DNA of 47,544 nt from a virus. Shown here piece by piece: positions 1 to 47,544 of this stretch (position 1 is the first letter of the stretch; each line of letters starts with the position of its first letter). Made by a program: the position numbers and the translations under genes. Below the pieces are notes generated by a model. That model saw only the letters and a list, made by a program, of their open reading frames with translations, did not search any database and was not told where the DNA came from. Where the stretch lies: IMG/VR virus record IMGVR_UViG_3300006804_000031, positions 1-47,544 of that record. One strand, written 5' to 3'.

Positions 1-32
1 CCATGTAGAGTCTACGTCTAATACTTGGACAC

Positions 33-80
33 GTCAACTTTTCTCTTGACAAACAGCGAGTGCTCGCTGTATTATTGGCT
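33..80 (+). promoter_or_regulatory. Left control region: sigma70-like promoter with two inverted repeats
   Basis: A TTGACA (46-51) and a TATTAT (70-75) are separated by 18 bp. The -35 lies inside an inverted repeat, GTCAA (33-37) and TTGAC (46-50), with spacer CTTTTCTC. Between the boxes is an 8-bp perfect palindrome, ACAGCGAG-TG-CTCGCTGT (53-70), placed where a repressor would block polymerase. The predicted transcript start falls on the ATG at 81, so the message may be leaderless. The layout closely resembles the region at 47121-47172. Promoter and repeats are seen directly; operator function is inferred. Confidence 0.6.
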
Positions 81-641
81 ATGATAAAGACAGAAAACAC
101 CAACTCTTCAATGGCTTGCAGAGCTCTCGCGCCGCAGTGTCGAATAGCGAGCATGGGAACATTTAGTGCTGGGCACTACCGGGGAATGATTACCGCCGAG
201 GAAACCGTCCCGTCTTACGAATCCTTGATCGGCGTAGTGGAGATCCTTGCGAACGTTATGGAATCTCCGGCATCTTGGGCGCACTCTAAACTCAGCGGGA
301 TGACGGCTTGCGATGCAGATTGGAAAGCCATAGAATCGGCTCCTCCCAATGATGTCGCTAAAAGGCTGGCGTTTAGCGTCCTGAAATCAGCACATGCCTT
401 GCGGCCAATCGAACCGTCCTACGTAACGGCCTCCGCCGAGGGAGGCGTGGGAATCGTGTACAGGTCGAATGTGAAATATGCGGCGCTTGAATGCCTCAAC
501 ACCGGCGATCTTCGTCTGCTGTGGTTCGACCTGGGCGGTGCGCCACATTCAATCAAAGTTAGGCCAAGAAGGATTGGAGAAGCGCTGAAGCAAATCGCGG
601 CAATACACGCGCCAAATGCCAGAGCCTCTCAATCCCGCTGA
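81..641 (+). CDS. Hypothetical protein with a GG-beta-hairpin C-terminal domain; first gene of a two-gene cassette
   Basis: About 186 residues. An in-frame GTG at 60 lies inside the promoter, so ATG 81 is the earliest sensible start; later ATGs at 111, 154 and 187 cannot be excluded, and none has a good Shine-Dalgarno. A helical N-terminal half is followed by a strand-rich segment beginning EGGVGIVY and continuing KYAALECLNTGDL. From memory this matches a widespread family of unknown function in which GGV-x-I-x-F is followed by YAxIExxNxGEI. The gene at 22510-22758 carries a related hairpin. The next gene overlaps by 26 bp, so the two are probably co-expressed. No function is assigned. Confidence 0.7.
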   Translation: MIKTENTNSSMACRALAPQCRIASMGTFSAGHYRGMITAEETVPSYESLIGVVEILANVMESPASWAHSKLSGMTACDADWKAIESAPPNDVAKRLAFSVLKSAHALRPIEPSYVTASAEGGVGIVYRSNVKYAALECLNTGDLRLLWFDLGGAPHSIKVRPRRIGEALKQIAAIHAPNARASQSR

Positions 642-1032
642 TTTTCCAATTGAGATCCACAGGAATGGACAGCCACTCGTGCCTGAATTTGATGAGGATG
701 AGTGGTTCTACTGCCGGTTCGACCCGGCATTCGTTCTACCGAATAGTAATAACATAGACCCACTCCATATAAAACTGATACCATGTCCCGATTTTTCATC
801 GAACCGTAGCAAGTTTAGTAAATCTTGGCATGTTCTTTGCCCATTAGCGAAATTTAGAAACCATGTTGTTTTTAAGTTCCGCATACAAGATCTTCCAGCT
901 ACGATTCAGGGCGACGGAAAAAACGCTCCGGTCCATGATGTCAAGACGGAGCACGATCCAGAAGAATATAACTACAGCCGACCTGGCAAGGCCCGAAGCA
1001 TTCCGAAGATCACTGAGGTTAGGGCGTCGTAG
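616..1032 (+). CDS. Hypothetical protein, second gene of the left plus-strand cassette
   Basis: 138 residues, starting inside the previous gene in another frame, which suggests translational coupling. The sequence looks like a real globular protein (EIHRNGQPLVPEFDEDEWFY near the start). Its C-terminal half has FKFRIQDLPATI followed by EHDPEEYNYS. This resembles, from memory, partner proteins of the preceding family whose C-terminus carries a DxPExNYSH motif. The last 14 bp overlap the end of the convergent secreted-protein gene at 1019-1441. No catalytic motif is visible and the function is unknown. Confidence 0.65.
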   Translation: MPEPLNPADFPIEIHRNGQPLVPEFDEDEWFYCRFDPAFVLPNSNNIDPLHIKLIPCPDFSSNRSKFSKSWHVLCPLAKFRNHVVFKFRIQDLPATIQGDGKNAPVHDVKTEHDPEEYNYSRPGKARSIPKITEVRAS

Positions 1033-1441
1033 CGGACACCGTAAAGCTGGACGAAGTGGTTGATCCTGCCGCAATCGTCGTGCTGGCTGGCACCGTGAAC
1101 TGGGTCGTGTCACTAGAGGATAGCGCCACGGTGGCGACCGCTGCTGGAGCGATATTGACTGTCGCGGTGCAACTTACCGATGTTCCCGCTACGATCTCCA
1201 GAATACCGGCAGGGTCGATACAGGCATTGGCCGTGGACGTGGATGACAGTGTCGAACATAGCGGCACCTGTGGGGCCGACAACGTCAGAGTCAGCTTCGG
1301 AACTTTCTTTATCCCCAGGATCGCCGAAGCTGTCTGCGGAGGGGCGCCAGTGGATGTCTGACCACTTACGGTTTGACCGAGCGCAACTCCCGCGAGTAGG
1401 AGCATGGTGCCTGCGGCTGTCATCGTCATCCTGAGTTTCAT
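1019..1441 (-). CDS. Small secreted Ser/Thr-rich protein with signal peptide
   Basis: 140 residues. Residues 1-23 form a Sec signal peptide (charged start, hydrophobic TMLLLAGVALG, likely cleavage before QT). The mature part is Ala/Ser/Thr-rich and strand-like, ending in repeated TTIAAGSTTSSSFTV-type strands. It could be an Ig-like or BACON-like domain, but this is not certain. A ribosome site (AAAGGGGAAAAG) precedes the ATG. It is the last gene of the long minus-strand array and meets the left cassette tail to tail. It probably acts outside the cytoplasm; its role is unknown. Confidence 0.65.
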   Translation of the reverse strand: MKLRMTMTAAGTMLLLAGVALGQTVSGQTSTGAPPQTASAILGIKKVPKLTLTLSAPQVPLCSTLSSTSTANACIDPAGILEIVAGTSVSCTATVNIAPAAVATVALSSSDTTQFTVPASTTIAAGSTTSSSFTVSATTP

Positions 1442-1457
1442 TTATCTTTTCCCCTTT

Positions 1458-4400
1458 CTAAAACTTTATCACCCCGCGCAATACTGCACCGTTCCCAAAG
1501 TTCGTTACTGTAAGCGTAACGGTAGTTGACCCCACCGCGCCGTTCGCATCGGTAGCTTGAACATCGAACGTAAATACGCCCAAACCGATTGCCGCAGTCG
1601 GCGTTCCGCTCAGAATTCCGCCAGAAGATAGCGTCAGGCCATTCGGAGGACTGCCTGACGAAATCAGCCACGTATACGGCGCGGTTCCGTTGGCCGCGGA
1701 AAATGTTAAGGTATAAGGCTGCCCGTATATCGCCGCAGTAAGAGTTGGCCCCGGAGTGATCGTGATGCCTGGAGCAATTGTCACGGCGAAAGTCTGAGTG
1801 GGATTTCCGCCAGAGCCTCCGTCCGTGACGGCTACAAGGACATTGAAAGTTCCCGATTGCGTGGGAGTTCCGCCGAAGGCCCCGCTGGAAGCGTTTAGTG
1901 TGAGCCCTGCCGGAGCGCCACTGGTGATAGCAAATGATGGAGTCGTGCAACCAGAGGTCGTGACGGTGACTGATCCCGACAATGGGTACGCAAGGTTGAC
2001 AGTGCCGTCTGGAAGTGGGCTGGCGGGACCACTAATCGAGCAGGTGGCTCCTGCGGGGCGCACTGCTAGTGCAAACTTAGACTGTTTCGCGCTGGTGCTG
2101 CAATTATTTGACTGGCCGTTGACAACTGTGTGGTTGTAGTATGGGACATTGTTTAGCAGCCAAGTCTGCGCGCTAGCTCCGGAGCAGGTGCCCGCAGGAC
2201 AGCCGGCCTGGGCATAGCTGATTGCCCCAACGAAGGTCCCGTGAGCGCGGGCAGAGTTGGAGTAGCCGTGGTCAGCACACCGGAAGTTTCCCCACTGCAA
2301 AGAAGTCAACGAGGCGTTATGGCCTGAGCCAGCATCGTCAAAACTCGCTATAGCCTGAAGCGTGGATAGGAATTCTCCCAATACAGTTCCCCAATCTGTT
2401 GCGAATGGTCCGGTGCTAAGGTCGCTGGCACAACTAGTGCTGTTGCGGTAGGGGGACACCAGGGACGCGATCAGATAGGGATTGTAGTTGGCATTCATGA
2501 CTTCCCCAACGAGACGGGTGTCGAGCGCTGTCGCGTCCGTAGCGGCGTTGCTAAACCCCATTTCCAGCAGGTGGTGCAACACCACGCCCCCAGGCCACAC
2601 CTGCCATTCGCCGTTTGTGACTTTTGATTTCGTGGTGTCGATAATGACTGAAGAAGATGTACAATCTCCCGTCACCGGGTAGTTCAACGGAGATACGGCC
2701 ACAGTGTTAGCGCAATTTGTGCCATTGTTCAGGGAGCAGTTAGAGCGAACCGTGCAATTGGCCCAGTCCCAGCGGGTAGCTAGGCTAACCGTATACGATG
2801 AACATCCGGGGTTCGGGCCGGGGCTAGTAGGAGTAAGAGGAGAGCCGGTTTTGCCGAGAAAGCCTTCTAGAAGTTCGAGGTTGCTGTTGACCTTGGCGGT
2901 AAAGTATAACTTCTCTGGTGTACCGTTCGGAGCCATGAAAGCCGCATGGCCGAGAGTGTTCATCGAAGCGGCGTAAGCGCGGAAAGCGTTGTGCGTGGAG
3001 GTGTAATTGAAGAATGTGAAGAATCCGTTGGAAGCATAGCTGGGAGTGGTCCCAGCTTCCTTGTCGTTAACCAATAAACCTGATGCCTCAAAATACAATT
3101 CATCCAAGTAAAACTGTTCGCCGGTCAGCATGTAGGCTACGTAAGCGTACTCCTGCCAGTGAGAAGGGAAGCCGTCAGACGCATTGTCCCAAGCGCCATA
3201 GGTAGCCGTCTTATTGTCTACGCCGACCAGAGCTACCGGATAAACACGGTTGGATTCCCAACCAGTGTTTAATGTTGCGGATGGGTGAGCATCGCGGGAC
3301 AATACGCGACCGTTCTCAGGGTAAGTTGCATAGGTCGACCCGCATGCTGTGGCGGGCGTTGCGTTCTTGTCGTCATAACCTACGCAGTAGAACGGCGCTG
3401 CGGCACGGCTCTCACGGGCATGGATAGGTACCGAACCTGTAGAGGCCCACACACCGCCCCCACCCGTGACATTGTTAGCGGTAAGATTGGTGTCAATCGC
3501 TCCACTGAGTCCAGTGAGCATTTGCCACGCTCGGGCGCATTTGCTGTGGGTTGCTCCTGCGTCTGCCGTAGCGCAGTCGTTGTTCATGTTGCGCAGGTAT
3601 ACAAGGTCGTACCAAGAAAGGGGCGAATACTCATCGTTATTGTTGAATTGCAAGACTCGATTACTCGTACCGTTCGCATCGCCCTTGTCGCCTGTTGCCC
3701 ATTGTGTGTAAGTGGTAACCACAGTGGGGTCCATCGAAACATCAGGGTCGGGTAGCGTCACATTGGTGTCGTAGTACAGGATCGCCTTAGTCTTGCGGAG
3801 GTAGTCGAAGTTGAAGTCCATCCTGGTCTGACCGGGTGCCGTGACGGTCCAGACGGTTTTGTGCCAACGGGAAAAGATCGGATGAACGCCGATCTGGAGT
3901 TCGATGGCTGATGCGCTGCCTTGGGGCGTGCGGTCAAGAACTGCGGTTGTGCCATTGGTTACGCTTTTGATAACGCCCCAGTTCCCGGTGCCCCCTGCTG
4001 GATACTCGACCGGCATCCCCACATCACCGGCGACAAAAGCGGCAGTGGCCGAAGTGATGGTCGTGCTGCCATTGGTGACGACAGCATCGGTTACGGCACG
4101 GCCTGTAGAAGCTCCGCTGCCCCGCGTCCACACGGACGAAGGAGTGGACGTGCCAACCTTGAGATTGACCGTGTAGAGTTGGTTCTGCGCCCGTTGGGTC
4201 CAGTCGTTTTCGAGAGTGATTGTGACCTTCACGCCACAGAACGGATCGCCTGCGTTGCAGGAGTTCGTGCCGGTGTTGTAGGACAGGCCGGGGTAGAAGT
4301 ATAGATCCCAGATCGGATGGAGGCTACAAGTATTCCCGGCGTTCCCAGGCGGGCAAGCCGTGCCCATCGCAGGAGGCACGGTGTTGTTGTAGGCCCAGCC

Positions 4401-4994
4401 GAAGTCGTACTTGTAGGCCGTCGTGCAGTCCTGAACGCGGATCGCGGTGACCACTGGACCCGAGAGCCACGTTTGTATCTGGCAGTAGGTTCCGAATCCC
4501 AGCGCAACGTCAGCCAGCATAGTCTGAGCATCCGTTGTGACGGTCGTACCGTTGGCGGTGATGAGCAGTTGCGCTCCCCATCCTGAATGGGCGCTGTCGA
4601 AGTTCTCCATCTGGGTGCGGGTGAGAGCACCGCTCGTAGGGCACGCGCCAGAGGTGGGATTGAAGCTGACCAACGTGGCGCTTAACGCCGTGAGCGTCTT
4701 GTAAAAGCTGACGATCCCCCACTGCACACTACCGTCAGGCCAAGTGTTCTTTACGTCGAACTGGTACGTGGCTATGAGGCTTGCGCCGCTTACGGTGCCA
4801 TCGCCCTGGACCGTTCCCCCAGTAGCAGGCTGTGGGCAGTCCCCCGAAGGGATGTCCCCCTGCTTGAACGTCACGCCGTAGCTGAAGGGATGGTTGGTCT
4901 GCCCGGCGTTATCAACCTCGTAGATAGTCTGCGGGTTGAGGGTATTGGCCCATGCAGGAGCCAGAGCTACAAATAACAGGATCAGCTTTTTCAT
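1458..4994 (-). CDS. Very large secreted tail/adhesin-like protein with C-terminal tandem Ig-like repeats
   Basis: 1178 residues. Residues 1-16 are a clear signal peptide (MKKLILLFVALAPAWA). Residues 303-365 form a module with TTTITSATAAF and DVGMPVE, also found in the proteins at 27940 and 29712. The middle part (for example WQEYAYVAYMLTGEQ, residues 613-627) is helix-rich and Cys/Trp-rich and could be an alpha/alpha-toroid enzyme such as a polysaccharide lyase; that is only a suggestion. Residues about 984-1165 hold two putative-Ig (He_PIG-type) repeats, with PAGLTLNASSGAFGGTPT and NGLTLSSGGILSGTPT. The start overlaps the upstream stop as ATGA. It is probably a receptor-binding or depolymerase protein; Sec export of a phage tail protein is unusual. 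Confidence 0.75.
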   Translation of the reverse strand: MKKLILLFVALAPAWANTLNPQTIYEVDNAGQTNHPFSYGVTFKQGDIPSGDCPQPATGGTVQGDGTVSGASLIATYQFDVKNTWPDGSVQWGIVSFYKTLTALSATLVSFNPTSGACPTSGALTRTQMENFDSAHSGWGAQLLITANGTTVTTDAQTMLADVALGFGTYCQIQTWLSGPVVTAIRVQDCTTAYKYDFGWAYNNTVPPAMGTACPPGNAGNTCSLHPIWDLYFYPGLSYNTGTNSCNAGDPFCGVKVTITLENDWTQRAQNQLYTVNLKVGTSTPSSVWTRGSGASTGRAVTDAVVTNGSTTITSATAAFVAGDVGMPVEYPAGGTGNWGVIKSVTNGTTAVLDRTPQGSASAIELQIGVHPIFSRWHKTVWTVTAPGQTRMDFNFDYLRKTKAILYYDTNVTLPDPDVSMDPTVVTTYTQWATGDKGDANGTSNRVLQFNNNDEYSPLSWYDLVYLRNMNNDCATADAGATHSKCARAWQMLTGLSGAIDTNLTANNVTGGGGVWASTGSVPIHARESRAAAPFYCVGYDDKNATPATACGSTYATYPENGRVLSRDAHPSATLNTGWESNRVYPVALVGVDNKTATYGAWDNASDGFPSHWQEYAYVAYMLTGEQFYLDELYFEASGLLVNDKEAGTTPSYASNGFFTFFNYTSTHNAFRAYAASMNTLGHAAFMAPNGTPEKLYFTAKVNSNLELLEGFLGKTGSPLTPTSPGPNPGCSSYTVSLATRWDWANCTVRSNCSLNNGTNCANTVAVSPLNYPVTGDCTSSSVIIDTTKSKVTNGEWQVWPGGVVLHHLLEMGFSNAATDATALDTRLVGEVMNANYNPYLIASLVSPYRNSTSCASDLSTGPFATDWGTVLGEFLSTLQAIASFDDAGSGHNASLTSLQWGNFRCADHGYSNSARAHGTFVGAISYAQAGCPAGTCSGASAQTWLLNNVPYYNHTVVNGQSNNCSTSAKQSKFALAVRPAGATCSISGPASPLPDGTVNLAYPLSGSVTVTTSGCTTPSFAITSGAPAGLTLNASSGAFGGTPTQSGTFNVLVAVTDGGSGGNPTQTFAVTIAPGITITPGPTLTAAIYGQPYTLTFSAANGTAPYTWLISSGSPPNGLTLSSGGILSGTPTAAIGLGVFTFDVQATDANGAVGSTTVTLTVTNFGNGAVLRGVIKF

Positions 4995-6826
4995 CGGCTC
5001 AACCCAGAAACAATGTTGTCCATGTAATCCAAATCGAGGCGCTCATCGGTAACGGAGCCGTTGTTATAAATCGTGGCGAATGGTGCCACTGCAATGTTCG
5101 GCACATTCGTGGCGCAGGTTTGCGGCGTACCCGCATCAATCGAAAACTGAATGGTCCCTGCTACGGTGGCGATGATATGGAATTCATGAAACGAGGTATC
5201 CACTGCGGCCACCGCAGTAGTCCTCGTTTGGGCACCTCCTACTCGGCATACCCCAAACCACGAAGTATCGGCGGCTAACTTCTCAAAGTACACGCCATCC
5301 GTGGGTTGGAAGGTTGGGCCGCTACCTAAAGCGTTTCCGTGCATACCAAAACGAGTTTGCAAATTGGCGTCGTTGGTGGGAGTGCGCGCAATCCACAAAT
5401 TGTCAAATAGATCTGTCGTAGGATTGAAGAATCCACTTGTGGCGCTTTGGGCAATGTTCACGAATAATGAACCATTACCACTCGCCGTTGTGCTGGAGCT
5501 GAGAGTGATGATACCAGGATGACCCGCAACTACAGTTCCAATCACCGCTCCATTGTTAGCGAGGCTCGATGTCCAACCCAAGTCTCCAGGGTTGGCAGTT
5601 GCGGTGGTGCTGTGAGAAAACGTCTCGCGCACGCACTCAGTCTTTGTGGAATCTAGGCAGGGTGCCCAGCGCCCGGCTGTCCCCGGCGGCGAGTTCCCTG
5701 AAATTCCCATCGTCTGCCAGTTGGTCCCGTCGAATTGTACGGGCGTGCATCCTACAGGAGATGCTCGAAGATCATTAGCGACGAGCGCAGCTTGGCCCTG
5801 TTGTTTTTGGATCGCGGGTGTGCCCGCTTGTGAATTGACCACGAGCGTAGACGCCCCGGTATTGGCTACATCGGGGCAGAACAAAATTGTGTCCTTAGCT
5901 GCCGGCACGAAGGTAGGAGTCGTGGAACACGTATATGCCGTGCCTGAAGCTCCCGCTGCTGCACAGACAAGTGGAGTTGTTATCCCGTGGGCCGTTGCCG
6001 CGACGATTTGTTTACTGGAATTAGTCCCAGCAACATTGGCCGAGGCAGGGATGGTAGCGCCGTTCAACTGAGACGGGTTGTGGCCCTGGCAACCAAGGAA
6101 GTAGTTGGTCCCATCGGTTGAAATACATACGCTCTCACCGTTCAGCAGAGCAATACTCGTTACGCCGTTCTGAAACGTAGACACCGATGGAGTGATGGTC
6201 TGAGTTCCGGCCCCACTATTTGATACAACCAGCAGAAATTCTCCCGGCATTGTATTGGCGTTTGGCAGGGTAGGTGTCTGCGGAGCGGCATTCGATAGGT
6301 TCACAAAACCAGGGATGGTATCTTGCGCGGTGATTGCGTAGTTGGCTCCGGTTTGGCTGTTGACCCCCGTGCCGCTGGTCCAATACCCCTGCGGGTATGC
6401 TGTGGTGCCGTTATACCAGAGCGTTTCGACGGTCACGACATTTGGCCTGTTGTCCACCGGAATCGCATTGCTGAACCCCGCCGGCCACGACACCGCATGT
6501 TTCGTCGCGTTGTTGTCCATTGTGTACTGGAACTGCAAGAGCATTCCGACGGGTGTTGCACAAGTCGTATCAATAGTCGGTGCTGTGATGTCCCCTGTCA
6601 CCGTGATTGCGAATGCGGTATTGGCGACCGGCGATCCGCAGACGTAATTCGGCGTCGCGGAAAACGCTACCGTAGCCGCCGGCAGCACGGGCATGGAAGT
6701 AACAACCTTTACCCCAGTACAGTCGGGCAAGTGCGTCCGCGGGTTCACAGCCATAACGCCGCATTGAGAAAAGGCCGGCAGACAAATGAAGATTGCTAGG
6801 AATAACAGCAGCAGTGTTCGGGTCAT
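4991..6826 (-). CDS. Secreted tail-fibre-like protein with lectin-like C-terminus
   Basis: 611 residues. Residues 1-20 are a signal peptide (MTRTLLLLFLAIFICLPAFS). Residues 95-149 form a strand-rich module with the pattern LLQF...AVSWPAGF...VTVETLWYNG; the same module ends the spike protein at 18046-19734. The C-terminal 200 residues look like a jelly-roll or lectin sandwich (FHEFHIIATVAGTIQFSID). An AGGAGA ribosome site lies just upstream, and the stop overlaps the next start (ATGA). It is likely a host-binding appendage. The export signal is shared with the neighbouring genes. Confidence 0.7.
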   Translation of the reverse strand: MTRTLLLLFLAIFICLPAFSQCGVMAVNPRTHLPDCTGVKVVTSMPVLPAATVAFSATPNYVCGSPVANTAFAITVTGDITAPTIDTTCATPVGMLLQFQYTMDNNATKHAVSWPAGFSNAIPVDNRPNVVTVETLWYNGTTAYPQGYWTSGTGVNSQTGANYAITAQDTIPGFVNLSNAAPQTPTLPNANTMPGEFLLVVSNSGAGTQTITPSVSTFQNGVTSIALLNGESVCISTDGTNYFLGCQGHNPSQLNGATIPASANVAGTNSSKQIVAATAHGITTPLVCAAAGASGTAYTCSTTPTFVPAAKDTILFCPDVANTGASTLVVNSQAGTPAIQKQQGQAALVANDLRASPVGCTPVQFDGTNWQTMGISGNSPPGTAGRWAPCLDSTKTECVRETFSHSTTATANPGDLGWTSSLANNGAVIGTVVAGHPGIITLSSSTTASGNGSLFVNIAQSATSGFFNPTTDLFDNLWIARTPTNDANLQTRFGMHGNALGSGPTFQPTDGVYFEKLAADTSWFGVCRVGGAQTRTTAVAAVDTSFHEFHIIATVAGTIQFSIDAGTPQTCATNVPNIAVAPFATIYNNGSVTDERLDLDYMDNIVSGLSR

Positions 6827-6850
6827 TTGGTTTGATTCTCCTGATGCCTA

Positions 6851-7402
6851 CTAGCTGTAGGCAAGGCTTGTGCGGTTATTCCAGATGAATTTCTGCGCTG
6901 GGCTACCGGCAGTTAGAGCCGAGGTCCCTGCCCCCGGTACTGCCGCAGCCCAACCGGCCCAGATCAGTTTTCCCCCGGCGTCGTATACATTTTTGGAGAT
7001 GGCCCAGACCGCATTCGATGTGAGCGGTGCGCGAGTCGTAACGACAAGTGTCCCGGTTAAAGCTCCAAAAGCCGTGGAGTCCACAGGTATCGTGAAGGCG
7101 TTTGCACTCGTCGGCGTAGCGATCCAGACACCGTTGATGGCAGCCCAGTTCCCGGTTCCTCCCGTAATCTTAACGGCTGGCGTAGCGGTTGCAAGAGACT
7201 GGTAGTCAAAACCGTGAGAAGTGGCGGTGAACGATACTGGACTGGCATTGGATGCCGCAGAGACAGATATCACCTGGTCCTTCAGTTGATCGGAATCTGC
7301 GTATCCAGTGTAAATCAGGTTAGTTCCGCCACCGTAATCGGAGATTATCTGATAGGCTCTCGGGGCCGGACCCTGACTTTGGTTAACTTGAACTCCTGGC
7401 AT
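6851..7402 (-). CDS. Virion-type protein with E1_FCCH-like beta module
   Basis: 183 residues without a signal peptide. Residues 53-123 (SPVSFTATSHGF ... GTGNWAAINGVW ... TPTSANAFTIPVDST) fit the ubiquitin-activating-enzyme FCCH-like beta module often found in phage structural proteins; the adaptor candidate at 19798-20724 carries the same type of insert. AAGGAG stands 6 nt before the ATG. It lies between the giant virion proteins and the secreted fibre genes, so a tail-tip or capsid-decorating role is reasonable but unproven. Confidence 0.65.
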   Translation of the reverse strand: MPGVQVNQSQGPAPRAYQIISDYGGGTNLIYTGYADSDQLKDQVISVSAASNASPVSFTATSHGFDYQSLATATPAVKITGGTGNWAAINGVWIATPTSANAFTIPVDSTAFGALTGTLVVTTRAPLTSNAVWAISKNVYDAGGKLIWAGWAAAVPGAGTSALTAGSPAQKFIWNNRTSLAYS

Positions 7403-7420
7403 TGATGTCTCCTTAGAAAA

Positions 7421-9847
7421 CTACTTTGTGATCTGCGATGGTGCGATGGCGATTGTCGCTGGCGGTTTTGGAGGCGGTTGACGATAGGGCGATCGCCGCA
7501 ACTTCAGGCCCCAATCCGGGCTTTGTGCCACATTCACCGGCGGTGGCATGATCGGCTGATTCTGCGGAGGTGGAATTACCGCACGAAAGAATGCTGCCGC
7601 GGCCTGGCCATACTGTTCAGGCGTCAGATTCTGCGGTGGAGTCGGCGGCGGCATCGCCCCACCTGCGTTCAGTTGCGGCGGGGGCGCCGGCGGAACTGCG
7701 GTGGCTGGCGGGCCCACGATTCCACCGCGCGCCAACTTCTTGAGCTTTCGGTGCCACTTCAGACCCCTACCGGGAAGCACTAGGCCGCCCTTAGACATTT
7801 GGGGAAGCGGGGGTTTGGCAGAAGCACTTTCTTCCGGTTTTGCTTGTTCGGATTCCGCCGCTGCCGGTAGAGATACAGGACTGGCATCCTTGCCTGCCAA
7901 TTTTAGAATTTGCCCTGCGGTAACGGCTGCAATATTCCCTGAACTCGGAGCAAGCGGCAGTCGTGCTCCTCTGATGAGCAGACTAGATCCAGCCGGGTCG
8001 TAGAGCATTCTCGCTAGAGCACGATTGGCGATCAGGTAGGCTGCCTGAGTGCCGAGCATAGACATCCCGACTTTAGGACTTGCCACGACCCACCCGAGAC
8101 CGTGAACGAATTGGAGAACATTCAATCCGGCACCGGCGACGTAAGCCGTGCCGCTGGGATTTGGGTTCTCTGCCTCCATTTTGGCGAGTTGGAAAAAGTT
8201 ATCTAGCTTGCTTATCAACTTTGGATCACGGAAGAGGATTCTCTTGGTGGCATCGCCCATCTTGTTCCACGAAGACAGGGCAGTTTGGGCGCCGGGTTTT
8301 CCTTCTGGATTGAGAGCGCTGTCGAATAGACCTTCAAGGGTGGCTCTACCTACTGCGGGGAGGGCTTCGGGCGCATTCTTTTGAACGTCACGGAGCAGGC
8401 TGATGTTCATGTCGCCTTTTTGCGTCAGCTGATTGAAGAGGCGTACAGGTTCGTCAACATTCAATTGATCCATCGTGGCCTGCGTTGCATATTTCGCGGC
8501 AGTGAGTTTTCTACCTTCTCGAAGAGCCACTATCGCGTCGGGACCGGCAGAAGAAACCGCCGACTCAACCTGAGGAGCCAAGGCATCTATCGCCTGCTTG
8601 GCTAGGTATTTAGTTCGTTCATTCACGTTCTCGCGGAGGATAGCTTTAACAGCTCCCAAGTTGTCTTCTGCGATGCTTGCCGGGAGTGTATCGGGACCGT
8701 TGATGATGTTGCCGATTGCCTTCAGGCCACGGGAAGCTTGCTGTTGCGCGAGCGGCATGTCTTGGCTAAGTCGGTCATAGATGGGCTGCAAAGATGTCTT
8801 TGCGTCTCCCATGCTGACCGGAATCGCCATCTGCTCTACCTGTGGGACGGATCGTGTGATGGGTTGCCCGCTCTGATCCAAGACGCCGGTCTGGACGGTC
8901 TTTACCCCAGTTTGAATTGGCTTGATATTGGCAGGATCTTGCTCGATTGCTGCGAGTCGAGCATAAGCCCCGCGAGCCTGCTGGGCCTGAGACGATTTGG
9001 CCGCTGCGAGTTGTTTCGTCACCGCCGCGCCGGCACCTTCCGGTGTCGTGATACCCCCTGGCGCTACTTGCTCTGCCAGATTCTGCGACACCTGCCCCAT
9101 TCGAGCGCGGGTATTTTCCACCGCCTGTTGCGCTACATTCGCGCCTCCGGGAGCATTGGCGACGGCACCCTGAACGTTCTTAACGGCTCGGTTACCCGTT
9201 CGTGTTGCCGCACTGATGGGGATGTTCTGCTCTTCGGCGAAGCGGACAGCCGATGTGCCTGCCGGTGTGAGTCTGGGTTCAACACCCGGCAACTTTATAT
9301 TCTCGGGAAGTTTTGTCGCACCATGAAGCAGGGCGATCATTGATCCCGCCCCGGCAAGCCCAGCCCAGTCCTTGTTCCTAACTTTGTCTTCTATGTAACT
9401 GAGCGCATCGCCGAATCCAGGGATAGCCTCGGCGGTGCTGAGAACGGCGCGAGCCTTATTCCGAAACATCTGTCCAGGATCACTAGCCGGTGCATTCAAA
9501 GCCGTACCGGCTTCAGATAATTTCTGTTTGGATCGCTGGATCTGTCCTTCGATGAGATTTGGATCTACCAGTCCCGTCGACGCTCCGCCTAATGTCATCG
9601 TCGGCGGAAGACTGAATGCCTGCGGAGTTGCCTTCGCAATATCACCGGCGCCAGATGCAAAACGGCTTACCGCACCTGGTCCCTCGGGCGGGGGCGCAGA
9701 GTCTATTGCGCCGGCCTGCTTCGCAAGAGCCGCATAGTCTATCGGTTGCTTCCCACCAGGAGGCCCGAGAGACGGCGCGGGCGCGGCAGGCGGCAGACCT
9801 CGTGCCTGTCGATCCAGCGCGTCGTAATCTATCGTTTGTCCGGCCAT
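7421..9847 (-). CDS. Large internal virion / ejection-type protein candidate
   Basis: 808 residues. The N-terminus holds two copies of a short motif, IDYDALDRQARG and IDYAALAKQAGA, linked by Pro-rich sequence. The central 450 residues are Ala/Gln-rich helices. A glycine-rich hydrophobic patch follows, then a C-terminal Pro-rich tail with GGIVGPP and PPPPQN-type runs. No lytic transglycosylase motif is visible. Size, position after the hub genes and composition resemble podoviral ejection proteins. The upstream gene ends 2 bp before this start. Confidence 0.55.
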   Translation of the reverse strand: MAGQTIDYDALDRQARGLPPAAPAPSLGPPGGKQPIDYAALAKQAGAIDSAPPPEGPGAVSRFASGAGDIAKATPQAFSLPPTMTLGGASTGLVDPNLIEGQIQRSKQKLSEAGTALNAPASDPGQMFRNKARAVLSTAEAIPGFGDALSYIEDKVRNKDWAGLAGAGSMIALLHGATKLPENIKLPGVEPRLTPAGTSAVRFAEEQNIPISAATRTGNRAVKNVQGAVANAPGGANVAQQAVENTRARMGQVSQNLAEQVAPGGITTPEGAGAAVTKQLAAAKSSQAQQARGAYARLAAIEQDPANIKPIQTGVKTVQTGVLDQSGQPITRSVPQVEQMAIPVSMGDAKTSLQPIYDRLSQDMPLAQQQASRGLKAIGNIINGPDTLPASIAEDNLGAVKAILRENVNERTKYLAKQAIDALAPQVESAVSSAGPDAIVALREGRKLTAAKYATQATMDQLNVDEPVRLFNQLTQKGDMNISLLRDVQKNAPEALPAVGRATLEGLFDSALNPEGKPGAQTALSSWNKMGDATKRILFRDPKLISKLDNFFQLAKMEAENPNPSGTAYVAGAGLNVLQFVHGLGWVVASPKVGMSMLGTQAAYLIANRALARMLYDPAGSSLLIRGARLPLAPSSGNIAAVTAGQILKLAGKDASPVSLPAAAESEQAKPEESASAKPPLPQMSKGGLVLPGRGLKWHRKLKKLARGGIVGPPATAVPPAPPPQLNAGGAMPPPTPPQNLTPEQYGQAAAAFFRAVIPPPQNQPIMPPPVNVAQSPDWGLKLRRSPYRQPPPKPPATIAIAPSQITK

Positions 9848-9849
9848 GC

Positions 9850-11751
9850 TTACTTGATCCCCGCTAACTGCTTGAAGCGATCCGCTGATGCCTGATCCGG
9901 GAACGTATGGATGCCGCCGTTTGGATCGGTCACCTTAATGCCGCCTTGGCTCGGTGGAGGAGTTGCAGCGGTAGGATCAAAACCATGCTTCACAAACACA
10001 GAGCGAGCCGCTGGCAGCACAGGAGACCATACTTTATCGCCTGGGATCTGCTGGCTGTATCGCTGCTGATAGGTGCTCATCTTGGCGCCGAGAATATGCA
10101 GATTCGTGTCGATCGCCCCCAGTCCTTGTTCAGGAGATTGCGCGTCGTTCATGTTTTTCTTCATCGTGGCGATCTCCACATCGGTGGCATTGCCCTTTAG
10201 GGCTGCCGCCATTTCGCCAGATACCGCCGCGCTCAATGCCGCATAGTTCGTTGGGGGGGCCTTGCCGAATATAGTCTTGAAGTAGTTGTACGCAGCGTTC
10301 CCAGGCTGGAATGTGCCGTTATTCAGCGCCTGAATCGCATCCGACAGTTGATCCAGATGGACCGTCGCAGTATTCAGCGCACCGATGTTCTTGCCATCCG
10401 TCCCGGTGGTAAAGGCCTTGCGAATCTCTGCACGCTGAGCGCTCCATTGCGGATCGTAGTGATTCACAGCGTTCATGATCTGAGCGCCTGGACCACGAGT
10501 CATGGCAAATCCAGTGATCGGAGCTTGCCGTCCTTCAGCGATGGCCTTCACTGTTTTCTGAAGACCCCTCGGCAAGGTTGCGAGATAGTCTTCTCCCGTG
10601 AGATTTTGCCCAGCGGTTCCTCCAGGGTCAGAGAACCCAGCGGCAGTCTGGGCAGCTTGCGTTTGCCCAGCGGTGTAAATTTTGATCGGAGATGTTGCCT
10701 TGGCTGTGGCGACTGCCGTCTCCGTGGCGCTGATTTCCTTAGCGGCAGCTTTCACGGCATCCTTGGCAGCCACCACATCACCTTCGGCCAGTGCTGCCGC
10801 CACTAGCGTGTGGGTTCGCGCGTTCAACTCCGGGGCTTTCTTCTTATCGACGATCTTGTCCACAGTGGATTGAAGATCATCTGGGTTTGTGGTCTGTAGA
10901 AGATTCAGTTTGTTCGCTGTGACAGCCGCCGCCTCCAACTTCGGAAGCTCGTCAGGGAGGATCTTGTCACCATAGGTCGGGAATGCCTTCTTGATTGCGG
11001 CAGGCGTCGGAATACCGAACTGATCCAACTGTGCTTGGCGAGCATCACGCGCAGCCTGGGCATCCGTCTGTTTTTTCTCCTGCTCAATCACGCTCGCCGG
11101 TGGGATAAATCCCTTCTGGCCGCGTACCGTCGATTCAATTGAAGCTGGTGGCAGCGGTGCGGGCATCGGAGTTGTAGCACCTGCAAAAGCCGGGATATCC
11201 TGAAGCCCGGTGAGTGGAACATTGTTCGGCGGAGGCATCGGGCGCCATCCGCGGGCATTCGCTTGGGTGGCCGCGTTCTGTGCCCTTGCTTCTCCAATGG
11301 CCCGCCGGTAGGCCGCCTGGTTCAGCATGGCCTCGTTCATGCGCTCTTCATTGGCCGATTGCTTCGCAAGTCCCAACTGCTGCAACCGTGCCGATACGCC
11401 GGGATGCTCGATGTTCTGGGCAATCTCCGCCGCAGCACCGGGAGCACGCCTGCCCAGGAAGAATTGCGTCGCCACCCCACCGAGGGTTCGCAGCCCCTTT
11501 TGCCAGCCGGGAGCCGCAGCCTGTTTAGCCAGCAGGTCCTGAAGTTGCTGTTCACGGTTCTGATAATCAGTCACCTTTGGACCGGGCGTGTACGGAGTTG
11601 TCGGTGCGGCACCGCCTGGTGCTATCCCGGCTGGCGGCATTGGCGGCGGCATGACAGGACCACCACCCATCGTCGCCACATTCAACGGATTCGGCGGCGG
11701 CATCATGCCTGCGTCGTCGTACCACTCGCCTGTAGTTGGATCGTAAGGCAT
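9850..11751 (-). CDS. Large helical virion protein, ejection-type candidate
   Basis: 633 residues. It opens with MPYDPTTGEWYDDAG, then about 50 residues rich in Met, Pro and Gly, then a long Ala/Gln/Lys-rich helical part with probable coiled coil (residues about 90-450), and ends with a compact segment containing DPNGGIHTFPDQ. No enzymatic motif is visible. It is one of three adjacent giant genes with the same composition, which suggests a set of internal proteins delivered with the DNA. No good ribosome site was found; the start lies 6 bp after the upstream stop. Confidence 0.55.
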   Translation of the reverse strand: MPYDPTTGEWYDDAGMMPPPNPLNVATMGGGPVMPPPMPPAGIAPGGAAPTTPYTPGPKVTDYQNREQQLQDLLAKQAAAPGWQKGLRTLGGVATQFFLGRRAPGAAAEIAQNIEHPGVSARLQQLGLAKQSANEERMNEAMLNQAAYRRAIGEARAQNAATQANARGWRPMPPPNNVPLTGLQDIPAFAGATTPMPAPLPPASIESTVRGQKGFIPPASVIEQEKKQTDAQAARDARQAQLDQFGIPTPAAIKKAFPTYGDKILPDELPKLEAAAVTANKLNLLQTTNPDDLQSTVDKIVDKKKAPELNARTHTLVAAALAEGDVVAAKDAVKAAAKEISATETAVATAKATSPIKIYTAGQTQAAQTAAGFSDPGGTAGQNLTGEDYLATLPRGLQKTVKAIAEGRQAPITGFAMTRGPGAQIMNAVNHYDPQWSAQRAEIRKAFTTGTDGKNIGALNTATVHLDQLSDAIQALNNGTFQPGNAAYNYFKTIFGKAPPTNYAALSAAVSGEMAAALKGNATDVEIATMKKNMNDAQSPEQGLGAIDTNLHILGAKMSTYQQRYSQQIPGDKVWSPVLPAARSVFVKHGFDPTAATPPPSQGGIKVTDPNGGIHTFPDQASADRFKQLAGIK

Positions 11752-11757
11752 CGAGAT

Positions 11758-14700
11758 TTACCGCGCCGCGTAGCGCCGTTCGAGCTTTGGAATATCTGTC
11801 GGGCGAACCCTTGCCCCTGGAGCGCCCTTTTTCAACGGCATCACGGCCTCTGGCTGACGCTTGCCCAATTCCATGACGGTGGGGTGGTCGACGATTTCAG
11901 TCTTCCCATACCGTGTAGACTTGGGAGGCGTGAACAGCCGTTCTCCGGGCCGACTCCTCGGGGCGAACACGCCACCGCGAGCTTCGCCAGCATTAAACTC
12001 CGGTGGCGGGCCACCGGGATCGGAACCGTAATAGCCGCCAAAATCCCCACCACCGAAATAACCACCACCAAGACCCGCGCCTCCGCCGCCTACAATATCG
12101 CCTCCAGATCCAGGATCAGGGGTCGTGATCGGAAGATTTTCTCCGGTCCCGCCGGCGTTTGGATCGGTCGGCAACTGGCCGTAGGAAACACCGATGCTGG
12201 GATCTGTCACACCTGGATTTTGGAGACCTGGATCAGGTGTCCATCCGGGGTAGTTGATCGGGTCGTTCCCTGGTGCGGGGAGACCGCCAACGCTAGGATC
12301 GGTGGGGACTTCACCGCCATACCGGATCGTGCTGCCAACATCAGGGTTAAGCGTACTAGGAGGTGTCGGCATCACCTCGCCCGGAGGAGGAGGAGCGGTA
12401 GGGTCTGGAACTTCTCCTCCGAACTGAATCGTGCTGCTCGAATTCCCTTCATGCGTTGCACCTCCGCCTCCGCCACTTCCGCCTATCGGAGGGGGCGGCG
12501 GCAAGTGCTGCTGGCCAATGTTGATCTGCGGCGGCGTATTCGTCGGTGGATTCTGCTTGGCCGTCCCGCCTCGAGGCATACCGAGCTTTGGAATCGGCAA
12601 CGGAGATGATGGCCGCGGGCTGAAAGTCAGGGCGTCATGCGTGGCCGGGTAGGGGTTGTCCCGAAAGATCCACGGAAGAGTCGTGCCCTGATACTGCGCG
12701 GTATCGGCCTCAACGCCAGGAGAACGGGGGATGCCCGTATCTGTTTTGGGGGTATCGGCTGACGGCCCCGAGCCGAAGGGCGGTTTCTTCCCCTGCGACC
12801 CTGAAGTGCCTTGATCCTTTGACTTGTCCTTTTTGTAGGCTTCCGCCAGGTTAGCGGCCAACCCCATGAGACCGCCGCGCGATTGAGCATACTGCTTGGC
12901 CAGTCTCAGCCACGGTGGATCGGTATCGACCGTCCCACCATCTGCCATCGGAACAGGCTCGACAATGCCTCCATCTTCAAAGCGTGGCAGAATCCTCTGG
13001 AAACCTGAGCGAGTCATCATCCGCGGCATCGAGGAAGGCGATATCCCGTATCGCGGTGCCGGCCCAGCAGCGAAATGAGGCAACCGCGGTGCACTACCTA
13101 CATGCGGGATCGCTACCCCACCCATCCCGTATCGCGGAGGGCCGACTTTGATAATGGCCTCAGGAGCATAGCCGGTAGGGGACTGCGGATCTGGCTTCTC
13201 GCCGACTAGAGAAAGTTGCGGACCTTCAATCGTGGCGCCTTTCTCATGGCCGAATATGACATTCGGGATCGATCCTGGATTGTTCTGGTTAACTGCCTTG
13301 TTTTCAACTTGTAGCCCACCAGCCTGATTCGAGCCTGAAGTCGTCGCAGTATAGGCTCCCGTCTGCTGTTGCTGGCCTACCTGTGCGCCTTGGTTCGCCT
13401 GAGACTCCTGACCACCCAGATAGTTGTTCCGGGCCTCAGCAGCTTGCCCTTGCTCCTGGTTCGCGACTGTGGTGCCACGCTGGGAGGCTTCCCCTTCAGC
13501 GGTTTGAGCCGCGGAAGTTCCAAGGCCGGTTTCGTACTGCTTAGCTCCTATCCCCTGCGCGCCGAGCTCGAGTTGTGCCCCTGTGTTGCGCTGGGCGGTC
13601 TGCTGCGCGTTCTGGGCTCCCAGGTTGGCATAGGCCTGAGCGGCGCTAAGACGGGCTTGCTGTGCCGCAAGACGGGCATTTGCCATCGTATCGGCGGAAT
13701 TGACCTCTCCGGTTAACCTGGCACGGTCTTCCATCGCGGCAAGAGCTTGGGGAGTGACGTTCCCGGCGGCTACGGCGTTGCGCCGGATGGCGTCTTCCTC
13801 GGCTTGGGTGTTGGCACCTACGGACCGGGCGGCTTGGTTGACCATCGCCTCGGTCATTTCAGGCGTCCAGGTCAACTGGTTCGGATCGATGTATTGGTTT
13901 ACGTTGGCCGCTCCCGTGCCGAGCGCGTTATTGACCGCCGCTCCTTCTCCGGCGACGGCAGTATCCATCCCGGCAGCACCTTGCTGGAAGGCCTGAACGC
14001 CGGCTTGCGGGTTCCCCTCAATTGCGGCAGTTTCCGTAGGATTGTATCCGCCTTTTCCTTCGAGAAGTGGGTTGTAGATGCCTGCCAGTTGATCCTGAAG
14101 GGCCTTAGTCCGAGCCAAGTTAGCGGCTGTGTAGCTGGCGAACTGGTCCTGAAGCCCCGTACCCCCAGATAGGGCGATCTGGCGCTGACTTTCGAGCTCC
14201 GCAGCTAGGTTCTTGTCTCCTGTTCCTACTTGCGGCCCAGGATAGCCCCCTGGAAGCGTAGGATAAGTTGTGCTCCCGGTATATGGGCCGATCGGGGGAG
14301 GTGTCCCGACATTCACGTTCCCCACAGTCGATCCGGGCAATGTTGGTGGCGGCATCGACCCTGTGGAACCGGGCAAAACCGGGTTTGGACCACCCGATGG
14401 ACCGGCTAATCCCGGACCAGTAGCCGGCGGAAATGGCGGGTAGGATGGGCCGGCCGGCGGCATGTAGGTATTGCCCGCAATTCGGTTTGGATCATAAGGA
14501 TTCCCAGCAACTCCCCCACCACCGTCAGATGGAGTAGCCACTGGCATAGATGCGGTCCCCGATGGCGGCAGAACAGGCGCCGCAGTCTTCGGCGGAACTG
14601 GCGGAGCCTGAGGAGGGGCGCCTGCCGGTGGAGTAAATGGAACCCCAGGAGCGTTCGGGTTCCCTAATGGATTTGCTTGGTTAGGCTCCTTGCCAATTTG

Positions 14701-15120
14701 GTCCGCCACATAAGAAGCGCCATAACGATTGATGCTGTCTGCCAGCAGACCAGCATTGTAGGTTGTACCGCCTATTTTCACCCCCCACTGGGTCGGCGAA
14801 CTAGCCCCTGGCCCGGTAAAAGTATTGGGCAGTTGGACGGGTGTGCCAAAGAACATTTGGGCAATCTGCGCAGCACCAGATTGTGTGCCGTATTCCGCCG
14901 GATTCAGGGGAGATACCACCCCATTCAGAGTGTTCGTTGGCTTCGTCTGGAAGGCCGAAGAGCCGAACGTGGTTCCTGGCGCGTTCGGAGCCGGAGCCGA
15001 GGTCCCGGCGGGCGCGTAGGGCGAAGTGGGACGTGGGATTACCTGGATCGTGTCCCCAGCCGCTTGAATCTGCGCCTGGGTTGCCGCATCCGGCATCGTG
15101 TAGTATTGCCTTACCGCCAT
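11758..15120 (-). CDS. Giant Pro/Gly-rich virion protein with 'PEAV-P' terminal motif
   Basis: 1120 residues. It has a Pro/Gly-rich low-complexity N-terminal third, an Ala/Gln coiled-coil middle (QQTAQRNTGAQLELGAQG), a further Pro/Gly section and a Gly-rich stretch (GGGYFGGGDFGG). Two segments resemble the GEAGPEAVIPL signature common near the ends of tape-measure and related phage proteins: LSLVGEKPD...APEAIIKVG, and at the C-terminus TVMELGKRQPEAVMPL. In a genome without other long-tail genes it may be an internal or ejection protein rather than a ruler. Confidence 0.6.
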   Translation of the reverse strand: MAVRQYYTMPDAATQAQIQAAGDTIQVIPRPTSPYAPAGTSAPAPNAPGTTFGSSAFQTKPTNTLNGVVSPLNPAEYGTQSGAAQIAQMFFGTPVQLPNTFTGPGASSPTQWGVKIGGTTYNAGLLADSINRYGASYVADQIGKEPNQANPLGNPNAPGVPFTPPAGAPPQAPPVPPKTAAPVLPPSGTASMPVATPSDGGGGVAGNPYDPNRIAGNTYMPPAGPSYPPFPPATGPGLAGPSGGPNPVLPGSTGSMPPPTLPGSTVGNVNVGTPPPIGPYTGSTTYPTLPGGYPGPQVGTGDKNLAAELESQRQIALSGGTGLQDQFASYTAANLARTKALQDQLAGIYNPLLEGKGGYNPTETAAIEGNPQAGVQAFQQGAAGMDTAVAGEGAAVNNALGTGAANVNQYIDPNQLTWTPEMTEAMVNQAARSVGANTQAEEDAIRRNAVAAGNVTPQALAAMEDRARLTGEVNSADTMANARLAAQQARLSAAQAYANLGAQNAQQTAQRNTGAQLELGAQGIGAKQYETGLGTSAAQTAEGEASQRGTTVANQEQGQAAEARNNYLGGQESQANQGAQVGQQQQTGAYTATTSGSNQAGGLQVENKAVNQNNPGSIPNVIFGHEKGATIEGPQLSLVGEKPDPQSPTGYAPEAIIKVGPPRYGMGGVAIPHVGSAPRLPHFAAGPAPRYGISPSSMPRMMTRSGFQRILPRFEDGGIVEPVPMADGGTVDTDPPWLRLAKQYAQSRGGLMGLAANLAEAYKKDKSKDQGTSGSQGKKPPFGSGPSADTPKTDTGIPRSPGVEADTAQYQGTTLPWIFRDNPYPATHDALTFSPRPSSPLPIPKLGMPRGGTAKQNPPTNTPPQINIGQQHLPPPPPIGGSGGGGGATHEGNSSSTIQFGGEVPDPTAPPPPGEVMPTPPSTLNPDVGSTIRYGGEVPTDPSVGGLPAPGNDPINYPGWTPDPGLQNPGVTDPSIGVSYGQLPTDPNAGGTGENLPITTPDPGSGGDIVGGGGAGLGGGYFGGGDFGGYYGSDPGGPPPEFNAGEARGGVFAPRSRPGERLFTPPKSTRYGKTEIVDHPTVMELGKRQPEAVMPLKKGAPGARVRPTDIPKLERRYAAR

Positions 15121-15191
15121 ATGGAATTTGCGTCTTAGAATCAGAGGGTTGGAAATGAGTGCTGTAACTTCTCGCCGCTTGAGCGCACTAT

Positions 15192-15217
15192 CAAATAAGA
15201 CATGATTCTCTTATTTG
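15192..15217 (+). promoter_or_regulatory. Perfect 9-bp inverted repeat enclosing a start codon
   Basis: CAAATAAGA (15192-15200) and TCTTATTTG (15209-15217) are perfect inverted repeats with an 8-nt loop, CATGATTC, that contains the ATG of the plus-strand gene. In RNA the start codon would be presented or hidden by the hairpin; in DNA the site could bind a dimeric repressor. There is no T-run on either strand, so it is not a standard terminator. Confidence 0.5.
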
Positions 15218-15414
15218 TAGCAGGGTTGATGATCCTGCCATGGAGCCATCACCCAAAGAAAGATTTCGAGATCCATTACACGATCACTTACACGTTTACG
15301 AACCCGTTTGGTAAGGGAAACATTTCGATCAAGTACCTGAACCTGACGTCTGAAGAAACGAATTGGTCAGAGGACATTAGGAACTCGCTGCACCCAGTCT
15401 CCGATCTCAGATGA
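15202..15414 (+). CDS. Small membrane or exported protein, isolated plus-strand gene
   Basis: 70 residues on the strand opposite to all neighbours. Residues 1-14 (MILLFVAGLMILPW) form a short hydrophobic segment, either an anchor or an uncleaved signal. The rest is polar and protein-like (DFEIHYTITYTFTNPFGKGN). The last 48 bp overlap the end of the convergent gene at 15367. It occupies the only sizeable gap in the late region (15121-15366), in which I see nothing else. This is typical of an inserted accessory gene. Function unknown. Confidence 0.5.
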   Translation: MILLFVAGLMILPWSHHPKKDFEIHYTITYTFTNPFGKGNISIKYLNLTSEETNWSEDIRNSLHPVSDLR

Positions 15415-15912
15415 AAAACGGAGCAACAAGGAGCTTCTGGTCGCAATCGTGATGGTGTTGGCCGACAGCCGCAGATTGCTCCCGGCCAGCGTGCCCTGGT
15501 CCTGAAAAATTATGTTGTTCGCGCTCACATTCAGCAATTCGACACACTGCCCGTTCTTCCCGTCCGCAATCGTAGGTGCCGAAGTAAGCGTTACCGCTCC
15601 GCCGCTTGTATTGTTCAACCGTACCCAATCTCCAAGTACAACGATCTGGTAAGTGGCCGCCGGCACATTCTGAATGTCCGGTGCATCCGCGAATGTGAAA
15701 CGCTTTGTGACATTGCGGATCGCCAAGGAGTCTGCCGAGTAGTCCTGCGTCTGCCCGACTTGGAACAAGGCGCTGAATTGATTAAAGGCTGCCCCTACGG
15801 CATCATGGGTCTTTTGGATTGCCTCTGCGATCGCTTGCCCTACTGGGCCAGGAGTTTTGCTGCGAATTACGGCTACGTAAGAGCTGATGTCGTATTCTGG
15901 ATGAGTGCTCAT
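15367..15912 (-). CDS. Tail-tip / fibre C-terminal-domain protein
   Basis: About 181 residues from ATG 15912, which overlaps the upstream stop as ATGA; this is preferred over a longer in-frame start at 15963 inside the upstream gene. The N-terminal 55 residues are helical (AIAEAIQKTHDAVGAAFNQF). The rest is beta-rich with repeating strands (YQIVVLGDWVRLNNTSGGAV, TLAGSNLRLSANTITIATRS) ending in GDWVQRVPN, a pattern common in phage fibre tips. It is co-translated with the hub candidate, so it is probably attached to that structure. Confidence 0.6.
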   Translation of the reverse strand: MSTHPEYDISSYVAVIRSKTPGPVGQAIAEAIQKTHDAVGAAFNQFSALFQVGQTQDYSADSLAIRNVTKRFTFADAPDIQNVPAATYQIVVLGDWVRLNNTSGGAVTLTSAPTIADGKNGQCVELLNVSANNIIFQDQGTLAGSNLRLSANTITIATRSSLLLRFSSEIGDWVQRVPNVL

Positions 15913-17987
15913 ACGTTGCTCACCCAGAGGTTGTAGTACGTGCGAATCCCAGACAGAACACAATTTCCATCCACGGTGTTTTCTCTGAAGTGATAGATCA
16001 GCCCCGGAGAATTCATACTGAATCGTCGCAGGATGGGTTTATCGGGCGAAGCAGTCAGCGTGATGTTGCTCAGCACGGCATTCTTAGCCCGGTCGTAGCT
16101 GTAAATCGTAGTCTGTAAAGTCCCTGTTCCCTTGACGCGCAGATGAGCATTCTGAAACTTCAACCACTCTCCCCCGGTCCCGCTGCCGGAAGATGCTCCC
16201 TGGAAAGTGGCCGACGTGGAGGGCCGCGGCGCCATAGGTGGGTCGTACTGCCAATCAATGACAACGGCTGTTCCTGCCTGTGCATCGTGGTCATGGTATA
16301 CGGGAGCATCAAAGGTGCCCGTCAGTCTCTCAATCGCATATTGGCCAGCAATCCAGAGCTCCAACGCCCGCATTTGTGCTGTGCCATGAAGATCATTTTC
16401 CACGAGTTCGATGGCATAAGGACCGGCCGGCGCCGGCCATTTAGAATACTTGACATCATATGGACCCAAACCGTTCGTGTAGTCCCAAACCATAATGAAA
16501 TTCGTTACAGTCTGAGGAGCGACAAGCAGCGGTGCCAAAAAATATACGCGGTGATTAACCGGATCATCTTTCAGGCAGATCGCGTAAGGCTCGGTAGTCC
16601 AGTTGATCGTGTTCCAATCAGGGCTCTGCAGATATGAGATCGGAAGCGGGGCATAGTTACCGTCGAAGTAGTACAACCCACTTCCGTCCGCAATCCAAGC
16701 ATAAGCCCCTGACGGGCTGACCGATACGGCCCGTGGGTGTAGCGTACCTTTTTGGCCGTCCACTAAAAATGGCCCCGGCCAGGTGGATGGCAGATCGTTG
16801 TTGTCAGCCGTGCGATAGGTCCAGTGCGGACCCAGCAAATAGGTGGTCCCGAGAAGATCGAATACCGAGATCACCTGTTTGCCACCGGGCAGACCTACGA
16901 AGTGCTGATCGCTGCTAAATGTTTGGGGAGATCCTGGATCTGAGATAATGACCTGACTTGTTGCATTACCTAGTTGATCCGTCGTCTTTACTAGGTAAAA
17001 AGTTCGATTCCCGGCTCCGGTCACGTGATAGCATTCCAACAGGTTAGTACCACCGACTCCCTGCGAATAGAGATTCAAAGAATTTGTGCATTCGGCGCCG
17101 CGCGTCTGGATGAGCGTAGCGTCATCAATCGACCATGCGATAGTTTTGGACGCAGCCCCGCCTCCCACTGGGAGCAGAGCCGTGGCGCCCGGCACAAGGT
17201 AGTATTTATTTGGGTTAGATACCGGCGACATGATGATCTGCACCTGATATCCATTGACCGGCCATCCGCCGCCGCCGGGGTTGAGCGTGATTGAAAGGTT
17301 CTTTCCTCCAGAAGACGTGAACTGGATTGGCACAAAGGTCTGGGGTGTTGGGATGGTCGCCCCGCTATCTGGACACGGCCTGCCGAGATACCCCGAACGA
17401 TCCAGGATGCGATAACCGATGTTGTGCAGTCCTGCGGTTATGATCCCGCCAGCCGGTTCCGTCGCCGCAACCGAATAAGTCATCGGTGGAGAGCAGATGG
17501 AGTCTGCCACCCATGTACCCGCCGCAGTTTTCAGAACATTCCCAGGATGAGACCCGACAAATCCAGGCAAGTTGGAAATAGTCTGCCCGAACCACTGGAC
17601 ATACGTTAATCTCGTTCCGGCCGGGTAAAAGGTCGCGGTGTATGCGTTACCGCCAGCGATGTGCGCCGTATCGACGACGGTCGGCGTAAGTGGGTTTCCG
17701 CCGATGTCCATTATTTGAACCCCGGCGAGTTGCGTTTTGAAGGCCAAAAGGTCCCCGAGTTCTGAGACCCAATTGAACATGGCGAAGACACTGTCAACAG
17801 TTACGCCACCGACAAGGGGTACCGAGTATATTTTCAAAAAGCCAGGCCGTTTCCCTACCATGCCTGGGTTGAAGATACAGTTCTGAGCCGCCAGTGCTCC
17901 GCGCGCATCGACATCCGGCGGGTCGGGTAGTGACCACAACCCGCCAAAGTCGCGCTGTTCGTAGGTCTGTAGCCCCTTTAAGCTCAC
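15909..17987 (-). CDS. Tail hub / DNA-stabilisation protein candidate (P22 gp10- or T7 gp12-like role)
   Basis: About 692 residues from GTG 17987. A longer reading from 18095 would start inside the upstream gene and cross a terminator, so it is not used. Residues 37-50 read CIFNPGMVGKRPGF, like the xNxxxxPGGxxxKRPG motif near the start of short-tail hub and tubular proteins. The remainder is beta-propeller-like, with repeated Gly-Asp/Trp strands and a C-terminal sandwich. No ribosome site is evident before the GTG. With the adaptor candidate and the large portal this supports a short-tail neck. Confidence 0.65.
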   Translation of the reverse strand: MSLKGLQTYEQRDFGGLWSLPDPPDVDARGALAAQNCIFNPGMVGKRPGFLKIYSVPLVGGVTVDSVFAMFNWVSELGDLLAFKTQLAGVQIMDIGGNPLTPTVVDTAHIAGGNAYTATFYPAGTRLTYVQWFGQTISNLPGFVGSHPGNVLKTAAGTWVADSICSPPMTYSVAATEPAGGIITAGLHNIGYRILDRSGYLGRPCPDSGATIPTPQTFVPIQFTSSGGKNLSITLNPGGGGWPVNGYQVQIIMSPVSNPNKYYLVPGATALLPVGGGAASKTIAWSIDDATLIQTRGAECTNSLNLYSQGVGGTNLLECYHVTGAGNRTFYLVKTTDQLGNATSQVIISDPGSPQTFSSDQHFVGLPGGKQVISVFDLLGTTYLLGPHWTYRTADNNDLPSTWPGPFLVDGQKGTLHPRAVSVSPSGAYAWIADGSGLYYFDGNYAPLPISYLQSPDWNTINWTTEPYAICLKDDPVNHRVYFLAPLLVAPQTVTNFIMVWDYTNGLGPYDVKYSKWPAPAGPYAIELVENDLHGTAQMRALELWIAGQYAIERLTGTFDAPVYHDHDAQAGTAVVIDWQYDPPMAPRPSTSATFQGASSGSGTGGEWLKFQNAHLRVKGTGTLQTTIYSYDRAKNAVLSNITLTASPDKPILRRFSMNSPGLIYHFRENTVDGNCVLSGIRTYYNLWVSNV

Positions 17988-18005
17988 GGAAGTTTGCTCG
18001 TGATG

Positions 18006-18038
18006 AAAACGGGCCGCCCAGAACAATCCAGGCGGCCC
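18006..18038 (-). terminator. Intrinsic terminator after the spike gene
   Basis: On the minus strand GGGCCGCC and GGCGGCCC (18038-18031 and 18018-18011) form an 8-bp all-GC stem with a 12-nt loop, followed by GTTTTC. It lies 8 bp after the spike stop (18046) and 18 bp before the hub GTG. The T-run is short, so partial read-through is likely. Confidence 0.65.
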
Positions 18039-18045
18039 TACTGCT

Positions 18046-19734
18046 TTAGGTGATCGCGCTGGCCGAACGAGCCAGTTCAACCCAGTTAGTCCCATCGGAC
18101 CAGAACTGGATCACATGCGTCTTGGAAGCGGTGAGGGTCAGAGTTCCAGTGGGACGGAAACCTGTTCCGAATGTGATAACGCGCCCGCCACCAGCGTCAG
18201 ACGTGAATTGCATCGTTAGGCAGGTCCCCGCTGCCAGAACCGTGGCTGCATTGACTGTTACGTTTCCAGCAGCGGTCGCCCCGGCGATGTACGTCCCGAG
18301 CGTGGTATCGAGAGCATAGGTCGGGGTAGCATAAGTGACGCCGGATTGCGGAAAAGTGGATGGCGCCTTAATGACGCACGTCCCGGTGCCTTTTTGGAGG
18401 TTCAGGCTGGTCGATACGTTGGCGTCAGTCGTGGTATCCAGGGCCACGATTGGATTTGCCGTGGTCACATTTCCGGTTACCGTGATGCGGTTGATGATCG
18501 TACCGGCGGTATCGATAATCTTGGCCTGGACGCGGGCGTTGTTGCCCGTCGCCAGAGAAAGCGCCCCCGTGCCGTTGGAGCTGAGATTTACGCCGGCATT
18601 GGCGTCCGCGCCAGCTACCGCCGAGGAGAGTAGTGCAGGGCTGCCCGTAGCTGCCGGAGTGACCAGCAGACCATTGACGGCAGAACTGACGCCAACGACC
18701 GATAGCCCAGGCCCTGTGTTCCCAGACTGTGTGACGTTGAACGCCCCGGTAGCTTTGGGCGCTACGGTGATGCCCACGTTCGCATCGGTGGTGGTTCCGA
18801 TAGCGATCTGCGGAGGGGCGGTGGTCGCCGCTCCAGTGACCGTCAGATTGTTGATGATGGTCCCGGCTGTGTCGATCACCGCGAACTGCTTGCGGGCGAC
18901 ACCGCCGGTAAAGACATTCACCGCACCAGTGCCCTTGCCAGACACATCCAGGCCCGTGTTGGTTTCACCGGCTGCTGCGACTGAGGCATTGACTCCGGTG
19001 GATTGGTTGGTGACCGTGACGGAGTTAACGGCACTGGCTGTGGTACCGATACCGATCACCGGCAGACCGTTGGCGTCGTTTATCGAACTACCTGTTCGGT
19101 AGCCGCGGTACAGCGTGCATGCTTCAGCGCCTCCTGTAACATTCGTGCAGCGAAGCACAAACGTGCGGCTGGCTCCGGACGGGATGGTCAGGTCGGTATC
19201 GCCGGGAATCGTGACACCGACTCCTCCAGCCACCGTGATGGTCTGGCCGGCTGATGAGATGTTCTCCACAATGAATTCGACGCTCGATCCTACTACCGCT
19301 GCCGTAATGGCGGCGACGATAGCCGCTGCCGTATCGGTTGTATCCGTTCGGCTCGCGCCATTGCAATTGCGGGTGATGACATTGATACCCTCACCGGCGC
19401 CTGCAATCGCGGCCGCCAGATATGTCCCAGCGCCCGCTGTGGTGATGGCCGTCAGCGTGGTTACATCGCTGAATGCTCCGCCAGCGTTGAAGGTGGCGGC
19501 TCCATTGAAGGTAACCGGGCCATCGAAGAGATTCCCTGATGCGTTCGGGAATTCCGTGACGTTGCTGGCATTCAATTTGACCAGTGCTACGTTTGCTGTG
19601 TTCGCCGCATTCCGAGCGTTGATTGGATCGTTGTTTAGCAGATCGATGGCATCGATGTTGCTGATGTCGTTCGTCGCTCCGTAATACTTGCGAAGCCGCC
19701 GTGTGAGGACGGACAAGATGACTCCAAGTGCCAT
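18046..19734 (-). CDS. Repeat-containing tail spike / fibre protein
   Basis: 562 residues, no signal peptide. Residues 28-75 (DAIDLLNNDPINARNAANTA) look like a virion-attachment segment. Residues 234-335 and 351-455 are an internal duplication; both copies contain IDTAGTIIN, TVTG and TTTDANV at matching positions. Residues 505-556 (LTMQFTSDAGGGRVITFGTG ... QFWSDGTNWVEL) form a terminal beta module shared with the protein at 4991. Strong AAGGAGAT ribosome site. A trailing terminator separates it from the hub gene. Confidence 0.7.
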   Translation of the reverse strand: MALGVILSVLTRRLRKYYGATNDISNIDAIDLLNNDPINARNAANTANVALVKLNASNVTEFPNASGNLFDGPVTFNGAATFNAGGAFSDVTTLTAITTAGAGTYLAAAIAGAGEGINVITRNCNGASRTDTTDTAAAIVAAITAAVVGSSVEFIVENISSAGQTITVAGGVGVTIPGDTDLTIPSGASRTFVLRCTNVTGGAEACTLYRGYRTGSSINDANGLPVIGIGTTASAVNSVTVTNQSTGVNASVAAAGETNTGLDVSGKGTGAVNVFTGGVARKQFAVIDTAGTIINNLTVTGAATTAPPQIAIGTTTDANVGITVAPKATGAFNVTQSGNTGPGLSVVGVSSAVNGLLVTPAATGSPALLSSAVAGADANAGVNLSSNGTGALSLATGNNARVQAKIIDTAGTIINRITVTGNVTTANPIVALDTTTDANVSTSLNLQKGTGTCVIKAPSTFPQSGVTYATPTYALDTTLGTYIAGATAAGNVTVNAATVLAAGTCLTMQFTSDAGGGRVITFGTGFRPTGTLTLTASKTHVIQFWSDGTNWVELARSASAIT

Positions 19735-19797
19735 TGCTGAAATCTCCTTCTTGTGTTGGGATTGTTGCTGTTTACTTCCGTTTTTGAAGTTGTTCTA

Positions 19798-20724
19798 TTA
19801 CCACGGAAAACCGAAGCCAGTTGCGGTGACGCGACGTACCCGGAATCTGCGCCGCGACGATGGTGTTGCCTGAGCGGCTTTGATGATGGGGTTCAGAAAA
19901 TCCCACATCAGGCCGCCATCTCCGTTCAGATTCGGCCCCATCGCCATCGTGTTGAGAATTTGGGCCAGCGGAGAGTCATTTGCATCCGCGGCTAGGCCGG
20001 CTGTGCGACAGGCCGCCAGGCTCAGGCAGCCGTCTACTGCTACTGACCCCGTTGAGACTGGATTTCCGCTCACGGTGTAGGTCAACTCCAATTGCCTCTG
20101 AACCGTCGCCCCGATGAATCGGAAAACGTCTCCGCGCCATTCGAATATTCTCAAATGATCGGTCGGGTCTTGCTCTCCGAGGTCTTCTACTTCGTCCACC
20201 GGCGTGAAACGATCCGTTGAGGCGGTGAATGTTCCACCGGAGACGTAGGAACCACCAGAAGATGATCCATTGAGCGTAAAGTTGGATGGGTCTACTACCG
20301 TGATGAAAAAGCGACCGTTGGCTCCCGTCTGCCCTACAACTCCTGATCCGAATACTTCCTGATTCGTCGCCCACCCGTGGGGTGCCGTTGTGGTCACCTT
20401 GATCGGCGTCCCCGTATCGGTTGTGGAGACCGAAGCGGTGGTGTTCACATCCCGCTCGACCATCCCTCCAGCAACCAGTTCCCCAAAATCAGAGATTCCT
20501 GCGGTGGCCGGACTGAGAAGAGTCGTGTAGGCCGCTAGGTTGTAGTAGGCACGATTCTTGATCTTCGGCCCGCCAATGGCTGCGATCTTGCCGTAGAACT
20601 CTTCCCAGAACGTTCCGAAGTACGGGGTGAGATAGGTGTTGGTGTATTTCTCGCCGCCCGCCACATCGGTATCACCCAAGTGGGCGCGCGCTCGGTCGCA
20701 GATATTTTCAAAAGTGGGGATCAT
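19798..20724 (-). CDS. Head-tail adaptor candidate with inserted FCCH-like domain
   Basis: 308 residues. The helical N-terminus (TFENICDRARAHLGD, then PYFGTFWEEFYGKIAA) and the C-terminal half (FEWRGDVFRFIGATVQRQLEL and an all-helical finish) resemble short-tail head-tail connectors of the P22 gp4 / T7 gp11 type in size and layout; this is a structural guess. Residues 104-170 are a beta insert (IKVTTTAPHGWATNQEVFG ... DPSNFTLNG) of the FCCH-like kind also seen at 6851-7402. There is no Shine-Dalgarno: the ATG lies in a C-rich tandem repeat behind a structured leader. Confidence 0.6.
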   Translation of the reverse strand: MIPTFENICDRARAHLGDTDVAGGEKYTNTYLTPYFGTFWEEFYGKIAAIGGPKIKNRAYYNLAAYTTLLSPATAGISDFGELVAGGMVERDVNTTASVSTTDTGTPIKVTTTAPHGWATNQEVFGSGVVGQTGANGRFFITVVDPSNFTLNGSSSGGSYVSGGTFTASTDRFTPVDEVEDLGEQDPTDHLRIFEWRGDVFRFIGATVQRQLELTYTVSGNPVSTGSVAVDGCLSLAACRTAGLAADANDSPLAQILNTMAMGPNLNGDGGLMWDFLNPIIKAAQATPSSRRRFRVRRVTATGFGFPW

Positions 20725-20790
20725 TGGGGTCTAATGGGGTATCTAGTGGGGTGTATTGGGGTGTATTGGGGTGTATTGGGGTGTATTGGG
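20724..20790 (-). repeat. 10-bp tandem repeat array running into a start codon
   Basis: Four exact head-to-tail copies of GTGTATTGGG (plus strand) fill 20751-20790. Degenerate copies continue to the ATG at 20724 (minus-strand sense: ACCCCACTAGAT, ACCCCATTAG, ACCCCAATG). The period is about one helical turn, and the last unit contains the start codon of the adaptor gene. The repeat replaces the usual ribosome-binding site. Confidence 0.85.
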
Positions 20791-20791
20791 G

Positions 20792-20865
20792 TTCAGCGGC
20801 GTTCCTAAGTTCCTGCTCTGGGCCTAGAAACCCCGCATCCTTTCACGGAAACGGGCGCCGCTGAA
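20792..20865 (-). ncRNA. Candidate three-way-junction leader RNA
   Basis: Read on the minus strand, TTCAGCGGCG (20865-20856) pairs perfectly with CGCCGCTGAA (20801-20792). Inside, directly abutting, is CCCG-TTTC-CGT-GAAA-GGATG-CGGG (20855-20832), with CCCG/CGGG and TTTC/GAAA pairs. One base later, TTTCT and AGGAA (20830-20826 and 20814-20810) pair around an 11-nt loop. The structure starts 3 nt after the upstream stop codon and precedes the tandem repeats and the adaptor ATG. Pairing is seen in the sequence; regulatory function is inferred. Confidence 0.45.
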
Positions 20866-20868
20866 GAG

Positions 20869-21423
20869 TTAAACGCCCGCGGCCTTCTGCTCTGCAGCGA
20901 TCTCGGCGAGCCGCGCTGTTAGTGCGCCTCCGGTTAGCAGAATGTTTGCCTCTTCTACTTTTCCGGCGAAGAACGCCGCTGTTAAAGGTCCGCCCGGCGT
21001 CGGCGCCGGCATATCTCCCAAGCCGACCGTCTGGCCCATATCGTTATGCCAATACGCACTGAGGGCAGGCGACGGCTCAGGAAAAGCGGGAGGCGGCAGA
21101 TGCAAACCGGCGCGATTATCGGCGTTCGCCGTCCAGTCAGAGACCCGGTGAGCATAGTTGGGTACGCCTTCCATCGGATCGTTCTGGATGCCTTCTAAAT
21201 GAACGATTTCACCGTTGAGCCGATCAATCAGATCCATCGCGGCCTGCTGCTGCGGCTGAACGATGCCGAGGTCAGAAATGCGCTGGCGCCGGCTGGCGAT
21301 GGCTTGCCCAAGAAATACCCTTATCTGTGCGATCTGGACGAGCGTAAAATCGGCGCGTGGTTGGTTCGGCGAAGGGTAACCGCCTGCAATTGCGGGCGCA
21401 CTGGTGGCCCAAAATGTTCCCAT
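20869..21423 (-). CDS. Hypothetical protein, lysis/neck interval
   Basis: 184 residues. The N-terminus is GTFWATSAPAIAGGYPSPNQ. A helical part (QIAQIRVFLGQAIASRRQRI, then QAAMDLIDRLNGEIVHLEGI) precedes a Pro-rich linker and a second helical end (LTARLAEIAAEQKAAGV). AAAGGAGAAC precedes the ATG. No known family is recognised. It sits between the lysis genes and the adaptor leader. Confidence 0.6.
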   Translation of the reverse strand: MGTFWATSAPAIAGGYPSPNQPRADFTLVQIAQIRVFLGQAIASRRQRISDLGIVQPQQQAAMDLIDRLNGEIVHLEGIQNDPMEGVPNYAHRVSDWTANADNRAGLHLPPPAFPEPSPALSAYWHNDMGQTVGLGDMPAPTPGGPLTAAFFAGKVEEANILLTGGALTARLAEIAAEQKAAGV

Positions 21424-21455
21424 ACTGTTGTTCTCCTTTTGTTTGAATGCGATGT

Positions 21456-21716
21456 CTACGTTTGATTCCGTGCTTCCAGAAGTCCTGCTGAAAGCAGACC
21501 CAACTTGCGGAGGTGATACGTCAGGTCCGTGAGGATATCGGCCTCACCATCTTTGTCCCAAAAGCTACGGTTGAGAAGATCGACCACCCGCATACGTTCG
21601 CCTTCCCAGCGTTCGCGTGTAGCGCGTGGCTCTGGTTTCTCTGGTTCAGCATCCAAGATTCTGCGAAGTTCATCACGTTCTTTCTGACATTGCTGAGAGA
21701 AGCTGAAGGCGATCAT
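21456..21716 (-). CDS. Small charged hypothetical protein
   Basis: 86 residues, mostly helical and strongly charged (KERDELRRILDAEPEKPEP, then RERWEGERMRVVDLLNRSFW). It has no transmembrane segment. It begins 24 bp after the holin-like gene, with a weak G-rich ribosome site. No family is recognised. Confidence 0.5.
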   Translation of the reverse strand: MIAFSFSQQCQKERDELRRILDAEPEKPEPRATRERWEGERMRVVDLLNRSFWDKDGEADILTDLTYHLRKLGLLSAGLLEARNQT

Positions 21717-21740
21717 AAACGACCACCCCGAGAGACGGAC

Positions 21741-22007
21741 CTATTGTTTCCCGATATCCTGAGCCTTAGGCGCGCTATCCAAAGCCTTCTTGATCGTGTC
21801 CTTGAATACGGCTGAGAGCATCATCTTCTCAACGACACCCGAGATCCCATGACGCAGACTCATGCCTCCGAGCGCCGCCAGGATCGTGTCGGTGGCGTCC
21901 TTGCTGCTCAGGTGCCCGGTCCACCATCCGCTGAGTGCGTAGAGAATAGTAACCAAGCCAACGATGTAAGTCTTCCTGCCTTTTAGGAAGTTCCAGAATG
22001 CGATCAT
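21741..22007 (-). CDS. Holin-like small membrane protein (LRHGI type)
   Basis: 88 residues. Residues 2-12 (IAFWNFLKGRK) are amphipathic; residues 13-33 form a hydrophobic helix (TYIVGLVTILYALSGWWTG); a second weakly hydrophobic helix contains AALGGMSLRHGI. This layout, with a terminal 'LRxGI', is common in small membrane proteins beside phage endolysins and would suit a holin or holin-associated role in the inner membrane. The start overlaps the endolysin stop as ATGA. Confidence 0.6.
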   Translation of the reverse strand: MIAFWNFLKGRKTYIVGLVTILYALSGWWTGHLSSKDATDTILAALGGMSLRHGISGVVEKMMLSAVFKDTIKKALDSAPKAQDIGKQ

Positions 22008-22510
22008 GTGTTCGATTCTCCTGCTTGCGAATTGATATTCCCCCTCGCAGATTGGATCGCTGCCGTTACGTGCGGACCGCGAGACAACGTCAATATCTTG
22101 TCGGCGTAATCTGGGTCTGTAGCATAGTGAGCCGATAGCGCCCGAACGTAAGCCGGGAAGTCCCGGTCCTGCTGATATTGTTCGAACGACGATCGGAAGA
22201 ACGTCCCGGTCGTTATGAGATTTGCATGACGAGTGAAAGCATCGGCCAGTGTGGGGAAAGCCTCAAAGTTCTGGTCGATTATCTCTTGGGCCCCTGCCAC
22301 CACTTCTGTGGTCGCGCAACGTGTGTACGCTTCGTCTCCGACTGCTTTTATGCCGAAGGGGTTATTCCCTGGCTGATGTCTCCCCCATCCCGATTCGTCT
22401 ATCCATTGCGGGACAGTCAGTTCGGCCGGGACGCCGGTAGCAGCCTCGGACTGCACTGCCGCTTGTGCGGCTGCTGAGAGGTTATCGAGTTGTTCCTGAG
22501 TCAGCGACAT
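22004..22510 (-). CDS. Endolysin, GH73-type glucosaminidase
   Basis: 168 residues from ATG 22510, whose A is shared with the upstream TAA (TAATG). The whole protein is one peptidoglycan-cleaving domain of the flagellar-FlgJ / phage GH73 kind: helical start, VPQWIDESGWG (residues 33-43, with E39 the likely catalytic acid), NNPFGIKA (49-56), a middle helix with FPTLADAF, and YATDPDYADKIL (129-140). No signal peptide or cell-wall-binding domain is present, so release to the periplasm should need a holin. It lies immediately upstream of the holin-like gene. Confidence 0.85.
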   Translation of the reverse strand: MSLTQEQLDNLSAAAQAAVQSEAATGVPAELTVPQWIDESGWGRHQPGNNPFGIKAVGDEAYTRCATTEVVAGAQEIIDQNFEAFPTLADAFTRHANLITTGTFFRSSFEQYQQDRDFPAYVRALSAHYATDPDYADKILTLSRGPHVTAAIQSARGNINSQAGESNT

Positions 22511-22758
22511 TAGGCTATCCGCTCCGCGCATACTCTGGCCCCGGTGATCTTGCCCTCTTCGGAAATTTCGATCTCGATGTCGAATCCGTCACGATGGATC
22601 TCAAGCTGAAGGCCGCCGTCGGAACATGGGACTACAGAGGTCTCATCCACAGCCGCTATGGCCTTCGCGCTTATTCGTTTGGCATTCACCAAGTCCCAGC
22701 CTTCCTGGAGTTCCAGCAGAGTACGCTTCCAGTTACTGCCGATGATCGGGGCTGCCAT
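22510..22758 (-). CDS. Small protein of the GG-beta-hairpin family
   Basis: About 82 residues from ATG 22758, chosen because the preceding stop ends 4 nt upstream and a GGAG lies 11 nt upstream; a start at 22791 would overlap the preceding gene. The helical part (LLELQEGWDLVNAKRIS) is followed by a hairpin, CSDGGLQLEIHRDGFDIEIE, ending ISEEGKI. From memory this belongs to a widespread family of unknown function (LPxGWDxxGAxxI ... GGxQLEWHxxGxDLEIEI). It is distantly like the left-end gene at 81-641. It is co-translated with the endolysin. Confidence 0.6.
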   Translation of the reverse strand: MAAPIIGSNWKRTLLELQEGWDLVNAKRISAKAIAAVDETSVVPCSDGGLQLEIHRDGFDIEIEISEEGKITGARVCAERIA

Positions 22759-22762
22759 GTCT

Positions 22763-22954
22763 TCAGGAACTCCGCCGGATTCCCATCTCACGATGTCGCG
22801 TGGCTTTCTCTATCCCGCCTGCCTTACCACGCCGGGGCGCGGGCGGATCTGAGCACGGCTTAAGCTCTGCCCCAACAATGCACATATCGTGATCGTGATT
22901 ATTAAGGCCGGGGAGAACTGTAGTCGTACCCTGTTTCCAAATGTCAATTTGCAT
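22763..22954 (-). CDS. Short hypothetical protein upstream of the hairpin gene
   Basis: 63 residues from ATG 22954, with an AAGGCAGG ribosome site. It opens MQIDIWKQGTTTVLPGLN; the C-terminal half is basic (APRRGKAGGIEKATRHREM). It ends 4 nt before the next start. It could be the partner of the following gene; no family is recognised. The gap 22958-23043 before it holds no gene or clear promoter. Confidence 0.45.
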   Translation of the reverse strand: MQIDIWKQGTTTVLPGLNNHDHDMCIVGAELKPCSDPPAPRRGKAGGIEKATRHREMGIRRSS

Positions 22955-23043
22955 CACCTGCCTTTATGCCGTAAAATGACTTTGGCTCACTTGGCACGTA
23001 ATGGTGCACCCGGCATACCCACGGGATAGTTATAAGTGGGCCA

Positions 23044-23706
23044 CTAAAAACTTCTCCCTATCCCAGCTTCATATATCGTCTGCGTCGAGCTGATGGCGGT
23101 CTTCAGCACCCGCGCCCCCAGCACAACGCACCAGGCGCTCTTGCCGATCTTGATGACTCCAACGCCGCCGCCGGAGAATGCCCCGCCCAGGTTTGTCCCG
23201 CTTAGAGCCACGCCCGCGTCTCCGAGGCCGAAGATGCTCACTGGCCCGTATCTCCGAACCAACGTGGCGAAGCCGGTTCGTGTACTTGTCTGGATTGTGA
23301 ACGGTCTCGCCGTCCGAGAGGTCACGTCGTAGGTCGAGTACGAATAGATGCCCACGCCCGGCGTCGAGATCAGATGCGCCATCGAAGCCCAGCCGTTGAT
23401 CTGCGGGTGAGCATATTGGTTCCAGCCAGCGCCCGCGGCGTAGAAGTTCGGCGGCAATTCAGTGGTTGTCGGAGTCGATACGGGAACAGGGACGGTAATC
23501 ACCGGAATCGGCTCGGCAGTGGGCGCCGGAGCAGGAGGCACAACGGCAGGCGCGGGCTTTGGGATCGGGCAGGTGTAGGACGCTCCGTCAGGGTTTACCT
23601 TACAGCCGGGAGGAATCGTCTGGCAGTGCGCCGTCGCCGCGAATATGAGGATCATCAGTACGAGTGCGAGTCCAGCCAGTGTCAATTTGAAAGTCTGTCC
23701 ATTCAT
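23044..23706 (-). CDS. Outer-membrane beta-barrel-like protein with signal peptide
   Basis: 220 residues. Residues 1-28 are a signal peptide (LTLAGLALVLMILIFAATA core). Residues 33-85 form a linker with two Cys and long Pro/Val runs. Residues about 88-220 alternate as amphipathic strands (GIYSYSTYDVTSR, FTIQTSTRTGFATLVRRYG, VSIFGLGDAGVALSG) and finish in IYEAGIGRSF, with the terminal Phe expected of a barrel assembled by the Bam machinery. A phage might use it to alter the host surface or exclude rivals, as lambda Lom-type proteins are thought to. The start overlaps the upstream stop (ATGA). Confidence 0.6.
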   Translation of the reverse strand: MNGQTFKLTLAGLALVLMILIFAATAHCQTIPPGCKVNPDGASYTCPIPKPAPAVVPPAPAPTAEPIPVITVPVPVSTPTTTELPPNFYAAGAGWNQYAHPQINGWASMAHLISTPGVGIYSYSTYDVTSRTARPFTIQTSTRTGFATLVRRYGPVSIFGLGDAGVALSGTNLGGAFSGGGVGVIKIGKSAWCVVLGARVLKTAISSTQTIYEAGIGRSF

Positions 23707-24029
23707 TTGGTTATCTTCGTTTCCTCTACCGTCGTTACGATCACCGCTGGCGGGTCCTTGCGCTTCTCCGTAGTTTCTACGGTGGTCACGGTCTTCACGG
23801 CTGGCAGCGGTTTCTGGTGCAGATACGCAAAGAACGGCGGCAGGCCGGAAAATATGAAGGTCCAGAACATGACTTTCAACAGCAGGGCCGGATGCTGGAT
23901 GTTAAAATCGTTCGGGTCAACGACTATCGTCCCCAAGCCGCCCGACAGAGCCCCAGAGCCGCCTCCGATGAAGGCCGCGAACAAGCCGTACACCCACTGA
24001 TCCCAGTCGAGGTTTAAGAGTCTACCCAT
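23703..24029 (-). CDS. Two-TM holin-like membrane protein
   Basis: 108 residues. DWDQWVYGLFAAFIGGGSG (residues 8-26) begins a first glycine-rich membrane helix; LLLKVMFWTFIFSGLPPFF (about 49-67) is the second; a polar Thr/Lys/Glu tail follows. This matches a common phage-associated small membrane protein with 'DWxxWxYGLxxAFIGGGA'. It is one of several membrane proteins in this interval and could be a second holin or pinholin. A 32-bp divergent gap separates it from the plus-strand 7-TM gene. Confidence 0.55.
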   Translation of the reverse strand: MGRLLNLDWDQWVYGLFAAFIGGGSGALSGGLGTIVVDPNDFNIQHPALLLKVMFWTFIFSGLPPFFAYLHQKPLPAVKTVTTVETTEKRKDPPAVIVTTVEETKITK

Positions 24030-24044
24030 GTATCACCGTCCGCG

Positions 24045-24052
24045 TATAGAAT
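24045..24052 (+). promoter_or_regulatory. -10-like element in a 32-bp divergent gap
   Basis: TATAGAAT (24045-24052) lies 9 nt before the GTG of the plus-strand gene. No convincing -35 is visible. The same bases read TATTCT/TCTATA-like on the other strand, towards the gene starting at 24029. The spacing fits a leaderless or nearly leaderless transcript. Confidence 0.35.
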
Positions 24053-24061
24053 AGAGCCAAC

Positions 24062-24766
24062 GTGCCGCTGGCCCATGACGTTCTCCGCTTCGTGCTGATA
24101 ATCGTCATGGCCATTTACCTCTGGTATTTCTGGAAGACCTCGCGGGGCCACTTTGCGTTTGCTACCTACGTCCTACTGCTGATCTGGCAGGCCGTCTGGA
24201 TGCACGCTCCGGGCGATATGGCTTGGTGGGCGTCTCGCTGGTTGCTCCTCGAGTCTGCTGTCATGGCAATGATGGTCTGCGCGGTGTACGAGGCGTTTTA
24301 TTGGTCTACCGAATGGCTTCCGGCCCGCGAACGGCAACTGCTGTTTTCCTGTCTGATCGGACTGGGGGTCTGGTTCGCATCCCTGGTTTTTCATCCGCCA
24401 TCTCCTACTCTCTTTGCCGTTTTCCTGTTGATCCGGGATTTGCTCTACGCCGCGGCCTTTGGATTTCTGCTAGGTTGGCTGATGTACCTGGTCATAAAAC
24501 CGTTTTCTTGTGAACGCTATCCTGTGGTTCACACGATCCTGCTGATGCTACTAGTTGCCGACCATACGCTCTCGCGCCCGATCGGTCATTACCTGTTCAC
24601 CCAGACCAACGCAATCTTCGCTCCGGTGGCGATAGTGTTGTTCGCTATATGGGTCGCGGCCGTCAAATCTCTGCCTCCGCGAGTCGGCGCCCCAGGCGTC
24701 GTATCTCCTGCAAGTTCACCTGCTCGGCAGAACGCAAAATGGTCACGTCGTCCTCAAGATGATTGA
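24062..24766 (+). CDS. Polytopic (about 7-TM) membrane protein on the opposite strand
   Basis: 234 residues from GTG 24062; the first helix (FVLIIVMAIYLWYFW) needs this upstream start. Hydrophobic helices recur through residues 7-205, and the tail is polar (PASSPARQNAKWSRRPQDD). No channel, transporter or protease motif is recognised. It interrupts the minus-strand lysis region, and its last 104 bp overlap the coiled-coil gene at 24663 antisense. It looks like an accessory inner-membrane gene with its own promoter, perhaps for superinfection immunity or lysis timing; that role is speculation. Confidence 0.6.
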   Translation: MPLAHDVLRFVLIIVMAIYLWYFWKTSRGHFAFATYVLLLIWQAVWMHAPGDMAWWASRWLLLESAVMAMMVCAVYEAFYWSTEWLPARERQLLFSCLIGLGVWFASLVFHPPSPTLFAVFLLIRDLLYAAAFGFLLGWLMYLVIKPFSCERYPVVHTILLMLLVADHTLSRPIGHYLFTQTNAIFAPVAIVLFAIWVAAVKSLPPRVGAPGVVSPASSPARQNAKWSRRPQDD

Positions 24767-25124
24767 CCCTTTCCGAAACAGATTGAATCCTCGATAGCCC
24801 CATCTCGGCCGCCGATTCAATTCTAGTGGCCACGGATTCAATCCTACCTACCATACCGTCCACCCGAGCAGCTATGGTGTCCGACGATCCTTCTGCCCTA
24901 TCTAATTGGGCGTTGAGTTCATCAATGCGGGCGGTCTCGTCGGCGATGCGACGAGTAAGAGTGCCTAGCGTTGAGTTGACAGTCTCTTTCCAGCGGACCA
25001 GGTCCAGCGCATCGCCGTTTTTTATAGCAATTGCGCGGCGCGTGCGGATGGCTCTGAAAAATTGCGCGGCCGCCCAGACGAAGGCACTCATACCGCCGCT
25101 GCCGACAACGGTTTGGTAGTCCAT
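24663..25124 (-). CDS. N-terminally anchored coiled-coil protein
   Basis: 153 residues. A hydrophobic stretch near residues 9-27 (GGMSAFVWAAAQFFRAIRT) is followed by a heptad-rich coiled coil from about residue 50 to the end (TRRIADETARIDELNAQLD, RIESVATRIESAAEMG). It may be a spanin-like or membrane-tethering lysis protein; no lipobox is present. GGGAG stands before the ATG. The 3' end overlaps the plus-strand 7-TM gene. Confidence 0.55.
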   Translation of the reverse strand: MDYQTVVGSGGMSAFVWAAAQFFRAIRTRRAIAIKNGDALDLVRWKETVNSTLGTLTRRIADETARIDELNAQLDRAEGSSDTIAARVDGMVGRIESVATRIESAAEMGLSRIQSVSERVNHLEDDVTILRSAEQVNLQEIRRLGRRLAEAEI

Positions 25125-25139
25125 TATGGTCTCCCTGGG

Positions 25140-25322
25140 CTATGGGACATCTCCGGGAGGTTCTTCGCTCTGATCCGATTTGTCCTCGGCATCGTCCAAC
25201 GCCTTCTCAAGTGCTGTCAGCCCTGCCGTCACATTCGGATCGGTCGAGGTCCGGCAGATAGTGAAGAATGCGTTGTAGGCATCCACCTGCGCCTGATTGA
25301 GTTTCACGAATTTGTGAGCCAT
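25140..25322 (-). CDS. Small acidic hypothetical protein
   Basis: 60 residues. A basic/amphipathic start (MAHKFVKLNQAQVDAYNAFF) leads into an acidic tail (ALDDAEDKSDQSEEPPGDVP). AAAGGAC ribosome site. It lies between two coiled-coil membrane proteins. No family is recognised. Confidence 0.5.
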   Translation of the reverse strand: MAHKFVKLNQAQVDAYNAFFTICRTSTDPNVTAGLTALEKALDDAEDKSDQSEEPPGDVP

Positions 25323-25343
25323 TGTTTTGTCCTTTCCCTACTT

Positions 25344-26039
25344 CTAGTGCGGCAATCCAAAACGGCTGATAACGGCTACTATGACGCTTACCAAAATCGC
25401 CACAGCCGCGAGCGATATCGTTAGGAACAATCCCCCGGTGCTCGACACGCCTTCGCTTTTCCCTTTTTGCTGAGCGGCGAGTCCTTCTGCAATCGCAATT
25501 CTCGCCGACAACGCCTTGACTTCAATTTCAACTTCGCTCCTCCTGGCAAAAGTATTCTGCTGATCTGACAATTGGTTGCGGAATTCATTTACCGCGTCGA
25601 AGCGTTTCTCCGTCGCCATGTCTGCCTTGACCACGGCTTTCTCCATCGACTGCAACATCTGCTCTATTTCTGATTTTCTGGCGAAGTCGCTCAACTGGCT
25701 GGCTATCTGGGAACGTGCCAGGGATTCCGCTTCGAATCTCTTGTCGAGCGCTCCAAGCGCTTGTCTGATGTTGTCATTCGCGGTCGTGAGTGCCTGATTG
25801 GTGTTGACGGTTGCCTTTTCTAAAGCGTCCTTTGTGCTCAACAGAGCCGTATTCAATGCTTCCTTGATCGACTGGCCAAGGTCGCTGATTACTTTATCGG
25901 TCGAAGAAAAACGTTGCTCGTATTTGCGATCCCGCTCATTGATGGTGTCCATCAAATACTCTTTGAGCGTGACCTCGCCTGTTAACCGAATCGGGTCAAC
26001 ATTCTTGCCGTTCATGTCCGAGGAAGTTCCCAGAGGCAT
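25344..26039 (-). CDS. Coiled-coil protein with C-terminal membrane anchor
   Basis: 231 residues. Residues 25-190 are long helices with repeated KRFxxVNEFRxQLxDQ and FARRSEVE patterns. A single C-terminal helix (LFLTISLAAVAILVSVIVAV, about 207-226) anchors it. From memory this is a common phage protein ('YEQRFxSTDKxI ... EKRFDAVNEFRxQL') near lysis genes, of unsettled function. Start 26039 has no clear ribosome site, and an internal ATG at 26015 is possible. The gap 26040-26115 upstream holds no visible gene. Confidence 0.6.
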   Translation of the reverse strand: MPLGTSSDMNGKNVDPIRLTGEVTLKEYLMDTINERDRKYEQRFSSTDKVISDLGQSIKEALNTALLSTKDALEKATVNTNQALTTANDNIRQALGALDKRFEAESLARSQIASQLSDFARKSEIEQMLQSMEKAVVKADMATEKRFDAVNEFRNQLSDQQNTFARRSEVEIEVKALSARIAIAEGLAAQQKGKSEGVSSTGGLFLTISLAAVAILVSVIVAVISRFGLPH

Positions 26040-26115
26040 AGCAGTCAGTTTGTACGATACGCCTCACACAGCTAAAGACTGTTCCGACTTCGCTCTGCAA
26101 TCTCCCTATTTATTA

Positions 26116-26787
26116 CTACGGATGCAATGGTTCCCGCTTCGATGTCGGCGGCGCTGGCTGGTTGAGCCGCGCGAGCTCTTGCGGGAACTCCGCAATCTGC
26201 GTCTGGCAACGTGGGCAGACCACTGCCGCGGCCGGGATGTAGGACTGGCAGGCCGGGCAGGCCTTCCGTTCACCGTGCGCTTCGGGCAGCCACGGCTTGT
26301 CCGAGATTTTCAGCCACTGCGCCATGATGCGGTGAATCGGCTGGATGTACTTGGCCTTATTGTCCCGGTGCCAGGCATCGGCCTCTTCGACCATCTTCAT
26401 GCCCCAGTTCCACTGGCGTTTGTAGGCGGTGCTGAGTTCCAGCTTGCTGGGCTTTGACTCTTCGCATACGAAGACCCCTGGACAAGCATCAGGAGTAGCC
26501 AGTGGCACGCGATCGCACCAGCATTCCTTCAGATCATTCGCAATCACGATCGGATAGATCGGATGCGGATAGACACCTACATTCTCCCCGCCGTAGGTTG
26601 ACTGGGAGCAATGCGGGATCACGATGAACTTGTACTCCCCTTCGACGTATGGGATCGCCGCGGGAGCCAGCGTGAACAGCCCCACCGGGGTGAAGGGCCG
26701 GCGCTCCTGCAGCGGCAGTGGATAAATTGACGCTACCGTTACCGATGGGCGCCTGAGGTCGTCTTTTGAAAACTTGGATACATCCAT
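26116..26787 (-). CDS. Hypothetical protein with C-terminal zinc ribbon
   Basis: 223 residues. The N-terminal 150 residues are a globular domain rich in Pro and aromatics (PYVEGEYKFIVIPHCSQST, DLKECWCDRVPLATPDACPG). Near the end, CPACQSYIPAAAVVCPRC is a classic CxxC-x10-CxxC zinc ribbon. AGGAGAAC precedes the ATG. It lies between the fibre block and the lysis block. Several other proteins in this phage also carry paired CxxC motifs. Confidence 0.6.
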   Translation of the reverse strand: MDVSKFSKDDLRRPSVTVASIYPLPLQERRPFTPVGLFTLAPAAIPYVEGEYKFIVIPHCSQSTYGGENVGVYPHPIYPIVIANDLKECWCDRVPLATPDACPGVFVCEESKPSKLELSTAYKRQWNWGMKMVEEADAWHRDNKAKYIQPIHRIMAQWLKISDKPWLPEAHGERKACPACQSYIPAAAVVCPRCQTQIAEFPQELARLNQPAPPTSKREPLHP

Positions 26788-26820
26788 TGTTGTGTTCTCC
26801 TATTCAGGATTGAATTGCGT

Positions 26821-26826
26821 TAGAAT
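26821..26826 (+). promoter_or_regulatory. -10-like box 6 nt before a start codon
   Basis: TAGAAT lies 6 nt before the ATG at 26833; no acceptable -35 is found at 16-18 bp. The spacing would put the transcript start at or beside the start codon. It lies in the 45-bp gap between divergent genes. Confidence 0.35.
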
Positions 26827-26832
26827 GTGTGT

Positions 26833-27102
26833 ATGAAATTGTCAAGGCGCGGCCTGTTCCGGATGCTGTTTTCACTACCGCTTGTTAAAGTGTTCCGTCA
26901 GCATCCACCAACACTCGGAGGCGTGCGCTTTATGCTCAACAGAAATCAACCAAAAGAGCGGATCGATTTCATTACTCCGAATGACTGGGGCCATGCGCTT
27001 GGTTTGGATATTTCGTCCAATCAAGAAAAGCTCCGATATTTCTTCGTCACAAAGAGTGGGGATCTCATCCAACCGAGCCCTAATCCCCGCCAAGTGCGAT
27101 AG
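26833..27102 (+). CDS. Small protein with Tat-like or hydrophobic N-terminus
   Basis: 89 residues from ATG 26833. The start MKLSRRGLFRMLFSLPLVKV has a twin-arginine SRRGLF motif followed by a hydrophobic run, like a Tat signal, though it lacks a clear A-x-A cleavage site. The rest is compact (ERIDFITPNDWGHALGLD, KLRYFFVTKSGDLIQP). It is the first of two plus-strand genes 10 bp apart, inserted among minus-strand genes. A minus-strand reading (26875-27114) is possible but less convincing. Function unknown. Confidence 0.5.
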   Translation: MKLSRRGLFRMLFSLPLVKVFRQHPPTLGGVRFMLNRNQPKERIDFITPNDWGHALGLDISSNQEKLRYFFVTKSGDLIQPSPNPRQVR

Positions 27103-27112
27103 GATTGTGAAC

Positions 27113-27337
27113 ATGGCAGCCTCAGAAAGAATCCTGGAACTTCAGCGAGACATCGTCGATGAACTAGTGCGTAAATCGAAAGAGGCAGAGACGCCAAGCG
27201 ACCGCGCTATGCTCCGCTTTTTGGGAACGATCACCAAAATTGACTACAGCGATGTTGGCCATGCTGAATACCTGCTGAAAGATCCCCATACGCTGATCGC
27301 GGCTATCATTGCTTACCTAGAGGAACGGGACGGCTAG
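27113..27337 (+). CDS. Small helical hypothetical protein
   Basis: 74 residues from ATG 27113, with AGGA 9 nt upstream, so unlike the first gene of the pair it has a normal ribosome site. It is helical throughout (ERILELQRDIVDELVRKSKE, PSDRAMLRFLGTITKI, HTLIAAIIAYLEERDG). It overlaps the convergent minus-strand gene by 4 bp. No family is recognised. Confidence 0.55.
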   Translation: MAASERILELQRDIVDELVRKSKEAETPSDRAMLRFLGTITKIDYSDVGHAEYLLKDPHTLIAAIIAYLEERDG

Positions 27338-27933
27338 ATTCCGCCGAAGCTGACTGAACCCTTCCCCACTCGCAGCGTCGGGGCATCCAGCATGTCGTCC
27401 ATTTCTTCGCCGATGCGGTTGGTCTTCTCTTCCAGCACCTGCTGATTGATTGCCTCGCCCTCGCGTTTGTGGTCCTCGAACGTCATTCCCAGATTGGTTT
27501 TGAGGACGTGGATCAGGACGTAATTGGCATCCTCGGACGGAACCTTGCCGCGTTTGATTCGCATGTTCTCCAGGGGTTGCCAGTCTCCGTATGGTGCCCA
27601 AGGGACTCCCCCGCCGTATAGGTTAAAGTGCGACCGCTCGGATATCGGGGGTTTCCAGATTGCCGCGATCCAGCATGGACCGTACATCCTCGCCCATGAT
27701 TCCCTCTTGTAGATCGGCACCGTAGCGAGAATGTTCCCCACCGCAACAATGTCCCGCTTTGGCGTGAAGACACCCATCTCGTTGATCTGGCCGTCCCGCA
27801 CCCAATATTCCATCTCCGTGCTGTAGACCCATTTGCATTTTGGCTGCTCGCCCTGGTTGCCGAACGAGACAAAGCCAAAAGTTTCACCGAGGCGTTGATT
27901 CAATTTGTTGATGTGGCGCTGTGTGTCGGTCAT
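27334..27933 (-). CDS. Hypothetical protein, possibly virion-associated
   Basis: 199 residues, soluble. The N-terminus is helical (RHINKLNQRLGETFGFVSF). The middle is a compact Trp-rich domain (CKWVYSTEMEYWVRDGQ, ESWARMYGPCWIAAIWKPP). The end is helical and charged (AINQQVLEEKTNRIGEEMD). AAGGTAGATC precedes the ATG, 6 nt after the upstream stop. No family is recognised. Confidence 0.6.
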   Translation of the reverse strand: MTDTQRHINKLNQRLGETFGFVSFGNQGEQPKCKWVYSTEMEYWVRDGQINEMGVFTPKRDIVAVGNILATVPIYKRESWARMYGPCWIAAIWKPPISERSHFNLYGGGVPWAPYGDWQPLENMRIKRGKVPSEDANYVLIHVLKTNLGMTFEDHKREGEAINQQVLEEKTNRIGEEMDDMLDAPTLRVGKGSVSFGGI

Positions 27934-27939
27934 ACTGAT

Positions 27940-29715
27940 CTACCTTTTGCTGTTCCCGCCCATCACGGCCGTGCCGCCGAGGACGGAGGACGCACCAGCC
28001 GCAATGCCGGTACTAAACTCAAACGCCCCACGCTCCCAAGTACCGTCAAACGTCCGGCTGACTCCGGCTAAATCCACGTTGTACGGTGCCGACAATGTAA
28101 TGCCGTCGTTCAAGTGGGCGTCCACCGTTTCACTGGTCAGGTGAAAGTCAGTAGCGGATACGAATGGATTAACCCCAACTCCTCCAGGAGCGGTGCCGAC
28201 CTGAAATTCATGCGCGGCAACCGTTGTCGGCCCTTCCCCGGTATTAAGCCACGTGTTGTAATCATGCGAGATATCGGCGTTGCTAAATATGTCCCCGGCT
28301 GTACAATTCCACCAGAGATTATTTTGAACTGTGTTTCCCGTAGAAGCAGCCAAGGTGATTCTGACACCGGCAACATCCGCTCCGGGGTGCCCAGGAGCTA
28401 AATGGATTCCAGAAAAAGTGTTCCCATAGAATACCGAATTCGTCAAGACACCTGTAGGTCCGTTATCACCGATGCCTTTTGATACCCCACAAGTAGACGA
28501 CGTGTCACCTAAATGTGTACAAACAGAATCCCAGTCGCTCGTATAGTAAAAGATATTGTTATATACCAGCCAACTGTCACACAGCCCGTTCAAACACGTG
28601 ATAAAGCCGGTACCCTGGATATTTTTGAACGTGGAAGAAACAACCGTCAAATTACTCAGGCCCGTTTTTGTTGAATCGTTTGCCGGTGCCTGCGTCTGAA
28701 TGGCGTTAGAGTGCTGAGCCGCATCGCTAAAATTATTTTCTATCCAATCATTTGACACGGTGAACCCGGTGACATTGCCGGCAGATTGCACCAAAACCTG
28801 GATGTCATGAACAAAAGAATGTTTAAGACTGATGGTCGTAACTGTTGGTGTGGTCGTCGACGGACTTCCAAAATAAAACGCAGTAGAGCCTGACTGGCTG
28901 GCGGCATACGCCAAACCGGAGGCCGTGGTGGGGGATGAAGTAAGAATTAAGTGCGTGGCATCCGTGACTGAGGAAATGGTGCGGACCACAGCGTTAATCG
29001 TTATTTGCTTTCCACTCCAAAAACCGGATGTATCGAACTGGCTACGTGGGCTACCGGAAGCGTCTGTCGCCCAAGTGACTGTAGTAGTTCCATCTGTATT
29101 GAGAGTGCCTGTGCCGAGCACCGCTGAACCAGCCGCCTCTACACCATCCAGTTCTATATGCGCGAGAGTGATATGAGATAGCGACGCTTCGCTGCACGCA
29201 TGGCTGTCAATGCGAATGAACCCAAACATTCGTCCGCTGCTGACGAAATGGAACCCGTAGGTCCCCGTTGTATCGGAAGTCCCAACTTGTCCGTCCACGT
29301 CGTAGTAGTTGCCGCACATATCCCAAAAGGGATTCTTGAGTCCGTCTGTTGCAACAAAAGAATTGGACCACAAGATGTTAGGCGTCACGTCCACGCCAAA
29401 ACTGGCATTCCATCCGGTTGCCGTTCCGTGATCCGCCCCAGTCGCCGCCTTGATCGTGATGTGACTCCCGGCTGTCCCGCTGGTGCTGAAGGTGTGAGTA
29501 AGTTCCCCGGCACACGGCGTGGTCGTGTCCGCAAGGTTGCCGCCGGAGTTCCCGATGTAGACTACATCTCCTGCCGCGAGCGGTGGGATTTTACAGTTGG
29601 CGTTTGACCAATCTGTCCCAGCGTGTGTCCCCGCGCCACCGGCGAGAACAAAGAACGTCGATGCAGAGCAATCCGACACCAGCAGAAACACGTAGATGGG
29701 GAATCGCAGTATCAT
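27940..29715 (-). CDS. Secreted right-handed beta-helix tailspike-like protein
   Basis: 591 residues. Residues 1-19 are hydrophobic with a signal-like start (ILRFPIYVFLLVSDCSAS). Residues 100-540 show the short repeating strands of a pectate-lyase-type beta-helix (HITLAHIELDGVE, FTVSNDWIENNFS, LVYNNIFYYTS, SVFYGNTFSGIHL). Residues 207-262 hold the TTTVTW...SGKQITI...ISSVTDATHLIL module shared with the proteins at 1458 and 29712. It is likely a polysaccharide-binding or -degrading appendage. The start overlaps the upstream stop as ATGA. Confidence 0.7.
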   Translation of the reverse strand: MILRFPIYVFLLVSDCSASTFFVLAGGAGTHAGTDWSNANCKIPPLAAGDVVYIGNSGGNLADTTTPCAGELTHTFSTSGTAGSHITIKAATGADHGTATGWNASFGVDVTPNILWSNSFVATDGLKNPFWDMCGNYYDVDGQVGTSDTTGTYGFHFVSSGRMFGFIRIDSHACSEASLSHITLAHIELDGVEAAGSAVLGTGTLNTDGTTTVTWATDASGSPRSQFDTSGFWSGKQITINAVVRTISSVTDATHLILTSSPTTASGLAYAASQSGSTAFYFGSPSTTTPTVTTISLKHSFVHDIQVLVQSAGNVTGFTVSNDWIENNFSDAAQHSNAIQTQAPANDSTKTGLSNLTVVSSTFKNIQGTGFITCLNGLCDSWLVYNNIFYYTSDWDSVCTHLGDTSSTCGVSKGIGDNGPTGVLTNSVFYGNTFSGIHLAPGHPGADVAGVRITLAASTGNTVQNNLWWNCTAGDIFSNADISHDYNTWLNTGEGPTTVAAHEFQVGTAPGGVGVNPFVSATDFHLTSETVDAHLNDGITLSAPYNVDLAGVSRTFDGTWERGAFEFSTGIAAGASSVLGGTAVMGGNSKR

Positions 29716-31121
29716 TGCACGAACGCTGTCTGTCCGCCGACACTAGCCTGATGCTGTGCGGCCCCGACATCACGAAAATTGGTTGTCAATCCCGCAGGGA
29801 AAGTCAAAGGGTCTCCGACCGATTGAAGAAGCGCTCCGGCTCCGACCGTGTTGTTGAGAAGAAAGTTGGACGCTGCTGCGTTGACGAACACCGATCCGGC
29901 AGTGACTGGAATAGCTCCGACATTGGCCATTGGGTTGGCGTTGGTGGCGACCCCAACGGAATTATTGTTGAAGTAGGAAACATTTCTAAGGTTTTTCCCT
30001 TGACCAGTAAAATTGAATCCGGCAGAAGCAACGCTGACGCCGTTGTTTTCTGCATGAGAGTCAACGACTAGCCCTGGCGCGTTGGTGGTACTGGCAGCAA
30101 ATCCATGCTGGCCGTTGGACACAGCAACGCAGTGGTAACAGACTTGATTTGAATAACCGATAGTGGTTGCGCCTGTGTTCCCGTAGGATAAACAATCGAC
30201 ACAATACAGAGTCGTTATCGGGGTCGCTGTATTTGCCCATGCTTCACAGGCAATGCAGATGGCAGTTCCTCCGAAGACCGCGGCAGAATTAGTCGTCGCG
30301 CCGCACTTGTAGAAGATCGGGGTACCGCTGGTAGCGGTATTGAAGTTTTTGAATAGGCAGTTGGTAAAAATGTTGGCCCCCGATGTCAACTTAGCCGCGG
30401 TCTGTGTATTTCCGTCGAAGATGATGTTCTTATATATAGTCGCGCTGGTCGTAGCGATTGTTACGGTGGTCGTGTTGATTTGGATCGTCGGTCTGTTGTC
30501 CGAGTTCCCCAGTGTGCGGCTGGAAGTATACCCTTGCATAAATACCACGGTCGCCCCGGAGAACGTGCCGCCCGCCACATTGCCTGTCGCCGAAGTGATC
30601 GAGTAGACGGATGCCCCGTCAGCACCAACATTCAAAAGAAAGATCACGTTTCCGGAAATTGCCAATGAGTTCGCCTGACCGGGGCTTAGAAGTGCCCCAC
30701 CGATGTTCATGGTCGCTCCGGTCCCAGTAGTCAAGCCGGTTGACCGATCCACCACAATCGTGGTCGAGTTGGTGAAAGTAATAACTTGATACCAAGCTGA
30801 GGCTATTGATCCTGTACCGCCAGACACGTTGATGATGTTGCCGACGATGGCAGCGCTGAAATTAGCCGTTGCCGAGGTGATGGTGGTCGTTCCATTTGTG
30901 ACCGCATCTGTGGTGGAGATGTTGATCGTCGCGCTCTGACAGGACGTGCAAGCCACGGCATTCTTATTGGCGAACAGGGACATATCCGTGCCCGATGCGC
31001 CGGTGACGAATCCGCCGCCATTGGTGTCGCTGCCGGTGAGCCTGACTTCAAAAACCGATTGCGCTGATATGGCGGAAAACGCCCGAGATGCAAAGAGTAA
31101 AACGACGAGTAGCTTTTTCAT
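29712..31121 (-). CDS. Secreted beta-helix fibre-like protein
   Basis: 469 residues from ATG 31121, which shares its A with the upstream TAA (TAATG); a longer start at 31238 would lie inside the upstream gene and break the signal peptide. Residues 1-20 are a signal peptide (MKKLLVVLLFASRAFSAISA). Residues 73-125 are the TTTITSATANF...VGNIINV module. The C-terminal 300 residues are beta-helix-like, with paired Cys repeats (CIACEAW, YCVDCLSYGN, VCYHCVAVSNG). It forms a co-translated set with its two neighbours. Confidence 0.7.
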   Translation of the reverse strand: MKKLLVVLLFASRAFSAISAQSVFEVRLTGSDTNGGGFVTGASGTDMSLFANKNAVACTSCQSATINISTTDAVTNGTTTITSATANFSAAIVGNIINVSGGTGSIASAWYQVITFTNSTTIVVDRSTGLTTGTGATMNIGGALLSPGQANSLAISGNVIFLLNVGADGASVYSITSATGNVAGGTFSGATVVFMQGYTSSRTLGNSDNRPTIQINTTTVTIATTSATIYKNIIFDGNTQTAAKLTSGANIFTNCLFKNFNTATSGTPIFYKCGATTNSAAVFGGTAICIACEAWANTATPITTLYCVDCLSYGNTGATTIGYSNQVCYHCVAVSNGQHGFAASTTNAPGLVVDSHAENNGVSVASAGFNFTGQGKNLRNVSYFNNNSVGVATNANPMANVGAIPVTAGSVFVNAAASNFLLNNTVGAGALLQSVGDPLTFPAGLTTNFRDVGAAQHQASVGGQTAFVQ

Positions 31122-32155
31122 TATTGTGTCCCCGAAAGCGTGACCTTCCCAGACAGTGTGTGGATGTTTGTAGGGGAAGTAAGCACTATGCAAACCACTA
31201 TTGGCGCGGCTGCCGTGCCTGAGATTGTTTTCGACCACCAGGTTAGAGTTGTGTCTTTGAATCCGAGAACCGCCGAGAAGGTTGGTGTATCCGAGGCTGT
31301 GATTGATGTGGCACCGCCAGGGCCGGATGTCAGATAGTTGGCAAAGGTCTCGGTCTGAAGATCCAGCGTAGCGCCGCCCGAAACATCCCCGAGTAGGCTA
31401 ATGCCCGTGATGGTCGCGGTGTAGGTTATGGTATTGCAGGCTGTCTGTCCTGTGAGGACGGCTGTGCTGGAGAATCCTATCGCAATTTCATGTGTGACCG
31501 CCGTCACACCGGAGCCGCTGCATCCGCTTGTCGTCGCTCCGCCGTTTGCGTCGGTACAGAGAGACGCGCCAGTTCCCGAGACCGTGCCGGAACTCAGGAG
31601 CTTCGTGTCGGTGCCTTGGATGGCCTTGATGGAGAGCGTGCCCGGTGTACCAGCGCCGTCGCTCACAATTGCGCCTGCTGCGTCGGCGGCGGGGACTTTC
31701 CACTGGTAGGCGGTAGGAATCGACGTTGGGGCAAAGATTGTTAGGCCGTTGGCACCAAAGATAGGTAGCGTGCCCTGCCCAAAGAAGGAAGTACCGGCGA
31801 TACCAGATCCTACTTGGGTGCTCAACGTGCCAGTGAGCGATAAGTTGCCGTTGGAATCAAGCAGGCACAAAGGGCATATCGTCTGGATCGCGGTCCCGCC
31901 CGCGCTGGTCACGATGGCCCCGTTGGTCATGGTGCCGGTGGTGGTGACGGAGCCGTTCCCAGATCCCATATCTGCCCAGGTGTCCGTCGCGGTGCAAAGT
32001 CGTTCCTTCGCTGTTGAGGTGTCGAAATATTTTTCACCGGCCGCGCAATGCGTTGGAGCCGTGGCGAGTTCGGGCCACGGGGGATTAGGTCCAACTATGA
32101 CCTGAGCGAACATCGCAGGACAAACCAGGGAAAAAAGTAGCGCCTGGTATCTCAT
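31121..32155 (-). CDS. Secreted tail-fibre-like protein
   Basis: 344 residues. The signal peptide MRYQALLFSLVCPAMFA is cleaved before QV. A short Cys-containing segment (HCAAGEKYFDTSTAKERLCT) resembles stretches common in secreted proteins of soil bacteria. Gly/Thr/Ser-rich strands follow, and the C-terminal domain ends VVCIVLTSPTNIHTLSGKV. AGAGGGGAG precedes the ATG. It is the first of three consecutive exported fibre-type genes after the capsid block. Confidence 0.65.
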   Translation of the reverse strand: MRYQALLFSLVCPAMFAQVIVGPNPPWPELATAPTHCAAGEKYFDTSTAKERLCTATDTWADMGSGNGSVTTTGTMTNGAIVTSAGGTAIQTICPLCLLDSNGNLSLTGTLSTQVGSGIAGTSFFGQGTLPIFGANGLTIFAPTSIPTAYQWKVPAADAAGAIVSDGAGTPGTLSIKAIQGTDTKLLSSGTVSGTGASLCTDANGGATTSGCSGSGVTAVTHEIAIGFSSTAVLTGQTACNTITYTATITGISLLGDVSGGATLDLQTETFANYLTSGPGGATSITASDTPTFSAVLGFKDTTLTWWSKTISGTAAAPIVVCIVLTSPTNIHTLSGKVTLSGTQ

Positions 32156-32158
32156 TGT

Positions 32159-32512
32159 CTACTCCCCTCTTTCTACGAGAACCCAAACCGAATACGCACC
32201 CGTCCCCGCATAGGTACTAGAAATGGTAATGGTGCTGATTGATCGGATCAGGGCAGCGCTCGTGGCGGCATTATTAGAGGTCAGATTGAATCCCGCAGGG
32301 ATCGTAAGACTTTTAGCCCCGCTATCTGTTGTGAACCCCACTGAAAATGAGACAGACCCAGATCCAGCGGTAGAAGTTTCTGCATACACGCTTACTCTGT
32401 AGAGTCCACTGGGAAGTGAGGAGCCGACTATCGCTCCAGAAAGACTGGCGGACTGGGAAAGAAACGAAGTCACTTTCCCGCCGTTTTTTAGGCGCCCCTG
32501 GTAGTTGAGCAT
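32159..32512 (-). CDS. Small structural protein (fibre- or decoration-like)
   Basis: 117 residues, beta-rich, no signal peptide. Its strands (LPSGLYRVSVYAET, GSVSFSVGFTTDSGAKSLTI, GAYSVWVLVERGE) resemble a jelly-roll found in phage decoration or fibre-tip proteins. GGAG precedes the ATG. It ends 3 bp before the first exported fibre gene. The 85-bp gap upstream has a short GCCGG/CCGGC hairpin without a T-run. Confidence 0.55.
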   Translation of the reverse strand: MLNYQGRLKNGGKVTSFLSQSASLSGAIVGSSLPSGLYRVSVYAETSTAGSGSVSFSVGFTTDSGAKSLTIPAGFNLTSNNAATSAALIRSISTITISSTYAGTGAYSVWVLVERGE

Positions 32513-32597
32513 AGCGGCTCCATTCTGATTTGAAGCCGGTCTCTTCCGGCCGTCACGCCGCGCAAGCGTCTGGGGGCGTTCACAGAATTGCTAGGTT

Positions 32598-33014
32598 CTA
32601 GCTGACCAGCAGGAAGATTTTCATGGTCCCGGTTTCGGCACCATCGGCTACTTCCGTGTTGGTCAGGTTCGAGTAGAGCCGACACGTGAAGACGTAGGCT
32701 GTACTCGTCCTCGTCCAGACATTTGGCTGGCCGATCTTGATGTTGGTCCCGGCTGCCGTGACGACAGCGAATAGGACATCGACAGCTCGGATAGATGCGA
32801 TGCCTTTCTGGAAAGTCCCTCCCTGCTGGCCTGAAGGCATGTCAGGGAAATCGCCATGTTCGAGCGATTGCAACGGAGCGGTGAAATCGAATGTGATACC
32901 GCCAGTTGCGGTAGCGTAAGTGAATCCGATCGTCGCCGTCAGCGAAACGATACGCGGATTGGTCAGGTGCGACAGACCAATTGGTGTGGGGTTAACTACA
33001 AAGCTGTTTGCCAT
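32598..33014 (-). CDS. Capsid-proximal small structural protein
   Basis: 138 residues, beta-rich (IVSLTATIGFTYATATGGIT, IRAVDVLFAVVTAAGTNIKI, YVFTCRLYSNLTNTE). AAAGGAC ribosome site. The position immediately after the major capsid gene suggests a capsid decoration or stabilising protein; no family motif confirms this. Confidence 0.55.
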   Translation of the reverse strand: MANSFVVNPTPIGLSHLTNPRIVSLTATIGFTYATATGGITFDFTAPLQSLEHGDFPDMPSGQQGGTFQKGIASIRAVDVLFAVVTAAGTNIKIGQPNVWTRTSTAYVFTCRLYSNLTNTEVADGAETGTMKIFLLVS

Positions 33015-33041
33015 GTCGTTTGTCCTTTTTCTTTCTAAGCC

Positions 33042-34337
33042 CTAGTAACCAGAGGGCAAACTGCATCCATAGATCGTCCCTTGGCTGCCTGGGTCAAAGG
33101 ACACAAAGTTCTCGTCCTGCGTGAGAGAAAACCAGAGTCCCGCCTGCGGTGCTCCGCTCGGACCAGGGATGAAGAAGAAGCGCTGGCCACCGATCTCGAA
33201 ATAGCCGAGTTGGTTCAGCCGCGCCTTGCCCCAGAGAGAAGGAACGATCCAATCGAGGCGCGAACGATCCTGCCGGTAATCCAGCAGGTGATCGATGCCG
33301 GCGAATGGGAACGAGGACTTCGAAGCGTCCTTGGTGGCATTGGGCAGGAAATCGCGTGCCTCCATGTCCTTCGAGTTCTGGAGGTTGACGGTTAAGGCGA
33401 CCTGCTCGGAGAAAATCTGCGCGCGCTGCGAGATATTGGCGAGGCCCTTCAGCCCAGTCGGTTCCTGGCCGCGCCGTTGGCCGATTGCATCGAGTAGCAG
33501 CAGGCCGTGGTTCCAGGTCAAGGCTCCATTGGCGTTGATCGAGTTGACGGCCAATTCCGGCTCGACTGCTCGATCCAGGCCCTGATAGGTGCCCGAGGAG
33601 GCGTAAGAGTTGTGGTAGTACAGTCCCTGTTTCCAGGTTGGTGCGGCGCCGGTGGTATTGACACCATCGAAGCAGATCACATCTGTTGCTCCGGCCGAAG
33701 CGACCAGGCCACTCAAAGTGATCTTTTTGTTGGAGTAGTCGATTTTGGTCACGAACATTCCCGAGGCGCGCAGTGTGTTGAAGTCGCTCGAATACACGAC
33801 GACATACATGCCGCGCCGCATACGCTGAATGCCAAAATTTGCATCGAGCGTATAAGTGGTAGCGCCCGAAACGGTAGCGGTGGCCGTCGCAGTTCCTGCT
33901 ACTGCCGTGCCATCTGTGTGGAAGCTGAAATCGTTGTAGACGGCGAATTCCCTCATCGCCCTCTTCATCGTTTCCTTGAAAACCGATCCGGCCGGTGAGA
34001 CTTTGGCATCGGCCGTTGCATCCATCTTGAGCTTCGACAACTCAAAGTTGAGGCGCAGGGGGAAGAACGTCGAGATGAGCCGATCCCCAGTCATTGAGGA
34101 GCCGCGGCCCATGTCGCCGAAGTTGTTGTCGTAAGTTCCGAACCGACCGCCGGCCGATAGCCAAATGGGAGCCCGGAAATCGCGCTCACCTACTCGCGTT
34201 ACTTCCGTCTTCTCGATTAGGTTCGACGCGACGACAAATGATTCCTGCCATTCTTGCAGCTTTGGCCGGATGACCTCCGACTGCATCCAAAGTGAGTTTG
34301 TGTTGGTATAACCGTGAGTGGTACTGGCGTCTGCCAT
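33042..34337 (-). CDS. Major capsid protein candidate
   Basis: 431 residues. The layout fits an HK97-fold capsid protein of the larger short-tail type: an N-terminal arm, a long spine helix (VFKETMKRAMREFAVYNDFS), a beta insert around residues 145-225, and a C-terminal beta domain (YFEIGGQRFFFIPGPSG ... LWFSLTQDENFVSFDPG). It lies directly after a scaffold-like gene and is followed by a small structural gene. An AAAAGGAA ribosome site is present. Assignment rests on size, context and layout, not on a diagnostic motif. Confidence 0.7.
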   Translation of the reverse strand: MADASTTHGYTNTNSLWMQSEVIRPKLQEWQESFVVASNLIEKTEVTRVGERDFRAPIWLSAGGRFGTYDNNFGDMGRGSSMTGDRLISTFFPLRLNFELSKLKMDATADAKVSPAGSVFKETMKRAMREFAVYNDFSFHTDGTAVAGTATATATVSGATTYTLDANFGIQRMRRGMYVVVYSSDFNTLRASGMFVTKIDYSNKKITLSGLVASAGATDVICFDGVNTTGAAPTWKQGLYYHNSYASSGTYQGLDRAVEPELAVNSINANGALTWNHGLLLLDAIGQRRGQEPTGLKGLANISQRAQIFSEQVALTVNLQNSKDMEARDFLPNATKDASKSSFPFAGIDHLLDYRQDRSRLDWIVPSLWGKARLNQLGYFEIGGQRFFFIPGPSGAPQAGLWFSLTQDENFVSFDPGSQGTIYGCSLPSGY

Positions 34338-34432
34338 AGGAATTCCTTTTGATCGTCAGGTACACTTGTCCTGAGCGAATCGAATGAATTTGGTACTGCG
34401 GCGGGAGTTAGTAGGCCGCCGTGCGGATTCCG

Positions 34433-35842
34433 CTAGATACCGAAGTTCTGCCGGAAAATCTCATCAATCTCTGCGCTCGGGTCTCGCCCTTTGACTGCCG
34501 TTCCCACCTTCGTGAGATCGGGGGCAATCGAGCGCCTGACTGGAGATCCTCCGGCCAGGTTCTTCTGGCTGGCGGAATTCGCTAACTGCTGATGCCGTTG
34601 TCTGTTTTGCTCGACAACGGTATTGGTGGCCTGTGGCAGCAGACGCTTCACTTCAGAAGTGATGATGCTTTTGGCCCTTGCTGCATACCGCTTCACGGCT
34701 TTATCCAGGTCCCTTTCGGACCCGGATCGCCGGGCGGATTCCATATCGAGATCGTAGAGCGATTTCCACTCTGCGTTCTCGGAAACTTTCTTTTCAACCC
34801 CGCTGAGTACTCCGGTGCGGATCATCTCGAGCAGGGCCGGTCGATCTTTGAATCCTTCCTTGACCTTGGAGAGCAATTCGTCGGCAATTTCCATGACCGC
34901 CGACTCGCGCTTGGCGTTGGCGTTGGCTTCCCACTGTTTGGACTGCTCCTGGAAGTGCTGATGCCGAATCGCGTTGATGCGGCGCTCTTCCTGCTGCAGT
35001 TCGGCACGTTGCTGGGCGTATGGGTCCACGCTTCGCGCGTCATCGATCTGCTTATATCTCCCGGTAAGTTCCCAATTCGTCCTTTGGATGCGGAATATCT
35101 CTGCCTGGGCGGCCGAGATGCGTTTGGGGTCTCGGGATGCCTCTGCCTGGCGCAGTGCGTCAAACGCAGCCGGATAAAGCGCATCGAAGCTGGTCGTGAT
35201 GATCGGTTCGGCTATGGTGCTGTTGAAAACCTGCGGAGCCGATCCAGCCAGAACACGTGTTCCATGCGCCACCATCTGCCCGAAGGCCTGCGGGTTGCCG
35301 GAATCGACCGCGACATTGACCAGATGCTGGACGAACGTCCCAATTCGGTTCGGGTCACCCGAAATCAGGTCGGCATTCATCCGGCGTAGGTCCGTGAAGC
35401 CCTGATAATGCTCGACGGCGGCCTCGGGTGTGAATTCTGGGATCTGTTCACGGATTTGCCGGAGCTCTTGATGCTCGGAAACGAGAAGCTTTCCTTTGGT
35501 CTCTGAAAAATGCCACTTTTTAGCACCATCACGCGAGGTCGTAATTTCTGGTTCGCCTATTTCATCGTCTGCCGGCTCCGCTGGAGCCTGTTCAGTGGCT
35601 TCTGCGCCCTCTTTTTCAGGCGCCGCGGCTTCCTGGCCGGGTTCCGGCGCTAATTCTTCGGGCGGCCGTCCATCGGGAGGCCCGATGGACTCCTCAGGAT
35701 TGGAGAATTCAGGTGCTGTGAAGCCTGGGCCGGCTCCTGTGGTGGCGCTGGTCGTCCCAGTCTCAAAAGCGGCGTCAATTTGGGAGTCTACGAAGCCAGA
35801 AGATGGCAGTGTGCCGGCATCGGGCGCTAACGTTTCAGGCAT
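34433..35842 (-). CDS. Scaffold-like protein
   Basis: 469 residues. A low-complexity acidic Pro/Glu/Ala N-terminal third (residues 1-115) is followed by long helices (QRAELQQEERRINAIRHQHF and others) and a basic C-terminus (AVKRYAARAKSIITSEVKR) that could contact the capsid shell. Position between portal and capsid plus composition fit a scaffolding protein. The ribosome site AGGAG is 5 nt upstream, and a strong terminator-like hairpin lies in the leader. The 95-bp gap after it holds no gene. Confidence 0.7.
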   Translation of the reverse strand: MPETLAPDAGTLPSSGFVDSQIDAAFETGTTSATTGAGPGFTAPEFSNPEESIGPPDGRPPEELAPEPGQEAAAPEKEGAEATEQAPAEPADDEIGEPEITTSRDGAKKWHFSETKGKLLVSEHQELRQIREQIPEFTPEAAVEHYQGFTDLRRMNADLISGDPNRIGTFVQHLVNVAVDSGNPQAFGQMVAHGTRVLAGSAPQVFNSTIAEPIITTSFDALYPAAFDALRQAEASRDPKRISAAQAEIFRIQRTNWELTGRYKQIDDARSVDPYAQQRAELQQEERRINAIRHQHFQEQSKQWEANANAKRESAVMEIADELLSKVKEGFKDRPALLEMIRTGVLSGVEKKVSENAEWKSLYDLDMESARRSGSERDLDKAVKRYAARAKSIITSEVKRLLPQATNTVVEQNRQRHQQLANSASQKNLAGGSPVRRSIAPDLTKVGTAVKGRDPSAEIDEIFRQNFGI

Positions 35843-35889
35843 TGGATCTCCTATTCAGGAAAATCTTGAAAATTTGGTCCCGGAAAACG

Positions 35890-35932
35890 AAAAAGGGGCC
35901 ACCGATGACGTGTTAGGTCATCAGCGACCCCC
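35890..35932 (-). terminator. Strong intrinsic terminator / attenuator upstream of the scaffold gene
   Basis: On the minus strand a 16-bp stem (35932-35917 with 35909-35894) closes a 7-nt loop and is followed by TTTTT. Five of the pairs are G-U wobbles that exist only in minus-strand RNA, so the structure is directional. It lies between the portal-side genes and the scaffold/capsid genes, so capsid expression needs read-through or another promoter. The rest of 35843-36012 shows no gene. Confidence 0.75.
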
Positions 35933-36012
35933 TTCGAAGGTTCGCTTTCCGGGATTTACAGCATCGCCGCGGTCATGAGGCGCGACGAAACGGTTAGAAA
36001 ATGGCGGTTACA

Positions 36013-36336
36013 TTATCGTTTTCTCAGATCGTGCTGTCGGACCGCCGTCTCAAACATCCGGCGCCGCTGGTCATGTATCGATGCGCGAATGCGGTGGTCA
36101 GGGTCTGGGGATTCAGTTCCGCAGAGGATACGTGCCTGTTGCTGAGCTTGTGCCAATTGGGCGCGCTCCTGCTCAAAATACATTTGCGTCTCTTGTATCC
36201 CAGCCCTTATACGTCCCTCGATGAACTGTACGACTTCATTAGATGGGCACCAGACTGCGTGTTCTGCCCGGCCGAACACGCATCCCTCGCAGCATTGGCT
36301 GGGGCGATACGGGCGCGAGTAGAGAGGTTCGCTCAT
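36013..36336 (-). CDS. Small Cys-containing hypothetical protein
   Basis: 107 residues. The N-terminus MSEPLYSRPYRPSQCCEGC carries a CCxxC cluster, with further Cys at CPSNE and ILCGTE, and a central helix rich in Gln/Glu. The preceding gene also begins MSExxYS and has CCxxC, so the two may be related. The start overlaps the upstream stop (ATGA). A metal-binding function is possible. Confidence 0.55.
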   Translation of the reverse strand: MSEPLYSRPYRPSQCCEGCVFGRAEHAVWCPSNEVVQFIEGRIRAGIQETQMYFEQERAQLAQAQQQARILCGTESPDPDHRIRASIHDQRRRMFETAVRQHDLRKR

Positions 36337-36566
36337 TGCTCAGTATGATCCGGCCCTCTATGGAATCCAGTTGGTCCCCGATCCGTGGACTTATAGTCCG
36401 CTGGCATTGAAGCAAACGCCCCACCGGGTTGCATTTTCTGCGGCATTTTGCTGTACAACGCCCCACAAATGGAGCAACATTCATGGGCTCCCGCTGGTTT
36501 GGATTTCAACCGCTCCAGCGCCTCGTGGCAATCGCATTCTTGGTTGGAGTAGACTGATTCACTCAT
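36333..36566 (-). CDS. Small Cys-rich hypothetical protein
   Basis: 77 residues from ATG 36566 (a TTG 15 bp upstream is less likely). CDCHEALERL and HECCSICGALY give a C-x-C ... CCxxC set that could hold zinc. The C-terminal half is polar. It overlaps the upstream gene by 8 bp and the next by 4 bp (ATGA). Confidence 0.5.
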   Translation of the reverse strand: MSESVYSNQECDCHEALERLKSKPAGAHECCSICGALYSKMPQKMQPGGAFASMPADYKSTDRGPTGFHRGPDHTEQ

Positions 36567-36780
36567 TGGGTACCCGTTCAAGACTGTAGAATACCCCCTC
36601 GTATGTGGCTTGTGCTGGAAGAGCCTTCCGCATCGCCTGTCTCATCTTCATCGCTCGTTCGTGTCGTGAGTGGAACCAGACAACCGACCCATCACGTAGC
36701 TGAAGCGCACAGGCCGGATAACGATGGGAAATCTCAGTGCGTCGAACTGGCGGAAGATCTTTGTTTAGATATCCGAACAT
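36559..36780 (-). CDS. Small hypothetical protein after the portal gene
   Basis: 73 residues, basic and helical at the C-terminus (RHERAMKMRQAMRKALPAQ), with an N-terminal PPVRRTEISHRYP. It starts 9 bp after the portal stop, with only a weak ribosome site. No family is recognised. Confidence 0.5.
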   Translation of the reverse strand: MFGYLNKDLPPVRRTEISHRYPACALQLRDGSVVWFHSRHERAMKMRQAMRKALPAQATYEGVFYSLERVPNE

Positions 36781-36789
36781 CTCAACATT

Positions 36790-39135
36790 CTACTGTATCG
36801 GTAAATTGGCCGGTGGTGCGCTGATCGGCCCTGGTTCATTCGTTCCTGGAGGTGCTGCTATGTTCGTGCTGGCCGCCGCCGCCGAACCATTAGGCTTCGC
36901 GTGGAGCGGTTTGCCGATGGGTTTTTGAGGAACTCCGGGAGGAGGTACTGGACTCGTTCCCGGAGGTGGTGCTGGCGGAGAGAGCGCCAACTTATGCTGT
37001 TGCCAGAAGTTTACCACGTTCTGAAAGTTCGGGTTCTCGTCCTGCGCCTGCTGCCCCTCATCGGAGATCATCCATGCCCGCAGGAGGTCCGAGACAATGG
37101 CATGGTCATCGAATGCATCCACCTGCACGATCTGGCCGGCCAGGAGCTTCTTGACCGCGCGCCGTACTTTCTCTCTCGCAGCTTCAACTGGCGCCCACAT
37201 GCCTGGCACGCCAAGGTAGCGCTGTAACTTGCCAGCATTGAATGGCGAATCGAAACCTACCGCAGTAGAGATCGGCGGAGCGTTGAGCATGATATCCTTG
37301 ATCCCATCTCTACGCTCTGCGAAAGTATCCGGCATCCCCGGATCAGCCTCGAAGTGATAGCCTTCGTCGGCCAGTTCCGCAATATCGGCCGTCCTGGAAT
37401 AGGTCCCAAGAAACCCTTCATCCGATGCCACGCGAATCTGCCCTGTTCCGTATTGCGCCATCTGCTTAACTGCATTGAGGGTCAACCCGCAGTTGAACGC
37501 CCGGATATTGTCATAGGTGATCGACATCTGCATCAGGGCCATCTGCTTCTCAATCAGAGCCTGCTTTGCCGTCTTCTCAGTGGGGTCGTATCCTCCATAG
37601 ATCGAGCGATTGACGCCCACGAGTTCGCGGCCCATTTCACGCTGCGAGTTCTGTAGATTAGTTACGTCAGGGGAAATTGTGGCAACCGGGAAAGGGTAAA
37701 CCTGGTCCTGAAGGCGCACGCCGCCGCCGGGTTTCGTCCAGATGAAGTCTGCCGCATTCGGAGGGCGGTTCTCGAGCGATTCCCGATCCATAATTTCGTT
37801 CGACACCAGAAGCGCCGGTAACTGCTTCATCACCGCCTCTTCCTGCATGTTGACGGTGTTGTTCGTAATGTCCTGGGCCGGAATCTCATCGGTGCAGAGC
37901 GCATCAGACATGAGTTTGCTCGATACCGTTGGCTTGCAAATCTCCCAACAGTCGAACAAGTCTTCATCTTTGATGTCCACCAGATCGCCGTTAACGAAGT
38001 CCAGCCGACAGCCCTTGGGATAGATGTCCTTCATCAGATCGCACAGCTTCTGCTTGCCCTGGACGGCGAATTGCGCCGGTACGTCGCCTTTGATGAGTTC
38101 GTAGATCGAAGGTTTCAGCCAGTTGAGCTCGGAGCGCCAGAGATTAGGATGTGGAAAGCGAACTCCGGTCGGTGACGATAGCGACCCGCGCACCTCGACC
38201 CCAGATTGCTTCGATGAAGTCGTTCCCCCTTCTGATGCTGACTCCAACTTGTCCCTGAGTTGAGGGTACATCGTCACCAGCTTTCCCTTTGGCATGTCGC
38301 GTTCGAGCTTCAGGTATTCCAACTCCAGTTTGGCTGCGGCATAGAACGAGATCGAGACCTCAAGTGCGGAGTAGATATCAAGCTCGACGCTACCGTTTTC
38401 GTATTTGTTGATCTTGCCCGTATCGTGCGGGATCGGTACCGTATCAGGCTTGATGAAATTCTCATCACCTAACGGTCCCCCGCAGGTAGGGCAGGACGCA
38501 ACGGAACCCTGCTCGCCTTCGGTAGCCTCATGGCAGGTCGGACATGCGTAACGCCCAGGTGTCAGCGGGACATCCTGCGTCTCGATGACTGGCTCCTCGG
38601 TATAACCGTACTTTGCTCCGTCGGCGCTGTAGTAGGTCCACCCGAATGCCGGGCCGAGAATCCACAGAATGAACGCCGTCTGCCGCGTCTTCTCATCCAT
38701 GTTCCATTTGTCGTGCAAATCCTGCGCCACCACATCGGCCAGAATCGCTTGGCGCTCGCCATCGTCTGACTCGGGGTCGTCGGCCACCGCTCGCACAGTT
38801 GGCGCCTTGCCCATCACCGCGACGGCCTTCAGGCAATCGCCGCGGATGATGTTGAAGACGTAATCGAACTGACCGACCTGGGCATCCGGGCTGAAGTTGT
38901 TCGCCAGCGGAGCGCCAGAGGACCCGAAGTCCGCAAAGTTCGTGCCAATCCACTGCGGGACGATGTTCTGCTTCCCCTCGAAGTAGAGGTGGTTCCTCCG
39001 CATCGTGCGGTAGGTGACGATCTTCTCCTGCTCGCAGTCCGGGTCAACCTCATCGTCGATCAGCTTCTTCAGCGGCGTTTTGAGGAGGATGAGGAGCGTC
39101 TTCTTATCGAGTTGTGGGAGGCCTGGGGCCATCAT
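36790..39135 (-). CDS. Portal protein (large, P22-like class) with inserted zinc ribbon
   Basis: 781 residues from ATG 39135, which overlaps the upstream stop as ATGA. It forms the head vertex ring through which DNA enters. The size and layout match the large portals of short-tailed phages: N-terminal helices, a stem/wing region, VNRSIYGGYDPTEKTAKQAL with a long following helix, and a Pro-rich tail from about residue 725. Unusually, Cys198, Cys201, Cys215 and Cys218 (ACPTC ... SCPTC) form a CxxC-x13-CxxC zinc-ribbon-like insert. It lies between the terminase and scaffold genes. Confidence 0.8.
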   Translation of the reverse strand: MMAPGLPQLDKKTLLILLKTPLKKLIDDEVDPDCEQEKIVTYRTMRRNHLYFEGKQNIVPQWIGTNFADFGSSGAPLANNFSPDAQVGQFDYVFNIIRGDCLKAVAVMGKAPTVRAVADDPESDDGERQAILADVVAQDLHDKWNMDEKTRQTAFILWILGPAFGWTYYSADGAKYGYTEEPVIETQDVPLTPGRYACPTCHEATEGEQGSVASCPTCGGPLGDENFIKPDTVPIPHDTGKINKYENGSVELDIYSALEVSISFYAAAKLELEYLKLERDMPKGKLVTMYPQLRDKLESASEGGTTSSKQSGVEVRGSLSSPTGVRFPHPNLWRSELNWLKPSIYELIKGDVPAQFAVQGKQKLCDLMKDIYPKGCRLDFVNGDLVDIKDEDLFDCWEICKPTVSSKLMSDALCTDEIPAQDITNNTVNMQEEAVMKQLPALLVSNEIMDRESLENRPPNAADFIWTKPGGGVRLQDQVYPFPVATISPDVTNLQNSQREMGRELVGVNRSIYGGYDPTEKTAKQALIEKQMALMQMSITYDNIRAFNCGLTLNAVKQMAQYGTGQIRVASDEGFLGTYSRTADIAELADEGYHFEADPGMPDTFAERRDGIKDIMLNAPPISTAVGFDSPFNAGKLQRYLGVPGMWAPVEAAREKVRRAVKKLLAGQIVQVDAFDDHAIVSDLLRAWMISDEGQQAQDENPNFQNVVNFWQQHKLALSPPAPPPGTSPVPPPGVPQKPIGKPLHAKPNGSAAAASTNIAAPPGTNEPGPISAPPANLPIQ

Positions 39136-39506
39136 CCGGCTTCTCCGTGTACTGTCTTCCACTGATCCTTAGCCTGCGAGATGAAGTTGAGGGTTTCCTT
39201 CTTGCGGATCATCGCCGTCTGGCTCATCGGTCGTTCAATCGGTCCCGGCTTCTGCTCAACCGACCGCCCCTCGGGAATGCCCGGCGCCTCAGGATATAGC
39301 TTTATGCCGTACTGCCGCTGCCATTCCACGTTAGCGATCGTCTTCAGCGCGTCCGACAGTTCCTTGTCCTTGCGAGTGAACTGCTCATACCAGCGGTCGC
39401 GCTCGTTCTGAACCGCGATGAGCCGGTCCTCGGCCAGCACGCGGGCGTCGTTGGCAGCATCGAGCAGGCGCTTAAGGGCGATGGGGTTTAGATTGATCGG
39501 GAGCAT
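39132..39506 (-). CDS. Coiled-coil hypothetical protein before the portal
   Basis: 124 residues from ATG 39506 (TGATG overlap with the upstream stop; a GTG 3 nt earlier is also possible). It has an N-terminal coiled coil (ALKRLLDAANDARVLAEDRL) and a polar C-terminus ending FISQAKDQWKTVHGEAG. No family is recognised. It is co-translated with the portal. Confidence 0.55.
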   Translation of the reverse strand: MLPINLNPIALKRLLDAANDARVLAEDRLIAVQNERDRWYEQFTRKDKELSDALKTIANVEWQRQYGIKLYPEAPGIPEGRSVEQKPGPIERPMSQTAMIRKKETLNFISQAKDQWKTVHGEAG

Positions 39507-39760
39507 CACTTTGTCATCCGCTCCAGTTCCTGCAGCTCCAGGTCTGTCGCCATACCGCGATGGTCACCCATGAGCCGTAGCTGTTTACGCTTGCCACATT
39601 CACACGAAAGTACAACCAGTGTGTATCCCCACAGGCACCGCAAACTATCGACCGTGTAACAACCCCAGACCGCAGCGGATGGGTTGGCATCGTTGAAAAC
39701 ACACGACAGCATCCTGAACCTGTGCCCGACGATCAGCGCGTGGTAGAGACGCTTGAGCAT
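39506..39760 (-). CDS. Small basic Cys-containing protein
   Basis: 84 residues from ATG 39760, sharing its A with the upstream TAA (TAATG). RLYHALIVGHRFRMLSCVF and VDSLRCLWGYTLVVLSCECG give Cys residues that could bind metal. A helical acidic end follows. No family is recognised. Confidence 0.5.
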   Translation of the reverse strand: MLKRLYHALIVGHRFRMLSCVFNDANPSAAVWGCYTVDSLRCLWGYTLVVLSCECGKRKQLRLMGDHRGMATDLELQELERMTK

Positions 39761-40029
39761 TACAGGCCTCCGACGAATCGCATCTGCCAGACCTTGTAGT
39801 GGCGGTACCCGCCGCACTCCCACTCGCGGGCTTTGAGCACATTCCAGTATGAGGGCAACCAAAATAACGCTATACCGTAGAATCTGCCATACCTAGGGAC
39901 GCCAGTGGTCCCCCAATCCGGTGCGCCATCCGAAATAAGTAGAGAGAACAGCGGTGTGCTACAAATCAGGTAATCCGCATCGAACTGGAAGCGCCAATAC
40001 TGCCTCCAGAGCCAGAGAAGCCGTCTCAC
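39760..40029 (-). CDS. Small aromatic-rich protein
   Basis: 89 residues from GTG 40029, overlapping the upstream TAG (TAGTG). It is very rich in Trp, Tyr and Phe (RRLLWLWRQYWRFQFDADYL, FYGIALFWLPSYWNV). It may be membrane-associated. Longer upstream readings are Arg/Gly-rich and lie inside the preceding gene, so they are not used. Confidence 0.45.
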   Translation of the reverse strand: MRRLLWLWRQYWRFQFDADYLICSTPLFSLLISDGAPDWGTTGVPRYGRFYGIALFWLPSYWNVLKAREWECGGYRHYKVWQMRFVGGL

Positions 40030-40295
40030 TAGCTTCCGTAGCCTCCGCCAGCGCCCCCACCGCCCGCTTCCTGCCCTTCGCCCTCGCCGGCCTCTTCGGT
40101 CTGCACCGCGGCCTCGATCTGGTCGCACAGGTCGCGCATCTGCGAGACAAGCCCCATCACCGCATCAGGACCTTTGCCTCCGCCGTCTGCCGCGCCATCG
40201 TCCAGACCGGCGCCCGCTCCGTTCGCTTTTGGTCTCGCCTCAATCGCTACCGACATCATCGGTCGCGGTGGCGGCATTCGTCTGCTTGGTGACAT
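40029..40295 (-). CDS. Small Gly/Ala-rich hypothetical protein
   Basis: 88 residues from ATG 40295, with an AAGGAAAG ribosome site. A Pro/Arg/Met-rich start (SPSRRMPPPRPMMSV) leads to a short helix (LVSQMRDLCDQIEAAVQTEE) and a Gly-rich tail. It may bind a partner through the helix. No family is recognised. Confidence 0.5.
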   Translation of the reverse strand: MSPSRRMPPPRPMMSVAIEARPKANGAGAGLDDGAADGGGKGPDAVMGLVSQMRDLCDQIEAAVQTEEAGEGEGQEAGGGGAGGGYGS

Positions 40296-40342
40296 GGTTT
40301 TCTTCTTTCCTTGGTGCTGGCATAGATGGCCAGCGATCTTCC

Positions 40343-40702
40343 CTAGCCTCTCGGAACATCTGCAGCCCCTGTCCTGTAGGCAATACCGAATTTGGCGGCA
40401 CCCCAAAGCAACATATCTTCAATTACCTGCTTGGAATCATCTGTGTTTGATCTCGTCTCAACAACTAGAAGCGTGGTGAAGATCGTAAACTTCTGAATCA
40501 CCTTATTCCCGGCCTTGCCGTCTTCAAATACAACGCCGTTCGATTCATCAAACTCCTCTGGCTTGGTAGGGAATTTTCTAAACCTGTATCGCTCCACCAT
40601 CGCCTTAACCACGTCAGGGAGAAACACATTTCCTCTCGGGCTGAGATCAAACGTTTCGATATAGGCAAGGGTTCTAGCGAGGACAACTGCGGCGAGTTGC
40701 AC
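40343..40702 (-). CDS. Small globular protein of unknown family
   Basis: 119 residues from GTG 40702, with AAGGGA upstream. It looks well folded: ERYRFRKFPTKPEEFDESNG, VIQKFTIFTTLLVVETRSNT and DMLLWGAAKFGI. From memory, similar short proteins (RYxFxKFPxxxEEFD ... STDDSE) occur in bacterial genomes without known function. It lies in the small-gene block between the large terminase and the portal. Confidence 0.55.
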   Translation of the reverse strand: MQLAAVVLARTLAYIETFDLSPRGNVFLPDVVKAMVERYRFRKFPTKPEEFDESNGVVFEDGKAGNKVIQKFTIFTTLLVVETRSNTDDSKQVIEDMLLWGAAKFGIAYRTGAADVPRG

Positions 40703-40706
40703 TAGC

Positions 40707-40970
40707 TTATTTTCCCTTGAGTGCTGCTTCCTCTGCTGGTGTCGACTTTACATCCACCGGCAGAATACCGATAGATGCCTGTAGTGTGGCGGCGGCCCGT
40801 GTAGCGGGTGTCGATAACAAATCGTTTACGTTAGAACTCGTGCCACGTGACCCTACAGCCACATCGAAATTATCACGAGACCGGGAACGTTTCTTGGGAG
40901 GTCCGGAAAAGACTCCCACGGCAAAAACAAAAGCCAATATAATAAAAAGACCCACCGATGCTTGCAGCAT
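40707..40970 (-). CDS. Small single-TM protein
   Basis: 87 residues. Residues 5-21 are hydrophobic (SVGLFIILAFVFAVGVF), followed by a basic stop-transfer (PPKKRSRSR) and a polar cytoplasmic tail. The ribosome site GGGAGGA is strong. It follows another single-TM gene after 6 bp. Confidence 0.55.
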   Translation of the reverse strand: MLQASVGLFIILAFVFAVGVFSGPPKKRSRSRDNFDVAVGSRGTSSNVNDLLSTPATRAAATLQASIGILPVDVKSTPAEEAALKGK

Positions 40971-40976
40971 GATGCT

Positions 40977-41132
40977 TTAGTCCTCCCTTTCCGTAGCCGC
41001 CAGCACAAATGCCGCGAGAAGAAATACTCCGACCAAGAGGAGGCTGGTGTGCCAAAGGGCGTCGGCTGTGGGCATCAATCTCCTCAATATCCTCCCCGCC
41101 CTCCACTCGAACATCATATCCGGTGGGAACAT
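40977..41132 (-). CDS. Very small single-TM protein coupled to the large terminase
   Basis: 51 residues from ATG 41132, which shares its A with the terminase TAA (TAATG); an in-frame start at 41192 would lie deep inside the terminase gene. A basic N-terminus (FEWRAGRILRRL) precedes one membrane helix (LLLVGVFLLAAFVLAA). Function unknown. Confidence 0.5.
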   Translation of the reverse strand: MFPPDMMFEWRAGRILRRLMPTADALWHTSLLLVGVFLLAAFVLAATERED

Positions 41133-42994
41133 TAGGCTGGGTGATCCCATCTGCGCCGGTTCCTCATCGAACCTCGCGCGAATCTTCCCCACGGTAGCGG
41201 CCGGTTCTTCTCCTGATCCAGCAGCGTCTTCTGAACCACCTGGTGCCGTACCATTGGATCGCTCAACACCTCGGCATTGACCACGCCGGCGGCCGCGATG
41301 CGCTCCGCGATCTGGATATCCAGCGGCTTCTGATTCTCGCGGGACCGGTCACCCATTACGAGATAGCGGGCGCTCTGCAAAGGGTCGTCACCAACGAACT
41401 TTCTTATGTCATGTTTGCCATCGTCATCATGAGTCGCAATTGCCAGAAGCTCTTTCAGCTTTTGGCAGCAATCCCATATCTGGATCTTTGGCAGGACTTC
41501 CCGCGGTTTCTTGTGACGAGCCAAGTATTGCTGGTAAGCGTCCCGGCCTTCACTGAGAAACAGTTCGCGGGCGAAGTCCATGTCTGGCTGCACCTCCGGC
41601 TCGATCGGTGTGAAGCGCATCAACCCATGAAGATACTGCCAGCCGTCCGCGCGCCGGTTATTGGCGCGATAGATGATGATCCGCATGCGGCCATCGAGCG
41701 CGTTGTACCGCTGCTCCATTGACTGCCAGGCCTTTTCCGGTGAACCAAGACGTTGCTCATCGTCCGTCAGATCTACCAGGAACGCGGAGCCAGCTCCCAG
41801 CACAATCTCGATACCGCGGCGAATCTGCTCGGCAAAAGTATACTTCGCGTCAGTTTTAGAGAAACACGACGGGTCGAGATGCAGCGGTATCGTGTGATCC
41901 GGCAGCCCTTCCAGGTCGCTCATGGACATCTTGGCGATCTCAGACCCCAAGACCTCCGAACCCATGCCCTTGATGACAAACTCCCGGTAGATGTGCAGCC
42001 TTCCATCGGCCTTGTTCTGGCAACCCCAATGCACCGACGAGAAGTGATCGTATCCCCAGTCGACACCCATCGTCCGCGGCCACCAGGGAAGCAGATCGGC
42101 GCCAAGAATGACGTGCCGCGCCTCGGGTGGTTCGCCCGCGAGCGGGCCGTGCGGTCGATACCACTTGAAGTACGGACCCAGCATCGAGTCCCAGTCACCC
42201 TCAAGCCAAGCCCTTCGCGTCGCTTCCGGCTGATCCTTCAGCTGATTGAGATAGTCCTCATTGTGCATCAGATAAGGATTGTCTTTTAGAAACGCCGGGA
42301 TAAATATTCTGGTGCGCTTCGTCGCTGCGTCCAGCATCGTTGTCATCGACGGAATCAGGTTCCCGTCCTTGTCCAATACTTTGACGTAGCGTGCGTTAAC
42401 CCAGGCCGACCCCGGACCGTCAGGATTAGTCGTGGCGAAGAATTGGGCCTTAATCTCTGGCATCGTGGAGCGGCAGCATCCGAGAAGTCTCTTGAACAGG
42501 TCGAGGTCTGGAACCTGCGTCAATTCTTCTACCAGAACCTGTTGATATTGTTGCGACTTGTACAACTCGTAGGACTTTGAATCCTTGAGGTGCCCGCCGC
42601 GGATGATATGGCCGTCCGGCCAGCGGATCTGAAGCGGACGTTCGGCAAACTTGGCGCCAGTCGGCTCGTAGAGCACTCGAGCGCGCGAGATCCACTCGGC
42701 CAGATCCTTTTCATTAGCCCGGATCACTAGACCGCGTAGGTCACGCAGGATACGCGGTTCCTGCGGTTCGATCTCGATCATCCCTGTTTCGGGATTGAAT
42801 CGTTGAATCGTCCGATGTTTTACCAGCCAGGCGATGCCGCAGTCTGACTTCGCCCCACCGCGAGCACCACCGTAAAGAACCTCATTCTCCGTGCGTGCCA
42901 GAGCTATCGCCTGCTTCGGCAGAGGTTTCCAGATAATGTTAGGTTGGATTTGGATGCGCCCCGTATCGCAGCCCTTTGCCCTTGGGCGCCTCAC
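41132..42994 (-). CDS. terL: Terminase large subunit (ATPase and nuclease)
   Basis: 620 residues from GTG 42994, with GAGGAG 4 nt upstream, overlapping the previous gene by 56 bp. It cuts and pumps DNA into the prohead. Residues 42-50 (GGARGGAKS) are the Walker A loop; VLVEE (153-157) is Walker B with its catalytic Glu; ATTNP (187-191) is the coupling motif. The nuclease half starts at MGVDWGYDH, with D312, and continues to DDPLQSARYLV, the usual last acidic pair. The small subunit candidate lies three genes upstream. Confidence 0.93.
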   Translation of the reverse strand: MRRPRAKGCDTGRIQIQPNIIWKPLPKQAIALARTENEVLYGGARGGAKSDCGIAWLVKHRTIQRFNPETGMIEIEPQEPRILRDLRGLVIRANEKDLAEWISRARVLYEPTGAKFAERPLQIRWPDGHIIRGGHLKDSKSYELYKSQQYQQVLVEELTQVPDLDLFKRLLGCCRSTMPEIKAQFFATTNPDGPGSAWVNARYVKVLDKDGNLIPSMTTMLDAATKRTRIFIPAFLKDNPYLMHNEDYLNQLKDQPEATRRAWLEGDWDSMLGPYFKWYRPHGPLAGEPPEARHVILGADLLPWWPRTMGVDWGYDHFSSVHWGCQNKADGRLHIYREFVIKGMGSEVLGSEIAKMSMSDLEGLPDHTIPLHLDPSCFSKTDAKYTFAEQIRRGIEIVLGAGSAFLVDLTDDEQRLGSPEKAWQSMEQRYNALDGRMRIIIYRANNRRADGWQYLHGLMRFTPIEPEVQPDMDFARELFLSEGRDAYQQYLARHKKPREVLPKIQIWDCCQKLKELLAIATHDDDGKHDIRKFVGDDPLQSARYLVMGDRSRENQKPLDIQIAERIAAAGVVNAEVLSDPMVRHQVVQKTLLDQEKNRPLPWGRFARGSMRNRRRWDHPA

Positions 42995-43223
42995 CCTTCT
43001 CCTCAGGCGTCAGCTCGATCTCTTTGCCGCAGTGCGGGCAACTCACGACACCGCCATGCTCCAGGTGCTTCAGTGTGATCGCCAGGCGAGCTCTCTGGCC
43101 GGCCTTCCCGCTGTCGTGCTTGTGCTCCTGTTCGTAAGCGGAGTTCGAGACGCCTTCGCGCTTGGCGGCCGCGGTCATGGCGCCTGGATGCTTTATTGCG
43201 CCTTGGATAAAGTGTTCAGCCAT
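42939..43223 (-). CDS. Small phage protein with CxxC motif
   Basis: 94 residues. FIQGAIKHPGAMTAAAKREG and RARLAITLKHLE resemble small phage proteins common next to terminases ('FIQxAIKHPGAxT'). The C-terminal part has CPHCGKE, a single CxxC. Its 3' end overlaps the terminase start and supplies the terminase ribosome site. Confidence 0.6.
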   Translation of the reverse strand: MAEHFIQGAIKHPGAMTAAAKREGVSNSAYEQEHKHDSGKAGQRARLAITLKHLEHGGVVSCPHCGKEIELTPEEKGEAPKGKGLRYGAHPNPT

Positions 43224-43539
43224 GGTCGTTTACCTCACTCAATAAAACTGCGGGTGCGGTTGTGTCGCCCCAGTATCCGATCGGGGTATCTTCGTCGGTG
43301 GGCCCAACTACCTCAATCCTAAGATCACGCGGGTTCTTGCATCGCCGCTCGACTGCTCTCTTACTGTCGGCCGCTTCGTGATCGACCTCTAAAGTCTGTA
43401 GAAGACTGATACCGTAAAGACCGCAGGTACAGGACCACCGCGCGGCGAGCTTGGGCCTTTCGCTGTATGGCAATGGGCGCGGGGCGTTTTCGAGTTGTCT
43501 GAACAGCATGTCGGTAACCGTTGGCTGCCGTTTGCTCAT
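43216..43539 (-). CDS. Hypothetical protein upstream of the terminase
   Basis: 107 residues. A polar helical N-terminus (TVTDMLFRQLENAPRPLPY) is followed by a Cys pair (WSCTCGLYGIS) and a C-terminal strand region (RIEVVGPTDEDTPIGYW). It overlaps the next gene by 8 bp. Function unknown. Confidence 0.5.
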   Translation of the reverse strand: MSKRQPTVTDMLFRQLENAPRPLPYSERPKLAARWSCTCGLYGISLLQTLEVDHEAADSKRAVERRCKNPRDLRIEVVGPTDEDTPIGYWGDTTAPAVLLSEVNDHG

Positions 43540-43546
43540 GCCGACA

Positions 43547-43699
43547 TCATGCCGATTTCAGCCCGAGAAACAAAAGGAGCCGTTCAAACCACGTGACCCG
43601 TCTGCACTCACTTGACGACAACTCTCCGCAGCGCCACCGCCAGTAACTATGGTAGCCATGCAGTGGATGGTACATCAGGATGGCTTTCTCGCGTTTCAT
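43547..43699 (-). CDS. 50-residue basic aromatic protein (short gene)
   Basis: 50 codons plus stop. The ATG at 43699 overlaps the stop of the terminase-small-subunit candidate as ATGA, and the gene ends 7 bp before the next. The product is basic with several Cys, Trp and Tyr: MKREKAILMYHPLHGYHSYW, then RWRCGELSSSECRR and a hydrophobic end (LLLFLGLKSA). The overlap and tight fit into an otherwise empty 156-bp gap support it as real. Function unknown. Confidence 0.5.
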   Translation of the reverse strand: MKREKAILMYHPLHGYHSYWRWRCGELSSSECRRVTWFERLLLFLGLKSA

Positions 43700-44367
43700 G
43701 CCGACTTAGGGTCAATCACCCGCACCGCGTTCTCGATAGTCAACGGCGCGTGACCGTTAACCTGGTCCGCCGCGTGCCCGTTCGCCTGGCTGACCTGCGG
43801 AGCGATCAGCACCAGCACTTGCGCCGCGGTCGGCCCGTCGCCTTCATCGTCTTTCTTGACCGTCAACGCCCCAACCGCGCCGGCGATCTCCATTGCCATT
43901 TTAGCTGACCTGGTCGCCGACTCGAGCGCCTGCCAACTCACCGGCTTGATGATCGTGATCCGCGTTTTGCCGTCTTCGTCTTCCTTGACCTCCTGCTGAG
44001 TCAACGGCCACTTGGCCAGCGTCATCCATTTTTGCAGGATCAGGCCAGCACCGAGCGCGGAATTTTCCCGGTTCTCGATCAGGCGAAGCGCCCAAACATC
44101 ACCGGCTTGCTCTACTCGGGCAAGCTGCTTGCCGAGGCTTGCCGCTTGAAGCCTTTCGTCAAAAGCCTTTGCTCGCTCGATCCACTGGAAGTCCTTTACC
44201 CACTTAGAGAATTTGCCAGAGCATTGGCTTGCCCGCGGCTTGCCAGACCACTTGCGGTAGGCCTCACGAAAGGTACGATTCTGCATTTCGCGGTAAAGCA
44301 CAAAAGCTCGCCACGCTGGCTCATTCTCATCGGGCAGACGATCCCAGGCATGCTTCTCAGAGGTCAC
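43696..44367 (-). CDS. Terminase small subunit candidate
   Basis: 223 residues from GTG 44367 (GTGA overlap with the upstream stop). Its N-terminal 75 residues have the pattern of phage DNA-recognition proteins: LPDENEPAWRAFVLYREM, FREAYRKWSGK and WVKDFQWIERAKAFDERL, a helix-turn-helix-like set. A helical middle and a C-terminal domain follow. The position just upstream of the large terminase supports a DNA-binding packaging role. Confidence 0.65.
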   Translation of the reverse strand: MTSEKHAWDRLPDENEPAWRAFVLYREMQNRTFREAYRKWSGKPRASQCSGKFSKWVKDFQWIERAKAFDERLQAASLGKQLARVEQAGDVWALRLIENRENSALGAGLILQKWMTLAKWPLTQQEVKEDEDGKTRITIIKPVSWQALESATRSAKMAMEIAGAVGALTVKKDDEGDGPTAAQVLVLIAPQVSQANGHAADQVNGHAPLTIENAVRVIDPKSA

Positions 44368-44885
44368 GGCTTGAACCTATGCCCGCAACTGGGGCACTTC
44401 ACGCTCTTGTCTTTTCCCGCTGCCTCTGGCTGCTCGTCAACCAGTTTGCGCCCCATGTCGTCCATGATCTCCTGCAGCGCCTCTTCGTCAAACCCTGTTC
44501 CTTTCAGGTCACCTTGATCTGATCTAATGGATTCAAGCAGTTCCGCAAGTTCCTGCGGGTTGTCGACGCCGAGCCGCGCCGTCCGGTTGTCTGCCAGCAT
44601 GAAACACAGGGCGGTAGCATCATCCAAGTCGGCCCAGATCACCGGGAATTGAATCAACCCCCGTTCCTTGGCCGCCAGCCAGCGATGCTTGCCAGCCACA
44701 ATGTAGCCGGTCGAGCGCTGCACCACCGCGGCCCCGATGAATCCGTTAACCTCAATGCTTTCAATGATACAACCGACATCGCCTTCATTCGTATTTTTGG
44801 GATGCGGCTGCACTGAGTCAATATCGACCAACTCGTAGGTCTGTTCCGCCACAGTTACCGTTGCGGTTTCTCTTTTTCTCCCCAT
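44364..44885 (-). CDS. ParB/Srx-fold protein with C-terminal zinc knuckle
   Basis: 173 residues. Residues 17-100 form a ParB N-terminal (ParB/sulfiredoxin) domain: VQPHPKNTNEGD, GFIGAAVV and GYIVAGKHRWLAAKERG, where the GxxxVAGxHR box is the nucleotide-binding signature. A helical segment follows, and the end has CPSCGHRF. Single-domain ParB-like proteins next to phage terminases are common and may act in genome handling or methylation support; no HTH is present, so it is not a full partition protein. A divergent promoter gap lies upstream. Confidence 0.75.
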   Translation of the reverse strand: MGRKRETATVTVAEQTYELVDIDSVQPHPKNTNEGDVGCIIESIEVNGFIGAAVVQRSTGYIVAGKHRWLAAKERGLIQFPVIWADLDDATALCFMLADNRTARLGVDNPQELAELLESIRSDQGDLKGTGFDEEALQEIMDDMGRKLVDEQPEAAGKDKSVKCPSCGHRFKP

Positions 44886-44921
44886 CGAAGTGGTGTATAG
44901 TGCTCAGTATAAGGCTTGCTT
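44886..44921. promoter_or_regulatory. 36-bp divergent promoter gap with pseudo-symmetric -10 boxes
   Basis: TATAGTGCTCAGTATA (44896-44911) is pseudo-palindromic: TATA-x-TG-xx-CA-x-TATA. On the plus strand TATAAG (44908-44913) is 8 nt before the ATG at 44922. On the minus strand TATACA is 8 nt before the ATG at 44885. No good -35 for the plus direction is found. For the minus strand TTGACG-17-CATAAG lies just inside the plus gene. Confidence 0.4.
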
Positions 44922-45134
44922 ATGTTCTACCGCGTCCATTGCGTCAAGACGGGCCAGCGGTTCGGGTTCTTCTCGAGGGAGTTGCTTGAGCCTGGTCAGC
45001 GCGTTGCTTTCGTTGCTGATGACGGCGGGAACTTCGTTATCGAGGTAGAGCAAGCTTCTGAAGCTTCTCACGCGAACACCAGCGGCAGCCTGGCCGGAAC
45101 CGCCGACGTTGGAACGTCAGCAAACGTCGGGTGA
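44922..45134 (+). CDS. Small beta-rich hypothetical protein, plus strand
   Basis: 70 residues from ATG 44922. FYRVHCVKTGQRFGFFSREL and RVAFVADDGGNFVIEVEQA suggest a small beta barrel. The C-terminal 20 residues are low-complexity Ser/Ala/Gly. It is divergent from the ParB-like gene, and its last 67 bp overlap the convergent gene at 45068 antisense. Confidence 0.5.
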   Translation: MFYRVHCVKTGQRFGFFSRELLEPGQRVAFVADDGGNFVIEVEQASEASHANTSGSLAGTADVGTSANVG

Positions 45135-45298
45135 CTGAACGAGAGCACCACTGAGCCGGTGCTGTGCTCAGCGAAGAAACCACGATAGACCGCATCTGAC
45201 GGTAAATCAGGGCATTGCAGGCGTACTTTGTCGCTGGCAGCCAACAACTCAGCGAAGGCGTGCACGTCCATTGCGTAGTGGCGGAGACGGCGGTTCAT
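45068..45298 (-). CDS. Small hypothetical protein overlapping the plus-strand gene
   Basis: 76 residues from ATG 45298, with GGGAGGAAC 10 nt upstream. RRLRHYAMDVHAFAELLAAS, then CPDLPSDAVYRGFFAEHSTG and VVLSFSHPTF, read like a real folded protein. It follows the 53-residue gene after 5 bp. Confidence 0.5.
   Translation of the reverse strand: MNRRLRHYAMDVHAFAELLAASDKVRLQCPDLPSDAVYRGFFAEHSTGSVVLSFSHPTFADVPTSAVPARLPLVFA
45103..45130. promoter_or_regulatory. Nested inverted repeats at convergent gene ends
   Basis: CCGACGTT (45103-45110) and AACGTCGG (45123-45130) form an 8-bp stem. An internal GACGTT-GG-AACGTC (45105-45118) competes with it. It lies where two convergent genes overlap. It could end transcription in either direction or be a protein site; there is no T-run. 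Confidence 0.35.
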
Positions 45299-45303
45299 GC
45301 GTG

Positions 45304-45465
45304 TTACCGTTCCTCCCTCGCGTGCCCGCCGCATCTCGGCCCGAAGAACTGCCACGGATCGAACGGAATGGTTAGAGCACGGCCTGGTGGACAGAACTGG
45401 ACGTGAAGTTTACCGTGGAACACTTTTGCGGGCTGCTTGCGGGCTGGCTGCTTCGGCGGCTTCAT
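45304..45465 (-). CDS. 53-residue basic protein (short gene)
   Basis: 53 codons plus stop from ATG 45465 (an in-frame ATG at 45483 would add six residues). The product is basic with Pro-rich ends: MKPPKQPARKQPAKVFHGKL, then LHVQFCPPGRALTIPFDPWQ and GPRCGGHAREER. It fills the gap before the 45298 start and is followed by a strong ribosome site for that gene. Nothing is seen in 45484-45551. Confidence 0.45.
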   Translation of the reverse strand: MKPPKQPARKQPAKVFHGKLHVQFCPPGRALTIPFDPWQFFGPRCGGHAREER

Positions 45466-45551
45466 GGTGCTCGGGAAAAGCATGACTTGGGGTTGCCCGT
45501 ATCGCGTCGAAGCAATTGAGCAACCCCCGGACCGGCAAGCTCTGCCGAGAG

Positions 45552-45782
45552 CTATCCTGTGCCACTTGATTGTATATGCCGATCACACACCGAAGCAATA
45601 GGCGGCTGGGATACCAGCCGGATGGCGTCCACTTCTTCCGGTGGGTTGAACTGGTATCTACTCCACATAAGCGGCGCAATCTGCGCAACCGCTTGCGCCA
45701 CAGCCACAAGCCGACTTGCCGGAATCTGATTCTGCATGAATTCGGCGACTGCTTTCACGTCTTCATCGAGCACACAATCCAT
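45552..45782 (-). CDS. Small helical hypothetical protein
   Basis: 76 residues from ATG 45782, with GGGAG upstream. VLDEDVKAVAEFMQNQIPAS and LVAVAQAVAQIAPLMWSRYQ are helical; a polar end follows. No family is recognised. Confidence 0.5.
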   Translation of the reverse strand: MDCVLDEDVKAVAEFMQNQIPASRLVAVAQAVAQIAPLMWSRYQFNPPEEVDAIRLVSQPPIASVCDRHIQSSGTG

Positions 45783-45829
45783 TTTACACTCCCGTTGGGA
45801 AACCGGCGCCAAGTGGGGCAGAGAACTGG

Positions 45830-46180
45830 CTAATCGTAATCAATGTGAAACCGCCTCCAAGGAGGGTAGTAATAATCCCCCGTTACGGCGCGGGGCTGAA
45901 GAACGGCACGGCCATCGCGGTGTGGCGCGAACCGCCAGTTCCACTTCGGCGACCGCCTCTCAGGTTGAGGAGGGGCCTCGTAGAACTTGACCTTTGTGAG
46001 CCGTCCTGTCCTCGGGTTAGTGCTGCCTACATAATCTCCAAACGCAACGATTAACGCTACTTGCGCGCCTGGCAGGATACATTCTGTTCGTGAACCGTCG
46101 AGCCGGATCGAGACGACGCGGATTGTCTCGATTTTGGAGGCTAACTCGGCTAGAACTGTGGGGGATTTGATTAGCGGCAA
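45830..46180 (-). CDS. Small protein, paralogue of the upstream gene
   Basis: 116 residues. The N-terminal 66 residues align with the upstream protein: SPTVLAELASKIETIRVVSI against SPEVLAKLATPIQSLRLISF, then PGAQVALIVAFGDYVGSTN against TGPQVAAIVSLGGYYGKTG. The C-terminal 50 residues are unique, rich in Pro, Arg and Tyr. It overlaps the upstream gene by 10 bp. The fold and function are unknown. Confidence 0.55.
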   Translation of the reverse strand: MPLIKSPTVLAELASKIETIRVVSIRLDGSRTECILPGAQVALIVAFGDYVGSTNPRTGRLTKVKFYEAPPQPERRSPKWNWRFAPHRDGRAVLQPRAVTGDYYYPPWRRFHIDYD

Positions 46181-46452
46181 GCCCGAATACCCTTAGACTT
46201 TACCAAGTCCCGGAACCATTTGGGTTGATTAGTCATTGCAGATTCAGAGAAATTGGCCTCCTTAACGTAGACTAACCGACCAGACTGGCCAGTCTTCCCG
46301 TAGTATCCTCCAAGGGAAACTATCGCAGCAACTTGCGGTCCAGTAAGCCGGCCTTCGCGCTGACGCCCATCTGGTAAAAAAGAGATTAGCCGAAGGCTCT
46401 GAATGGGAGTCGCTAGTTTCGCCAAAACTTCTGGGGAGTCAATAAATGACAC
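46171..46452 (-). CDS. Small protein, first of a tandem paralogous pair
   Basis: 93 residues from GTG 46452; this start is chosen because it aligns residue for residue with the start of its paralogue (VSFIDSPEVL against MPLIKSPTVL). An in-frame TTG at 46485 would add 11 residues. The core has LRLISFLPDGRQREGRL and GRLVYVKEANF. A sigma70-like promoter lies about 80-107 bp upstream. Confidence 0.55.
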   Translation of the reverse strand: MSFIDSPEVLAKLATPIQSLRLISFLPDGRQREGRLTGPQVAAIVSLGGYYGKTGQSGRLVYVKEANFSESAMTNQPKWFRDLVKSKGIRACR

Positions 46453-46530
46453 TTGTAGCTCATCTCGGGTCTTTGGAGCCCGCAATCAAAAAATCCGCGG
46501 CGGCCACACCGAGCATGTACGTCGTGAAAC

Positions 46531-46559
46531 ATTCTGAGCCAAATTATTTTAGATGTCAA
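46531..46559 (-). promoter_or_regulatory. Sigma70-like promoter for the paralogous pair
   Basis: On the minus strand TTGACA (46559-46554) and CAGAAT (46536-46531) are 17 bp apart, with an A/T-rich spacer. The predicted start near 46524 gives a leader of about 70 nt to the GTG at 46452. The leader contains GCCGCCGCGG followed by a run of six T, possibly a weak attenuator. Confidence 0.5.
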
Positions 46560-46569
46560 GTTTCTGTAA

Positions 46570-46824
46570 TCACCCGGCCTTGCTAATCCCCGCCCGCAGT
46601 ATCCGCCGGCGCCGGATCTCGTCCCAGATCGGCCCTGGTTCAACCGGCAGACCCAGTTTTAGAGCCGCCTCTACGTCGGCGTGGAAGTCCTCGTAGGTCT
46701 GGGTCATCTTTTCCAACGTCTCTGCCAACGCCAGCAGGGCGTCGTGCGTGTGCAACAGCCTTCTTAACCGTGCTTGAGAGATGAACCTTGTCGGGTGCAT
46801 CGTGAGCACCTTGGGTTTCTTCAT
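46570..46824 (-). CDS. Small helical protein overlapping the RHH gene
   Basis: 84 residues from ATG 46824. It is strongly helical and protein-like: QARLRRLLHTHDALLALAET, LEKMTQTYEDFHADVEAALK, then a basic end (IWDEIRRRRILRAGISKAG). It overlaps the C-terminal 185 bp of the upstream ribbon-helix-helix frame, so one of the two ends, or a frameshift between them, needs checking. Confidence 0.5.
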   Translation of the reverse strand: MKKPKVLTMHPTRFISQARLRRLLHTHDALLALAETLEKMTQTYEDFHADVEAALKLGLPVEPGPIWDEIRRRRILRAGISKAG

Positions 46825-47104
46825 CGTGGCGAGCCTCTGTTTGGAGCTGCCCAACCGATGCCCTGATCTCATCGATTGAGCGTGTTGCAAGTTTAATCCA
46901 TTCTTCGATTTTGACAAGCAGCAAGTTCTGGGGAGTCGAGACCCCCTGATTTGGGGTGGCGGGGGATTCCACAGCAAGGTAGTTCTCCAGCGCCTCCTGC
47001 GTCAGTTGCCACATCGGCCGTCCCGCATCCACCGCCCTGGCCTTGAGCGCCTTCTTGAGGCTGGGCAGCATCGCGATCCCGAACTTTATTCGCTTTTCTT
47101 CCAT
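46640..47104 (-). CDS. Ribbon-helix-helix-like DNA-binding protein candidate
   Basis: 154 residues. Residues 4-45 fit an Arc/CopG-type ribbon-helix-helix: a strand (KRIKFGIAML) then two helices (LKKALKARAVDAGRPMWQLT, QEALENYL). The middle is a linker and a helix (LLLVKIEEWIKLATRSIDEI). The last 60 residues are Arg-rich and less protein-like. The operator-like GTGCAC repeats lie within 9-60 bp before its start, which suggests it may regulate itself and the divergent zinc-ribbon gene. Confidence 0.6.
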   Translation of the reverse strand: MEEKRIKFGIAMLPSLKKALKARAVDAGRPMWQLTQEALENYLAVESPATPNQGVSTPQNLLLVKIEEWIKLATRSIDEIRASVGQLQTEARHDEETQGAHDAPDKVHLSSTVKKAVAHARRPAGVGRDVGKDDPDLRGLPRRRRGGSKTGSAG

Positions 47105-47112
47105 TGGGTTAG

Positions 47113-47172
47113 GTGCACTGGTGCACTTTTCTCTTGCACAAAGTTCACTTGTGCATTAGTATTATCAGCGAC
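47113..47172. promoter_or_regulatory. Right control region: GTGCAC repeats, inverted repeats and promoter
   Basis: GTGCAC occurs at 47113-47118 and 47121-47126. GTGCA (47121-47125) and TGCAC (47135-47139) flank CTTTTCTCT. TGCACAA (47135-47141) and TTGTGCA (47149-47155) flank 7 bp. TTGCAC (47134-47139) and TAGTAT (47157-47162) are 17 bp apart; an overlapping TATTAT (47160-47165) is a second -10 choice. The start codon is at 47173. The same plan, with different repeat arms, is at 33-80. Confidence 0.6.
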
Positions 47173-47331
47173 ATGACAACCACCAAGCCGATAACTATAA
47201 CCCAAGTGAAGTGCAAACGGTGCGGCCATGCCTGGCTACCACGGTCAACCGAAGTTCCTGCGCAATGCCCTAATTGCGGCTCTGCTCGATGGAACCGTGA
47301 GAAGCCAGCTAAAAATACCAGCGCCGCCTAA
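47173..47331 (+). CDS. 52-residue zinc-ribbon protein
   Basis: 52 residues from ATG 47173; an in-frame GTG at 47113 lies inside the operator repeats and is rejected. A basic strand (TKPITITQVKCKRCGHAW) leads to the second pair (QCPNCGSARW), giving CxxC-x16-CxxC. The transcript may be leaderless. Divergent from the ribbon-helix-helix gene. It may be a small nucleic-acid- or protein-binding factor. Confidence 0.6.
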   Translation: MTTTKPITITQVKCKRCGHAWLPRSTEVPAQCPNCGSARWNREKPAKNTSAA

Positions 47332-47340
47332 GCGCCATCC

Positions 47341-47544
47341 ATGCCTTCCGCCCTCCAATCCGGTGTCGCGCGCGCCGCACGCCCGGCAGCCCCGGTTTCC
47401 CCCGATGGCGTACCCCGAAGGCCACCAGCGCGTGCGACACAGGCTGATGGTAACGGAGGCGTCTTTTTCAGCAAGCATCCGACACGGCGAAGAATGGGCA
47501 AACCGACTGAAAACAGGAAACATAGGATCGGCATTAGGGTCCAG
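47341..47544 (+). CDS. Partial gene running off the right edge (uncertain)
   Basis: 68 open codons from ATG 47341 to the window end, without a stop. The N-terminal part is Pro/Ala/Arg-rich. An internal ATG at 47494 would give MGKPTENRKHRIGIRVQ, resembling the first strand of a ribbon-helix-helix or mobilisation-type protein. Codon use is plausible, but the opposite strand is also open here. Confidence 0.3.
   Translation, partial: MPSALQSGVARAARPAAPVSPDGVPRRPPARATQADGNGGVFFSKHPTRRRMGKPTENRKHRIGIRVQ

Follow-up and report, generated by a model that had tools for sequence, protein, structure and literature searches.

The assembly of tailed phages is taught as wholly cytoplasmic, and to our knowledge split-compartment assembly is known in no tailed phage. 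In the soil phage studied here, genes for proteins of the phage tail type begin with Sec signal peptides (SPs). The original prediction, made from the window (the whole stretch of 47,544 nucleotides analysed, from IMG/VR virus record IMGVR_UViG_3300006804_000031), counted seven such proteins, i.e., a left cluster, a right cluster and a barrel at 23044, and supposed an export-based route for phage appendages. Based on the results of this study, we consider it reasonably probable that this phage and related podophages possess spikes which are exported by Sec, processed, oxidised in the periplasm and joined to virions around lysis.

Signal peptides of the window genes

The SP calls were made with a home-made scorer of the n-, h- and c-regions, not with SignalP, and some cleavage sites were set by eye. 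The scorer was calibrated on proteins of E. coli K-12 (25 exported, 21 membrane and 95 cytosolic). Exported controls mostly scored 6.2-8.8, while the cytosolic maximum was 6.8 and 5/95 cytosolic proteins exceeded 5. The inner-membrane controls nhaA and gspG were among the high scorers, and because some inner-membrane proteins score high, the score alone cannot tell an SP from a membrane anchor.

The left cluster and the genes upstream of it are as follows:

9850..11751, minus strand: ejection-type protein also present in SP-spike phages described below
7421..9847, minus strand: ejection-type protein; 35% identity to L110:2040-5921, the gene directly upstream of the L110 SP tailspike
6851..7402, minus strand: small SP-less protein separating the SP cluster from the ejection genes; score -1.2; Cys-free
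4991..6826, minus strand: SP-bearing spike/fibre-like protein, 611 aa; SP MTRTLLLLFLAIFICLPAFS, predicted cleavage before QCGV; score 7.5; Shine-Dalgarno AGGAGA
1458..4994, minus strand: large SP-bearing protein, 1178 aa; SP MKKLILLFVALAPAWA, predicted cleavage before NTLN; score 8.5; 24 Cys
1019..1441, minus strand: small SP-bearing protein, 140 aa; SP MKLRMTMTAAGTMLLLAGVALG, predicted cleavage before QTVS; score 7.0; Shine-Dalgarno AAGGGG

The open reading frames at 1019, 1458 and 4991 thus have the coordinates given in the original prediction and begin with signal peptides as was predicted (scores 7.0, 8.5 and 7.5, respectively). The gene at 4991 is the first SP gene following the ejection genes, with the one small gene at 6851 between; its mature part contains 14 Cys (2.4%), and it overlaps the gene at 1458 by 4 bases. 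The predicted adhesin-like C-termini were found in 1458 only, which ends in two He_PIG Ig-like domains (1.2e-15). Searches of PHROGs, NCBIfam and PDB sequences with the left-cluster genes returned Ig-like matches only, so that the description of these proteins as phage tail-type is supported by their position and relatives but not by database matches. The window spike sequences had no sequence match among beta-helix PDB structures, and an AlphaFold model of the 4991 protein, built without relatives, was unusable (pLDDT 34).

The other four SP genes lie further to the right:

31121..32155, minus strand: SP-bearing fibre protein, 344 aa; SP MRYQALLFSLVCPAMFA, predicted cleavage before QVIV; score 5.3, weaker; phrog_35197 at 2e-6
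29712..31121, minus strand: SP-bearing protein, 469 aa; SP MKKLLVVLLFASRAFS; score 7.3; 10 Cys
27940..29715, minus strand: SP-bearing protein, 591 aa; SP MILRFPIYVFLLVSDCSA, predicted cleavage before STFF; score 6.0, weaker; beta-helix-like by eye
23044..23706, minus strand: exported-type protein, 220 aa, ending in Phe, with barrel-like strands; score 8.2; near the endolysin and lysis genes

The real start of the 29712 gene is the ATG at 31121, which overlaps the stop of the preceding gene by one base and has no alternative start downstream; the 27940 and 29712 genes overlap by 4 bases. Family searches with the 23044 protein gave no matches. Its sequence suggests that it is probably a small outer-membrane barrel separate from the appendage proteins, presumably like the Lom-type small outer-membrane barrels, to which it was likened by general character only. 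The seven proteins are accordingly not the single group that had been proposed.

All seven begin with an SP of the Sec type, five of them strong and on par with exported E. coli K-12 proteins, and those of 27940 and 31121 weaker; to this extent the count of seven exported proteins was upheld. The SignalP-type check, as run with the home-made scorer, predicted signal peptides. The only further window gene scoring >5 encodes a holin-like membrane protein at 21741. Scores of >=6.5 were obtained for 5/38 window genes vs 4/408 background ORFs from 62 control phage loci (p = 3e-5). A basic n-region, a hydrophobic core and an A-x-A type site are present, in agreement with Sec and signal peptidase I, two window genes being weak in this respect. 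Tat and lipoprotein signals were rejected, as the twin arginine and the lipobox were absent by eye. No in-frame SP-less start with a Shine-Dalgarno sequence was found past the cleavage site in any window SP gene. Gln is possible at position +1 of a cleavage site in 5/7 window SP proteins, and their Cys content was 2.08% vs 0.46% in the other virion-module genes (per-gene p 1e-4).

Related phages with a signal peptide before the head-binding domain

The search with the 1458 protein matched only through the Ig-like domain, and this match led to L010, a P22-like phage (it has a P22 coat protein) in which a cluster of four SP genes follows the capsid gene. The first of the four, at 4000-4890, encodes an SP followed by a domain that also occurs in tailspikes and fibres of podophages of Vibrio, Shewanella, Xanthomonas, Rhodoferax and others. 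Two IMG/VR surveys yielded ~155 loci carrying this head-binding domain; an eight-row alignment was dropped as a scan query because it was too diverse. Nine non-redundant phages of IMG/VR have an SP in front of a P22-type head-binding domain; eight of these are clear and one is atypical:

SP-spike phages: L010, L052, L110, L116, L152, L156, L166 (atypical long leader), L181 and L182

At 146 survey loci and in all 15 GenBank phages examined, the proteins are SP-less and begin directly at the head-binding domain. The GenBank phage collection yielded no cultured phage with an SP spike, and two scans of bacterial genome contigs gave one copy, SP-less, in a prophage of a Terrimicrobiaceae MAG. The host is guessed to belong to Acidobacteriota from the He_PIG domains only. 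In a literature search limited to open-licence papers, Sec-exported tailspikes were not described.

The loci of the SP-spike phages are enriched in further SP genes (8/66 vs 4/408), and several of these phages have 2-4 SP genes in a row. Ejection genes of L152 (2379), L166 (2208) and L181 (1919), which scored 5.3, were rejected as SP false positives; these gp7-like ejection proteins have hydrophobic N-termini near the SP threshold and are not regarded as Sec substrates. In L052, an acyltransferase-3 gene (8012-8983) lies directly 3' of the SP tailspike gene, and its product possibly alters the surface glycan and thereby blocks re-adsorption.

The window is tied to these phages by its ejection genes. 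The 7421 and 9850 proteins have homologues among the ejection proteins of L110, L052 and L181; the 9850 protein matched L052:1414-3114 (E 1e-16), L181:2731-4320 (E 3e-19) and L110:82-2037 (E 9e-8), and the N-terminal IDYAALAKQAGAI repeat of the 7421 protein is 82% like the L052 repeat. L190 likewise has a member of the 7421 family and, further downstream, a spike-like gene with an SP (16 Cys, 2.3%); L188 has an ejection gene in common with the window and no SP spike downstream within its contig. In addition, the 31121 protein and the L181 SP tailspike have a common 35-aa Cys-pair fibre module (26/35 identical, 74%; E 8e-13). With the head-binding domain profile, the window record gave no match at a threshold of E 0.1. 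The link of the window to the SP-spike phages consequently lies in gene order, ejection genes, Cys content and one fibre module, and if the window's own spikes attach at all, they must do so differently from those of the relatives, given that the head-binding domain is absent from all window proteins. Gene order and common modules suggest that the window spike proteins would take the same export route as the spikes of the relatives.

Signs of cleavage, oxidation and a place in the virion

The distance from the cleavage site to PLAGG in the SP spikes is 19-21 aa vs 17-22 aa from Met to PLAGG in the SP-less forms. Because these distances match, the SP appears to be placed exactly before the ancestral N-terminus. 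The mature SP spikes contain 1.93% Cys vs 0.66% in 91 SP-less ones (p 4e-5), and the bias stays significant without the atypical L166. Within the head-binding domain, the nine SP spikes have 2, 2, 2, 2, 2, 2, 2, 0 and 0 Cys (L052 and L110 being those without a pair), whereas the 98 SP-less domains have 0 or 1 each and never two. The Cys pairs sit at about four different alignment positions and therefore arose more than once, as is to be expected if folding takes place in an oxidising compartment.

The SP label requires 2 changes on the domain tree, and 0/500 shuffles were as low. As only 2 label changes are needed on a tree with long branches, the SP is considered to be an old, kept trait. The leader sequences are strongly diverged, yet the basic n-region, the h-region and the A-x-A site are kept. 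Gln occupies position +1 in 8/9 SP spikes, as it likewise does under the Q-rule of Bacteroidetes (PMC5837995; PMC10653852). By this analogy, the Gln hints at a tuning to the signal peptidase of the host. No alternative start at all exists for the SP spike of L052.

There are also signs that the SP spikes remain parts of the virion. The AlphaFold model of the L181 domain (pLDDT 75) was matched by Foldseek to the P22 tailspike head-binding domain (1lkt/2vky) and the P22 tail complex (9jg6/8eb7), and also to the tailspikes of Sf6, Pam1 (7eeq) and Pan3 (9vyg). The head-binding domain of a related SP spike matched 9vyg/7eeq by phmmer. The SP spike is the sole head-binding protein found in 8/9 records, and the remaining record has a second copy, which likewise begins with an SP-like leader. 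Moreover, the SP spike gene directly follows the ejection-protein genes, the canonical place of a tailspike gene, and the same order is seen in GenBank phage vB_PspP-H6/1. P22-type tailspikes bind the tail hub through their head-binding domain. Israel, Anderson and Levine reportedly found in 1967 that spikeless P22 heads are completed by tailspikes in vitro; late attachment of the spike is chemically plausible for this reason.

Proposed route and alternatives

Signal-peptide presence, N-terminal length, Cys pairs, clade structure, gene order and the predicted domain fold are read from the sequences themselves, and we strongly infer that the SP spikes are exported, cleaved and oxidised. That the spikes attach to the virion at lysis is suggested by the conservation of the head-binding domain and by the in vitro addition in P22. 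In the proposed route, spike and fibre genes in line with the ejection-protein genes would encode substrates of Sec and signal peptidase I, and the spike product would be exported into the periplasm. The SP would be cut off, leaving an N-terminus equal in length to that of SP-less spikes, and the processed spike would fold and form disulphides in the periplasm. Short-tailed heads with packaged DNA would be assembled in the cytoplasm as usual. At lysis, the holin, the endolysin and membrane disruption would mix the compartments, and the virion would be completed as the processed spikes bind the tail hub through their intact head-binding domain. That a lineage of tailed phages completes its virions outside the cytoplasm in this way, with Sec-exported, trimmed and disulphide-bonded spikes added at lysis, is judged slightly better than an even chance.

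The export-based appendage route of the original prediction is thus partly supported: its core, appendage proteins made as Sec substrates, holds, and it proves to be a recurrent lineage-wide trait, with the restored N-terminus and the convergent Cys pairs as independent signs of export. Three roles had been offered, and joining virions after lysis fits best because the head-binding domain is intact and is the sole such domain in 8/9 SP phages; host coating and decoys or free depolymerases are less likely roles.

These roles lead to the first alternative, which we regard as rather unlikely: the exported spikes could be secreted receptor-binding or depolymerising proteins outside the virion, which strip or mask surface glycans. 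The benefit, an equally doubtful one, would be that superinfecting phages are excluded or that progeny are kept off debris and unlysed kin. It is given this much weight because several phages carry more SP genes, 2-4 in a row, than a virion obviously needs. The SP spike of L052, followed by an acyltransferase-3 gene of a kind typical of surface modification, is in line with it, as are the window proteins without a known virion-binding domain and the existence of bacterial tailspike-like enzymes with export signals, such as WceF of Pantoea (PMC7949094). A secreted decoy could also retain the head-binding domain for some time. Against this alternative, the domain and the N-terminal length are kept in 9/9 SP spikes over long branches, and, with the SP spike carrying the sole such domain in 8/9 records, a P22-like phage would be left with no recognisable spike.

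It is improbable that the SP genes are accessory lysogenic-conversion genes, taken from the host together with their SPs and unrelated to tails. He_PIG domains are common among bacterial surface proteins, and most window SP proteins have no phage-family match, which would agree with such an origin. On the other hand, their relatives are joined to genuine tailspike head-binding domains, the genes stand in line after the ejection genes and overlap mutually, no promoter-like site was found on the minus strand in the left cluster, and no integrase was seen among the genes examined.

Finally, a hydrophobic N-terminus that is not a working SP, owing to a misassigned start or as an uncleaved anchor on a virion protein assembled in the cytoplasm, is very improbable: some inner-membrane proteins do score high and ejection proteins with hydrophobic N-termini reach 5.3, but an SP-less Shine-Dalgarno start is missing from the window genes and any alternative start from L052, the diverged leaders keep their n-region, h-region, A-x-A site and, in 8/9 SP spikes, Q at +1, the canonical N-terminus is regained on cleavage, and only SP forms have Cys pairs.

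Comparison with known systems

The proteins of the relatives are P22-type tailspikes, and what is new is the export route. With the P22-type tailspike (gp9 and its homologues in Sf6, Pam1 and Pan3) the related SP phages have in common the head-binding domain and the place after the ejection genes, and the L052 SP spike has, by eye, a pectate-lyase-like motif after the head-binding domain. They differ in adding a predicted cleavable Sec signal peptide and Cys pairs; the window's own spikes differ in having no recognisable head-binding domain.

Several exported proteins are similar in part. The MAT chimeric fibres of Bdellovibrio are trimeric adhesins resembling phage tail fibres, in which a conserved beta-rich domain comes after a signal peptide, but they are encoded by a predatory bacterium, not by a phage, and serve prey recognition (PMC10769870). 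WceF of Pantoea stewartii is a glycanase of tailspike fold with an export signal, but the gene is bacterial, the signal is of the Tat type, the target is exopolysaccharide and there is no virion role (PMC7949094). Lys44 of fOg44, among the Sec-exported lysins reviewed in PMC6116005, is likewise a late phage protein that has a cleaved SP and is exported ahead of lysis, but it is a lysis enzyme and no tail part. The Q-rule proteins of Porphyromonas gingivalis phages are also phage-encoded Sec substrates with Gln at +1; they have no assigned function and no tie to tailspikes (PMC10367356).

If virion incorporation is true, it would constitute a new assembly route. The combination of the SP, the restored N-terminus and the Cys pairs makes it testable whether phages use the secretion and oxidation machinery of the host for their receptor-binding parts. 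This would bear on which hosts can support such phages and on superinfection exclusion, on the way annotation tools handle phage genes with an SP, taking them for contamination or morons, and on the finding of naturally secreted, disulphide-stabilised depolymerases.

Phage record and genome context

IMG/VR and GenBank phages were searched for direct relatives of the major capsid protein and of 4991 and 29712, and only near-identical copies of the same phage were obtained; a plasmid search gave no matches. The second copy, IMGVR_UViG_3300027725_000002, has 99.98% identity and runs ~14.7 kb beyond the right end of the window, and a third is 3300006806_000036. The terminase at 41132 matched PHROG terminases, and podophages at ~30%; the endolysin gene is located at 22004.

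The last 123 bases of the window occur again ~1.8 kb further on in the longer copy of the phage (47422-47544 of the window and 3534-3656 of L004), and the window contig therefore ends in a repeat. Past the end of the window, the phage has genes for a Mom-type DNA modification protein and a Dam methylase (L016, 773-1444 and 9462-9950). Two adjoining small ORFs at 45830-46485 of the window have 41% identity to each other and are likely a tandem duplication. A PHROG 673 domain, labelled head scaffolding, is common to 18046-19734 of the window and 1686-2129 of L010; it adjoins the capsid gene in L010 and is fused to a fibre-like C-terminus in the window.
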